Shown: positions 1 to 34,518 of the stretch, one piece after another
How the letters are laid out: every line of letters begins with the position of its first letter
How positions within the stretch are numbered: position 1 is the first letter of the stretch
IMG/VR virus record: IMGVR_UViG_3300021406_000030
Span: 1-34,518 of that record
DNA length: 34,518 nucleotides
Strand: one strand, 5' to 3'
Source: a virus
Made by a program: the position numbers and the translations under genes
Notes under the pieces: model-generated
What the model was told of the DNA's origin: nothing
Seen by the model: only the letters and a program-made list of their open reading frames with translations
The model's database searches: none

Positions 1-256
1 CAACAATTGATACCGCTTTGCCCGCTCCCTGCACTCCACCCGGAGCAGGATCAGTCACACTGCCGGGAACCGGTGACTGTTTCAATAAAGTCAACACAGG
101 GACAATTGCCCCACAGAATGCAACCTTCGCCACGTTGATCAATCCCTGATGGCTGAAGTTGAATGTTTCCGGCATGAAGCCAGCGCTGAGAAGAGCAGTA
201 GATGCTCCTCCAATTGCGGCGGCAGCTAGTGAATGGAGCCAAGCTTTCAAATTCAT
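1..256 (-). CDS. Holin-like small membrane protein (3' end cut by window edge)
   Basis: Eighty-five codons are visible from an ATG at 256, preceded by a clear AAGGAGAG ribosome site; the reading frame is still open at position 1. Two hydrophobic stretches can be seen, roughly residues 5-27 and 39-58, separated by a short polar loop containing FNFSHQG, followed by a Pro/Gly-rich tail starting near KQSPVPGS. Two membrane spans and a position after the fibre genes fit a phage holin or a lysis-associated membrane protein. The lysis enzyme itself is not in the window and would be expected further left. The holin role is inferred from topology and context; it could be another small phage membrane protein. 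Confidence 0.6.
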   Translation of the reverse strand, partial: MNLKAWLHSLAAAAIGGASTALLSAGFMPETFNFSHQGLINVAKVAFCGAIVPVLTLLKQSPVPGSVTDPAPGGVQGAGKAVSIV

Positions 257-270
257 CGTCTCTCTCCTTA

Positions 271-375
271 TTAATCGAACGGACCTTCTGTTTTTGATGT
301 CTCGATAATCAGCCACATGAACCCTGCGACCATCGCCAAAGCAAGAACTGCGAGACCTACAACTTGCCAGAACAT
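271..375 (-). CDS. Tiny single-span membrane protein, 34 aa
   Basis: Starts at ATG 375 behind a GAGG ribosome site and ends at TAA 271, 14 nt before the next gene's start. The product is almost entirely one hydrophobic segment (about residues 3-24) followed by a short acidic/polar tail (ETSKTEGPFD). It is tightly packed between two other small genes, which supports translation although it is too short for most gene finders. Its place beside the holin-like gene suggests a lysis accessory or inner-membrane peptide; no family is recognised. Confidence 0.6.
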   Translation of the reverse strand: MFWQVVGLAVLALAMVAGFMWLIIETSKTEGPFD

Positions 376-382
376 AGCGTCC

Positions 383-607
383 TCAATTAGATTCGTCCGC
401 AATTGGTGGATCAAAAAGGGTTCCGCAACCACTCAAATCAGGACATCCGCGTTGCCAATACCAATCACGCGGCCCGATGTACAGCGCTACTCCATCTGGA
501 CGAATATCAATCCGAATCGACACAGGACTGTCCAGTTTCAGGACTGGCAAAATCCCGTCTTCCACTGCGTAGTGCTCACCAATTTCGTTTTCCAATTCAC
601 CCGGCAT
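383..607 (-). CDS. Small hypothetical protein, 74 aa
   Basis: ATG at 607 with an AGGGG-type ribosome site about 10 nt upstream; the stop at 383 lies 7 nt before the next start at 375. The protein is acidic and predicted mostly beta, with a hydrophobic strand pattern around residues 18-45 (VLKLDSPVSIRIDI, VALYIG) and two cysteines near the C-terminus (CPDLSGC). No signal peptide or membrane segment is visible. No family recognised; it is judged real from its packing in the operon. Confidence 0.6.
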   Translation of the reverse strand: MPGELENEIGEHYAVEDGILPVLKLDSPVSIRIDIRPDGVALYIGPRDWYWQRGCPDLSGCGTLFDPPIADESN

Positions 608-654
608 ATTGGTCTGCCCCTGAAATTAAATAAATTACCGCCATCATACCCTTT

Positions 655-864
655 TTACTGATCCTTGGTGCTCTCTTTTTCGTCTCTCATCCCCTCAGCA
701 TGGCTCGCTTGGCGGGTAAGCTCCAACAATTCAGACATCCTTCCATTGATCTCAATTTTTACTTGATCAATTTTTGCGTGACTTCTGACTCCCACGATAG
801 CGGCGACTACAGCCGCCATCGCACTGATACTTGTGGTTATGATTTGTATGGCCCCAGCGGTCAT
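655..864 (-). CDS. Small membrane-anchored coiled-coil protein, 69 aa
   Basis: One hydrophobic segment (about residues 4-25) is followed by a charged amphipathic helix containing INGRMSELLELTRQASHAEG. The start at 864 overlaps the stop of the upstream gene in an ATGA arrangement, so translation is probably coupled. An N-terminal anchor plus an exposed helical tail is common in phage lysis regions, in holin or spanin-like accessory proteins, but no catalytic or lipobox motif is present. The function is an inference from topology only. Confidence 0.65.
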   Translation of the reverse strand: MTAGAIQIITTSISAMAAVVAAIVGVRSHAKIDQVKIEINGRMSELLELTRQASHAEGMRDEKESTKDQ

Positions 865-1106
865 AGGGCTCCCGAATGACCGTTGGTGTCTCTATATCTC
901 TTGAGTGGCCCGTCATCTCCTGAAGGTGTATCAGGTATCACGCGCTCCCACACGTGCTCAATGTGCTCGCCTTGAATTTTGCACACCCAGAAATTCCCGT
1001 CATCGTCTGTGCCATACTGCCACAGTGGATTGCGCTTAATCGCTGACGTTGGGGGACATGCAGGTTGTCCGTTCCCGCCGCATGGTGTAACAATTGGACC
1101 CGGCAT
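861..1106 (-). CDS. Small hypothetical protein with N-terminal cysteines, 81 aa
   Basis: ATG at 1106 follows a GAGGAGAA ribosome site. The N-terminus is Pro/Gly/Cys-rich (CGG then CPP, residues 9-18) and the middle holds an aromatic strand region (LWQYGTDDDGNFWVCKI) typical of a compact beta fold. No membrane segment. It is coupled by ATGA overlap to the downstream membrane protein gene. No family recognised. Confidence 0.6.
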   Translation of the reverse strand: MPGPIVTPCGGNGQPACPPTSAIKRNPLWQYGTDDDGNFWVCKIQGEHIEHVWERVIPDTPSGDDGPLKRYRDTNGHSGAL

Positions 1107-1116
1107 AGTTTTCTCC

Positions 1117-1659
1117 TCACTGCTTAGCGGTTAAGGTTGGATCGTTAGAATGAGCAAACGAGGGATCTCCATCACCCGAAGCTGAGTTTTTGATTTGCTC
1201 CATCGCGTGTGGATGCGCTTGAAGATAATCATCAATCAGTATTTTGATCACTGGCGTAGCCTTGGCTGCTCCCCAACTGAGAAGGGCTAACAGACCAGTA
1301 CCGATTGGCCCACCAATCTTCCATACAAGACCCCAGTACATCTTGCGTCTCTGCTTGTCTTCGTCTTCTCTTTTTTCTCGAAACTCACGTGCTAACCGAA
1401 GTTCGATGATGAACGCGTCAACTGCGGCTTTATGGTCCGTAAGTTTAGATACTTCATCAAGCATCTCGCTATAGCGGCGGTCATCTTCCTTAATACGAGT
1501 TTGAAAGAATCCCGGTGGACGACCGCTTCCATTTGACCAGAACGCAAGTTGCCATTCGTGCAGTTTTTTGAGAACCTCCTGCACTGGCCCCATTTGTCGG
1601 GAGACCTCAGCCATAATTAACCTCTTTATTTCTACTTCACTATGCTTATCGCTTGGCAT
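1117..1659 (-). CDS. Coiled-coil membrane protein, 180 aa
   Basis: Residues 1-105 are highly charged and helical (long runs of E, K, R with heptad-like leucines), followed by one hydrophobic segment at about 109-130 (WGLVWKIGGPIGTGLLALLSWG) and a soluble C-terminal tail. The start at 1659 follows AAGGGG. An N-terminal cytoplasmic coiled coil with a central anchor is seen in phage lysis-control and virion-associated membrane proteins. It opens the run of small membrane-protein genes leading to the holin-like gene. No conserved family is recognised. Confidence 0.65.
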   Translation of the reverse strand: MPSDKHSEVEIKRLIMAEVSRQMGPVQEVLKKLHEWQLAFWSNGSGRPPGFFQTRIKEDDRRYSEMLDEVSKLTDHKAAVDAFIIELRLAREFREKREDEDKQRRKMYWGLVWKIGGPIGTGLLALLSWGAAKATPVIKILIDDYLQAHPHAMEQIKNSASGDGDPSFAHSNDPTLTAKQ

Positions 1660-1683
1660 TCCAAGGCCCCTTATTAAAGGATT

Positions 1684-1713
1684 CCCGGCCTACTCTTTTA
1701 GAGGCAAGCCGGG
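1684..1713 (-). promoter_or_regulatory. GC-rich hairpin between secreted-protein gene and downstream gene
   Basis: CCCGGC at 1684-1689 pairs with GCCGGG at 1708-1713, with an inner CTCT/AGAG pairing around a 3-nt loop. On the minus strand it follows the stop of the 1760-2248 gene and precedes the ribosome site of the gene starting at 1659. There is no clean T-run after it, so it is at best a weak terminator, RNA-stability or processing element. Confidence 0.35.
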
Positions 1714-1759
1714 TAAAAAGTGTTACCAGTTCCAAAACTCAAAGATCTTCTCCAGTATC

Positions 1760-2248
1760 TTAATTAGCAGCGACAGAAAGGACTGGTGTACCGGGGGTAC
1801 CACCGGAGACGAGGATGAGTATGGGAAACGTGTTCGACACCGAACCCGGCGCACCTCCGGCAGTGAATGTATCCGTGACCGCGTAGCATACCGTCGTCCC
1901 AGCCGTCTCGCTTGTGTCTGAGTACGTTCCCGTTGCAGAGTTCACCGCCACTGTGCCACTCAGTAGTTTGTAGGCGCTCGTACTGAATGCTGTACATGAA
2001 GTTGTACCAGCGGCCACAGGAAGTGCATATACCTGCCCGAGACATGGACCTGACGCTTCTTGTCCAGAACTATTGGTCGTAATTGTTGCCGCGCATCCCG
2101 GCGCAGTCCATGTCAGCGAAGCTGTGACACTTCCCCCTCCAGATTGCCCTTCGACTACTGCGAGTTTTAGAGCAGGCGCTGGTGTAGCACCCCAAGCACT
2201 TGCCATGGAGGCTAGCGCGATAACAACGAGCGTTGCAATCTTTTTCAT
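1760..2248 (-). CDS. Secreted Fn3-like domain protein, 162 aa
   Basis: A Sec signal peptide occupies residues 1-20 (MKKIATLVVIALASMASA, then WGA). The mature part resembles a fibronectin type III fold: a VTASLTWTAP first strand, a central tyrosine/cysteine region, then GTYSDTSETAGTTVCYAVT and a terminal SNTFPI strand, the order seen in bacterial Fn3 repeats. Several cysteines (CAAT, GPCLG, TSCTA, TVCYA) could form disulfides, consistent with export. It is the last member of the exported fibre cassette and lies 9 nt downstream of the 2258-5338 gene. It may be a fibre accessory or adhesin; a virion role is not proven. Confidence 0.75.
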   Translation of the reverse strand: MKKIATLVVIALASMASAWGATPAPALKLAVVEGQSGGGSVTASLTWTAPGCAATITTNSSGQEASGPCLGQVYALPVAAGTTSCTAFSTSAYKLLSGTVAVNSATGTYSDTSETAGTTVCYAVTDTFTAGGAPGSVSNTFPILILVSGGTPGTPVLSVAAN

Positions 2249-2257
2249 GTGTTTCTC

Positions 2258-5200
2258 CTACGGAATAAAGACGCTTAATGATGGTGCTCCCGGAACTAAC
2301 CCCCCACCGACAATCGTCCATGTTCCACCGCTGGTTGATGAACTTGTAAATCCTGCTTGACAGGCGACCACACTGATCGTTGTTGTCACACTGAGAGAAG
2401 AACTACCGCTGTAAGTCGAACTAGAGCAAGTCGCTGCAGGAGTCGTATTTCCCGCAGTTATCGTGTAGTGCATTGTGCATCCCGGTGTTGACGAAGTGAA
2501 GCCAACTGAGAGCGGAAGCGTGTAGGGCGGAACGTTGTAAGTGCCTGAGAAATTTGGTCCGGTCTGGAAAGGAGTAGCACAAGCGGGAGTCGCACCGCCT
2601 GCCGGAAGAATTGCTGTTGCAACCATGACCCAATCGAAAGCTGTAGTGGTGGTCATTGGCGTATTGGTGGCCGTCGCTGTCGTTTGCAGCCAGTATTCAG
2701 GCACAGCGGGCTGGTAGACGAACAACGGATCAAAGATGGTGTAGTTCGCTCCCGCCGTTGCTGTCGTGGTCGTGGTCACGCCGGGAATCGCATAGCCTTC
2801 CACCCATTCATTGTTGCCGGACGGAAGTTGAGGACTTCCGCTTGAGAGCGTACTCGATCCGCTCAGATTTGTGAGTGTCTGTGTAATTGGCCCGGTGTCC
2901 CAGCAAGTCGAAGCCGTTGAGGTGTTGGCAAGTACAAATACATGCAGGTTCGTCCATTCGTTCGATCCGCACGCACCGTTGAGTGTCACGGTTGGCGTCC
3001 CGGCTGCTGCATTGCAGGCGACCCAGATGTACGCCTTTGACGGATTTGCCGAGTCCGCACCCGCGATGACGAGGTTGTACGTGTTCACTCCATCTGTTGG
3101 GGCTCCTAGGCAACTATTGCCATCCGAAGCCAACACTACGACTGTGTCGTGAAGAAACACTTGTCCTGGAGCACAACTTGCGTTCGAGTTGCTCTCGGCG
3201 ATGCAGTGAGAATCGACTGCGATGGCCGACGTGATGTCAATGATGGACTGGCCTGTTGCACTTTGTAAAAATCCTGCAGCGGTAGCAATCGCTTGAATGT
3301 TTGTTGAGGAAGAAATATTCAGGGGAGTGGAATAAACCGCCGAACTCGTGGTCGGCGTCGTGCCATCAACTGTGTAATGAATTGTTGCACCTGCTGTTGC
3401 ATCCGTGATCGTTGCAGTCTGCGCACGGCCATAGTTGCCGCTCTGAGGCGAAATAACTGGAGTAGCTGCTACTGGTGTGCCCCCCGTAAAAGTCGCCGTC
3501 ACAGTACAAGCATTTGCAGGCATCGTTCCGGCATAAGTCGTAGTACCGGAGCCGCCGCAGCCTGTGACGCTGGTCAGGGTTGAGCCTCCGGTTGCCGTCA
3601 CCGAGCACGAGTAAGGCGCGCTTGCCGCGTAGTTGCCTGCGCATCCTGAAATGGTCCCCGTTCCGCTCCCAGAGGTAGCCGTCGTCAGCACGTAGGTCGT
3701 CACGCCGCCTACAAGCGGATGCGGATACGTGTAAGGGGTGTAAATATTCTTCCACACGCCCGGATTGCCCGACTGGATACACACAGAAAGCGTGTTCGTA
3801 TCGGTAGCGAAGTAACCGACGCCGTAAGATTCGCCACCCGGACTTGTGGCATACGGCCCACCCGGTCCTGCTGTACAACTCGTAGGTCGTGCGGAGAGAA
3901 GCCCTGTCCCTGTTCCTGCCGCGCCAGTAAAACTTCCGCTTTGTGCTGTTTGATCGTAATAGTAATCGCGATTGTTTTTGGTCACGAGATCTTGAATGAG
4001 GACATAATTTGCCGTTCCAACACTGTTGTTCCAGAGATAAACCGGCTCAAGATACTGCTGCGGCCATGCGATTGTGCCGGTTGCAGAATTCAACCGATTT
4101 GGGAAGACTTGGTTATTCATCAATTGCTGAGTCTGCCCGCGACCCAAACCATCGAGACATGGATAGCCTGTTGTAATTGTCGGCTGGTTTCCGTCCCATG
4201 CTGAACCTACGCCGTTAGGATTTCCTGTACTGGGATTTGTAACAGTGGTCCCGCAATATCCCCATCCGTTTGGAGGGTTGACTTCCGCCGCACTATCACC
4301 GCCATTTCTATCGGTAGCCGCTTCCCAAAATTGATAATAAGCAGCGTTCGCCAGCGTATTGCCCCAGACCATTGCAGGCCCGGCCTTCGATCCTGAAGCG
4401 CCTGAGCCGGTCTGCGACCCTCCCGGCCCGGTGATGTAGTTGTGGTACGCCTCGTAGCCTCGACAGCCTCGCCACGGCCCTCCAGACGACTTGGTGCCGT
4501 GCGTCTGGATGGGGATGTATTCATCGTTCATAGTGTTATAACGAGAGACGTAAAAGCCTGCACGGTAGCAGTCATTCGAAGCGCCGCCGTTGTAGACGTT
4601 GTTCTCGAAATAGATGGCTTGCGACGATCCCCATTGGGTTGGATTGTTGTAGGTGCCGTCACCCAGGGAGCCGGAAGTGTCCCCGATGTCGTTGAAGGCT
4701 CCCCAAGCATTAGTTCCCGGATTCGGACAAGTCGGACTCGGGAAGCCGTTGCAGGTCGATAGATCCCAGAGGTTGTGGTCGGCTACGCCGGTCGTGTTTC
4801 CGTAATTGATAACCCACGTTCCGCCCACGCCGCTTCCCGTGGTCGAGTTGACGTGGTTGTGGTCCCAGCGAATCTGCCCGTTCCCGCCGATGCCTATAAT
4901 CGGTTCCTGCCCGATGGTGACCGAGCCTTCTTCCCATGTGATCCCGGTTATGCGCAGAAGCGAAGTCGCAGAAGAATTGGTCGTCAGGTTCAGCATCGGC
5001 CCGAAGGTCGCGTAGTTCATTTCGATGATCGTGTTGTCGGCGGCTGCACAGGCGTAGCTCGATTGGCCCCCCGTGCCAGTGCAGGTCACCGTCGTGTTGC
5101 CTTGGATGATCAGGGTCGTCACTGCCGAGGGAACCGCATAACTGATGGTGCTTGTCCACGAGGCCGTACCCGAGGGGATGTTTACGGTCACTGTAGAGTT

Positions 5201-5338
5201 CGTGTTTCCTGAAGACGGCAACGCAGCGAGGAAGTCAGATTGATTAGGGCTTACTGCCGTACATGTTGCAAGCGTGCAAGATGGCTGCGCGTAGAGAGCA
5301 GGTGAGACGAGGGCAAGGATGAGAATAAGTTTTTTCAT
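2258..5338 (-). CDS. Exported beta-helix fibre/adhesin, 1026 aa
   Basis: Start chosen at ATG 5338, giving a Sec signal peptide (MKKLILILALVSPALYAQ); it shares one base with the upstream TGA (TGATG), so translation is coupled. An in-frame ATG four codons earlier is a possible alternative. Residues about 105-445 look like a right-handed parallel beta-helix (repeated asparagine-rich turns, WDHNHV, FENNVYN, AYHNYITG) ending near TYPHPLVGG. Residues 549-618 resemble an InlB-like B-repeat and 626-702 a chitobiase/hexosaminidase C-terminal domain (TPVISPQSG, ATIHYTVDGTTPT). The C-terminus (about 900-1026) is another beta-sandwich of similar kind. The beta-helix suggests polysaccharide binding or cleavage, as in tailspikes. 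A virion role is inferred; the signal peptide is atypical for a tail fibre. Confidence 0.8.
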   Translation of the reverse strand: MKKLILILALVSPALYAQPSCTLATCTAVSPNQSDFLAALPSSGNTNSTVTVNIPSGTASWTSTISYAVPSAVTTLIIQGNTTVTCTGTGGQSSYACAAADNTIIEMNYATFGPMLNLTTNSSATSLLRITGITWEEGSVTIGQEPIIGIGGNGQIRWDHNHVNSTTGSGVGGTWVINYGNTTGVADHNLWDLSTCNGFPSPTCPNPGTNAWGAFNDIGDTSGSLGDGTYNNPTQWGSSQAIYFENNVYNGGASNDCYRAGFYVSRYNTMNDEYIPIQTHGTKSSGGPWRGCRGYEAYHNYITGPGGSQTGSGASGSKAGPAMVWGNTLANAAYYQFWEAATDRNGGDSAAEVNPPNGWGYCGTTVTNPSTGNPNGVGSAWDGNQPTITTGYPCLDGLGRGQTQQLMNNQVFPNRLNSATGTIAWPQQYLEPVYLWNNSVGTANYVLIQDLVTKNNRDYYYDQTAQSGSFTGAAGTGTGLLSARPTSCTAGPGGPYATSPGGESYGVGYFATDTNTLSVCIQSGNPGVWKNIYTPYTYPHPLVGGVTTYVLTTATSGSGTGTISGCAGNYAASAPYSCSVTATGGSTLTSVTGCGGSGTTTYAGTMPANACTVTATFTGGTPVAATPVISPQSGNYGRAQTATITDATAGATIHYTVDGTTPTTSSAVYSTPLNISSSTNIQAIATAAGFLQSATGQSIIDITSAIAVDSHCIAESNSNASCAPGQVFLHDTVVVLASDGNSCLGAPTDGVNTYNLVIAGADSANPSKAYIWVACNAAAGTPTVTLNGACGSNEWTNLHVFVLANTSTASTCWDTGPITQTLTNLSGSSTLSSGSPQLPSGNNEWVEGYAIPGVTTTTTATAGANYTIFDPLFVYQPAVPEYWLQTTATATNTPMTTTTAFDWVMVATAILPAGGATPACATPFQTGPNFSGTYNVPPYTLPLSVGFTSSTPGCTMHYTITAGNTTPAATCSSSTYSGSSSLSVTTTISVVACQAGFTSSSTSGGTWTIVGGGLVPGAPSLSVFIP

Positions 5339-5436
5339 CAGAATGTGCATGGACTTGCTACGTTTGTCGTGCCGTTGACGTTGAGATTGATTCCGCCCGT
5401 GGTTGCGACTTCGGGCGAGGTCTGGTTGATCGGCCA
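5313..5436 (-). repeat. Fibre-module direct repeat, copy 1
   Basis: This 124-bp block matches 10261-10384 at about 93% with no gaps; 5371-5436 is identical to 10319-10384. It spans the 3' end of a LamG gene, the TGATG junction and the signal-peptide codons of the following beta-helix gene. A second matching block (around 5971-5997 and 10919-10945) lies at the same 4948-nt offset, marking a duplicated module. Confidence 0.9.
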
Positions 5437-6111
5437 ATAGTATGGCATACTCCCACCGGGTATCTGAGGGCGGCCACACGCAGCAAAAACAGATGCATCA
5501 GTGGACGTTGGCGTTCCATTTAAGATGGCCATCTCCGACATTCGCCCAGCGCCAAAGAGAGATGAACCCGCTCTTGACATGACATAGAGTGTCTGGCTGG
5601 TGAAAAAACCTCCTGCTGTTCCGGTCGCCTGTACTGTCGCTGTCACCGATGATCCATCCACATACGCCGCGCACGAATTTGAACTGATGTTCCAGAAAAG
5701 CAGGTAACTATGCCAAGCCGCAGCAGATGGTTGAGCGATGGTGCAAATCAGGAATCCCGAAGTCTCTCTTACGGCATATTGAATGTTCCCGCTATACGCA
5801 GAACTATTCATATCCACAATGAACGCACCGGGATTGGAATTGGAATTCGTGGAACTCTCAAATGCCAGCAGGTCGTTGGTTCCCCATGCATTCCAGTAAG
5901 CGCGGAACTCAAGGGCAATCGTGCTTGTAGTTAATCCCGTCAGAGAGAGCGATGAAGCCGAAACCAGATAATCGCTTGTTCCGTTAAACTGACGAGCATG
6001 ATTGGTGGTTCCTGATGATGAAGTCGCTATCGCACCAGTAATAGATGGACCGGGGTTCTGAGCGACACAACAAGTAGCCGTCATCAAAACGATTAGTAGA
6101 GCAATTTTCAT
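5338..6111 (-). CDS. Exported LamG/concanavalin-like domain protein, 257 aa
   Basis: Start chosen at ATG 6111, which shares one base with the upstream TGA and begins a Sec signal peptide (MKIALLIVLMTATCCVAQ). The body is a LamG/Laminin_G_3-type jelly roll: [11 protein letters not shown] near the start, ALEFRAYWNAWG, a WHSYLLFWN strand, AAYVDG, and a YVMSRAG...GRMSEMAI closing strand. This family binds carbohydrates. The C-terminal 30 or so residues ([14 protein letters not shown] onwards) are nearly identical to those of the paralogue at 10286-11053. It immediately precedes the 1026-aa beta-helix gene, and the pair forms one of two duplicated modules. Probable receptor- or glycan-binding fibre partner. 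Confidence 0.8.
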   Translation of the reverse strand: MKIALLIVLMTATCCVAQNPGPSITGAIATSSSGTTNHARQFNGTSDYLVSASSLSLTGLTTSTIALEFRAYWNAWGTNDLLAFESSTNSNSNPGAFIVDMNSSAYSGNIQYAVRETSGFLICTIAQPSAAAWHSYLLFWNISSNSCAAYVDGSSVTATVQATGTAGGFFTSQTLYVMSRAGSSLFGAGRMSEMAILNGTPTSTDASVFAACGRPQIPGGSMPYYWPINQTSPEVATTGGINLNVNGTTNVASPCTF

Positions 6112-9100
6112 CAATCCTCCACCACAAACGTGTCCCCTGAATAAGTAATTGAACTTGCCGTCTGATTGCACAGTTTCCAGCTAACCGTGTTCGCTGCCGA
6201 AGGCCACGCTTGAAATACCATACCTGCCGAGCTTCCCCATCCAGTCAGGGATGTCTGATCAACTGAATATCCCACCTTCAGCATCGAACTTGTATTAACT
6301 CCGGGAATCGTTATCGTTGTTGCGCTTGAGCAAGAATTTGCCCCCTGTGTTCCGGAACTGACAGATACGGATACAGGAGGATAGTTGCCTGACGAATTCG
6401 CCGCCACTGACCCAGTTTCAACGATGTCATTTGAGGCAAGAGTGTTTCCTTTGATCAGACAAGAGTTCCCCGATGAAGTGCCGTCGCATTCAATATCAAT
6501 TGGAAAGGGATCAACACCAATCATCTTGTTGTTGACGATACGAGTCTGAGTTAGCACAGAGTCAGCAGTAATCGCATAGATGGCTCTTGTGCCTCCTGAC
6601 TGAGTAGCTGATGACTCAACCGTGTTTCCTGAAATGTCTGCAAAACCATTGCTATTGGTGTTATGCGCAAAATCAAAAGCCTCAATTGCAAACGAAGTAG
6701 ATGCTGAAAAATGAAAATCGTTGTCCGTCCAGAGAAGCTGATTACTGTTGGCCGGAGAGACCGCCGTGCTGGTTGAAAGCGTTGCGTTAAAGAAATGATT
6801 ATGGTGGACAATGAATTGCTCCATCCCGTTCACTTCACTCGCGCACACACCCGAGGTGCAATCGAACGTATTGTCGTCGAGCGTAACAATCACATTGTTT
6901 GCTGTAGAAGCCGAAGCGTTCAGGCGAAACGGCTTGTCGGCTGAGGTGGTGTAGATGTGGTTATGGTGGAAAGTTACCCGCGTCGAATCGTAGAACGTCG
7001 CCAGATCGCCGTTAGGGAATCCCGGACCTTGGAGTTTATTATCGTGAATATCAGCGTCCCATGTTCCCTCCACGTCATAGCCGGTGTCGCCGCTTGACCC
7101 TCCGCCTGTACATTGATTGCTTCCGAAATCTATGTATTGTCCCATCGATCCCCACATACAGGAGCGTCCACTCGTCACAGAGACAATGTTGTTCTCGACT
7201 GAAATCTGCTGTGTCTTGCGGGTGTTTGTGAGAGTGTTATCTGTGTTAGAATCGCCACCCCAATACCACATTCCATAGTAAGGACTCTGGAAGTTGTTTC
7301 CTGCTACTATCGCGTTGTAGGTATAGACCAGATTGACCCCCGAACCAAGACCGGGAGCACCAGTGTTGTCGATAGTGTTGTTATCGACAGCGACGTTGTA
7401 AGTTGAATTTCCAGTCGTGGCAGCCGAATATGAGCAACTGCTTACTCCAAGAGAGCAATTCGTGTAGAGCAACTGCATGTTTGTGAGAGTATTGTGTAGT
7501 ACTTTGATGTCATTGCCGCCGTAGACAACAAGCATGGCGTAGAGCGCATAAACAGGATTTGATCCTGCGGAAGTAGAGTTTCCGATTACACGACAATCAC
7601 GAATCGTGACATGCGCTATCGAAGTTCCTTGAATCCATATGCCGTCAGGCTGTCCAGATCCACTATAAGTCGTGTTAATCGTTTGCGGCGCGGGGCATGA
7701 AATAGTCTGGCCAGAACTCGACGTAGGTAAGGTCATCGTAGCCGCCCAAGTGATCGCCGTCGCTAATACAAGGCTGTGATTAGAGGAGAGCGTGGGTGCC
7801 GTTGTTTCCGTGTCGCCGCTCGAAACAATGATCGTGCCGGAATTAGAACCAAGCGTAGTATCTGCTGTGGTAATGAGCGGGCCTACATCGACTCCTGTAC
7901 CTGCGTTGACGTAGATGATGTTGCCGGTACTGCCGCCAGACCCGCAAGGCGCTCCCGCATCTGCAATCTGCCCTGTCGTCCCGCTGAACTGTGCGCAATC
8001 AAGATTGGTGCTTGTGGTCGGGCCTGTCGTGATTCCTGCACCACTTCCCGCCAGAACCTTGCTGCTCGTTACCGTGGTCGCTGTGGCTGCAATAGGAACT
8101 TGGCCTGCGGTCATACCACTCAATCCGCCGCTACCCGCTGGTGTCGTGTATCCGCCAGCTTGATTGAGAAATAGCGAGGACGAGCCAGCGCTGTTCAAGG
8201 TCACGCCGTTCACGCTCAACCCTGCAACAGCGGTAGTCGTACTTCCAGACGCAATCGAAGTCGATCCAAGGGTAATAGGGAATCCGCTCCCTCCACCAGA
8301 TCCACAAGCCGATCCGGTAGCTGTTACCACACCTGAGATTTCCTCAAGACAGGAAGTTCCTGTCATCGCCGAGAGCACAAGAGCATTACTAGCTGATAAG
8401 GTTTGGACCGCGCTCCATGTGTTCGCATGGGCAAGGTTGAGGTCGATTGTGCCGGTGCCTGTGATAGGCGAAGGAGACAGTGTCAAATCTCCAGTCGATG
8501 AGGTCAGCGAAACAGAACCACCACCCCCACTGCCACCCACATATCCGGCGAACAGATACCCGCCCACTCCATCAGCTTGGCAGTAGGAATTGTTCGGCTG
8601 AACCACTCCCGCGCCAGCGCATGGATTTCCAGTAATGGTTGTGGTGTTATCGGAAACCATGAAGACAGGCCATCCGCTCGGCATCTCGTACGTGACTGTA
8701 GGAAGTTGTGAGAACAGAAGCGGAGACAGACTATTGGGCCAGTTGGCAGTTATGCCGAGAGTCTGAAGATTAGCCGTATACGCCAGCGGATATTGAACCA
8801 GAATAGATGTGTTCGCTGGAGGAGGAGCGCCGGTATATTCGATCCATGTTCCCACTAGAGTCGTGTCTATACTGCCAAATGTCCCGAAGACAGATTGATT
8901 CACCTCCGCCTGACAAACCACACTTGCTATGTTGGCGTTGGTTACACTGGGAATCAGTGTCGTCGCTTGCGTCCCTGCCGGACTGCTAGCTACACTTACG
9001 CTTGGAGTGGTAACCCCGCACCGCATTAATATTGCCGCACTACCCGGACCAGTTGAGTTGTAACTAACTCCATAAGCATTGGTAATGACTGCGCCCGCAG

Positions 9101-10286
9101 GAAGGAATTGCGCAGTATTAGGAAGGCTCCACGTTAGAGTCGCCGCTACATCGTGATTAAAGATGCCTCCCACCGCCGTTGCAATTTGGCCCGAATTGGG
9201 GTTCGTAGGAGGTCCGCAAGTGAGCGTCGTGGTAAGGCTCGAATTGGTTGTATTAGGCGTGCAATTCATAAATGGGACAAAGACGCCTTGATTGGTATCA
9301 GGCGGATTAACTTGCATCTGGATAGAGGATGTAGGCAACGGCACATGGCAACTAAGCCTCCCCGTTTCCGGATCAGGCTGCCAAGTACAGTTCACATCCC
9401 CTGAAGGCGCGACGGGAAGGGTTGAATTGAAATCTAGTATCTGGGGATTAGCCGAAAATTGTCCGCCAAGTAAAACGTCTTCCGCTTCGAACTTTACTGG
9501 CGTTGTGATTGAACTAATAACTCCTCCAGAGATCGTAACCGTCGTATTGTCCGGCCTTGAGCATCCCAACAAGGAACTCGTCGCTGTCACACACGTCGCG
9601 CTTTCTACTCCGCCGCTGGGATTTGTGAATTTAATTGTTGCCGTATCGGTAAAGTTCAAAAGTACTTGAGAAGCGTTGGCGGCAGTATTAGTATCCACCG
9701 TAAACGTTGAACCCGGTATCACAGCAGCCGTGATCTGACCTGCTCCCGGATTCGTGAAGTGAACAGTTCCTGAGTCTATGAAATTGATCGGGCTCGGCGT
9801 GGCCAGAGGCACATTGTTAACCTCAACCTGCGCAGGCTGGCAACCTCCAGTTCCATTTGAAGCAACCAATGTCCCAGCTATTCCTGACGTAGTGCAGCCA
9901 GCGCTTCCACCGCCTGTGGCAACGAGCAGATCTGTCAAAGTAACAGGAACGGTATAGACTAGCGGCTGGAATCCTCCGCTCATCACTACGTCATAGCCCT
10001 GACCGGTTGCAGCAAAGAACAGCCACTGTGCTTTCGTACTTGCAGTAAACGGGTTAGTCAGCGGCGTGTTGTTCGCATCCGCATAAATGGATGCAAGGTT
10101 GATTGTGCCCGTGAGATAAACCGTTATAGTGCATTGAGGAATGAGATTCTGAAACAGATTAGACGACGGCAGACCTGACGTTAGCACCGCAAACGAACCT
10201 TGCGTACAGTAGCCATTCAGAGCAGCCGTCTGCGCAACCATTGCGGATGGAAACATGAGTGCGAGGATGAGAACAAGTTTTTTCAT
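6111..10286 (-). CDS. Large exported tail-fibre-like beta-helix protein, 1391 aa
   Basis: Start chosen at ATG 10286, one-base TGATG overlap with the upstream LamG gene; the signal peptide is [19 protein letters not shown]. An in-frame GTG four codons upstream is an alternative. The N-terminal third has fibre-like low-complexity strands (TDLLVATGGG, repeated PSPINFI/TVHFTNPG units). The middle has Gly/Ser/Thr-rich trimeric-fibre-like repeats (STGDLTLSPSPITGTGT). Residues about 970-1330 form a right-handed beta-helix with repeated Asn turns (VDNNTIDNTG, VHHNHFFN, SGNTVESS). This is the usual architecture of a receptor-binding fibre or tailspike. No catalytic residues could be assigned. Confidence 0.8.
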   Translation of the reverse strand: MKKLVLILALMFPSAMVAQTAALNGYCTQGSFAVLTSGLPSSNLFQNLIPQCTITVYLTGTINLASIYADANNTPLTNPFTASTKAQWLFFAATGQGYDVVMSGGFQPLVYTVPVTLTDLLVATGGGSAGCTTSGIAGTLVASNGTGGCQPAQVEVNNVPLATPSPINFIDSGTVHFTNPGAGQITAAVIPGSTFTVDTNTAANASQVLLNFTDTATIKFTNPSGGVESATCVTATSSLLGCSRPDNTTVTISGGVISSITTPVKFEAEDVLLGGQFSANPQILDFNSTLPVAPSGDVNCTWQPDPETGRLSCHVPLPTSSIQMQVNPPDTNQGVFVPFMNCTPNTTNSSLTTTLTCGPPTNPNSGQIATAVGGIFNHDVAATLTWSLPNTAQFLPAGAVITNAYGVSYNSTGPGSAAILMRCGVTTPSVSVASSPAGTQATTLIPSVTNANIASVVCQAEVNQSVFGTFGSIDTTLVGTWIEYTGAPPPANTSILVQYPLAYTANLQTLGITANWPNSLSPLLFSQLPTVTYEMPSGWPVFMVSDNTTTITGNPCAGAGVVQPNNSYCQADGVGGYLFAGYVGGSGGGGSVSLTSSTGDLTLSPSPITGTGTIDLNLAHANTWSAVQTLSASNALVLSAMTGTSCLEEISGVVTATGSACGSGGGSGFPITLGSTSIASGSTTTAVAGLSVNGVTLNSAGSSSLFLNQAGGYTTPAGSGGLSGMTAGQVPIAATATTVTSSKVLAGSGAGITTGPTTSTNLDCAQFSGTTGQIADAGAPCGSGGSTGNIIYVNAGTGVDVGPLITTADTTLGSNSGTIIVSSGDTETTAPTLSSNHSLVLATAITWAATMTLPTSSSGQTISCPAPQTINTTYSGSGQPDGIWIQGTSIAHVTIRDCRVIGNSTSAGSNPVYALYAMLVVYGGNDIKVLHNTLTNMQLLYTNCSLGVSSCSYSAATTGNSTYNVAVDNNTIDNTGAPGLGSGVNLVYTYNAIVAGNNFQSPYYGMWYWGGDSNTDNTLTNTRKTQQISVENNIVSVTSGRSCMWGSMGQYIDFGSNQCTGGGSSGDTGYDVEGTWDADIHDNKLQGPGFPNGDLATFYDSTRVTFHHNHIYTTSADKPFRLNASASTANNVIVTLDDNTFDCTSGVCASEVNGMEQFIVHHNHFFNATLSTSTAVSPANSNQLLWTDNDFHFSASTSFAIEAFDFAHNTNSNGFADISGNTVESSATQSGGTRAIYAITADSVLTQTRIVNNKMIGVDPFPIDIECDGTSSGNSCLIKGNTLASNDIVETGSVAANSSGNYPPVSVSVSSGTQGANSCSSATTITIPGVNTSSMLKVGYSVDQTSLTGWGSSAGMVFQAWPSAANTVSWKLCNQTASSITYSGDTFVVED

Positions 10287-10384
10287 CAGAATGAACACTG
10301 ACTCGCTACGTTCGTGGTGCCGTTGACGTTGAGATTGATTCCGCCCGTGGTTGCGACTTCGGGCGAGGTCTGGTTGATCGGCCA
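10261..10384 (-). repeat. Fibre-module direct repeat, copy 2
   Basis: Partner of the block at 5313-5436. The 66 bases 10319-10384 are identical to copy 1; the differences cluster around the intergenic junction and the first codons of the downstream fibre gene. The long identical tract indicates recent duplication or continuing recombination between modules. Confidence 0.9.
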
Positions 10385-11053
10385 GTAATAGACGACAGAT
10401 CCAGTTCCGCTTGCCGCTGTTGGACGACCACAGGCCGAGAACGATGCGGCATCGGTCCCATTCGGCGTTCCATTGATAATGGCTATTTCCGAGAGCCTTC
10501 CCGCAGAGAAAAACGATGTTCCAGCCCTTGATCCGACGTACAAAACCTGAGAGGTAAACTGTGTCGCCGTGCCTGTAATTGCGACTGTGACCGTTTGCGA
10601 TACCCCATCGACCCATGCAGAGCAGGTTTGAGCACTGCTGTTCCAGTTCAACACATAGCTATGCCATGCGGCGGCTGAAGGACGGGCAAACCAGCAACTT
10701 AGAAAGTTGGTTCCGTCTCGGACTGAAAATTCGAACCCTCCAGTCCCCGAACTATTGGGGTTGACTATAAAGGCCCCGACATTACTGCTGAAGTTTGTAG
10801 AGGTCTCGAACACGATCTCGTCTGTATTTGAAAAGGCATTCCAATAGAGGCGAAATTCCAGAGCGATAGTAGCAGTTGTGAGACCGGTTAGAGATAGCGA
10901 CGATGCCGATTGCAAGAAATCGCTTGTTCCGTTAAACTGACGAGCGTGATTTGTTGTTCCTGAGATGGACACATGGCGATGATTGCCAGTCGATACGACC
11001 TGAGCGCCCGCAATCGAGCAGAGTATCAAAAGTATCGCGCTAATACGTGCCAT
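10286..11053 (-). CDS. Exported LamG/concanavalin-like domain protein, paralogue, 255 aa
   Basis: Residues 1-18 are a Sec signal peptide ([18 protein letters not shown]). The rest aligns along its whole length with the protein at 5338-6111: [49 protein letters not shown], and the shared C-terminal [14 protein letters not shown] block. The middle of the fold has diverged more than the ends, as expected if the centre carries the binding specificity. The start overlaps the end of the upstream fibre gene by 14 nt. It probably works with the adjacent 1391-aa fibre. Confidence 0.8.
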
Positions 11054-12716
11054 TGACCACCCATGTTGATTGCTTGGAAGTTCCGTCTGCTACGAATGTG
11101 AATTTTATGTAATCTCCGTTTGTCAGCAGAATATTCGCGCTCTGCGTGCCTGCAGCGAAGCTTGAAGTGCATGTAACGGCTCCGGTCAGAAGCGCTCCGA
11201 GCGTGTTTCCTGCCGCGTTCATAGTTGAACTTCCGCTGTTATCGGTGAAGCATTGAATTCCGGTAAGCGTGATCGTTGATCCAGTGGTGTTTTTGCAGGT
11301 ACTTTGCAAATAGGTCCCTGTATTAATAGCATTCAGGCCGTCGCCGATTCCCGGCTGACAGGACCACGATCTAGCAGCCAAGCTAATCGTTACCGCTCCA
11401 GTAGCTCCGCTTACTTGAATCGGAGCGGTGGCAGCCAAACTAGAAACTCCGGAACTCGCTACGATTCCAAACTGTGTCCCCATAATTACTGTTGGCGTAC
11501 CTACAATCGTCCCCGTCGTTACCGCCTGTATGTCTAGCAAATCCCCTTGCGCGACTGTGAAATTATGTGTCAGATCATTACATGAGGTAGCCGATGCTCC
11601 GCTTATAGTGCAAGTAAGTGCCGTACCCGCTGCATTTTTTCGCCAAGTATATACAACAGAATTGCCCACACCCGGTGCAGCACTCATTTGAACAGAGAAA
11701 TTCTGGATAGTTGCTGCTGCTGGAGAATCGAGATCAACGTTGGTTTCAGTTGAACTCGTTAGACCGCCGCCACCAATCGGAAAGTATAGCGTTCCGCTCA
11801 GGGTGAGCGACGGACCCGAGTAAACCACAGGAGCAGCGCCCGCTGTCACTCCTGCAATAGCCGCTTGTAATGCAGCCATCGTTGCGAGTTGGGTTGTATT
11901 GGTTCCGGGGGCTGCCGTAGGGGCGGCAGGAATTCCAGTGAAAGTCGGAGATGCTAGCGGAGCCTTAGCGTTCAACTGGGTTTGGATTGAACTCGTCGGA
12001 TCAATGAATGCAAACGTTGCAGGCGTCACTCCGTCCACAGTCTTATTCGTCAGTGTCTGTGTATCGGTCGTGCCGACGATTGTTCCTGCTGGTGCTGCAA
12101 CGCTGCTAGTAAGGGTCGTGGCGCTTCCTGCAATAGGAATTTGGCCGGTCGTAAGGCCAGAGATGCCGCTACCTCCTCCACATCCGGTACAACTTGACAC
12201 CGTAATCGCTGGGGAGCCTGTCAAGCCAGACGCCAAGCCACTTGTGTTGCCTGTGCCGCCATTTGTCGTGCTAAGAGGTAGGGTTAGCGTGGCCTGCTTT
12301 CCGTTCAACTGTGTCTGCACGCTCGATGTGGCATCCATGAAGGCCATCGTTGCCGCACTAACACCATTTGTCGAGGTTGGCGTGATCGCCCCGAGGGTAA
12401 GAGTGATGGCAGGAGTTGTGGTCGCGGTTGCAACTGAACCAGATACTCCGTTGGCCGTTACCACTGAAACGCTGGTAACCGTTCCGCTTCCTCCACCGCC
12501 TCCAAAACACGATGAATCCGCAGGAACCCATTGACTGCTGCTATTCAAACAATACAGAGCGACCGGAGGAGGCTGATTGATCGGGTTCGTTGTCGAAGTC
12601 GATGGCGCACCAACCCAACTTCCTGCCGACATGATGTATGCCGCTGCGGGCGGAGGATTGCTCTGTGCAGCCATAGGCACAGCGAACAACGCGAGAATGA
12701 AGAGAAACTTTTTCAT
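11040..12716 (-). CDS. Exported tail-fibre protein with phage fibre repeats, 558 aa
   Basis: Signal peptide [18 protein letters not shown], behind a GAGGGGAT ribosome site. Residues 75-160 carry Gly-rich fibre repeats ([29 protein letters not shown]). A second set contains [11 protein letters not shown] and [19 protein letters not shown], which matches the phage_fiber_2-type repeat found in many tail fibres. The C-terminal half is a beta-rich domain with paired cysteines. Such repeats are strongly associated with virion fibres, so a phage role is more secure here than for its neighbours, which makes the N-terminal export signal the odd part. It opens the six-gene exported cassette. Confidence 0.85.
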
Positions 12717-12723
12717 ATCCCCT

Positions 12724-13113
12724 CTACTTCGTGGCCGTCAATGTCATTGCCACTGCATTTCCCAAAGCCGCTACATACGCAGCCACATACTTTGGCCACA
12801 CATTTGTCGGCATATCCCAGCGACCAACGTTTGCACTGTTCACGACGTTGATATTGCCAATCTGGTTGTAGTACCCCGGATACGGATTGCCGATGTCGTT
12901 GTTGGCACCGAGAATGTAAATATTGAAGGCTCCCGGAGCAGAGGCAAACGCCACTTCAAACGACAAACCCCACGGATAAAATGACCGGTTGATGCGCTCA
13001 AGCAAGAACGATCTGCTCAAAGTTCCAACAGCCACTACTTCGTTATCCCAGAGAAATACCTGAGCGTTGTTTCTGAGTATGTTGGCAAGATTGTTTCCCG
13101 GATAGGGTGGCAT
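12724..13113 (-). CDS. Hypothetical structural protein, 129 aa
   Basis: ATG 13113 follows a GAGGAGT ribosome site. No signal peptide. The protein is beta-rich with aromatic strands ([22 protein letters not shown], split by turns; [15 protein letters not shown]) and a final strand ending VAMTLTATK. It sits between the adaptor-like gene and the fibre cassette, a typical place for a minor tail or neck protein. The phrase [13 protein letters not shown] resembles minor structural proteins encoded beside capsid genes, but no family is assigned. Confidence 0.65.
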
Positions 13114-13152
13114 AGTTACTCCTCTTCCTGTTCCTACTGCGGTGCCGGTGCG

Positions 13153-14436
13153 TTAGAAAACTCCCACATTCAATTGGCCTGCGAGTGTTGCGAAACCATC
13201 TTGGTATCCGGGCGGAGGCGTTTGTTGAGCCTTGGTAAAGTAGAGATCGGTAATATTCTTGTCCACAATACGAAGTTGCCTCAATAAATCTGTGTACTCT
13301 TCGTGGTAGGCTTTCGCGAGAAATTGCCAGTTAGCTCCTGATCCTCTCTCCATTGAATCTCCACGTTGTCCTTCTTTCCAGAGGCAACACATTTCGTAGG
13401 CTCTTTGTCTTACGATTTCTTCAGTTAATGGAGGTGGAAGGGTATCATTGGGATTCTGAAGTAATGGCCAGTTAGCTTGACACCTAAATGTATAGGGCAA
13501 GACAGAAATTGGATGGGGCCATAATTCCGCCAGCCAGCTTCCATAAGTGGCACTACCCGGTCTAGAATCAATTTGATATGGCACAACATATAAAGGTTCA
13601 TCAAAAACTGTTCTCTCTGCATCGATGTTAGCTAGGTCTAACTGTGTATAACTCCAGTAATCCATCGCATTATTATTTGTGGTGTCCATGATTCCATACC
13701 ACCGACGGAAGTTAGCAGGAAGTGGATAGTAAGCCTGATAAATCATAAATGAGCCATTCGTAACTGGCGGCTCCGTCCAAGGTCTATCTATGGTTAGCGT
13801 GGCCTGCATAACGGCTGTAAATGTCGCGGAGGTACCTCCTGCAACCAAGGTGAATACTGGAGGTAGTTGGTATCCAGTTCCTGTATTTAGGACCACTGGC
13901 GGCAACGTTACCGTACCGTCTTGGTTAACCGTAATCTCAGCTTGACCGCCTGACCCGAGAGTATTAGGAACGGTCGTGCCATTTACAACATAGATACCCG
14001 GCGTCTGTCCAGACCCCGGAGTGTTGATTGTTAAATACGATACGGTTCCATTATTGCCAAGGGCGATAATGTTATACAACGAGTAGTATGGAATCCGAAT
14101 CTGCTGCTGAGTCAAAAGTGGAGGATACGGAACCGTTTTTGTCCACGATGCGGTAGCAACTGCATCTCCTGTAATCGTCGTCGTGAACGGAACCACAGTT
14201 ATCGTTCCGGGACTTAGGAAAGTTGCACCAGCATTAAACGATTGGTTCTGTCCCTGACCAGAGTAAGAGCCGCCTAGCAAGCCGGGAGTTAACCAGCCAC
14301 CAGTTATACATTGGAACGACCAGACATTATCATTTTGAATACGTTGGAAAGCCTCGTTGATTCTAGTCGCAGCTAGGCCGCGATTCATGCCGGGTATAGT
14401 ACCCAATACGTCTTGAATTAGATTTTGGAAGGCCAT
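13153..14436 (-). CDS. Probable head-to-tail adaptor/neck protein with inserted beta domain, 427 aa
   Basis: Start chosen at ATG 14436, which has a GGGAGG site 8 nt upstream; a longer in-frame start 19 codons earlier lacks one. The N-terminal helices (INEAFQRIQNDNVWSFQ) and C-terminal helical part (EEIVRQRAYEMCCLW, YHEEYTDLLRQLRIVDKNI) resemble adaptor proteins that close the portal of podovirus-like phages. Between them, about residues 130-220, lies an inserted beta domain with GSGQTPGIY and GTGYQLPPVF motifs. The same domain is seen in the 16367-17224 product. The role is inferred from position and fold pattern and could instead be a tail-tube protein. Confidence 0.6.
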   Translation of the reverse strand: MAFQNLIQDVLGTIPGMNRGLAATRINEAFQRIQNDNVWSFQCITGGWLTPGLLGGSYSGQGQNQSFNAGATFLSPGTITVVPFTTTITGDAVATASWTKTVPYPPLLTQQQIRIPYYSLYNIIALGNNGTVSYLTINTPGSGQTPGIYVVNGTTVPNTLGSGGQAEITVNQDGTVTLPPVVLNTGTGYQLPPVFTLVAGGTSATFTAVMQATLTIDRPWTEPPVTNGSFMIYQAYYPLPANFRRWYGIMDTTNNNAMDYWSYTQLDLANIDAERTVFDEPLYVVPYQIDSRPGSATYGSWLAELWPHPISVLPYTFRCQANWPLLQNPNDTLPPPLTEEIVRQRAYEMCCLWKEGQRGDSMERGSGANWQFLAKAYHEEYTDLLRQLRIVDKNITDLYFTKAQQTPPPGYQDGFATLAGQLNVGVF

Positions 14437-14476
14437 TATGCAGCCTCCCAAGTTGTAGTAAAATTGAGATAATTTA

Positions 14477-14493
14477 GTGCGGCTAGCCCGCAC
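14477..14493. promoter_or_regulatory. Perfect hairpin between divergent genes
   Basis: GTGCGG at 14477-14482 pairs with CCGCAC at 14488-14493 around a 5-nt loop. It lies in the 74-nt gap between the minus-strand adaptor gene (start 14436) and the plus-strand endonuclease (start 14511). On the minus strand it is followed by an AT-rich stretch (TAAATTATC), so it could be a weak terminator. No convincing promoter was found in this gap. Confidence 0.4.
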
Positions 14494-14510
14494 CCATCGG
14501 AGGTAGACCG

Positions 14511-15605
14511 ATGAGCAACCTGCTTCAACAGGTGGCCCAGCCGCTTCAACAGATTACCACTTTTATTTACGGCCTTGTTGACCCAAGAACTGGACACGTT
14601 CGTTACGTTGGTAAATCTAACAAACCCACTGTTCGTTTGGGTCTTCATCTGATTCCATCTCAATTGAAAGAAACAACCCACAAAACCCGATGGTTGCGAC
14701 AACTTCTCGATGCCGGAGAAAGACCGCGTCTGATAATCCTTGAGAATGTCCCTAAAGTATCTTGGCCGGAATCGGAGAAGAAATGGATTTCTCACTATCG
14801 TAACCTTCCTAATTACCCGCCTCTTACTAACAGTACTGATGGAGGGGAAGGAGTCGAAGGGTACGTCTATTCTGAGGAGGAAAGAAAGAAGCGATCCGCT
14901 TCTCATCTTGGGCTCAAAATGCCTCCCGGTACCGGCAAGAAAATTAGTGAAGCGAATCGAGGTATACCTAAAAGCACTGAAGCGCGCATACATTTTTCTA
15001 GTGGACAAAAAAATCGTTGGCAAAATGCCTCTGATGAAGAGAAACAAAACATGCTTAAAAATCTTCGCAATCCGCAGAGCCACGAAAGAATAGAGCAAAG
15101 CAGGGTGCGCTCTAGAAATGCTCCTAGAATATCTAACACCACTTCTCAATATAGAAACGTCATTAGGGTTAAAGGGACAAAAGAATGGCAAAGACAGTGG
15201 CGCGCTGGATGCATAATTGACGGAAAACATATTTGCATCGGATTTTTTTATACCGAAGAGGAGGCTGCGAGAGCGAGAGATCGCTATGTACTCAAGCACA
15301 TCGGAGAACACGTTATTCTCAATTTTCCTCGTGCGGAATACGAATCCGATCCATGCAAAATAGTCGTCAGTAACGGGAAACACAGTCGCTCTCAAACGAT
15401 ATCCAAAAACAACGCTTCGGGATATAAAGGGGTAAGAAAGAACGGTAAAAATGGATGGACGGCGAGTATTAGTCATATGGGTACCCTCTATCGCCTCGGT
15501 ACACATCGAACTCGCGAGGATGCCGCTAGACGATGGGATCTTAAAGCCATCGAACTCTTCGGTGACTTGGCCGTAACCAATTTCCCTCGTGCGAGCTACG
15601 ATTGA
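14511..15605 (+). CDS. GIY-YIG homing endonuclease with NUMOD3 and two AP2 domains, 364 aa
   Basis: The only well-supported plus-strand gene; ATG 14511 follows CGGAGGT. Residues 18-100 form a GIY-YIG nuclease (IYG at 19-21, RYVG at 31-34, R42, E88 or so as metal ligand). Residues about 121-170 carry a NUMOD3 DNA-binding helix pattern (EERKKRSASHLG, KKISEANRG). AP2/ERF-type domains lie at about 212-273 (QWRAGCIIDGKHICIG, EEEAARARDRYV) and 302-359 (SGYKGVRKNGKNGWTASI, REDAARRWDLKAIELFG). Free-standing endonucleases of this kind cut a rival allele and spread themselves. It separates the adaptor gene from the small basic gene at 15618-15734, in the opposite orientation, as expected for a mobile intruder. 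Confidence 0.92.
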   Translation: MSNLLQQVAQPLQQITTFIYGLVDPRTGHVRYVGKSNKPTVRLGLHLIPSQLKETTHKTRWLRQLLDAGERPRLIILENVPKVSWPESEKKWISHYRNLPNYPPLTNSTDGGEGVEGYVYSEEERKKRSASHLGLKMPPGTGKKISEANRGIPKSTEARIHFSSGQKNRWQNASDEEKQNMLKNLRNPQSHERIEQSRVRSRNAPRISNTTSQYRNVIRVKGTKEWQRQWRAGCIIDGKHICIGFFYTEEEAARARDRYVLKHIGEHVILNFPRAEYESDPCKIVVSNGKHSRSQTISKNNASGYKGVRKNGKNGWTASISHMGTLYRLGTHRTREDAARRWDLKAIELFGDLAVTNFPRASYD

Positions 15606-15617
15606 CACGCCTCATCC

Positions 15618-15734
15618 TCACTGTTTAACAAACACCTTTTTCCGTGCGACCTTTTTAGGAACTTTCTGCGATCTTCCATAGATCGCCCGGAAGCTGGGGC
15701 TGCTGGCATACGTCTTCTTTACCCGATGCTTCAT
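15618..15734 (-). CDS. Tiny basic protein, 38 aa (MKHRVK family)
   Basis: ATG 15734 is preceded by AAGGAGT; stop TGA at 15618. About one third of the residues are Lys or Arg, including a KKVARKK tail. The N-terminus MKHRVK is the same as that of the 33-aa protein at 20572-20673. Its strong ribosome site and 10-nt spacing from the upstream gene support expression. The composition suggests nucleic-acid binding, for example a minor internal head or DNA-condensing protein; this is an inference. Confidence 0.6.
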   Translation of the reverse strand: MKHRVKKTYASSPSFRAIYGRSQKVPKKVARKKVFVKQ

Positions 15735-15744
15735 CGCGTACTCC

Positions 15745-15873
15745 TTACTTCGAGGTCAATTTGGCAAGGTTCTTGGTCTTCGTCTTGCCACCCTTCTTGT
15801 GTGCCCACTGCTTGCCCTTTGGCATGCATGCAACTGCAAGGTGAGCCTTCTTCTTCGAGGATTTCCGCGCCAT
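15745..15873 (-). CDS. Tiny Lys-rich protein, 42 aa
   Basis: ATG 15873 has an AAAAGGAG site 8 nt upstream and the stop is TAA at 15745. The product contains MARKSSKKKAHL and KKGGKTKTKN, with about 14 lysines. It follows a strong terminator-like hairpin and is tightly linked to the next tiny basic gene. A longer overlapping frame (15731-15973) was rejected because it lacks a ribosome site and ignores this one. Probably binds nucleic acid in the capsid or the host; no family known. Confidence 0.65.
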   Translation of the reverse strand: MARKSSKKKAHLAVACMPKGKQWAHKKGGKTKTKNLAKLTSK

Positions 15874-15912
15874 AACTCATCTCCTTTTCGGTTAGAACTA
15901 CGTTTCTGTTAA

Positions 15913-15958
15913 AACGCCCTCTGTAAGCTGCCCCAGTAAGGGACTCACAGAGGGCGTT
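15913..15958 (-). terminator. Intrinsic terminator-like hairpin
   Basis: AACGCCCTCTGT at 15913-15924 pairs perfectly with 15947-15958; three further pairs (one G-U) extend the stem to 15, and a small CCC/GGG hairpin sits in the loop. Read on the minus strand the stem is followed by TTTT. It ends the unit finishing with the 16013-16357 gene and precedes the Lys-rich mini-genes, which may be expressed by read-through or a separate promoter. Confidence 0.75.
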
Positions 15959-16012
15959 CAATTGTCTGTCCACCGGGAGAGGTAGTTTTAAACAGACCTT
16001 GTTAAAACCTCG

Positions 16013-16357
16013 TTACCACTGTCCACAGAATCCGCCCAGTTGAACCGTTTCTCCTGAAAGATTTGCTGCGGCAGCTACCTGCGTATTTGCGGTTCCACCA
16101 ACTGTGTTACCGGGTGCGTAGAGCCACATTACAGACCACGTAATGCGCTCACCCGATGCCGAAGGAAATGCAAGTACATAATAGTTTTTGCTGACCGACA
16201 ACACTCCACCGAACAACACATCAATAAACCGGCGATTGTTCTGGAGTGTGACTGGATCACCACCAGTGACGTAAGACGCAGGACCCGTCCCATAGCCAGC
16301 AAATGCTTGGCGATAGCCGATGTAGTCCGGGTACCCATTTACCATCGTGAGAATCAT
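16013..16357 (-). CDS. Hypothetical structural protein, 114 aa
   Basis: ATG 16357 follows AAGGAGAC. Beta-rich with aromatic strands (RFIDVLFGGVLSVSKNYYVLAF, broken by a turn; ERITWSVMWLYAPG) and a small C-terminal Gly/Cys end. It is 9 nt from the upstream decoration-like gene. A small beta protein next to a major capsid gene is often a head-decoration or neck component, but there is no recognisable family signature. Confidence 0.6.
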   Translation of the reverse strand: MILTMVNGYPDYIGYRQAFAGYGTGPASYVTGGDPVTLQNNRRFIDVLFGGVLSVSKNYYVLAFPSASGERITWSVMWLYAPGNTVGGTANTQVAAAANLSGETVQLGGFCGQW

Positions 16358-16366
16358 TGCGTCTCC

Positions 16367-17224
16367 TTAGTCTTGGATTACCATGCAGGCGTAGCCGAGC
16401 AGTGCCTTGAACAAGATGCCGTTCGCTGGAATATCGACCGCCAGTCCGATTGTCGAAATAATCGGCGAACCGGGTCCAGTTGTGGTTACTGTTCCGGGAT
16501 CTGTCGTAACAGCGTTCACATATGCAGGCAAGCTAGCTGTACCAACTGCGGATTTTGCCAGCACGGTCGCGAGGCCGAGTTCCTGAATGAAGGTGAAGTT
16601 TCCCGGAGTCGGAGCGTTCAGGAAGACCACCGGACGAACCGGGATAGCTGTCGGAATAGCCGCGCCAACCTGATCAGCGCTCGTCACAATGTTCGGTGTC
16701 GAATTCAGCTGCACCGCGAGCGTTCCCGGAGTTCCACCCAAAGCCGTGAGGCTGAAGGTCGGCACACCGACATAGCCGTATCCGCCGTTGAGCACTACCG
16801 GGTTTCCGCTGATCGTTCCGGCAGATCCAACAACGACCTGAATAACCGCACCCGCTCCACCGCCGCTGCCGACTGTGGCTGCGATTGTGTATGTGCCCGC
16901 CGTCTGTCCGGAACCTACGGTAATGGTCTGTACGGCCTGTACAAAGGAGCCCGCACGGAGATAGCCGACTGTTCCCGTCTTGACGTTCGCAGCGGTTGCA
17001 CCGGAATCAACTTGGACATAGCGATAACGTCCGGCGTGACACAGACCTATCGTAGATACGGAAAGCTGATTCGCTTCCTTTTCCGTAAGATCAAAGTAGT
17101 CGCCGACGTTCAATCCGCCAGTGTTGTACTGCTGACCGGTAACTGGATCGAGCAAGCCCGTCGCAGACGGAGAGTTCGCGTTATTGAGTCCACCCCAAAT
17201 CGGGATTATTTGCTGTTGCGGCAT
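16367..17224 (-). CDS. Probable capsid decoration/head-fibre protein, 285 aa
   Basis: ATG 17224 has an AGGAGAA site. The first 60 residues hold LLDPVTGQQYNTGG and a short helical stretch (FDLTEKEANQL). Residues about 95-175 carry a beta domain (GSGQTAGTYTI, NGGYGYVGVPTFSLT) of the same kind as the insertion in the adaptor-like protein at 13153-14436. The C-terminal part is hydrophobic and beta-rich (LATVLAKSAVGTA, GILFKALLGYACMVIQD). Its place directly after the major capsid gene fits a decoration or capsid-stabilising protein. The exact role is inferred. Confidence 0.55.
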   Translation of the reverse strand: MPQQQIIPIWGGLNNANSPSATGLLDPVTGQQYNTGGLNVGDYFDLTEKEANQLSVSTIGLCHAGRYRYVQVDSGATAANVKTGTVGYLRAGSFVQAVQTITVGSGQTAGTYTIAATVGSGGGAGAVIQVVVGSAGTISGNPVVLNGGYGYVGVPTFSLTALGGTPGTLAVQLNSTPNIVTSADQVGAAIPTAIPVRPVVFLNAPTPGNFTFIQELGLATVLAKSAVGTASLPAYVNAVTTDPGTVTTTGPGSPIISTIGLAVDIPANGILFKALLGYACMVIQD

Positions 17225-17269
17225 TAGAGCTTCTCCTTCTGCACTCGCTAAACTTCACTGCTCACATTG

Positions 17270-17282
17270 TCCAGATTCTGGA
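17270..17282. repeat. 13-bp palindrome TCCAGATTCTGGA, site 1
   Basis: Perfect dyad with one central base, lying 7 nt beyond the major capsid stop codon (17290). Five further copies occur at 21089, 26110 (one mismatch), 26957, 30039 and 31787, some with either A or T at the centre; all contain a GANTC core. Confidence 0.8.
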
Positions 17283-17289
17283 TTTGTGA

Positions 17290-18537
17290 TTAACCGTTGT
17301 TGAAGATTCCCGAGTTGAATCCAAACGCGTATCCGCTGTGCTTAGGCTGGCAGTTGTACAGGTTTGTGCTCACGCGCATGAAGATCGCATCGATAGACAC
17401 GTTGTTCGGCATCGGGGCTCTGCGGATTCCGTAATTCCATCCGCTCTTGTTGGTTGGCCGGACCTTGAAGGAACTTGTCTCTAAGAAGGCAAGGTACTCT
17501 GACGGCTGAATCAATGTATTCGATGGGATGTTCGATCCTGTCGGCGAAAACGCAACGTTCGCACCGTTGGACGTAAACTGCGGAGTCGTGAACGAAATCG
17601 TCTGTGTGCTCGATCCCACACCATCCTGCAAGTTTGCGTTTCCTTGTCCCGGAGATTCTGGAGCAAGCGGAATGTAATTCTGTGCTTGCGCCGATGGTGC
17701 CAACGGATCAGCGTAGATGTCGATGCCGTCGAAGTTGAAGCCGCGCCATGCGATGTCGTGGTTCTTGTTCGAGACGTCTCTGCGCTGCGCGTCGAGGGCG
17801 ATAGAGATTGCAGCGTAACCAAAGGTGTTGGTAATGCCAAGGTCTGGATTTCCACCTGTAACTGTGCACTGTGCCTTCAACTGCGTCATAGCCGCGAAAT
17901 CAATCTGACCCGGCGTGCCACCGTTGCCGAGATAGAGCGGCGTGGAATTCAGTGCTGTTCCTACCGCGCCATTGCGCTGCTGACCACCGTAAGTCGTGTA
18001 ACGGTTGCCGTAGACGGAAGGGTCGATACCGTTGTTCAGCGCTTCATCAAGACCATTGATGGCCTTGATGCGGTTGTCGCTGATGGTCGAAGAAGATGCT
18101 TGACCGTGGCGAAACGAATCCATCTCCAACGCTGTGTTCAAACCAAGCACCATGTTCTCCATGTATGCCTGATACTCGTCAATGATGGTCGGAGGTCCGG
18201 AATTGATCACGCCGCCAGTGCCCGAGCCGTCATCATACAGAGCGTCATCCATCGGCCACCATGCCGCGTAGAACTTCGGCAGGAACTTGATGCCAGTGTT
18301 GATCTGTTGCGCAGTCACCGTGACGGTCTGCCCAGAGTCAACCGCAGCATACTGCGTACGGCCATAGAGGATGTTCTCCCTCATGCCAGCGCCACCAAGG
18401 AACGGGTCCCATACGCCTGCACGACGAAGCTTGGCTTGGAAGGGGGTACCTACGAAAAGGCAGTTGAAGAGCACTCCCACCCTTACAGCTTCTAATTCTG
18501 CCGCGTCAATAATTCCATACAGAGGATCGCTTGGCAT
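17290..18537 (-). CDS. Major capsid protein, 415 aa
   Basis: ATG 18537 with AAAGGAAAA upstream. Length, position after the scaffold gene, and composition fit a HK97-fold major capsid protein. Visible elements include an N-terminal arm (LYGIIDAAELEAVRVG), an extended loop region around RENILYGRTQYAAVDSGQTV, a spine-helix-like segment (IIDEYQAYMENMVLGLNTALEMD) and a C-terminal domain with NVSIDAIFMRVSTNLYNCQPKHSGY. The alternating helix and beta pattern matches the family, but no signature is diagnostic. A homing endonuclease gene lies between it and the scaffold gene. Confidence 0.85.
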   Translation of the reverse strand: MPSDPLYGIIDAAELEAVRVGVLFNCLFVGTPFQAKLRRAGVWDPFLGGAGMRENILYGRTQYAAVDSGQTVTVTAQQINTGIKFLPKFYAAWWPMDDALYDDGSGTGGVINSGPPTIIDEYQAYMENMVLGLNTALEMDSFRHGQASSSTISDNRIKAINGLDEALNNGIDPSVYGNRYTTYGGQQRNGAVGTALNSTPLYLGNGGTPGQIDFAAMTQLKAQCTVTGGNPDLGITNTFGYAAISIALDAQRRDVSNKNHDIAWRGFNFDGIDIYADPLAPSAQAQNYIPLAPESPGQGNANLQDGVGSSTQTISFTTPQFTSNGANVAFSPTGSNIPSNTLIQPSEYLAFLETSSFKVRPTNKSGWNYGIRRAPMPNNVSIDAIFMRVSTNLYNCQPKHSGYAFGFNSGIFNNG

Positions 18538-18556
18538 TATCTTTTCCTTTCAATCA

Positions 18557-19204
18557 CTAAGCTGTCTTCGTTATTCCGACAACCTTCAGTGATTGTTCTT
18601 TTTGAAGTTTTCTGCGCTGTGCAGTTTGCAAACGGCGCTTTTCCATCCACGCCGGATCTTGAGATTTCTTAACGTGATAGCTGTGATGCCTTTGCTTTTT
18701 ATGTTCAGCCGCTTTTTGATGTTGGCGCTTTACTATCTCCTGCAACCTATCCCAAAGAGCTATGCAAACTGAATACGGTTCCGTATCAAAGGCCGGAGTA
18801 AGTAAATCCGTAACTTCGTCGAGGAAGAATCTAGCAGACGTACTATCAATCTGCGCCTTTCTACGAGCCGTAAGAAACGGATAGATACAACCTAAAAATA
18901 CCCGTGACCGATCCCCACAAAGTCTCCACTGATGAACTTCAAAATTACTGCCCTTCTTACCGACGCCGTTTTTATAAAGCGTTACCTTGCCACCAAACCA
19001 ATCGCGTAAACGATACAAAAGTTCGGGGTCCTTCTGAGAAACGCAAACGGTATACGATTTATTCCCACCACCCTTAGTGGAACAAGTACCTTCTCCTTCA
19101 TAGATACCCGCAGCCCATGCAACATCAATTGCAGTGGGAGGTTTCGTGGCATCAAGCTCTTTGCCACCACGGTTTCCACGAACGATGTAGTAATTTCTCT
19201 TCAT
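18557..19204 (-). CDS. LAGLIDADG-family homing endonuclease, 215 aa
   Basis: Residues 30-40 hold a LAGLIDADG-type motif (WAAGIYEGEGT), with acidic residues E36/E38 in the position of the catalytic acids. It is followed by beta strands (YTVCVSQKDPELLYRLRDWFGG) typical of the fold's DNA-binding saddle. Only one motif is clear, so it should act as a homodimer. The C-terminal 60 residues are Lys/Arg/Gln-rich and probably an extra DNA-binding tail. ATG 19204 follows AGGAGAAA. It is free-standing between scaffold and major capsid genes, the usual hiding place beside a conserved gene. Confidence 0.85.
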   Translation of the reverse strand: MKRNYYIVRGNRGGKELDATKPPTAIDVAWAAGIYEGEGTCSTKGGGNKSYTVCVSQKDPELLYRLRDWFGGKVTLYKNGVGKKGSNFEVHQWRLCGDRSRVFLGCIYPFLTARRKAQIDSTSARFFLDEVTDLLTPAFDTEPYSVCIALWDRLQEIVKRQHQKAAEHKKQRHHSYHVKKSQDPAWMEKRRLQTAQRRKLQKEQSLKVVGITKTA

Positions 19205-19248
19205 TTTTCTTTTCTCCTATGCTTCCATATTACTAGAAACATAGGTAC

Positions 19249-20229
19249 TTATGCTGCGTCTCTTGCAGAAAGCGTGTCCCGAATCATCTTGGCCGTGTTT
19301 GCACGACGCTGATTTTCGTTCATCATCAGCGGATCGGGGAGTTCTTTTGTCTCCACCTTCCGCTGCAATTCTGGAATCTTCGAAGATACAACAACGCGCT
19401 GATCTGGGTTGTTGGCATTACGCTCGGCCCAAGTCTTTTCCTTGGCCGCAAACTCCTGCTCACGCGCATCCATCTTCGCCTTCCAATCAGTCTCAGCCTT
19501 GGCGGCAGCTTCCTGCGCAACCTTCGCGTCATGCTCCTGCTGCTGCTTCTGGACAATGGCTTGCTGCTTGCCTTGGAAGTCATATTTGCGCGCAACGTAA
19601 TCACGGAACGGCAACTTTTGCGCAGTAGCTTCTGCGGCTAGTCTGTCGAACGAATCGGGGAGAAACTGTCCACCGGTAAGTCTCTGGTACTCCTGCATTG
19701 CCCAACCGACGTTCGAGATACCGTTGCCAAGACGCTGGTCGATCTCTTCTAAGAACTGGGGACTGCCGGGAGTAGCTCCGGGTGCACCGGCCACGTAGCG
19801 GCCATTCGCATCGCGCTGTCCTTCTGCTGTGGGAGTTACTGAACCGGGGGTAAACTTCGGAGCCTCTACCGGGATAAAGCCAGCGGTGCGCGCTCCCTCG
19901 TTCTGTGCCTGATAAAACGCTGCCAACGCCTTGGCATTTGCGGCTTCGGTCTGAAGATTTTTCTGTTCCTGTTCCCATGACGTCAGACCCGGCACAACTT
20001 TAGTTTCGTAAAACTCATTCAGTGAGCGGCGTTCAAGTTCGGTTTTTTCCTGTGCGGCGATTGCAGCTTGCCGATCTGCTTCGGCCTTCGCGGCGGCAGC
20101 GGTAGCTGTGGCTTGCGCCTGCTCGGCGGTCGTCAAGATCCCACTGAACCCGGTAATCACCTTAGCGTCAAGAGCGGCGATTTGCTCTTTCGTGAGACCG
20201 GTTTGTTCTAAAGCTTCTTGAACTGTCAT
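19249..20229 (-). CDS. Capsid scaffolding protein, 326 aa
   Basis: Long Ala/Glu/Gln-rich helical protein between the portal and capsid genes. Coiled-coil regions lie at about residues 38-105 (AEQAQATATAAAAKAEADRQ) and 220-275 (QQQEHDAKVAQEAAAKAETD), with a flexible Gly/Pro linker around 120-155. The C-terminus is basic and helical (NENQRRANTAKMIRDTLSARDAA), as in scaffolds that dock on the coat protein. No protease motif is visible, so it is likely a dedicated scaffold released after assembly. ATG 20229 with GGGAGAG upstream. Confidence 0.8.
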   Translation of the reverse strand: MTVQEALEQTGLTKEQIAALDAKVITGFSGILTTAEQAQATATAAAAKAEADRQAAIAAQEKTELERRSLNEFYETKVVPGLTSWEQEQKNLQTEAANAKALAAFYQAQNEGARTAGFIPVEAPKFTPGSVTPTAEGQRDANGRYVAGAPGATPGSPQFLEEIDQRLGNGISNVGWAMQEYQRLTGGQFLPDSFDRLAAEATAQKLPFRDYVARKYDFQGKQQAIVQKQQQEHDAKVAQEAAAKAETDWKAKMDAREQEFAAKEKTWAERNANNPDQRVVVSSKIPELQRKVETKELPDPLMMNENQRRANTAKMIRDTLSARDAA

Positions 20230-20256
20230 AATTCGTTGCTCTCCCGGATTTTGAAA

Positions 20257-20544
20257 TTACGAGTAACTTGGTTGCTGTGAAGTCGATGTTGGCTGAGGGG
20301 GTGTAACAAGAGCCGTCTGCATCTCCTGAATCCCTTGCGAAACTTTCTCCGCTCCGGACGCAAGACGAGGATCGCTAGCAGCCATCTGCTTCGCGACCTG
20401 ATACCAGTTAGCCAAAAGTTTTTGTAGATCGTTGGCTTGACCGCCAGATGGAGCACCTTGCGATCCGCCTTGTGGAGGAGGTGGGGGAGCGCCGCCTTGC
20501 GGGGCAGCGCTCTGATCCGGCGATGGGGGCATTGACGTAGCCAT
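20257..20544 (-). CDS. Small Pro/Gly/Gln-rich protein, 95 aa
   Basis: The first 40 residues are a Pro/Gly/Gln-rich low-complexity region with a run of five prolines. A helix follows (DLQKLLANWYQVAKQMAASD) and then a Ser/Gln/Thr-rich tail. ATG 20544 with GGAGAA upstream. Proteins of this make-up are common between portal and scaffold genes, where they may act in head assembly. An overlapping frame at 20226-20456 was rejected. No specific function is assigned. Confidence 0.65.
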   Translation of the reverse strand: MATSMPPSPDQSAAPQGGAPPPPPQGGSQGAPSGGQANDLQKLLANWYQVAKQMAASDPRLASGAEKVSQGIQEMQTALVTPPQPTSTSQQPSYS

Positions 20545-20571
20545 GAGTTCTCCGTTAGAGGTTGGCTACAG

Positions 20572-20673
20572 TTATGCCTTGACAGAAAGCTTCTTGCTGT
20601 GACGACCCTTGCGGTTTCCCTTGGCCTTCTTGAGGTGCTTCTTGCCGCCGCTGTGCTTGACTCTGTGTTTCAT
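20572..20673 (-). CDS. Tiny basic protein, 33 aa (MKHRVK family)
   Basis: Start chosen at ATG 20673 because a perfect AAAAGGAG lies 7 nt upstream; longer frames have none. About half of the residues are Lys, Arg or His (HSGGKKHLKKAKGNRKG), so it should bind nucleic acid. It shares MKHRVK with the 38-aa protein at 15618-15734. It is preceded by a sigma70-like promoter and a leader able to hide its ribosome site, so expression appears specially controlled. Possible internal head or DNA-condensing protein; inference. Confidence 0.7.
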   Translation of the reverse strand: MKHRVKHSGGKKHLKKAKGNRKGRHSKKLSVKA

Positions 20674-20682
20674 GTGGATTCT

Positions 20683-20750
20683 CCTTTTGGTTCCTGAAAT
20701 AGCAATGGCTCTGGGCCATTGCGGCTCAGAGCCATTGCTTGTCCAAAAGG
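20683..20750 (-). promoter_or_regulatory. Structured 5' leader that can mask a ribosome site
   Basis: Two nested helices: an inner perfect 13-bp stem (20701-20713 with 20727-20739, loop 13 nt) and an outer 8-bp stem pairing 20683-20690 with 20743-20750. The outer arm nearest the gene contains most of the AAAAGGAG ribosome site of the 33-aa basic gene, so closing the outer helix would block translation. Ribosome, protein or temperature effects could open it. Confidence 0.6.
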
Positions 20751-20783
20751 TATGGAGGCGGTCGCTCTCTTGATTCCTTACGA

Positions 20784-20812
20784 GATATAAACGCAATCTC
20801 TTTTCATGTCAA
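20784..20812 (-). promoter_or_regulatory. Sigma70-like late promoter
   Basis: Read on the minus strand, TTGACA (20807-20812) and TATATC (20784-20789) are separated by exactly 17 nt. A start near 20777 would transcribe the structured leader, the tiny basic gene, scaffold and capsid genes. It is the best sigma70-type match found in the window by eye. Confidence 0.75.
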
Positions 20813-20830
20813 GGATTTTTGAAAAATAAA

Positions 20831-21070
20831 TTACGCAATCTTCGTGCCTAAGCCGAGTAGTTCTCGAATTTTTGCGTCGATATGCTCTGGGATTCTTTGC
20901 TTTTGTTCAATGTTTATACCCCCAACACCACCACCTGAGTAAACGACCACCATCTTTCCGTCAGTCTTCAAAGATTTTAGTAAATCGTTGGCTTCGCCGG
21001 GATCTGTCGGTAGTTCAAGCGTAACTTCCGTTAAGTAATAATTCTTTTGCGCCTTGACTCGAATAGACAC
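20831..21070 (-). CDS. Small hypothetical protein, 79 aa
   Basis: Begins with GTG 21070 behind AAGGAGAG. The pattern is beta-alpha-beta: NYYLTEVTLELP, a helix over EANDLLKSLKTD, then KMVVVYSGGGVGG, and a C-terminal helix (IDAKIRELLGLG). No membrane segment. It is 34 nt downstream of the portal stop and belongs to the portal transcription unit. No family recognised. Confidence 0.6.
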   Translation of the reverse strand: MSIRVKAQKNYYLTEVTLELPTDPGEANDLLKSLKTDGKMVVVYSGGGVGGINIEQKQRIPEHIDAKIRELLGLGTKIA

Positions 21071-21088
21071 TTAGCTCTCTCCTTGAAA

Positions 21089-21101
21089 TCCAGATTCTGG
21101 A
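21089..21101. repeat. 13-bp palindrome TCCAGATTCTGGA, site 2
   Basis: Perfect copy located 3 nt beyond the portal stop codon, between the portal gene and the 79-aa gene. Identical in sequence and similar in position (just after a virion gene's stop) to site 1. Confidence 0.8.
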
Positions 21102-21103
21102 CG

Positions 21104-23206
21104 CTACGACTCTTTTACGACTCCACGAGGTTCACCACCGGCTCCGCCCTTTTGCGACAGGCGAGGTGGCTTTTGCCCTGTTGGTGGACGTCCGCCTTTC
21201 CCTCCTCCACCCCCTTTACCGCCACCCTTACCACCCTGCTGGTCGCCACCTTCGAGGATGGAGGGATCGATGCCTAATTGCTTCAACTTAACGAGAGCTT
21301 TGGCCTTGGCAACAATCGCCATAACCTGCAAATCAACTTCCTCATTGAAGTACTGTTCTTTGAGCGTAGTGCCTTCTGTCTGTCCCCAGTTGCTCACTTC
21401 AAGATTCGACATCACAAAGGACCACGGAAGTGGCGCTCCACCACGCTTCAGTTGAAGCATCAACATCTGCCGCTGCATGGCGGTAACCTTGAGAAGCATA
21501 TTCGGAACGGACGTGAGACGAAGCTGTCTTACCAACCACTTTGCTCTGGTAAGAGAGTCGTACATCGACTTTGTTTCTGGGTAGGTGCCGTTGATTAACT
21601 CGTCCGGCAAATGGCTTGGAACCATGTCCTGCGGGTTGTAGTCGAAAACTTCACGCGCAATGTTATCTGGCCCCACGTACTCGATCAATCGCTGCGTATC
21701 GAACCACTGCGGGATCAGATACTTCATTCTTTCGCCGACACGTTTGTTCCCTTTTTCAATACGCATCGCAATGCCCTTGGCAATTGGTCCGATAGACTCA
21801 ATTTGCTTTGTGGCATCATCACTGTTCATATTGATTTTCAGATTGGCGAGATTACCAACATCGTTCAACCCCAACTGAGCGAGCATACCTTCCTTGAGGT
21901 ATTTGAGAAATGCCCAGTTCTCGCTTCCGACTGTGACTTCTTCCGGCAACAAGGACTGAAAGCTTTTCTTGGGCTCACCGCCTGCTAGGCCGAGACGTAC
22001 ATCCTCTTCGAATATGTCAAAGTGCTCAATCTTCGTACCACCGTTAGTATCGAGGTCATACCCCATCGGCGGGTTAAGCCTTGCGGTAAGGACCTGATCC
22101 ACCTTACGCTCGTGTTTGCGGATCGTTGTCTCGATTGAAGAAACATCTCCGACAAGGGAGCGTCCACCCGGCTCCCACGGTACGTCATCAACGGTGTACT
22201 GAATTACCGGGATGCGCGGGTCCCAATCGAAGGCAGGACCGTCGTACATCGGCCTGTCCAACCCGTTCGATGAAATGATAAGGCGAAGGTTTGGGTACAC
22301 CCGGCAGTCCTCTGCCATAGCCCTACGCATGGAAGGCTGGCCATTTCTCATTCCTCCAAAAATCTCTTGTCCTACGTAAGGAACCTTGTAAAACCACGAG
22401 GTCCCCGGATCTCCCATTGGCAGTTCAAACCCGGTATTGTTGATCCTCATATCCCGGATAAACGTCCAGCGGATCTCGGTGTAGAGGTTGCCAAATGATT
22501 TTCCTTGATCGCTGAGTTCACCATAGCGCCACGACGCCGCAAAGTCCTGCCGCTTTGCCTGAATCAGCGACTTGTAATTGTTCATGCCTACAGTCTGAAG
22601 TTTCCCTTGAAATAATGGAAAACGACCATGCGCTTCGGCAATTGGCATGTAGTCGTAGATCGTGCAACTGTAGCAATCTTGAATATCGTTTGTTCTTGCA
22701 GGTATTTGGGTAGGAACAACATCTAGTACCCCGAGAGCATCGAATGTCATTTCTCGTGGACCGTAACCATATTCTGTCGGCCTGATCTTCGGCCATAAAT
22801 AGCCGATTCCCATCACTGTGGCATATTGCAAGACCTTCAGAATCTGGATTGGAAAATCGCTTTCGAGGTAGACGGCTTTGCTCACCTTAGTGAGCATCTC
22901 GGCGGTCTTCTTGTAGGTTGGAACGTCAGAGCCATATGTGGCAATTTCACGGACTTCGGCCAAAGTTGTGCAAAATTTATTTACCGAATATCGTAATTCA
23001 TTTGTAACTAATAAAGACCTGCTTTTGTCTTTAAAAATCCCATCAAAAACACGCAGATTGGCGGCAAGGTTCTTGTAACTTTTTTGGCCCTCTAAGTAGC
23101 CTTCGCCCTCTTGGATCTGGGACTCAATCCACCCAATCTTGGAGCTTGGCGAGGACTCAAAACTTGGGGCCTGCCAGAGTACCGTTTCTAACGTATCAAG
23201 GAACAC
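21104..23206 (-). CDS. Portal protein, 700 aa
   Basis: The length and helix pattern fit the large P22-like portals that form the DNA-entry dodecamer and seat the terminase. The start is GTG 23206: an in-frame TGA lies four codons upstream, and an ATG four bases upstream leads only to a 4-codon frame. Recognisable segments include an N-terminal wing (LRYSVNKFCTTLAEVREIA), a central domain with PGTSWFYKVPYVGQEIFGG, and a stem/clip region near 420-500. The last 60 residues are a Gly/Lys-rich low-complexity tail (GGKGGGKGGGGGKGG). Residues 421-460 have a gapless half-identical match in the Tat mini-protein at 25489-25758. A dedicated promoter precedes it. Confidence 0.85.
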   Translation of the reverse strand: MFLDTLETVLWQAPSFESSPSSKIGWIESQIQEGEGYLEGQKSYKNLAANLRVFDGIFKDKSRSLLVTNELRYSVNKFCTTLAEVREIATYGSDVPTYKKTAEMLTKVSKAVYLESDFPIQILKVLQYATVMGIGYLWPKIRPTEYGYGPREMTFDALGVLDVVPTQIPARTNDIQDCYSCTIYDYMPIAEAHGRFPLFQGKLQTVGMNNYKSLIQAKRQDFAASWRYGELSDQGKSFGNLYTEIRWTFIRDMRINNTGFELPMGDPGTSWFYKVPYVGQEIFGGMRNGQPSMRRAMAEDCRVYPNLRLIISSNGLDRPMYDGPAFDWDPRIPVIQYTVDDVPWEPGGRSLVGDVSSIETTIRKHERKVDQVLTARLNPPMGYDLDTNGGTKIEHFDIFEEDVRLGLAGGEPKKSFQSLLPEEVTVGSENWAFLKYLKEGMLAQLGLNDVGNLANLKINMNSDDATKQIESIGPIAKGIAMRIEKGNKRVGERMKYLIPQWFDTQRLIEYVGPDNIAREVFDYNPQDMVPSHLPDELINGTYPETKSMYDSLTRAKWLVRQLRLTSVPNMLLKVTAMQRQMLMLQLKRGGAPLPWSFVMSNLEVSNWGQTEGTTLKEQYFNEEVDLQVMAIVAKAKALVKLKQLGIDPSILEGGDQQGGKGGGKGGGGGKGGRPPTGQKPPRLSQKGGAGGEPRGVVKES

Positions 23207-23260
23207 GCATGGCTCTCAATCCTCCCGGTTTGGTCGTGTCCTTGGACGCAACTGATGTGC

Positions 23261-23289
23261 ATCATAAAACAAACCCTGTAAACCGTCTA
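23261..23289 (-). promoter_or_regulatory. Candidate portal promoter
   Basis: On the minus strand TAGACG (23284-23289) and TATGAT (23261-23266) lie 17 nt apart. It sits just after the array terminator and 55 nt before the portal start, where a new promoter would be needed. A GGGAGG site at about 23217-23222 follows. Confidence 0.5.
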
Positions 23290-23290
23290 C

Positions 23291-23323
23291 TATCAAAAAG
23301 GAAATGGCGAGCCGAAGCTCGCC
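23291..23323 (-). terminator. Intrinsic terminator with UUCG tetraloop at the end of array A
   Basis: On the minus strand, 7-bp arms (23317-23323 and 23306-23312) enclose a TTCG loop closed by C-G, the extra-stable cUUCGg form. The stem is followed by ATTTCCTTTTT. It defines the 3' end of the RHH/RAMP-like transcription unit and lies directly at the last pentamers of array A. Confidence 0.85.
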
Positions 23324-24041
23324 ACTCCCACCATTGCCAAACCTTACCATGCCAAGCCAAGCCCAGCTACAACTCACCTCATCCGAACTCGGCTCACCCG
23401 ACCTTTCCACACCAAACACTACCTTGTCCGTCCATACCGTACCGAAGCGAGCAGTACCGTGCCGCACCGCAGCTAGCCTTTCCATACCGGCCTTGCGGCC
23501 CGTACCTTACCAAGCCATGCCAAGCACTACCAAAGCGATCCCCACACTACCCCGCCGAACCGGGTCTCGCCTAATTACCCAACCAAGCCACGCCCAATCA
23601 CACCGCAACTCGCCATACAACACCCCACCTGAGCGAACCAAACCCTACCGGTCATAATGACCCGGACCTCACCGCACCTAGCCAGACATCACCCGATCCT
23701 GTCTGAGCCTTCCTCACCGCATCTCACCGTGGCGCACCCGGCCTGACCACACCTCGCCAATTCGGGCCTTATCGTGCCACGTCCCAACTTAACTAACCAC
23801 ACCATGACTCGCCCGACCAGACCGTATCCCGACACGCCAGAACGTAGCTCGCCCCGCCCGACCTAACCGGCGTTTCCGCCCGTTCCATACCACACCTAAC
23901 TATGCCAAACCACTCCAAGCCTACAGCGAACCGGACCGAACCAAAACCCGCCAAACCAAGGACTGCCGTTTGCCACACCCTACCATGCCTAACCTTAGCA
24001 GACCTCACCATGCCACACCTTGACAAGACTTGGCGTGGCAC
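23306..24041 (-). repeat. Array A: ~736-nt degenerate pentamer array (NNGGY on minus strand)
   Basis: This is the only stretch over 300 bases without a gene. On the plus strand it reads as RCCNN units such as ACCTT ACCAT GCCAA; on the minus strand as NNGGY. The first block (23306-23490) holds 37 units in one phase, and the block 23666-23870 holds 41 units in one phase with C at position 3 in 40, a purine at position 1 in 39 and C at position 2 in 26. Other blocks are offset by a few bases, so at least five phase slips occur. Adjacent units are nearly always different, which rules out a simple microsatellite. It runs from 2 nt after the RAMP-like gene's stop to the UUCG terminator, so it is probably the 3' part of that transcript. 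Confidence 0.9.
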
Positions 24042-24042
24042 G

Positions 24043-24669
24043 TCAACGCAATTCAACAACTGAAAACTTCGTGACCTGAAATCTTCCAAATGATGGCCGG
24101 AAATCTCCAACGCCGACAATGCGACCCGCATACGACAATGTTTCATGCAGTAGGCGATGATCTATGTATTCCGGAAGAAGAACTTGCAGGCTGACACTGC
24201 ACTTCCAACCAGTCAACATCGCTGGACGCACGCGCGTAATTCCACTTCGCTGAATCACGACACGACGACGATCAAGGTAATCTGGTTCCTTTGCACCGAG
24301 AGAGCAAAGCTCTCCGATAGTGGCAATACCAGCCTTGAATAGATCCATCGCAGACTTGCGCGGCGAACGTGGATCTTGTTTGAACTTCGCGGCATGGATC
24401 ACTGACTGCCGAAAATATTCGGATGGAATAGCTACACGGCCCTTCTCATCACGGTACATATAACTTTCAATGTTGTCGGTTTTCTTTGCAGCAGATCCCT
24501 TCTTCGAGTTGGCTTTCTCTTCAATCGCATCGCACGACCAGCGATGAAATAAAACTGGCGCTGTGCCCTCGATGCTGCACTCGATCATGTAAGGAGATTG
24601 AATCTCAACGTCCACTTTTGCATCATTGGACGCATTGGAAAGAGCAGTTACAACTGACTTCGTAGCCAT
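24043..24669 (-). CDS. RAMP/Cas7-like phage protein of unknown function, 208 aa
   Basis: Start chosen at ATG 24669, with GAGGTGAGG just upstream; ATG 24699 lies inside array B. N-terminal strand IECSIEGTAPVLFHRW (30-44), a helix IPSEYFRQSVIHAA (81-94), a basic strand RRRVVIQRSGITRVRP (134-149) and a C-terminal glycine loop GRIVGVGDFRPSFGRF (182-197). The order strand, IP-x4-R helix, and a G-rich G-x-G-D-x-R-x3-G-R-F end resembles RAMP/Cas7-type RNA-binding folds. It also resembles a group of uncharacterised phage proteins with a TAP-V/L-L-F/M-H motif (recollection, not searched). No catalytic residues are evident. Flanked on both sides by pentamer arrays and following an RHH gene, it is the likely binding partner of the array. 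Confidence 0.75.
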   Translation of the reverse strand: MATKSVVTALSNASNDAKVDVEIQSPYMIECSIEGTAPVLFHRWSCDAIEEKANSKKGSAAKKTDNIESYMYRDEKGRVAIPSEYFRQSVIHAAKFKQDPRSPRKSAMDLFKAGIATIGELCSLGAKEPDYLDRRRVVIQRSGITRVRPAMLTGWKCSVSLQVLLPEYIDHRLLHETLSYAGRIVGVGDFRPSFGRFQVTKFSVVELR

Positions 24670-24694
24670 ATTCCTCACCTCGTTTTGGATTTTT

Positions 24695-24779
24695 GCCATA
24701 CCTCACCACACCGTGGATTGCCTCACCTCGGCCCACCAGAACTCACCATGCCTTGCCAGTCCATGACACGGCCTGCCGA
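24695..24779 (-). repeat. Array B: 17 pentamers between RHH and RAMP-like genes
   Basis: Seventeen consecutive units in one phase, position 3 being C (plus strand) in 16. It fills the gap between the RHH stop (24781) and the RAMP-like gene almost exactly, in the same orientation as array A. In the transcript it is therefore the leader of the RAMP-like gene. Confidence 0.88.
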
Positions 24780-24780
24780 G

Positions 24781-24930
24781 TTATTTTGGAAGTTTTTGCC
24801 TTTGGGCTAATTCCTGAACAGCACGTTCAATCACGCCTGTCTTAGAAAGTCCCAACAACTCGGAGAGAGCGACGATCCATTTTAGAGTTCGCTCTGTCAT
24901 CCGATATGCAACAGAAACTCTATTTGCCAT
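24781..24930 (-). CDS. Ribbon-helix-helix (CopG/MetJ-type) regulator, 49 aa
   Basis: ATG 24930 to TAA 24781. The sequence has the RHH layout: N-terminal beta strand NRVSVAYRM, first helix TERTLKWIVALSELL, turn GLSK, second helix TGVIERAVQELAQRQ. RHH dimers bind DNA with the paired strands and often repress their own operon. A perfect inverted repeat lies in the promoter just upstream, so autoregulation is likely. The gene begins only about 6 nt after the predicted -10 box and has no ribosome site, suggesting a leaderless message. It is first in the unit RHH, array B, RAMP-like gene, array A. Confidence 0.85.
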   Translation of the reverse strand: MANRVSVAYRMTERTLKWIVALSELLGLSKTGVIERAVQELAQRQKLPK

Positions 24931-24936
24931 AGATAT

Positions 24937-24965
24937 AATGTATAGAGTTTTTCTATACACGTCAA
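24937..24965 (-). promoter_or_regulatory. Promoter with RHH operator
   Basis: On the minus strand TTGACG (24960-24965) and TACATT (24937-24942) are 17 nt apart. TGTATAGA at 24939-24946 and TCTATACA at 24952-24959 form a perfect 8-bp inverted repeat with a 5-nt spacer, filling the gap between the boxes. A bound RHH dimer pair would block polymerase. The plus strand also contains TATAAT at 24934-24939. Confidence 0.75.
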
Positions 24966-24996
24966 GCGCAAAATGCGTTATTATAGGGCATGTCGT

Positions 24997-25071
24997 TTGG
25001 TGATATAAGGCGTGGTGTGGCTGGGTAAGGTTCGGCGCGGCTAGCAGAGGTGCGGTGAGGTAGGAGGAGCG
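24997..25071 (+). repeat. Array C: pentamer array in opposite orientation
   Basis: About 15 in-phase units reading NNGGY on the plus strand (for example AAGGC GTGGT GTGGC). It lies beyond the RHH promoter and points away from it, so plus-strand transcription from that region would give the same G-rich repeat as arrays A and B. Confidence 0.85.
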
Positions 25072-25102
25072 GTTTTAGATTCGTCTATGCCGCTCTATTT
25101 TA
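25067..25102 (+). terminator. Terminator-like hairpin at the end of array C
   Basis: GAGCGG (25067-25072) pairs with CCGCTC (25090-25095) and is followed on the plus strand by TATTTTA. As for array A, the hairpin's first arm is built from the last array units. It sits just before the stop codon of the minus-strand gene at 25104. Confidence 0.55.
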
Positions 25103-25103
25103 A

Positions 25104-25496
25104 TCAATGCCCTTGTTCATAACCTTCGCTGTGTAAATATTCTTCCCTGACTGTCTTCGACTTGTCATTGTCGAAGTGCTTGTCAAGGAAATATCTCATC
25201 GCATCACGATTGTAGGCATTTCTTGCGTTTGCCATTAAGTGTCTAATGTGTGATCGCAGTTCCGACCGCCACTGACCTTCAATCAGATTACGCTCTTCGT
25301 CCTTGATGCTCTCTTTAAAGGCATTGTATTTGCGGAGCCGATCCGACCAAACTTCGGCGTCATGAGCCGAAGCACAAATAATTTTCTCAAAACCGGGAGG
25401 TGCAGGAAACCTCTCTGGGAGACCCATACGGATCTCTCCCGATGTGCCGTTGTAGTAGTAGCAGATTTTTTTGCTTAATTGAGCGTTGTTAAGCAT
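25104..25496 (-). CDS. Hypothetical phage protein, 130 aa
   Basis: Charged, mostly helical protein with a short beta start (KICYYYNGTSGEIRMGLP), a central PPGFEKIICASAHDAEVWSDRLR segment and long helices (RSELRSHIRHLMANARNAYNRDAMRYFLDKHF). The start overlaps the Tat mini-protein gene by 8 nt, so it belongs to the same operon. It is the last gene before the array cassette. No family function is known to me. Confidence 0.65.
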   Translation of the reverse strand: MLNNAQLSKKICYYYNGTSGEIRMGLPERFPAPPGFEKIICASAHDAEVWSDRLRKYNAFKESIKDEERNLIEGQWRSELRSHIRHLMANARNAYNRDAMRYFLDKHFDNDKSKTVREEYLHSEGYEQGH

Positions 25497-25758
25497 TTAT
25501 CTTCAACCTCTTGAGGGATTGGAGATCATTCAAACCGAGTTGTTCCAACTGGATTTTCTTGAGATATTCCAAGTACCGCCATTCTTTATCTGAAATCCTG
25601 CACTCTTCAGGAAAAAGCACCTTGTACGTCTTGCTCGGCGGCAAAGTTACCATCCCAATCACATCGGAAGGGCATTGTGCCTCTACTAAAACTTTCGGAG
25701 CAACAGCCGCTGCGGCAGTGCCAATACCTATCACTTTGAGAAATGATCGCCTGTTCAT
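25489..25758 (-). CDS. Tat-signal mini-protein with a portal-like C-terminal segment, 89 aa
   Basis: Residues 1-27 form a twin-arginine signal (NRRSFLK motif, hydrophobic IGIGTAAAAVA, then APKVLVEAQ). Residues 50-89 align without gaps to portal residues 421-460 with 20 identities in 40: PEE, then W-x2-L-x-Y-L-K, QLGLND, L-x2-LKIN. The gene is coupled to its neighbours by an ATGA overlap upstream and an 8-nt overlap downstream. A folded exported protein carrying a portal-derived helix pair is unexpected; it could be a decoy, an envelope factor, or a relic in which the signal is coincidental. Confidence 0.7.
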   Translation of the reverse strand: MNRRSFLKVIGIGTAAAAVAPKVLVEAQCPSDVIGMVTLPPSKTYKVLFPEECRISDKEWRYLEYLKKIQLEQLGLNDLQSLKRLKINA

Positions 25759-26087
25759 ACTTCCTCCCGGATATTTTCTTGCTTGACCCAGCGCTTACAA
25801 GGACACACCTCACCCTCAACCATCCCTAGAGGCATAATAAAGAAGATCACACCAGTTGTCTCAGAGTCAACGCTAATGTTATTTGGAACAGAGACCAAAG
25901 CGTGCCAATACAACGATAACCCAATTAAACCTAAACGGATAATAAGCGATCTATTGCTGATTGAGAACTTCCACCTAACGGGATGAAGGAACGGGATGGA
26001 TTTAGTTGGCTGATCAGGATTCTTTACCTTACGTATGGCTCTACGTATCAAAAAGCGATTAAGCGATTCCGTCCTTCTTTGATCCAT
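25755..26087 (-). CDS. Hypothetical membrane protein, 110 aa
   Basis: ATG 26087 follows GGAGAGA. The basic N-terminus (RRTESLNRFLIRRAIRKVK) is followed by two hydrophobic stretches (SLIIRLGLIGLSLYWHALV, about 47-65, and TGVIFFIMPLGMV, about 78-90) and a short tail containing CPCKRW. It probably sits in the host inner membrane. Its end overlaps the Tat mini-protein start. Function unknown. Confidence 0.6.
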   Translation of the reverse strand: MDQRRTESLNRFLIRRAIRKVKNPDQPTKSIPFLHPVRWKFSISNRSLIIRLGLIGLSLYWHALVSVPNNISVDSETTGVIFFIMPLGMVEGEVCPCKRWVKQENIREEV

Positions 26088-26103
26088 TTTGTCTCTCCGG
26101 TTA

Positions 26104-26448
26104 TTACTGTCCAGATTCTGGTTTTCCCATCTTCGCCTGTTCTCTCGGATGATCTCTTAACCATTGCCGCGTGCGCTCGCCAATAATTTCATCAGACTCT
26201 TCCTCATCGAAGTTGGGATCGAGGGCATCAGTGATCGTTCTGCGTTTCGCTCCCTGCATCTTGCGCTCACGCTCCGCGTCCGTTTCGACTTTAGTCACGA
26301 CCGCTTCTCTCTGCTCTCGTGGCTGTGGCCAGTATCTAGTTCCGGCACGGCGTAATTCGTCACGCATACTTTCCATGGCGAAGGCTAAACGCTCGTGAGC
26401 GATCACGAGACGTTCGATCAATTCTTCGTTTGTCCAGAAGTCACTCAC
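26104..26448 (-). CDS. Hypothetical charged helical protein, 114 aa
   Basis: Begins with GTG 26448 behind GAGAGGT. The protein is helical and strongly charged (ERLVIAHERLAFAMESMRDEL, split by turns; ETDAERERKMQGAKRRT), with an acidic patch (DEEESDE) and a Pro/Gly C-terminus. A palindrome copy lies across the last codons before the TAA. No family recognised; possibly a packaging or assembly accessory. Confidence 0.6.
   Translation of the reverse strand: MSDFWTNEELIERLVIAHERLAFAMESMRDELRRAGTRYWPQPREQREAVVTKVETDAERERKMQGAKRRTITDALDPNFDEEESDEIIGERTRQWLRDHPREQAKMGKPESGQ
26110..26122. repeat. 13-bp palindrome, site 3 (12/13 match)
   Basis: TCCAGATTCTGGT, one base from the consensus at the last position. 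It lies in the final codons (coding PESG) of the 26104-26448 gene. Confidence 0.65.
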
Positions 26449-26458
26449 CAGCTACCTC

Positions 26459-27103
26459 TCAATTGTTCGCCAGAAATCCAAGATCCAATGCCGCAACCCC
26501 GCCCGCCTTCATTCCTTTTGGCGGCGTGACATCGGGCACCACTGGCGTGGGCTGCGCGTATTCAGGATACGTCTGCGGCATTTGCGGTGGTCTGTACGTG
26601 CCGTTGGCTGCTGGAGCCGCAGGCATTCCTACCGGAGAGTGACCACCGAGGGCCTGAATGACGCGCACAAGTTCCTGAATCTCGGCTTCCTTCCGGGCAA
26701 GCTCAACAACTAAATCGGCTTTTTCTTTGATTGCCTTCGGAAGTCTCTTCTCCGCGTAAGACGACGCAGACCGAAGTTCTTTCGGCATTGGCTTAGCGGT
26801 TTTCTTCTGTGGTTTTTCAGGATGGAGCGCTACGCTTGTCTCTTCGTCTTGAAATGCGGCGGGGAGAGTAACTGGGTGCTCGACGGTAGCAAGGATGTGA
26901 GTTCCCTCACCTTCCTCTAACGACTCACCAGCGATACAGGCGGGGCAGTGCTTGGGTCCAGATTCTGGACTTTCGGCTACTTCGACCGCTGCGATGGCGG
27001 GTTGATCGGCCCCAAACTTATTTAACCACCGCCGCTTTGCCGCTTCCTTCGCTACCGCAGAACGCTCCTCTTTGGTGAGCTTAGGCTTATCACTTTTTGC
27101 CAT
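26459..27103 (-). CDS. Hypothetical protein with Pro-rich tail, 214 aa
   Basis: ATG 27103 with AGGAAG upstream. N-terminus is basic and helical (KPKLTKEERSAVAKEAAKRRW). A possible metal-binding pair CPAC lies near residue 53. The middle is acidic to basic low complexity, then a coiled coil (KEKADLVVELARKEAEIQELV, split) and a Pro/Tyr-rich tail (PPQMPQTYPEYAQPTP). No catalytic motif; probably a structural or assembly accessory. Confidence 0.6.
   Translation of the reverse strand: MAKSDKPKLTKEERSAVAKEAAKRRWLNKFGADQPAIAAVEVAESPESGPKHCPACIAGESLEEGEGTHILATVEHPVTLPAAFQDEETSVALHPEKPQKKTAKPMPKELRSASSYAEKRLPKAIKEKADLVVELARKEAEIQELVRVIQALGGHSPVGMPAAPAANGTYRPPQMPQTYPEYAQPTPVVPDVTPPKGMKAGGVAALDLGFLANN
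26957..26969. repeat. 13-bp palindrome, site 4
   Basis: Perfect copy, extended to a 15-bp dyad by G at 26956 and C at 26970. It lies inside the 26459-27103 gene, where it codes for PESG. Confidence 0.75.
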
Positions 27104-27127
27104 TTCCGCTTCCTCTCCCGTGATTGA

Positions 27128-27580
27128 TTACTCGCCAACTGCGCCGACACCCGCTAGCGCTTTCCGGGCGTACTTCCGACGTCCTCTTGTTGAGGTATCG
27201 GCCTCCTCGGTTGGCTCTGCTTCCTCGGTGACCTCTTCATTGTTCGCTTTTATCTGTGCCCTAACAGCGTCCAAGTTTTCTTCACGGGGGATGACGATTG
27301 TTTCGATGATCTCAGACTTTTCAACCTGTTCTGGAGGAAGAGAATCCAATGATCTCTTTACTTCTGACGGCAAGGTGATCGGGACTTCCATCTCAATATG
27401 AACTGTTCGAACGGCAAAGCAGTCCAGTTCAATTTTTACCTTCCCTTGAAATCCGCCACTGTATCCGTCTTCTTTCCTAAGACTGCAATCCCGACGCAGA
27501 AATTTGCGCACTTCACCCACAACATACTCGATAGGTTCCCATCCGCTCAACGGATCAGTGAAATTCTTGACATCTGGCAT
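27128..27580 (-). CDS. Hypothetical protein, 150 aa
   Basis: ATG 27580 follows AAAGGAGAC. A short helix (EPIEYVVGEVRKFLRR) is followed by beta strands (QGKVKIELDCFAVRTVHIEMEVPI, split) and a long acidic, disordered region (EEVTEEAEPTEEADTS) ending in a basic tail (RGRRKYARKAL). Array D lies in its leader. No family recognised. Confidence 0.6.
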   Translation of the reverse strand: MPDVKNFTDPLSGWEPIEYVVGEVRKFLRRDCSLRKEDGYSGGFQGKVKIELDCFAVRTVHIEMEVPITLPSEVKRSLDSLPPEQVEKSEIIETIVIPREENLDAVRAQIKANNEEVTEEAEPTEEADTSTRGRRKYARKALAGVGAVGE

Positions 27581-27628
27581 TTACGTCTCCTTTTTCGACA
27601 TTTTGATTCACTGAGAGTCCCCGGAAGG

Positions 27629-27718
27629 ACCTCGCCAAACCTTACCGCACCACACCGAACCTGACCAAGCTCTACCCGACCGCACCACGCCGAACCGGGC
27701 CTAACCTCACCTTACATT
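27629..27718 (-). repeat. Array D: 18 pentamers in a gene leader
   Basis: Eighteen units in one phase (plus strand ACCTC GCCAA ACCTT and so on), position 3 being C in 16. It is in the same orientation as arrays A and B but 2.6 kb from the cassette, between the mini-gene at 27740 and the start at 27580. No terminator follows it. Confidence 0.88.
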
Positions 27719-27739
27719 GACCCCCATCATACAGCAGGA

Positions 27740-27826
27740 TCAATCTTTTTGGACTTCAAACTTCCAGAACATCCATTTGCGCTCTTCGCGAGAGTTGAAA
27801 TAGGAATACGCGCCAACAAAAGCCAT
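27740..27826 (-). CDS. Possible mini-protein, 28 aa
   Basis: ATG 27826 overlaps the terminase stop and has GGAGG about 11 nt upstream; stop TGA at 27740. The product is aromatic and basic (MAFVGAYSYFNSREERKWMF, then WKFEVQKD). No known family; coding status is uncertain because of its size. Confidence 0.4.
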   Translation of the reverse strand: MAFVGAYSYFNSREERKWMFWKFEVQKD

Positions 27827-27827
27827 G

Positions 27828-29984
27828 CTAGTCATCCCCTCCTACTGAGATTGCATTGAGCATACATCTTCCCTCATTCGGGTTAACTTTTTTCTTATAA
27901 GGCATTGCATAACGTTTCTGGGACCGTTGAGCTAAGTCGTCATACGTATGCATATTCAGGTAACTCTGCGCAGCAGCGCGGATACGATCATCATGTTTAT
28001 TCTTCTGATGCGTCATTTTGTCACGACCACCGTCCACGAGTTGCCGTTCCAGAGTTTTCAACTCTTCAATCAGCCATTTTGACTGCGGAACATACCATCC
28101 GCCGTTAACCGCCTCAACGAATCGGTCCATAAGAATCGGCACGGTCGTTCGGTTGGAATACCAGCCTTCTCTGTGGCGGTTTTCATCCTTGATCTTTTTG
28201 CCGTCCAGACGACCGGGGGTATGGTGATAGTTGAACCCCATAATCTTTAACTGGTTCTGGCAGGTATCGCCCGGTCCTTCTATCTGCTCAATGGAGAACT
28301 TCACACCACGCGGATCTCGCGACTTCTTTCCGTACCATGTCGCCATCGCAGCAAGGAACGGAACCGCTTGCGCGGGGCTAAATTTATTAGAAGTTAGCTC
28401 GGCACATTGAATATCGCAGCCAGATCCGCTCGCCACGTTCGTCATCGAAGCACAGAATCTGTCTTCGTCTTCTTTGCCAAGTCCATGTGCCGTATCAACT
28501 CCGCAACTATAGATCGCTCGTCCCTGTGGCGGCTGAAATACGAGCAACTTGTCCATTGTGTAGGCTTCTACTTCCTCATCAATGTAGAGTAGCGGGACAA
28601 GTTCCCAGTCGTAACGTTCATCGCGGTTTGATCGCCACACGAGCGGGATTATGTCCATGTACTTATCGATCAATCCCTCATCTGGATAAAATTCTTCTCC
28701 GATAGAGTGCCCGATGATTGCATAGGCTTGGAACGGATTCCTGCGGGTCTTGATGATATTCGGACCAGTGGTCTTGATCTCGTATATTTGGTCTTCGAGA
28801 TCGAATATTACCTCTTCATCAAACACGCTATCGTGAACGCCAGTCAGAGCTTCAAAGTCATCTGCGGGAAGACGAGCAGCGTGCTGTTGGAGAGAATGAC
28901 GTTCTTTTGCCTCGATGAATTCACATTGCCAATACCATTGCTGTTCAAGTGGAACGCGATAGTTGGCACCGACGACCTTCGAGAGATAATCCGTATTGCG
29001 GATATACGACTCACACTTCTTGATGTGAACTTTGGTTGCGTCCAAACGCCGCTCATAGAATCCCGGAGGCACTGGGTGCGTTCTAATCCAGTCTGTCTGT
29101 GGATATAGGTCAGTAGCGAGAGGCCAAGAAATGAAGATGGGCCTCATACGAGAGTTGGGCCATGACTTCTTAGAGTTTCTCCAGAAATCCGGGAACCATC
29201 CAACATTTCCAGATCCAGTTCCTTCAAACACCATAAACAGGTTTTTATTCGAGTGAACGGCAGGCAACAACCCCTCTTCGATCACATTATGTGGATTCGG
29301 AATCAAACCAATCTCTGAAATATGAATGCAATTCGGAGTTTTTCCTTGCGCAATACCTTTCGGTTGCATACCCGATTCAATCGAGAGACGCGAACCATTT
29401 GCAAAACTGTTTTTCGGAGTCTTAACGGGAATCAACCACCATGGGCATTCGTTGTATGCCGTATCGAGCTTGATCTTAATTTCGTCTGACTTTTCTTTCT
29501 GAACGGATGCCATGACAGCGAGAAGGTTGGGGATGAACATCATTCTATGAATAAACATCAACGCAACCAAGGTCGTGATCCCGACTTGGCGGGCTTTCAG
29601 GGTGAGAATCTGAATGCCTGCCTGTTGCTCCTCAAGATCCGCCACAACAGAGTCGAATACGTCTTGTGATTTGCGATTCTTAAATTTAGATACCTGTCCA
29701 CCCTCATCAATCACGTAAGCATAATTATCACGCCAGTAGTTGTAGTCCAAAGCACAGAGAACCTGCTCATTTTCCATCCATCGATAGATTTCCTTGCGGA
29801 GCCGCTCCGTCATCGGCCTTACTTCTTTAATCCACGATCCCTTACTGTTGCTATCCAGAATGACAAGAGATTTCACACGCTCTGTAAAGTCGCGCACTTC
29901 ATCAAATGAGTGGTGAACCGGCATCCATCCGTTTTCGGCTGCAAATTGATCGAGGTTATTTAAGATGATGCGCTCGCTATACAA
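27828..29984 (-). CDS. Terminase large subunit, 718 aa
   Basis: The ATPase half has a Walker A-like KARQVGITT at 130-138, Walker B NCIHISE ending at E224, and a coupling motif FEGTGSG near 253-259. The nuclease half has GVDTAHG with D497 as first metal ligand and HDD at 664-666 as the last, the RNase-H-like set of headful or cos packaging motors. The start is a TTG at 29984 placed 7 nt after a GAGG site and 2 nt after the nuclease gene's stop; no in-frame ATG is available before residue 21. It docks on the portal to pump DNA. Confidence 0.9.
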   Translation of the reverse strand: MYSERIILNNLDQFAAENGWMPVHHSFDEVRDFTERVKSLVILDSNSKGSWIKEVRPMTERLRKEIYRWMENEQVLCALDYNYWRDNYAYVIDEGGQVSKFKNRKSQDVFDSVVADLEEQQAGIQILTLKARQVGITTLVALMFIHRMMFIPNLLAVMASVQKEKSDEIKIKLDTAYNECPWWLIPVKTPKNSFANGSRLSIESGMQPKGIAQGKTPNCIHISEIGLIPNPHNVIEEGLLPAVHSNKNLFMVFEGTGSGNVGWFPDFWRNSKKSWPNSRMRPIFISWPLATDLYPQTDWIRTHPVPPGFYERRLDATKVHIKKCESYIRNTDYLSKVVGANYRVPLEQQWYWQCEFIEAKERHSLQQHAARLPADDFEALTGVHDSVFDEEVIFDLEDQIYEIKTTGPNIIKTRRNPFQAYAIIGHSIGEEFYPDEGLIDKYMDIIPLVWRSNRDERYDWELVPLLYIDEEVEAYTMDKLLVFQPPQGRAIYSCGVDTAHGLGKEDEDRFCASMTNVASGSGCDIQCAELTSNKFSPAQAVPFLAAMATWYGKKSRDPRGVKFSIEQIEGPGDTCQNQLKIMGFNYHHTPGRLDGKKIKDENRHREGWYSNRTTVPILMDRFVEAVNGGWYVPQSKWLIEELKTLERQLVDGGRDKMTHQKNKHDDRIRAAAQSYLNMHTYDDLAQRSQKRYAMPYKKKVNPNEGRCMLNAISVGGDD

Positions 29985-29986
29985 GG

Positions 29987-30850
29987 CTAATCCTCTTCGT
30001 CTTGATTCCCCGGCTTCACATTTCCCTGCACCACGGATTCCAGAATCTGGACATGCTTTTCGAGTGATTCCTTGAGGCGCTCGGCAGACTGAACACCATA
30101 TTTTGCCTGCTGCAACAGCCGACTTATCTCGGCGTCTCCGTCCAATAGCACGCGCACTGCTTTACCAAGTTTTTCAGGCTTTTCCCAACCATATTGAATA
30201 GACAAACCAGACGCCTTCTCAAAGGCATCAACCTTCTCTCGAAGCTCTTTGTAGTATTTCTCGTAGTCCTGATGATGTGTTGACTTCTTGCCGCTATCGT
30301 AACCTTCGTCGTGTGCTTTCTGTAATGCGGCTGTGTCGGCTTTTGATTGCCGTTGGCTAACGGCATATACGAGAGCCGTGAGCATCGTCATACTCATCGG
30401 GATCGGATCGAGCTTAGGCGGCGGTACAACACACTTCAACCGGTTCTTTTGCGCTATATACATTCCCCATGTTGGCGGTAGCTCACCATCCTTTACAATG
30501 CTTTTATCTGGAACCACCAAGGCCCAATAGTTGCAATACCTCATGATAGACTCGGCCTTTCCCGGCTGCTTTAGTTCCTTGAGCCAGTCATTGCGCGAGA
30601 CCTTCATCTCGAATCCCCAGAGAGCCTTTCCTCTGCTCCGATATAAGCTAATGGCCATTGCATCGGCAGTACGCTGCCCGTCAAATCCTGTAGCATCTCT
30701 GACTTCTTCCAAGGTGATATACGCTGGTGCGGAGAATGTTCCTTGAAGACGAATAAATAAATCGTGGGCAGCGAGTTTCACTCCCGCTTCCAATTCCTCG
30801 TCCTGAACGATTTCAGGACCCATTAATTCTACGAAGGTAGGTTCGCCCAT
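29987..30850 (-). CDS. MmcB-like PD-(D/E)xK nuclease-fold protein, 287 aa
   Basis: Residues about 50-130 match MmcB-type DNA repair proteins: TADAMAISLY with D63, GFEMKVSRNDWL with E81 and K83 as the D/E-x-K pair, then KAESIMRYCNYWALVVPDKSIV and ELPPTWGMYI. The rest is a helical extension with coiled-coil character (ERLKESLEKHVQILESVV). MmcB-like proteins are implicated in DNA-damage responses in bacteria. Here the gene sits between the candidate small terminase and TerL, so a role in DNA processing or protection at packaging is possible. Direct nuclease activity is not shown. Confidence 0.75.
   Translation of the reverse strand: MGEPTFVELMGPEIVQDEELEAGVKLAAHDLFIRLQGTFSAPAYITLEEVRDATGFDGQRTADAMAISLYRSRGKALWGFEMKVSRNDWLKELKQPGKAESIMRYCNYWALVVPDKSIVKDGELPPTWGMYIAQKNRLKCVVPPPKLDPIPMSMTMLTALVYAVSQRQSKADTAALQKAHDEGYDSGKKSTHHQDYEKYYKELREKVDAFEKASGLSIQYGWEKPEKLGKAVRVLLDGDAEISRLLQQAKYGVQSAERLKESLEKHVQILESVVQGNVKPGNQDEED
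30039..30051. repeat. 13-bp palindrome, site 5
   Basis: Perfect copy with A at the centre, inside the nuclease-fold gene. It is read in a different codon frame (V-Q-I-L-E) from sites 3, 4 and 6, so protein constraint does not explain the repeat. Confidence 0.75.
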
Positions 30851-30868
30851 GGTTCTCCAGATTATGGA

Positions 30869-31594
30869 TTACGATCCCGGCAATAACCTCTGCCTGATCT
30901 GCACAACTTTTTCCTGAGTCTTCACAGGTGACGGAAAGAGTTGATCGATAAGTTCGTCGGTGCTCAACGATGGGCCATCGCCGTCGTCGTCATCGTCTTC
31001 ACCTTTTCCAAGTTTGCCGACACCCGACAGACTCTGCGGAGATCCGAATACAGCTTTGCCAATAAACGTCGGGCCTTTAGGTGACGGCAGGAATCCGAGA
31101 GCTTGGTGAATTGCCGTGCGGTCCTTCTCTCCTCCCGGCAACTTCGCAAACTCCACTGTCTTTTCCATCACAACGGGATGTGCCGACAAGGCAATAATCT
31201 TTACTGCGCTGACAGATGCTTCTGACATCGCAACCATGATCGCCCCAGCAAGGTGACGAAGATCGACACCAGCCGAGATCGCGAAAGCTTCCCATGGCAG
31301 ACGTTTCCGGTCGTCTTCAGACACTGAATCGTATTTCTTGAGGAAAGCTCCAATGATCTCGTCTTGGGTGGCAAAGCGCATTGCGCTGATTACAGCTTTG
31401 AGACCACCCTCGGCTTGTTTAAAGAGCGGCGTCACTTGGGGAACGGACGCGAGCTTTTCCGGGCTTACTCCTAGCCGTTTTAATGCCAGCGCTCCAACAT
31501 CCCTCGGCTTAGTCAGCTTAGGAACCGGCATCGGGCTTTTAGGTTTTACTGATTTTGTTTTCTTCGGTTTAGCTGGTTTTGCTTTCGACTTCAT
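30869..31594 (-). CDS. Candidate terminase small subunit, 241 aa
   Basis: The N-terminus is very basic (KAKPAKPKKTKSVKPKSPMP), suited to DNA binding. A helical core (DDRKRLPWEAFAISAGVDLRHLAG, split) may include a helix-turn-helix, and a segment VVMEKTVEFAKLPGG...ALGFLPSPKG resembles small terminases that act on their own DNA. An acidic linker (EDDDDDGDG) and a short C-terminal helix follow. It lies two genes upstream of TerL. The assignment rests on position and pattern only. Confidence 0.45.
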   Translation of the reverse strand: MKSKAKPAKPKKTKSVKPKSPMPVPKLTKPRDVGALALKRLGVSPEKLASVPQVTPLFKQAEGGLKAVISAMRFATQDEIIGAFLKKYDSVSEDDRKRLPWEAFAISAGVDLRHLAGAIMVAMSEASVSAVKIIALSAHPVVMEKTVEFAKLPGGEKDRTAIHQALGFLPSPKGPTFIGKAVFGSPQSLSGVGKLGKGEDDDDDGDGPSLSTDELIDQLFPSPVKTQEKVVQIRQRLLPGS

Positions 31595-31639
31595 TGGACC
31601 CTACCATAACGGCGCAATTGACTCGGAATATAACACAAG

Positions 31640-31993
31640 TCACGGAAGAGTCTCAGGAAATATAGCTTCGTCAACGATTTCGCGATCTTTTGGATTGGAA
31701 ATTCTTGTGATTCCGCCGTACGTCGGCCACGTCGTCGGCTGCAACCCCATGACTTCTGCCGGGATTCCGTCAAGAGGTAGTTGCAGTCCAGAATCTGGAC
31801 GCTGCTCCATTGTTGGATTGGCGCAGTCCCGATGCTCGTAACACCGCGATGGGGAAAACCAACCAATTTGCGTATAGCGCCACCTGTGATGCCTGCGAAT
31901 CAACTTATGGCACTTCCGGCATATTCTGCGGTGGTCAGGTTCGCGCCTTAGCCATACGCGGCACGCGGCGAACAGGGACTGGATCTTCTTCAT
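31640..31993 (-). CDS. Putative zinc-binding protein, 117 aa
   Basis: Residues 25-57 hold a likely zinc site: C25-x2-C28, H29/H35/H36, C51-x2-H54-x2-C57. The N-terminus is basic and the C-terminus contains GLQPTTWPTYGG. ATG 31993 overlaps the preceding gene by 59 nt, which is long, so an internal GTG start near residue 13 is possible. A DNA- or RNA-binding mini-protein is likely. Confidence 0.6.
   Translation of the reverse strand: MKKIQSLFAACRVWLRREPDHRRICRKCHKLIRRHHRWRYTQIGWFSPSRCYEHRDCANPTMEQRPDSGLQLPLDGIPAEVMGLQPTTWPTYGGITRISNPKDREIVDEAIFPETLP
31787..31799. repeat. 13-bp palindrome, site 6
   Basis: Perfect copy with A at the centre, extended to a 15-bp dyad by G at 31786 and C at 31800; lies within the zinc-protein gene. 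Confidence 0.75.
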
Positions 31994-32141
31994 GCACTTC
32001 CCTTACTTCGAACTCGCTACCCGGCTTGGACACCCTGCGCCACTCGGCCAGCATACTATTGGCTATCGCCTCGGATGGCAGCTTAGGCTCCAACTTCTCC
32101 CACGCTTTTCCGGGAAGTTTTCCAAATACATAGTAGGCCAT
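31935..32141 (-). CDS. Small hypothetical protein, 68 aa
   Basis: ATG 32141 shares one base with the upstream TAA. Compact alpha/beta pattern (YYVFGKLPGKAWEKL, SEAIANSMLAEWRR), an acidic patch and a basic C-terminal tail (RRVPRMAKART). Coupled translation with its neighbours supports it as real. No family recognised. Confidence 0.6.
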   Translation of the reverse strand: MAYYVFGKLPGKAWEKLEPKLPSEAIANSMLAEWRRVSKPGSEFEVREVHEEDPVPVRRVPRMAKART

Positions 32142-32497
32142 TACTTCTTCTCTGTGGGCTTAGGAACTTCGGGTTTCGGGAGACAAACCGGGTCGCCGGA
32201 AACAGAGTCCATTTGCAGTGAGAAATCAGAACCGCACACCGCCATCAACTTCTGCGATGCGGCAGTAAGAGCTTCACGCTTTGCCGTCATCGCCTTGAAC
32301 TGCGGTGTCTGCTCCAGTGCTGACTCAGCTTGAAGATACTCACTTTGAGCTTTGAAGGCTTCCTTCTGAAGCTCGACTGGGATCTTTGGCGCGGTAGACG
32401 AAGGTTTTACAGAGTTCTTAACTGATGGGGTTTGGGGCCACGCCATCACAGTGGTAAATACCAAAACGAAAAAACATATACGGGTGAACGATTTCAT
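32141..32497 (-). CDS. Exported coiled-coil protein, 118 aa
   Basis: Sec signal peptide at residues 1-22 (MKSFTRICFFVLVFTTVMAWPQ), then a helical region (EAFKAQSEYLQAESALEQ, AKREALTAASQKLM), two cysteines (VCGSD, PVCLP) and a Pro/Lys tail. It resembles periplasmic helical proteins and might bridge the envelope, but no lipobox or spanin partner is apparent. Translation couples to both neighbours through overlapping stop/start codons. Confidence 0.65.
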   Translation of the reverse strand: MKSFTRICFFVLVFTTVMAWPQTPSVKNSVKPSSTAPKIPVELQKEAFKAQSEYLQAESALEQTPQFKAMTAKREALTAASQKLMAVCGSDFSLQMDSVSGDPVCLPKPEVPKPTEKK

Positions 32498-32844
32498 CTT
32501 TCTCCTTTTACTATCAACTTTACTCGACGCATAGCTGCATCGATCTGGCTGAGAATATCTTCACGAAGATTGACTGATTGCGCTAGAAATGGACGTGGCC
32601 TTGAAACCAAATCAGCTACCGCTCCTTGTACCGCCCATCGCGCATGTTTATAGGAACCACGGGTGTCAGAGATCACCTGTCCGCTATTGTTTGTGAAGTA
32701 GACGTTGTAGGCATACGGTTGATTGACGCCGATCCGCGTCACCCATCCCACAACTTCATTTGTTTTCTCATTGATGTACGCAGCAAAATATACAAACCCG
32801 GAAACTTTCCCTAATGGGAACATGTTGATCCACTTGTAGTTCAT
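32494..32844 (-). CDS. Hypothetical protein, 116 aa
   Basis: Start chosen at ATG 32844 because it overlaps the glycosyltransferase stop as ATGA; a longer in-frame start exists. Beta strands with aromatics (FVYFAAYINEKTNEVVGWV, AYNVYFTNNSG) are followed by a helix (DILSQIDAAMRRVKLIVKG). No family or motif recognised. Confidence 0.55.
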   Translation of the reverse strand: MNYKWINMFPLGKVSGFVYFAAYINEKTNEVVGWVTRIGVNQPYAYNVYFTNNSGQVISDTRGSYKHARWAVQGAVADLVSRPRPFLAQSVNLREDILSQIDAAMRRVKLIVKGER

Positions 32845-33869
32845 GCAAGCCACTCTTTCCACGCTGCAAGCCCGACACGTACATATTTATCGAGCACAGC
32901 CTTTCCATCTGCTGCCGCGCGTGGGTCATTCAAGAGAGCCCGCCCAACTCGGGCAACATCAAGCGCATCATCAACCGAAGCCTTCCAATGTTCTGGTGCC
33001 CAGTCAATCGCCTCAGATACAACTGATGGAACGCCTTCGGCGATGCCGTCAGATGTACACATGTTGAAACTTTCGCTATATGAAGGTTGCAATAACAAGT
33101 GCATTGTCGCAACTCTTCGCCTAAAAACCGGCCATGGTGCCCACGGATTTTCCTTCAACTCTACGCCGGGCAAATCGCGATACATTGCTCGAATAGAACT
33201 CAGTACAGTTTGTCCCCCACCTTCCGCTCGTCCACCACAGATCCAGAGTTCCATGGGATCACGCATAGCTCTCGCAATCTCCAGCGCCGCAGCAGCGCCG
33301 GTCATCATATTCTTCAGTGGACGGATAGCACCAAACATGCCAATCCTCAGAGTGCCACCACGATAAGGTGGACGACCTTGCGCGCTAAGGTAATCGAGAT
33401 AGTACAGATTAGGCAGAAATTTACAATCGACTTGAAAACACTCTTTGATCCACTCACAGAAGCGAACGGAATTACCACCAATATTGAAATTAAAAGTGTT
33501 CCGTTCAATCGCCATATAATCTTTAATAAGATCCACGGCATTGGTATCAGCCTGAAGGAAACCGACGTTTGAGTGACAGTTGATCGCCAGCTTCACTTCT
33601 GGATAATCTCTGGAAAAATTGCAGACGATTTGCGTAGGAATCCATGGTGCAGAAACCACGATATGGGTGACATCTGGAAATTTCTTGGGAATGCCCGCTA
33701 GCTCCACGGGTTGAACGAATGGGGCAACGGTCGCTCTGACGCCATTCGCTCTCAACACCTTGGCAGTATTGGCAGCAGCTACGCCCAAACCGATGTGAGA
33801 GATACCAGCGTGTGCAGCGAAATTCTTATAACAGAGAATCACATGGATGGGCGTAGGCGGAGTATTCAT
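32841..33869 (-). CDS. GT4-like glycosyltransferase, 342 aa
   Basis: The C-terminal half has the GT-B donor-binding pattern: RIGMFGAIRPLKN at about 175-187, ELWICGGRAEGGG near 207-219, and QPSYSESFNM...IAEGVPSVVS near 261-285. The N-terminal half (IHVILCYKNFAAH, AGISHIGLGVAAANTAKVLRA) is the acceptor domain. Members transfer sugars from activated donors. In a phage it could decorate host surface glycans to block rivals, modify virion proteins, or modify phage DNA; none is shown here. ATG 33869 with AAGGAAA upstream. Confidence 0.8.
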   Translation of the reverse strand: MNTPPTPIHVILCYKNFAAHAGISHIGLGVAAANTAKVLRANGVRATVAPFVQPVELAGIPKKFPDVTHIVVSAPWIPTQIVCNFSRDYPEVKLAINCHSNVGFLQADTNAVDLIKDYMAIERNTFNFNIGGNSVRFCEWIKECFQVDCKFLPNLYYLDYLSAQGRPPYRGGTLRIGMFGAIRPLKNMMTGAAAALEIARAMRDPMELWICGGRAEGGGQTVLSSIRAMYRDLPGVELKENPWAPWPVFRRRVATMHLLLQPSYSESFNMCTSDGIAEGVPSVVSEAIDWAPEHWKASVDDALDVARVGRALLNDPRAAADGKAVLDKYVRVGLAAWKEWLA

Positions 33870-33926
33870 TCCCAGTTTTTCCTTTGTTCACAGCATAACG
33901 CGAAGTAAATAAACGTGCCGAGAATA

Positions 33927-34307
33927 TTACGCGACGATTATCAGTTTGACTTTTGAGATTCCAAGCATTGCGCGCACGACGATCCCAAACATCTCGTCTT
34001 TGAGCCGCTGGTTTTCAGGAAGTTGGTAATAGGGTAAGAAACACGGATGCTCGCGAGTTTCGGGATTCTTGGTCGGGCCATACTTCCAGCCCTCAGCCTT
34101 CTTCAAGGCGAGCCATCCTTCGTGTGACTGCTCTGGCGTCGTGTCTGGGTGTGCTTGAATCTGAGAAACCCCCGCAATCGCTGAGTTTTTCTGCCACTCC
34201 GGAGCATCTTCCCATTTGGGTTGAGAGTTGTCACCGAGAGCCATACAGAGCACTCGGTTCGCCTCATGAGCAGCTTCTGCTGCTCGCGCAATCATTTGAA
34301 GATCCAT
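33927..34307 (-). CDS. RyR-domain protein, 126 aa
   Basis: Matches the short RyR domain found in phages and bacteria: AHEANRVLCMALGD near the start, WEDAPEWQKNSAIAGV, then EQSHEGWLALKKAEGWKYGP and CFLPYYQLPENQRLKDEMFG. The domain is known from ryanodine receptors but its phage role is not established. ATG 34307 with AGGAA upstream. Confidence 0.8.
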   Translation of the reverse strand: MDLQMIARAAEAAHEANRVLCMALGDNSQPKWEDAPEWQKNSAIAGVSQIQAHPDTTPEQSHEGWLALKKAEGWKYGPTKNPETREHPCFLPYYQLPENQRLKDEMFGIVVRAMLGISKVKLIIVA

Positions 34308-34315
34308 GTTTATTC

Positions 34316-34518
34316 CTACTCCGTTTCGACGCTGATCGAACCGTCCGGATTGGTCGTTACCGGGGTGTTGTCATTGGAGTCAATAACCGCCTGTAAAGAC
34401 TCGGCGGTTGGTTTCTCGTAACAGGCAATTGCAAGATTGGCTTGCATCACGGAGTTACGGATGGTCCGAAGACTAGCCGTCTTGTCGGCTGAATCTGGAA
34501 CGTGCTTGTTGACGGTTT
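34316..34518 (-). CDS. Hypothetical protein, C-terminal 67 residues only
   Basis: The open frame enters from the right edge and ends at TAG 34316, 9 nt before the RyR start. The visible part has a helix (SLRTIRNSVMQANLAIACYE) and a polar Thr/Asn/Asp-rich tail (TPVTTNPDGSISVETE). The start and identity lie outside the window. Confidence 0.55.
   Translation of the reverse strand, partial: TVNKHVPDSADKTASLRTIRNSVMQANLAIACYEKPTAESLQAVIDSNDNTPVTTNPDGSISVETE

Follow-up and report, generated by a model that had tools for sequence, protein, structure and literature searches.

VIPR consists of the RAMP protein Vipr and of vrRNAs in which GGY alternates with NN, and it recognizes DNA through the NN pairs, one base being skipped per repeat (main text of PMC13142463, on which all statements about described VIPR systems are based here). 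The vrRNAs comprise 9–16 repeats and a structured 3′ tail, and Vipr is a minimal RAMP protein with an RRM core, a G-loop, and a thumb. For the VIPR of Escherichia phage SUSP1, RNA expression, formation of an RNP, binding of the vrRNA by Vipr, DNA binding, and repression were demonstrated by experiment, and VIPR was proposed to be an ancestor-like relative of CRISPR (PMC13142463). The system is newly described, and this one preprint was the only account of it in the literature searched. A different kind of conflict is known from T-even phages, where marker exclusion involves free-standing homing endonucleases (SegF, SegG, and MobE) that lie beside their targets (PMC2988022).

The DNA analyzed here (the window) is an IMG/VR virus contig of 34.5 kb (IMGVR_UViG_3300021406_000030, positions 1–34,518), the minus strand of which carries terminase, P22-like portal, and head genes. 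In this soil phage, a cassette comprising a gene for a RAMP-like protein and arrays of NNGGY repeats sits among these head and packaging genes (Table 1). An initial annotation had considered this cassette self-contained and without any described counterpart. The second claim was overtaken by the 2026 preprint (PMC13142463): judged by homology and predicted fold, the RAMP-like protein is Vipr, and the cassette is a VIPR system, not a new kind of system. Nor is the cassette self-contained, because one array (array D) lies 2.5 kb outside of it, and the guides match sibling alleles of the neighboring genes. It is very likely that the window encodes a phage VIPR with guides aimed at siblings, and we propose that it is a linked and allele-specific means of silencing competing phages.

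Table 1. Features of the VIPR locus and of the genes related to its guides (positions in the window).
Feature	Position	Strand	Description
Portal gene	21104..23206	−	Own allele of the gene that the 3′ part of array A targets in siblings
Terminal UUCG hairpin and T run	23300..23329	−	Terminator or tail of the last vrRNA; by structure
Array A	23308..24045	−	738 nt, ~147 NNGGY repeats, several putative vrRNA guide segments
Punctuating hairpin 3, array A	23486..23503	−	ACGGGCC-GCAA-GGCCGGT
Punctuating hairpin 2, array A	23647..23665	−	CCGGGTCA-TTA-TGACCGGT
Punctuating hairpin 1, array A	23866..23883	−	ACGGGCG-GAAA-CGCCGGT
Vipr (RAMP/Cas7-like)	24043..24669	−	208 aa; G-loop motif VGVGDFRPSFGRF
Array B	24693..24780	−	17–18 decayed NNGGY repeats between RHH gene and vipr
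Ribbon-helix-helix (RHH)-like protein	24781..24930	−	49 aa; candidate accessory protein or regulator
Array C	24995..25064	+	Single putative vrRNA, 14 repeats
Tail hairpin, array C	25067..25095	+	Inverted repeat and fold
Gene with no assigned function	25104..25496	−	Own allele of the gene that array C targets in siblings
Gene with no assigned function	27128..27580	−	Own allele of the gene that array D targets in siblings
Tail hairpin, array D	27612..27633	−	GAGGTCC...GGACTCTC
Array D	27629..27715	−	Putative outlying vrRNA, 17 repeats, 2.5 kb beyond the cassette

Vipr and its accessory genes

The window Vipr matched phrog_4652 (E 1.4e-18), the same PHROG into which SUSP1 Vipr falls. The two proteins were 25% identical in a BLASTP comparison (E 1e-9), and when a profile of 30 Vipr sequences was compared with the PDB, the sole match was 36pp, “SUSP1 Vipr protein” (E 1.5e-11). 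The motif GVGDFRPxFGRF is conserved in the Vipr homologs. The AF2 model (pLDDT 85.8) was found by structure comparison to match Csm3 and type VII Cas7 with Z of 12–13 over residues 24–208, and the predicted fold is that of a Cas7/Csm3-like RAMP protein. The likeness to class 1 CRISPR thus comprises the full-length RAMP fold and, by analogy, RNA-guided recognition; in contrast, the cassette lacks CRISPR repeats, Cas1/Cas2, and other cas genes, and its code is non-contiguous. Membership in class 1 CRISPR–Cas was rejected, as CRISPR-type repeats are missing from the cassette and neither Vipr nor the RHH protein was matched by PADLOC. A megablast search of the cassette region against phages returned zero matches.

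The RAMP-like gene proposed initially is present, but its start is most likely at position 24669 rather than at 24699, because most homologs align from about there and because a GAGGTGAGG ribosome-binding site precedes it. With this start, array B ends just ahead of the vipr ribosome-binding site, which modifies the initial statement that the arrays end exactly at gene or terminator borders. The initial annotation had also suggested that the RAMP-like protein binds an RNA or DNA element made by the repeat. Binding of such an RNA has been shown for the homologous system of SUSP1 (main text of PMC13142463), and, by homology, the same may apply to the window protein, which belongs to the same family.

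Compared with SUSP1, which carries a type II VIPR (KT454805, 27.5–29.5 kb), the window shares the phrog_4652 family and the G-loop, NNGGY tracts that flank vipr on its strand, the 1-nt skip, the encoding by a phage, and competitors as targets. The two systems differ in that SUSP1 has four separate vrRNAs of 12–16 repeats, a pseudoknotted tail, vap1, and a Vipr of only 25% identity, whereas the window has one tract of ~147 repeats with hairpins, an RHH protein, and outlying arrays. Furthermore, SUSP1 guides mostly match a satellite phage, whereas window guides match sibling alleles of the adjacent gene. The RHH partner, the hairpin-punctuated long array, the outlying guides, and, above all, the neighbor-allele rule detailed below are absent from the main text of the preprint but may be partly known.

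The RHH gene of the initial annotation was recovered as an ORF coding for an RHH-like protein that matched phrog_3887, a transcriptional regulator (E 1.5e-5); its match to Pfam PSK_trans_fac was sub-threshold only. In the related loci compared, RHH homologs upstream of vipr were found only in L002, L003, L004, L005, and L160. A small zinc-ribbon gene takes this place in L006 (3839–3982) and L007 (3822–3965), the Viprs of which are 78–79% identical to that of the window despite the different accessory gene, which indicates that accessory genes swap fast. The window resembles loci of HicB/Arc-like phage RHH regulators in that a small RHH protein lies beside an inverted-repeat promoter region (inverted repeats at 24915–24950 and 24939–24959) but differs in that no toxin partner is visible and that the RHH protein is found in the nearest VIPR relatives only. 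Of the autoregulated promoter proposed initially, only these inverted repeats were confirmed, and the sigma-70 promoter scan gave no scores clearly above those of shuffled sequences.

NNGGY arrays and their hairpins

The arrays were located using a five-state NNGGY HMM re-estimated on the window alone. Conservation was 89% for G at position 3, 74% for G at position 4, and 91% for Y at position 5; the NN positions were mixed. The three strand-specific arrays initially recognized within 1.8 kb (A, B, and C) were all retrieved, and the minus-strand UUCG terminator and the hairpin of array C were also present where expected (Table 1). Array D and the three conserved hairpins of array A had been absent from the initial annotation. 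Tandem Repeats Finder detected fragments of the arrays only, because the repeat copies are too degenerate. Arrays C and D are single tracts followed by hairpins; array A is a long tract interrupted by three hairpins and closed by a fourth. Array B and some stretches of array A show decayed GGY positions. The UUCG terminator is convincing by structure, although the terminator scan was not clearly above shuffles.

The hairpins of array A follow the pattern NCG[GGNN-loop-NNCC]GGY; in the family, most of the loops are GNRA. Terminal hairpins resembling that of array A also end the arrays of L002, L006, and L007. In relatives, 26 of the 73 instances of the hairpin motif were located inside arrays on the guide strand, which account for 0.6% of all bases. 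With the two inner pairs left unspecified, 11 of 12 distinct instances in arrays were complementary at these positions, with four different inner pairs, compared with 5 of 32 outside arrays. We interpret the hairpins of array A as putative tails of consecutive vrRNAs or as marks for their processing. In another relative (L041, 3360–3894), the element that separates the arrays, GGATACTTTGTT.ATTT, is conserved but does not form a hairpin and takes the place of the GNRA hairpin. Hammerhead ribozymes between the vrRNAs were not seen: a search of Rfam at gathering thresholds gave zero matches, both for the window and for six loci related to it.

Arrays accompany the vipr gene. The initial annotation had linked the two in a single stretch of DNA, and this association extended to all 80 viral relatives fetched by means of Vipr (81/81 including the window itself), almost always with the arrays on the vipr strand and no more than a few hundred bases away; none of the dinucleotide-shuffled versions of the same 81 loci yielded an array with the same HMM. 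On contigs of bacterial genomes containing vipr, arrays were present in 30 of 32 loci. Homologs of the RAMP-like gene lacking nearby arrays, which the initial annotation had named as a finding that would speak against the cassette, were thus rare. The corresponding number was 3 of 79 for sibling loci of the same phage group fetched by means of the portal protein. In the fetched DNA, nearly all of these portal loci were without vipr, and only one of the three array-bearing ones had it. When the whole records of 44 relatives were searched, vipr was found in one portal sibling and in the eight records that had been obtained through vipr.

The window-trained HMM also found arrays beside the homologous vipr of other phages. 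In the first 50 kb of SUSP1, it identified four tracts, one upstream and three downstream of vipr, which agrees with the layout determined by RNA sequencing (main text of PMC13142463). Two VIPR copies, the arrays of which agree in locus coordinates and length, lie ~100 kb apart on a contig of the cyanobacterium Stenomitos rutilans (L244 and L245). A VIPR within the genome of Thermomonas flagellata SYSU G04041 (L238) was also observed, and this strain could possibly serve as a bench model for the clade. In L028, a second protein of similar size, RAMP-like by eye, is encoded upstream of vipr (2284–2898, plus strand), with arrays on both sides.

Guide targets and a probable neighbor-allele rule

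Guides were decoded as lists of NN and searched for in all loci after masking of the arrays, assuming skips of 0, 1, 2, or 3 bases or the reversed order. For 12-unit windows of the window guides matching at least 20 of 24 positions, 135 matches were obtained with a skip of 1, as opposed to 0–1 for skips of 0, 2, and 3 and for the reversed order. The 1-nt skip code is supported in the window guides by these counts, which amount to an independent confirmation, from sequence alone, of the VIPR code in a distant clade.

The best match was that of array D to a sibling (L100/G016), comprising 12 consecutive dinucleotides (24/24). Array C matched sibling alleles of the gene at 25104–25496 with 18–19/20 in more than 20 siblings, the skipped base coinciding with codon position 3 in the siblings examined. 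Array A contains two segments with imperfect matches: the 3′ one fits the portal genes of siblings at their ribosome site and start (18/20), and the 5′ one fits the vipr genes of siblings at their 3′ end (17/20); an exact scan of IMG/VR with 10 units of the vipr-end target gave zero matches. Neither array B nor the middle of array A (most of a 42-repeat segment) had a target at 17/20 above the control level. The matching was reciprocal in one case, as an array of L002 matches the window portal gene at ~22597 with 10 consecutive NN (20/20), and array A of the window matches the portal start and the vipr end of L002.

For arrays C and D, the segments of array A, and the array of L002, each target found was the sibling version of the gene adjoining the array. 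This relationship was retested with whole genomes, for which full or nearly full records of 16 siblings (up to 138.5 kb) were fetched to avoid bias from short loci. At skip 1, 57 guide–target pairs were obtained. Many of them share a guide, and about six guides are independent (three from the window, namely, C, D, and the 3′ segment of A; one from L002; and two from G043). The target gene had a homolog in the guide's own genome for 53 of the pairs, and in 52 of these 53, the homolog was at most 300 bp (usually less than 150) from the array, the one exception being due to a truncated target frame. In contrast, seven controls yielded 21 pairs (0–8 per control), of which 7 had a homolog, none of them adjacent. 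Two outlying vrRNA-like arrays lie far from vipr in G043 (138.5 kb; L177, 10091–10171, and L180, 17122–17197). The first of these, located at 70.1 kb, obeys the rule: it is 3 bp from a gene, alleles of which in three distant siblings match 18–20/20.

The relationship was replicated in L028/L227, an unrelated phage compared with L228 and L229, where all five matches were adjacent with gaps of 0–18 bp. In a set composed mostly of Phycisphaerales loci, 29 of 33 matches were adjacent, and two guides (L241 and L247) matched genes without a homolog in the DNA fetched around those guides. In a sibling-free test of ~220 guides, 21 of 36 strong self matches lay no more than 600 bp away, versus 22 of 125 for controls (Fisher p 4e-6). 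We regard it as probable that these observations reflect a general neighbor-allele rule, by which a vrRNA gene is placed beside its owner's tolerant allele and spells the alleles of siblings, constituting a linked poison/tolerance unit akin to marker exclusion by homing endonucleases but guided by RNA, with long arrays cut or delimited by the conserved CGGG..CCGG hairpins. Such a rule would also allow target prediction, as it would suffice to check the sibling allele of the next gene.

Self-sparing and alternative readings

At matched codons, the guides agreed with siblings at 18–20/20 and mostly at only 13–17/20 with the own allele. The own allele was never the best match, and sibling alleles matched better than self in 44 of 69 cases for array C and in 23 of 27 for array D. 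For the portal guides, self was intermediate, and own alleles equaled or surpassed most of the distant siblings, so that discrimination by these guides is modest. Self-sparing as a universal rule is therefore weakened: it is clear in the case of C and D but slight in that of the portal guides. What is claimed here is that the guides spell alleles of siblings, not that they discriminate strongly.

The residual match to self leaves room for a different reading, in which the VIPR is a means of self-regulation, its guides timing the expression of the phage's own neighboring genes and the matches to siblings being a by-product of shared ancestry. The guides indeed adjoin genes, and the own allele retains 14–17/20 matches. 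However, shared ancestry would have to accommodate that the own allele is never the best one, that most sibling alleles fit C and D better, and that perfect matches (24/24 or 20/20) are confined to siblings, which makes self-regulation unlikely. Still less credence is given to a structural or packaging element, RNA or DNA, which is bound by the RAMP-like protein with no sequence-specific targeting. The location of the cassette would suit such a function, but siblings with the same head genes mostly lack both arrays and vipr, and the NN positions correspond to sites in protein-coding sequence, the skipped base falling on the wobble position; this reading is very improbable. That the matches are coincidental, the arrays having no targeting role and being no more than neutral relics or satellite-like repeats, as the decay of GGY in B and parts of A and the segments without a target might suggest, is scarcely credible, since it is already contradicted by the target statistics (skip 1, 135 versus 0–1; adjacency, 52/53 versus 0/7 in controls; replication in unrelated phages).

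Under the preferred reading, silencing of siblings, Vipr would, by homology to SUSP1, assemble on the NNGGY-repeat vrRNAs, and each NN pair, with one base skipped per repeat, would spell the DNA target. During co-infection, the phage would repress genes of sibling competitors, its own linked allele being only partly matched. Linkage of the guide to a tolerant allele would protect recombinants against self-poisoning and would allow both to be spread as a unit, by analogy to free-standing homing endonucleases in marker exclusion. As in marker exclusion, the element adjoins the resistant allele and would act on the sibling allele of the neighboring gene in mixed infection. The window system differs in that it would be RNA-guided and probably repressive, with no nuclease in the cassette. 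If so, related phages may shut off each other's genes via VIPR during co-infection, which would link an RNA-guided conflict to the old puzzle of allele exclusion between co-infecting phages. A place beside the own version of the target may also be where guides originate and where they remain harmless to their owner.

The window phage seems to carry conventional homing elements as well, since genes resembling those for LAGLIDADG (18557–19204, minus strand) and GIY-YIG (14511–15605, plus strand) homing endonucleases lie among the structural genes, both slightly under the Pfam cut-off. In addition, a glycosyltransferase gene (32841–33869, minus strand) is located ~3 kb past terminase; its Pfam match is GT4-conflict, a family 4 glycosyltransferase of conflict systems.

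Follow-up and report, generated by a model that had tools for sequence, protein, structure and literature searches.

The window, by which we mean the whole stretch of 34,518 nucleotides analysed here (IMG/VR record IMGVR_UViG_3300021406_000030), very probably carries the Viral Interference Programmable Repeat (VIPR) system of a phage from soil or water, in which a guide-bearing Vipr protein would silence a rival's copy of a gene and leave on the phage's own copy, which the guide matches less well. The 2026 description of VIPR concerns phages of Escherichia and Pseudomonas (PMC13142463), and a literature search for it found nothing beyond that preprint. The kind of system is already known; what is new, as far as the main text of the preprint and our literature search go, is a rule of placement. 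The guides lie no more than about 2 kb from the phage's own homologue of the gene that they target in rivals, and this includes single guides located far from vipr. The features of the window are the following.

21104-23206, minus strand: putative portal gene, adjoining array A (Pfam P22_portal, E 4.1e-5, just below the cut-off)
23300-23329, minus strand: terminator-like hairpin closing array A, with a UUCG loop and a T run (-22.6 kcal/mol)
23311-24019, minus strand: array A, downstream of vipr, seven GGY/NN segments found by segmentation (24019-23972, 23957-23925, 23921-23880, 23868-23662, 23649-23577, 23571-23500 and 23488-23311)
23334-23413, minus strand: units 15-30 of the last array A guide
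24043-24669, minus strand: vipr, encoding a protein of 208 aa with a predicted RAMP/Cas7 fold (homology, fold prediction)
24695-24777, minus strand: array B, 17 units, between vap and vipr (segmentation)
24781-24930, minus strand: candidate vap (vipr-accessory) gene, 49 aa
24999-25061, plus strand (opposite to the others): guide C, 13 units, followed by a hairpin and TATTTT
25104-25496, minus strand: resident gene adjoining guide C, with its own guide C site at 25388-25353
27128-27580, minus strand: resident gene adjoining guide D
27629-27716, minus strand: guide D, with 18 units, at roughly 3 kb from vipr

The vipr start at 24669 has a GAGGTGAGG motif immediately 5' of it and similarity to most relatives starts nearby; an upstream in-frame ATG at 24699, where the ORF listing starts, is also present. 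The protein has no family in Pfam, PADLOC or NCBIfam, and it matches PHROG 4652 (E 1.4e-18), which is listed without a function. A search of solved structures with the single sequence gave one significant match, the 'SUSP1 Vipr protein' (36pp_D, E 6.4e-5), and a profile of 40 relatives matched this protein over positions 30-200 (E 8.4e-12). SUSP1 Vipr has been published as a RAMP with guide RNAs composed of pentanucleotide repeats of the form YNNGG (PMC13142463). The first-pass annotation of this DNA had proposed a Cas7 relative that counts 5 nt, and the homology to SUSP1 Vipr agrees with that proposal.

An AlphaFold model of the protein (40 sequences) has a pLDDT of 85 and a pTM of 0.77. All 50 of the Foldseek matches listed for this model are Cas7-family chains, the best being from a type VII complex (E 4.8e-7), and VIA-align gave a Z of 12.4 against type VII chain 8yhe_F (rmsd 3.7, 162 residues) and of 12.1 against Csm chain 6xn3_F (163 residues). 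The overall fold predicted for Vipr is that of RAMP/Cas7 proteins, closest to type VII Cas7 and Csm3, which upholds the relationship suggested by the first-pass annotation. The motifs on which it relied are real and conserved: H42, W44, P82, R87, G186, D189, R191, P192, G195 and R196 are invariant in 40 aligned relatives, and the GVGDFRP loop is kept in the same alignment. Its reading needs a single correction, namely that the system had already been named and its mechanism partly solved. Vipr relatives occur in seven unrelated bacterial bins and point to no one host.

The arrays were found by hidden-Markov segmentation into GGY/NN units. Between 23300 and 24040, CC...CC at a spacing of 5 occurs 60 times, compared with a mean of 22.5 in 1000 dinucleotide shuffles (sd 4.2, maximum 38), and so the 5-nt arrays noticed earlier are real. 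A perfect GGY is present in 110 of the 166 units of the window; the position profile of these units is G (0.92), G (0.78), C or T (0.93), and then two mixed positions. GNRA-type hairpins separate several segments of array A, and an Rfam scan of the window gave no match to hammerhead or any other described RNA family at gathering scores. Arrays of this type are present in all 80 of the vipr loci fetched (the best 80 of 141), nearly all of them beside vipr and on its strand, versus nine segments in shuffled DNA of the same loci. In VIPR the repeats are followed by a structured 3' tail; here hairpins follow several segments, and 333 array ends fold only slightly better than shuffles (mean -10.6 versus -9.1). 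From their sequence and position, the pentanucleotide arrays around vipr look like guides of Vipr.

Some arrays in the relatives are very long and far above the 9-16 repeats per guide reported in the preprint. For example, as many as 37 perfect GGY units follow one another in L066 (3119-3622), and L064 (4538-7454) has segments of up to 115 units; L322 (7136-7628) and L264 (7596-7993) are of the same kind. Orphan guide arrays are located tens of kb from vipr in G085 (L352-L358; 70095-70171 and 137130-137197) and in G064 (53165, 65420, 71146 and 72892-73369). G081 has a divergent vipr-like ORF of 256 aa (34075-34842, plus strand) with perfect arrays on its flanks and belongs to the same portal group; this is perhaps another VIPR type. 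At the place of guide D, a complete VIPR locus with another vipr (54%) is present in G041 (10930-11678), and most NN units are common to both guides. Guide D may be a left-over of a second VIPR.

Binding of the guide RNA (vrRNA), recognition of DNA with one base skipped between pairs, and repression are established for SUSP1 (PMC13142463). We decoded every 12-unit stretch of our arrays with zero to three skipped bases and counted matches of at least 20 of 24 letters. The first target set was 2.14 Mb of unique DNA, made up of the vipr loci and the loci of capsid, portal and terminase relatives, and the second consisted of new loci from different queries. In both sets we masked stretches that recurred from the same contigs before any matches were counted, and L081, which is a piece of the window, was left out of the target scans. 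A skip of one gave 173 matches in the first set versus 39, 26 and 41 for skips of 0, 2 and 3, and 35 when the units were shuffled. The second set gave 298 versus 25, 34 and 35, and 38 with shuffled units. In 16 of the 19 arrays whose target could be assigned a reading frame, the skipped base falls on the wobble position (position 3) of the codon (p 7e-6). The published 1-nt-skip rule fits this clade. An 8-unit target scan was set aside as too noisy to separate the skip rules well (1, 6, 6 and 0 matches of 16/16 for skips 0-3), and the skip-3 matches in the whole-contig scan are array-against-array copies and were excluded.

The computed targets are located in related phages, where most of them are structural genes or other vipr genes. 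For guide D there is a match of 24/24 letters in G045, a 134-kb relative with 93%, 71% and 77% identity in capsid, portal and terminase, respectively, in which no vipr match and no array were found. An exact search of 2.9 million viral contigs with the 20-letter core of guide D gave this single match, where about 0.1 would be expected by chance if contigs average 20-30 kb, which is an assumed length. Of the 69 homologues of the ORF at 25104-25496 that were examined, eight among the matches listed agree with guide C in 22 of 24 letters. In L001, whose Vipr is the closest to that of the window (84%), the start of the portal gene agrees with the last array A guide in 28 of 32 letters, and an L001 guide matches the portal gene of the window at bases 22597-22569 (20 of 20 letters, 10 units). 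The window phage and L001 are thus predicted, from these matches, to aim guides at each other's portal gene. Array B and all array A segments except the last had no target at threshold in the DNA searched, where distant targets are under-sampled because the target sets are DNA around vipr, portal, capsid and terminase. The orphan G085:137130 reaches 19 of 24 letters at best, which is below threshold; its best match, a lead only, is the G079 homologue of the adjoining HTH gene. Vipr genes of other phages are targets of arrays in L298 (7741-7983 and 8666-8978) and L336 (8633-8705), and also of guides in L066, L040, L304 and L076, mostly antisense and with the wobble base skipped.

As to the placement of the guides, 71 of the 104 skip-1 match diagonals of the first set come from loci that themselves contain a homologue of the target gene, and for 70 this homologue is not more than 1500 nt from the guide, versus 1/28, 0/21 and 0/29 for skips of 0, 2 and 3. 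For the second set, the target homologue is near the guide in 112 of 140 cases versus 1/23, 0/25 and 0/23; many of the targets are vipr itself, so the nearness is trivial for these. Counted per array over both sets, 18 of 60 matching arrays map within 1500 nt versus 2 of 121 for the other skips (p 3.5e-8), and 11 of 60 versus 1 of 121 when vipr targets are excluded (p 2.4e-5). The second set alone without vipr targets (4/26 versus 0/56 arrays, p about 0.009, computed by hand) is the cleaner test, though small, because the hypothesis arose from the window guides of the first set. Matches of a guide to its own genome were counted as matches and not as neighbours.

To lessen sampling bias, we added complete or almost complete contigs from 17 relatives. 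In whole contigs the distance to the resident homologue is 190-810 nt for guides C, D and the last of array A in the window, for G085:8746, G085:70095 and G001, and for the G041/G042 pair, which is one shared locus. The orphan G085:70095 lies 62 kb away from its vipr and precedes an HNH gene by about 440 nt; homologues of that gene match it with 24 of 24 letters in two genomes. The exceptions are G006, which matches itself, and one G064 guide whose target homologue is 36 kb away; for one G081 guide there is no homologue.

For five guides, the resident copy matches less well than the best rival copy. The own site scores 14/24 versus 24/24 for guide D, although the protein of the rival has just 43% identity, 18/32 versus 28/32 for the last array A guide, 19/24 versus 22/24 for guide C, 15/20 versus 20/20 for guide 2 of L001 and 20/24 versus 24/24 for G085:70095, but self is one sequence among many, so that scores below the best rival alone prove little. 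A ranking against all homologues puts the own sites of two guides near the bottom, and these guides are not independent because most of their units are shared: 20 of 23 homologues score above the own site of guide D, and 23 of 26 above that of the L082 guide. The own site of guide C is near the median of its homologues, the best match of L001 guide 1 is its own portal gene (20/24), and self matches are also present in G006 (20/24, 176 nt from its array), L025 and L337. By these scores, self-sparing is clear for guide D and the L082 array and is not general; the ranking found no self-avoidance beyond these two.

We envisage the following for the window phage. Vipr subunits would coat the array RNA with one subunit per GGYNN unit, that is, every 5 nt, and leave the two NN bases free. 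By analogy with SUSP1, these pairs would recognise double-stranded DNA, skipping one base from each pair to the next, and binding would silence the gene; a small accessory protein, for which the ORF at 24781-24930 is a candidate, would take part. Co-infecting relatives would have their structural genes or vipr silenced. As the rival's copy would be shut off and the phage's own, less well matched copy would stay on, guide and allele would be kept together. A broader form of this idea is RNA-guided marker exclusion, where each guide, orphans included, is linked to an escaping resident allele and silences rival alleles of the same gene, and where the two spread as a pair, much as a homing endonuclease does with its protected site, but without DNA cutting. 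We consider this a serious possibility and stop short of calling it probable.

Other explanations start from the same pattern. New guides might simply be copied from nearby sequence, so that the resemblance is by descent, with no selection that links a guide to an immune allele. This would account for the neighbour pattern and for the self-like guides; however, a copied guide should match its own gene best, and guide D and its L082 counterpart rank their own gene near the bottom. Later recombination with a rival's allele could account for these low ranks, and yet we think local origin unlikely. Less likely again is autoregulation, in which the guides time the expression of the phage's own neighbouring structural genes and the matches to relatives only reflect gene conservation. 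The matched genes do adjoin the guides, and some own sites match well (L001 guide 1, guide C and G006), whereas for guide D, the last array A guide, L001 guide 2 and G085:70095 the match is better in other phages than in the phage's own gene.

The fold of Vipr would also be compatible with a phage-borne remnant of a Class 1 CRISPR system, for which we see next to no chance. Its relative by sequence is Vipr, the guides are 5-nt units rather than spacers between repeats, and a PADLOC scan of the vipr ORF (E up to 10) and 20 other ORFs of the window (E up to 0.01) gave no cas-like match in these 21 ORFs. We take the PADLOC library to contain cas models. The CRISPR remnant was rejected on these grounds, and the statement of the first-pass annotation that the gene lies outside any CRISPR locus, with no cas genes in the window, holds, as far as cas genes go, for the ORFs scanned. 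The sole PADLOC match was a weak one of PD-T4-3 to a GIY-YIG-like ORF.

The candidate vap gene looks ribbon-helix-helix-like by eye and has no Pfam family at cut-off (PF07704, E 0.023, is below it). Homologues are directly upstream of vipr in four distinct relatives (L001, L002, L003 and L082/G041/G042). Elsewhere in the window are two free-standing homing-endonuclease-like genes, both between structural genes and both just under the Pfam cut-off: a GIY-YIG-like gene (14511-15605, plus strand; PF01541, E 2.4e-4) and a LAGLIDADG-like gene (18557-19204, minus strand; PF14528, E 4.9e-4). This genome may have two kinds of exclusion device, the homing-endonuclease-like genes and VIPR.

The closest known system is the VIPR of Escherichia phage SUSP1 (PDB 36pp). 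Both have a homologous Vipr, GGY/NN arrays beside vipr (here read from DNA), a 1-nt-skip code with wobble-phased targets (here computed) and a small gene for a putative DNA-binding accessory protein (here a candidate). According to the main text of the preprint, satellites are the main targets of the SUSP1-clade vrRNAs, and a vrRNA has 9-16 repeats (PMC13142463), whereas the targets here are related phages' homologues of the genes that adjoin the guides, single guides also lie far from vipr, and the relatives have up to 37 perfect GGY units in a row. The Cas7/Csm3 backbone of type III and VII CRISPR systems shares the predicted fold (Z about 12 over about 162 residues), but here there are no cas genes in the 21 ORFs, the guide is a 5-nt repeat and not a spacer, and no adaptation machinery was seen. 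A parallel for the placement, by analogy only, is phage T4 SegF, a free-standing homing endonuclease that, according to the review PMC2988022, is encoded at soc/56, cuts gene 56 in T2 and brings about marker exclusion. As in that account of SegF-like enzymes, a selfish determinant would be encoded beside the gene that it attacks in related phages; unlike them, the determinant here would be RNA-guided with no nuclease known, and exclusion would come from silencing rather than from cleavage and gene conversion.

In conclusion, sequence data from this clade independently bear out the 1-nt-skip code as a predictor of real targets in many environmental phages. The placement rule would explain how self-silencing is avoided, why guides are retained at a distance from vipr and how recombination moves guide and allele as one. 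It would also allow the targets of guides that are still unassigned to be predicted from their neighbours.

Follow-up and report, generated by a model that had tools for sequence, protein, structure and literature searches.

The locus and its pentamer arrays

The DNA considered here, referred to below as the window, is a viral sequence of 34,518 nucleotides (positions 1 to 34,518 of IMG/VR record IMGVR_UViG_3300021406_000030) in which four arrays of 5-nt units of the pattern GGYNN lie between the genes for the portal protein and the large terminase subunit (Table 1). Arrays A, B and C crowd around vipr, a gene for a RAMP-like protein; array D stands apart, filling one third of the 247-nt gap that separates the terL stop (27828) from the orfD start (27580). 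Both of these genes are on the minus strand, and the sense of array D is that of all the neighbouring genes. The initial annotation had described this tract as 18 phased pentamers at 27629-27718, in a gene leader, 2.6 kb from the cassette and oriented like arrays A and B. The phasing is confirmed, with CC spaced at 5-nt intervals on the plus strand between 27630 and 27711, but there are 17 units and the array ends at 27711, a few bases short of the position first given. The placement ahead of orfD, the distance (2.56 kb to array C; 2.93 kb to the vipr start) and the orientation, which HMM segmentation bears out and which is opposite to that of array C, all stand.

Table 1. Features of the window between portal and terL
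Feature	Position	Strand	Remarks
portal gene	21104..23206	-	P22_portal, E 4e-5; adjoins array A
intrinsic-terminator-like hairpin	23292..23322	-	GGCGAGC-UUCG-GCUCGCC, then U-rich stretch; closes array A
array A	23304..24044	-	about 149 GGYNN-like units; 3' end decodes to the start region of sister-phage portals
vipr	24043..24699	-	RAMP-like (Cas7-fold) protein; phrog_4652, E 1e-18
array B	24693..24777	-	17 degenerate GGYNN units; overlaps vipr start
candidate vap	24781..24960	-	59-aa DNA-binding-like protein; phrog_3887 transcriptional regulator, E 1.6e-5
array C	25009..25063	+	11 GGYNN units; orientation opposite to A, B and D
orfC	25104..25496	-	adjoins array C; homolog of the predicted targets of C
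orfD	27128..27580	-	150-aa protein of no known function; directly downstream of array D
own allele of the D target site	27459..27494	+	guide-identical strand; 16/34 over 17 units
GC-rich hairpin	27601..27634	-	GAGGUCC-UUCC-GGGGACUC; found by folding; overlaps the last D unit and lies just beyond
array D	27627..27711	-	17 GGYNN units (HMM segmentation); predicted detached VIPR guide (vrRNA-type) tract
terL	27828..29984	-	large terminase subunit, phrog_5989, E 8e-13; upstream of array D

Read in minus-strand sense, units 1-9 of array D are GGTGA GGTTA GGCCC GGTTC GGCGT GGTGC GGTCG GGTAG AGCTT and units 10-17 are GGTCA GGTTC GGTGT GGTGC GGTAA GGTTT GGCGA GGTCC. Its run score is 14.5; among 60 shuffled versions of the window with dinucleotide content preserved, the average was 3.6 and the best value 5. 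Tandem Repeats Finder, run on the window, did not detect array D because GGY alone is conserved and the NN positions are almost uniform. The hairpin that follows the array is weak (-16 kcal/mol over a 60-nt stretch, z -0.86), and could possibly form the 3' tail of a predicted D guide; the terminator-like hairpin of array A has -24.7 kcal/mol and z -4.9. A search for a promoter of array D gave none that was convincing, and no conserved tail was recognized. Two other kinds of element were considered and set aside: a hammerhead-interspersed array (no Rfam match) and a CRISPR array (no repeats with spacers). Neither a CRISPR array nor a multi-subunit cas operon was found in the window, which gave no cas or PADLOC matches.

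Vipr and its predicted guide arrays

A phage-borne system named VIPR (Viral Interference Programmable Repeat) has been described in a 2026 preprint (PMC13142463). In the published code, the GGY of each unit is held by the Vipr protein and the NN pairs with DNA, one target base being skipped between successive dinucleotides (PMC13142463). Published guides have 9-16 repeats (YNNGG/GGYNN) with hypervariable NN; the guide RNA ends in an invariable structured 3' tail, a vap accessory gene lies near vipr, the skipped base falls mostly at the codon wobble position and the targets are in competing mobile elements (PMC13142463). The system of SUSP1 was shown experimentally to be RNA-guided, and its guides are directed at satellites rather than at alleles of the genes beside them (PMC13142463).

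The RAMP-like protein of the window has no Pfam family. A profile built from 55 of its relatives matched one PDB sequence, the SUSP1 Vipr 36pp (E 3e-12), and its predicted structure (pLDDT 87) retrieves Csm3/Cas7 subunits with Foldseek, that is, a RAMP fold with a Gly-rich loop. All 80 vipr relatives that we fetched from viral contigs are accompanied by GGYNN arrays, and 154 of the 156 arrays at these loci run in the sense of the vipr gene. The only two that run opposite to it are at L016 18498-18607 (-) and L036 9777-9901 (-), the collected loci and contigs being designated by L numbers; they resemble array C of the window in this respect. Nine arrays lie more than 1 kb away, which makes a detached array such as D a rare but real occurrence. 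The consensus over 3179 units (G 0.96, G 0.88, Y 0.91, then two almost uniform positions) matches the published GGY/NN guide consensus (PMC13142463). Judged from its sequence, the RAMP-like gene is the vipr of a VIPR system, which makes array D, by the company of its pentamers, a predicted guide of the vrRNA type. The 59-aa DNA-binding-like ORF next to array B, our candidate vap, is kept beside vipr in L002-L005.

The initial annotation had taken array D for a copy of the repeat found around the RAMP-like gene, perhaps functionally tied to its protein, and would have doubted this if such tracts were common in the host genome without that gene. Within phage contigs, the arrays at all 80 vipr loci uphold the tie, and so do the terL-related phage contigs, in which arrays occur only where a vipr of the window type or a divergent one (L087-L089, L094) is encoded; the remaining terL-related contigs, including a 134-kb sister contig, have neither array nor vipr. 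The divergent form is exemplified by L088 (Vipr at 15661-16308, phrog_4652, E 1e-13; array at 16824-17033). In all four of these contigs the divergent gene and its array take up the same position ahead of the portal gene, which suggests that the types of Vipr have been swapped at a single locus. A vipr gene is also present in the sequenced Phage DSL-LC04 (L113, OR003939.1) at 4995-5612, where it is annotated as a "helix-turn-helix transcriptional regulator"; immediately upstream, at 4706-4958, are GGYNN arrays.

The locus shares with VIPR the Vipr RAMP, guides made of GGY/NN pentamers, the one-base skip, skips at the codon wobble and targets in competing phages. It differs in that array D is about 3 kb from vipr and in the leader of another gene, and in the size of its arrays: array A has about 149 units, and D with 17 is one above the published range, 12 of them taking part in its best match. 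With the Cas7/Csm3 filaments of class 1 CRISPR-Cas it has in common the RAMP fold, the Gly-rich loop and, by analogy, an RNA-guided filament, but 5-nt phasing with an NN code replaces the contiguous 6-nt pairing.

Decoding of array D

The dinucleotides of units 1-17 of array D are, in order, GA TA CC TC GT GC CG AG TT CA TC GT GC AA TT GA CC. The first nine of them, with one free base between each, were used as a query against the whole viral contig collection and gave a single exact match across all viral contigs. The match runs on unasked through three more units, so that 24/24 bases agree over units 1-12, and then breaks; units 13-17 do not fit the sister orfD allele. The site is in L082, the 134-kb sister-phage contig, inside the homolog of orfD and opposite to its coding strand, and all of the skipped bases are at codon position 3. 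L082 and the window are 77% identical in terL and 44% identical in the orfD homolog. When units 7-8 were left free, the pattern had only two matches, in L082 and one other contig, both of them in orfD homologs. With the unit order reversed there were no matches in the viral collection, and skips of 0, 2 or 3 bases gave none in the collected loci, where 25 shuffles of D reached at best 20/24. Units 9-17 used as a seed found no match in the viral collection. The sole match to a bacterial chromosome, in Paracoccus (L104, D units 3-11), fails to extend (20/34) and is taken as chance.

The phage's own copy of the site scores 16/34 over the 17 units, and the best score of the 12-unit guide in its own flanks is 14/24, which is background; no target of D above background was found in the phage's own genome. 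The natural 24/24 match is an independent confirmation of the VIPR code in uncultivated phages that are distant from the tested systems. We consider it very probable, from the decoded letters, that array D is a detached VIPR guide directed against the orfD allele of a related phage, an attack that its own divergent copy would escape.

Could array D instead be a decayed or drifted array that has no present function, and its decoded match a product of chance? Its detachment from the cassette and the one G missing from unit 9 might be taken that way, but GG is intact in the other 16 of 17 units and decay is heavier in arrays A and B. Moreover, both matches of the gapped pattern fall in homologs of the adjacent gene and the reversed order has none, so that we give this idea practically no credence. 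The initial annotation's suggestion that D is a seed from which arrays spread finds no support either, as its NN letters are not copied from the other arrays.

On the preferred reading, that of a guide against a rival allele, D would be transcribed from the minus strand, either together with terL or from a promoter of its own, and then presumably processed. A filament of Vipr would hold the GGY positions, leaving the NN dinucleotides to pair with DNA with one base skipped. During co-infection the complex of Vipr and the D guide may then repress the rival's orfD and spare the divergent copy of its own phage. The linkage of the guide to the allele that escapes it would be the reason for the position of D.

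A search for orfD homologs by peptide patterns recovered only the sister contig, and terL relatives were therefore used for the orfD comparison. In the seven relatives compared (L002, L084, L085, L088, L090, L095, L096), the block formed by orfD and the genes at 26459 and 26104 (window 26104-27580) lies upstream of terL; in the window it lies downstream of terL, and array D occupies the junction at which the relatives carry a gene for an HTH regulator upstream of orfD. In this single case, the block together with D looks like a module of guide and escaping allele that has moved.

Predicted guides and the alleles of neighbouring genes

Array D is not alone in matching a homolog of the gene beside it. 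We compared the homologs of 18 window genes with each array of the window and found a clear excess over shuffles for D/orfD, C/orfC and A/portal and a weak one for A/vipr; all the pairs in excess are adjacent. Array C fits the orfC homologs of L085 and L086 at 19/22 and, in the collection scan, those of L107 and L110 at 20/22, compared to 15/22 for its own allele. In the 18-gene test, the homologs counted for C comprise L107 and L110, both picked up with the code of C itself, and L085 and L086, which were not. Of the seven matches to the array C pattern, two fall within orfC homologs; the other five (L106, L108, L109, L111, L112), which do not, are regarded as chance. The 3' end of array A decodes to the start region of the portal gene in L002 (22/24) and L086 (20/24); unlike those at the orfD and orfC homolog sites, which are at position 3, the skipped bases here are not in the wobble frame. 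A fit of array A units 0-13 to L100 (21/24) is treated as unproven, the null reaching 20. For array B, targets sought among the collected loci and the homologs of window genes were not found.

For a broader view, 2392 distinct 12-unit guides drawn from all arrays were scanned against 3.2 Mb. Matches of at least 21/24 numbered 24 with a skip of one base, 1 with shuffled guides and 2 each with skips of 0 and 2. We then counted as neighbour matches, in the 80 loci, those that score at least 20/24 and fall in the homolog of any gene lying no more than 1.5 kb from the array. Such matches form 23 clusters, which come from 8 arrays and in 20 cases lie in another phage, compared to 0 to 4 (mean 1.9) in eight shuffled sets and none with skips of 0 and 2; the collected loci are centred on vipr, a bias for which the shuffles control but which they do not remove. 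At 21/24 or better the clusters number 8 versus 0.1 shuffled, and a stricter homology test, in an earlier version of the analysis, gave 23 versus 0 and 0. A skip of 3 is unusable as a control, its neighbour matches being alignments of one array with homologous ones that share its 5-nt phase. Only 8 of the 164 arrays have strong neighbour matches in other phages. Among the individual cases, the array of L002, which is beside its portal gene, fits portal codons in the sister contig, L090, L086 and the window, and the portal of L002 itself differs at two of the target codons; the array of L067, beside its vipr, fits vipr genes of other phages, and L041 and others show the same relation of array to neighbour homolog.

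These counts bear on the proposal of the initial annotation that array D may be a site through which the RAMP-like protein acts on the transcript downstream, regulating or marking it, and more generally on the idea that the arrays are tracts of RNA or DNA to which Vipr binds, with no guide function, so that the transcript they belong to is marked or controlled. The trp RNA-binding attenuation protein, TRAP, reads leader triplets (GAG) phased every 4-5 nt, and the 5-nt phased leader motif does recall its sites. However, the window's protein is a RAMP and is unrelated to TRAP, and the variable letters here carry target information: they decode to neighbour homologs with a skip of one base only, not with skips of 0 or 2 or after shuffling, and the code of D fits another phage's orfD allele, with its own allele unmatched. 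Therefore the TRAP-like, transcript-marking reading is rejected as highly improbable, the more so as experiments have shown RNA guidance in the related SUSP1 system (PMC13142463).

A closer competitor is that D is indeed a VIPR guide but one that autoregulates its own downstream gene, the sister match then dating from an earlier allele shared by both phages, with the phage's own gene having diverged since. Array D is located in the orfD leader, as autoregulation would have it, and three other guides fit a gene of their own locus at 20/24 (L002 11180 (+), L007 9757 (- strand coordinate) and L026 6151 (+)), which possibly represent self-targeting or autoregulation. As 3 of the 23 neighbour clusters are in the array's own locus, some autoregulation may occur. 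For array D we nevertheless think it improbable, as its own orfD scores at background and yet a homolog only 44% identical is matched at every base; furthermore, the guide of L002 has a better fit to portals in other phages than to that of L002 itself.

Returning to guides that attack a rival allele, these would be safe only if linked to the allele that escapes them, and therefore they should be found beside the homolog of their target. The same linkage is seen in marker exclusion by the free-standing homing endonucleases SegF, SegG and MobE of T4-like phages (PMC2988022), in which an element adjacent to a gene attacks a relative's allele and its own allele escapes. The difference is that an RNA guide (predicted) and repression (which we infer) would here take the place of a nuclease; neither Vipr nor the candidate vap matched any nuclease family, and array D encodes no protein. 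Perhaps the VIPR guides of this phage group are, with their neighbours, linked pairs (D/orfD, C/orfC, the end of A/portal), that is, selfish RNA-guided modules of allele exclusion that can move between phages, with D marking one that has moved out of its original cassette; we hold the chances of this generalization to be even. It suggests answers to two questions, what keeps a phage from attacking itself and what determines where the arrays lie, both of which are outside the preprint's main text. Detached guides and guides fitted to sister alleles of their own neighbour genes are likewise not mentioned in that main text (PMC13142463), relative to which both are new. Since guides can stand alone in the leaders of other genes, scans confined to vipr cassettes will miss them.

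The window also has two genes that resemble homing endonucleases, at 14511-15602 (+) (GIY-YIG, E 2e-4) and 18560-19204 (-) (LAGLIDADG_3, E 5e-4), both matches being just below the Pfam cut-offs; the phage may therefore carry classical allele-attacking elements besides VIPR. At 32844-33869 (-) there is a gene for a "GT4-conflict" family glycosyltransferase (E 2e-6).
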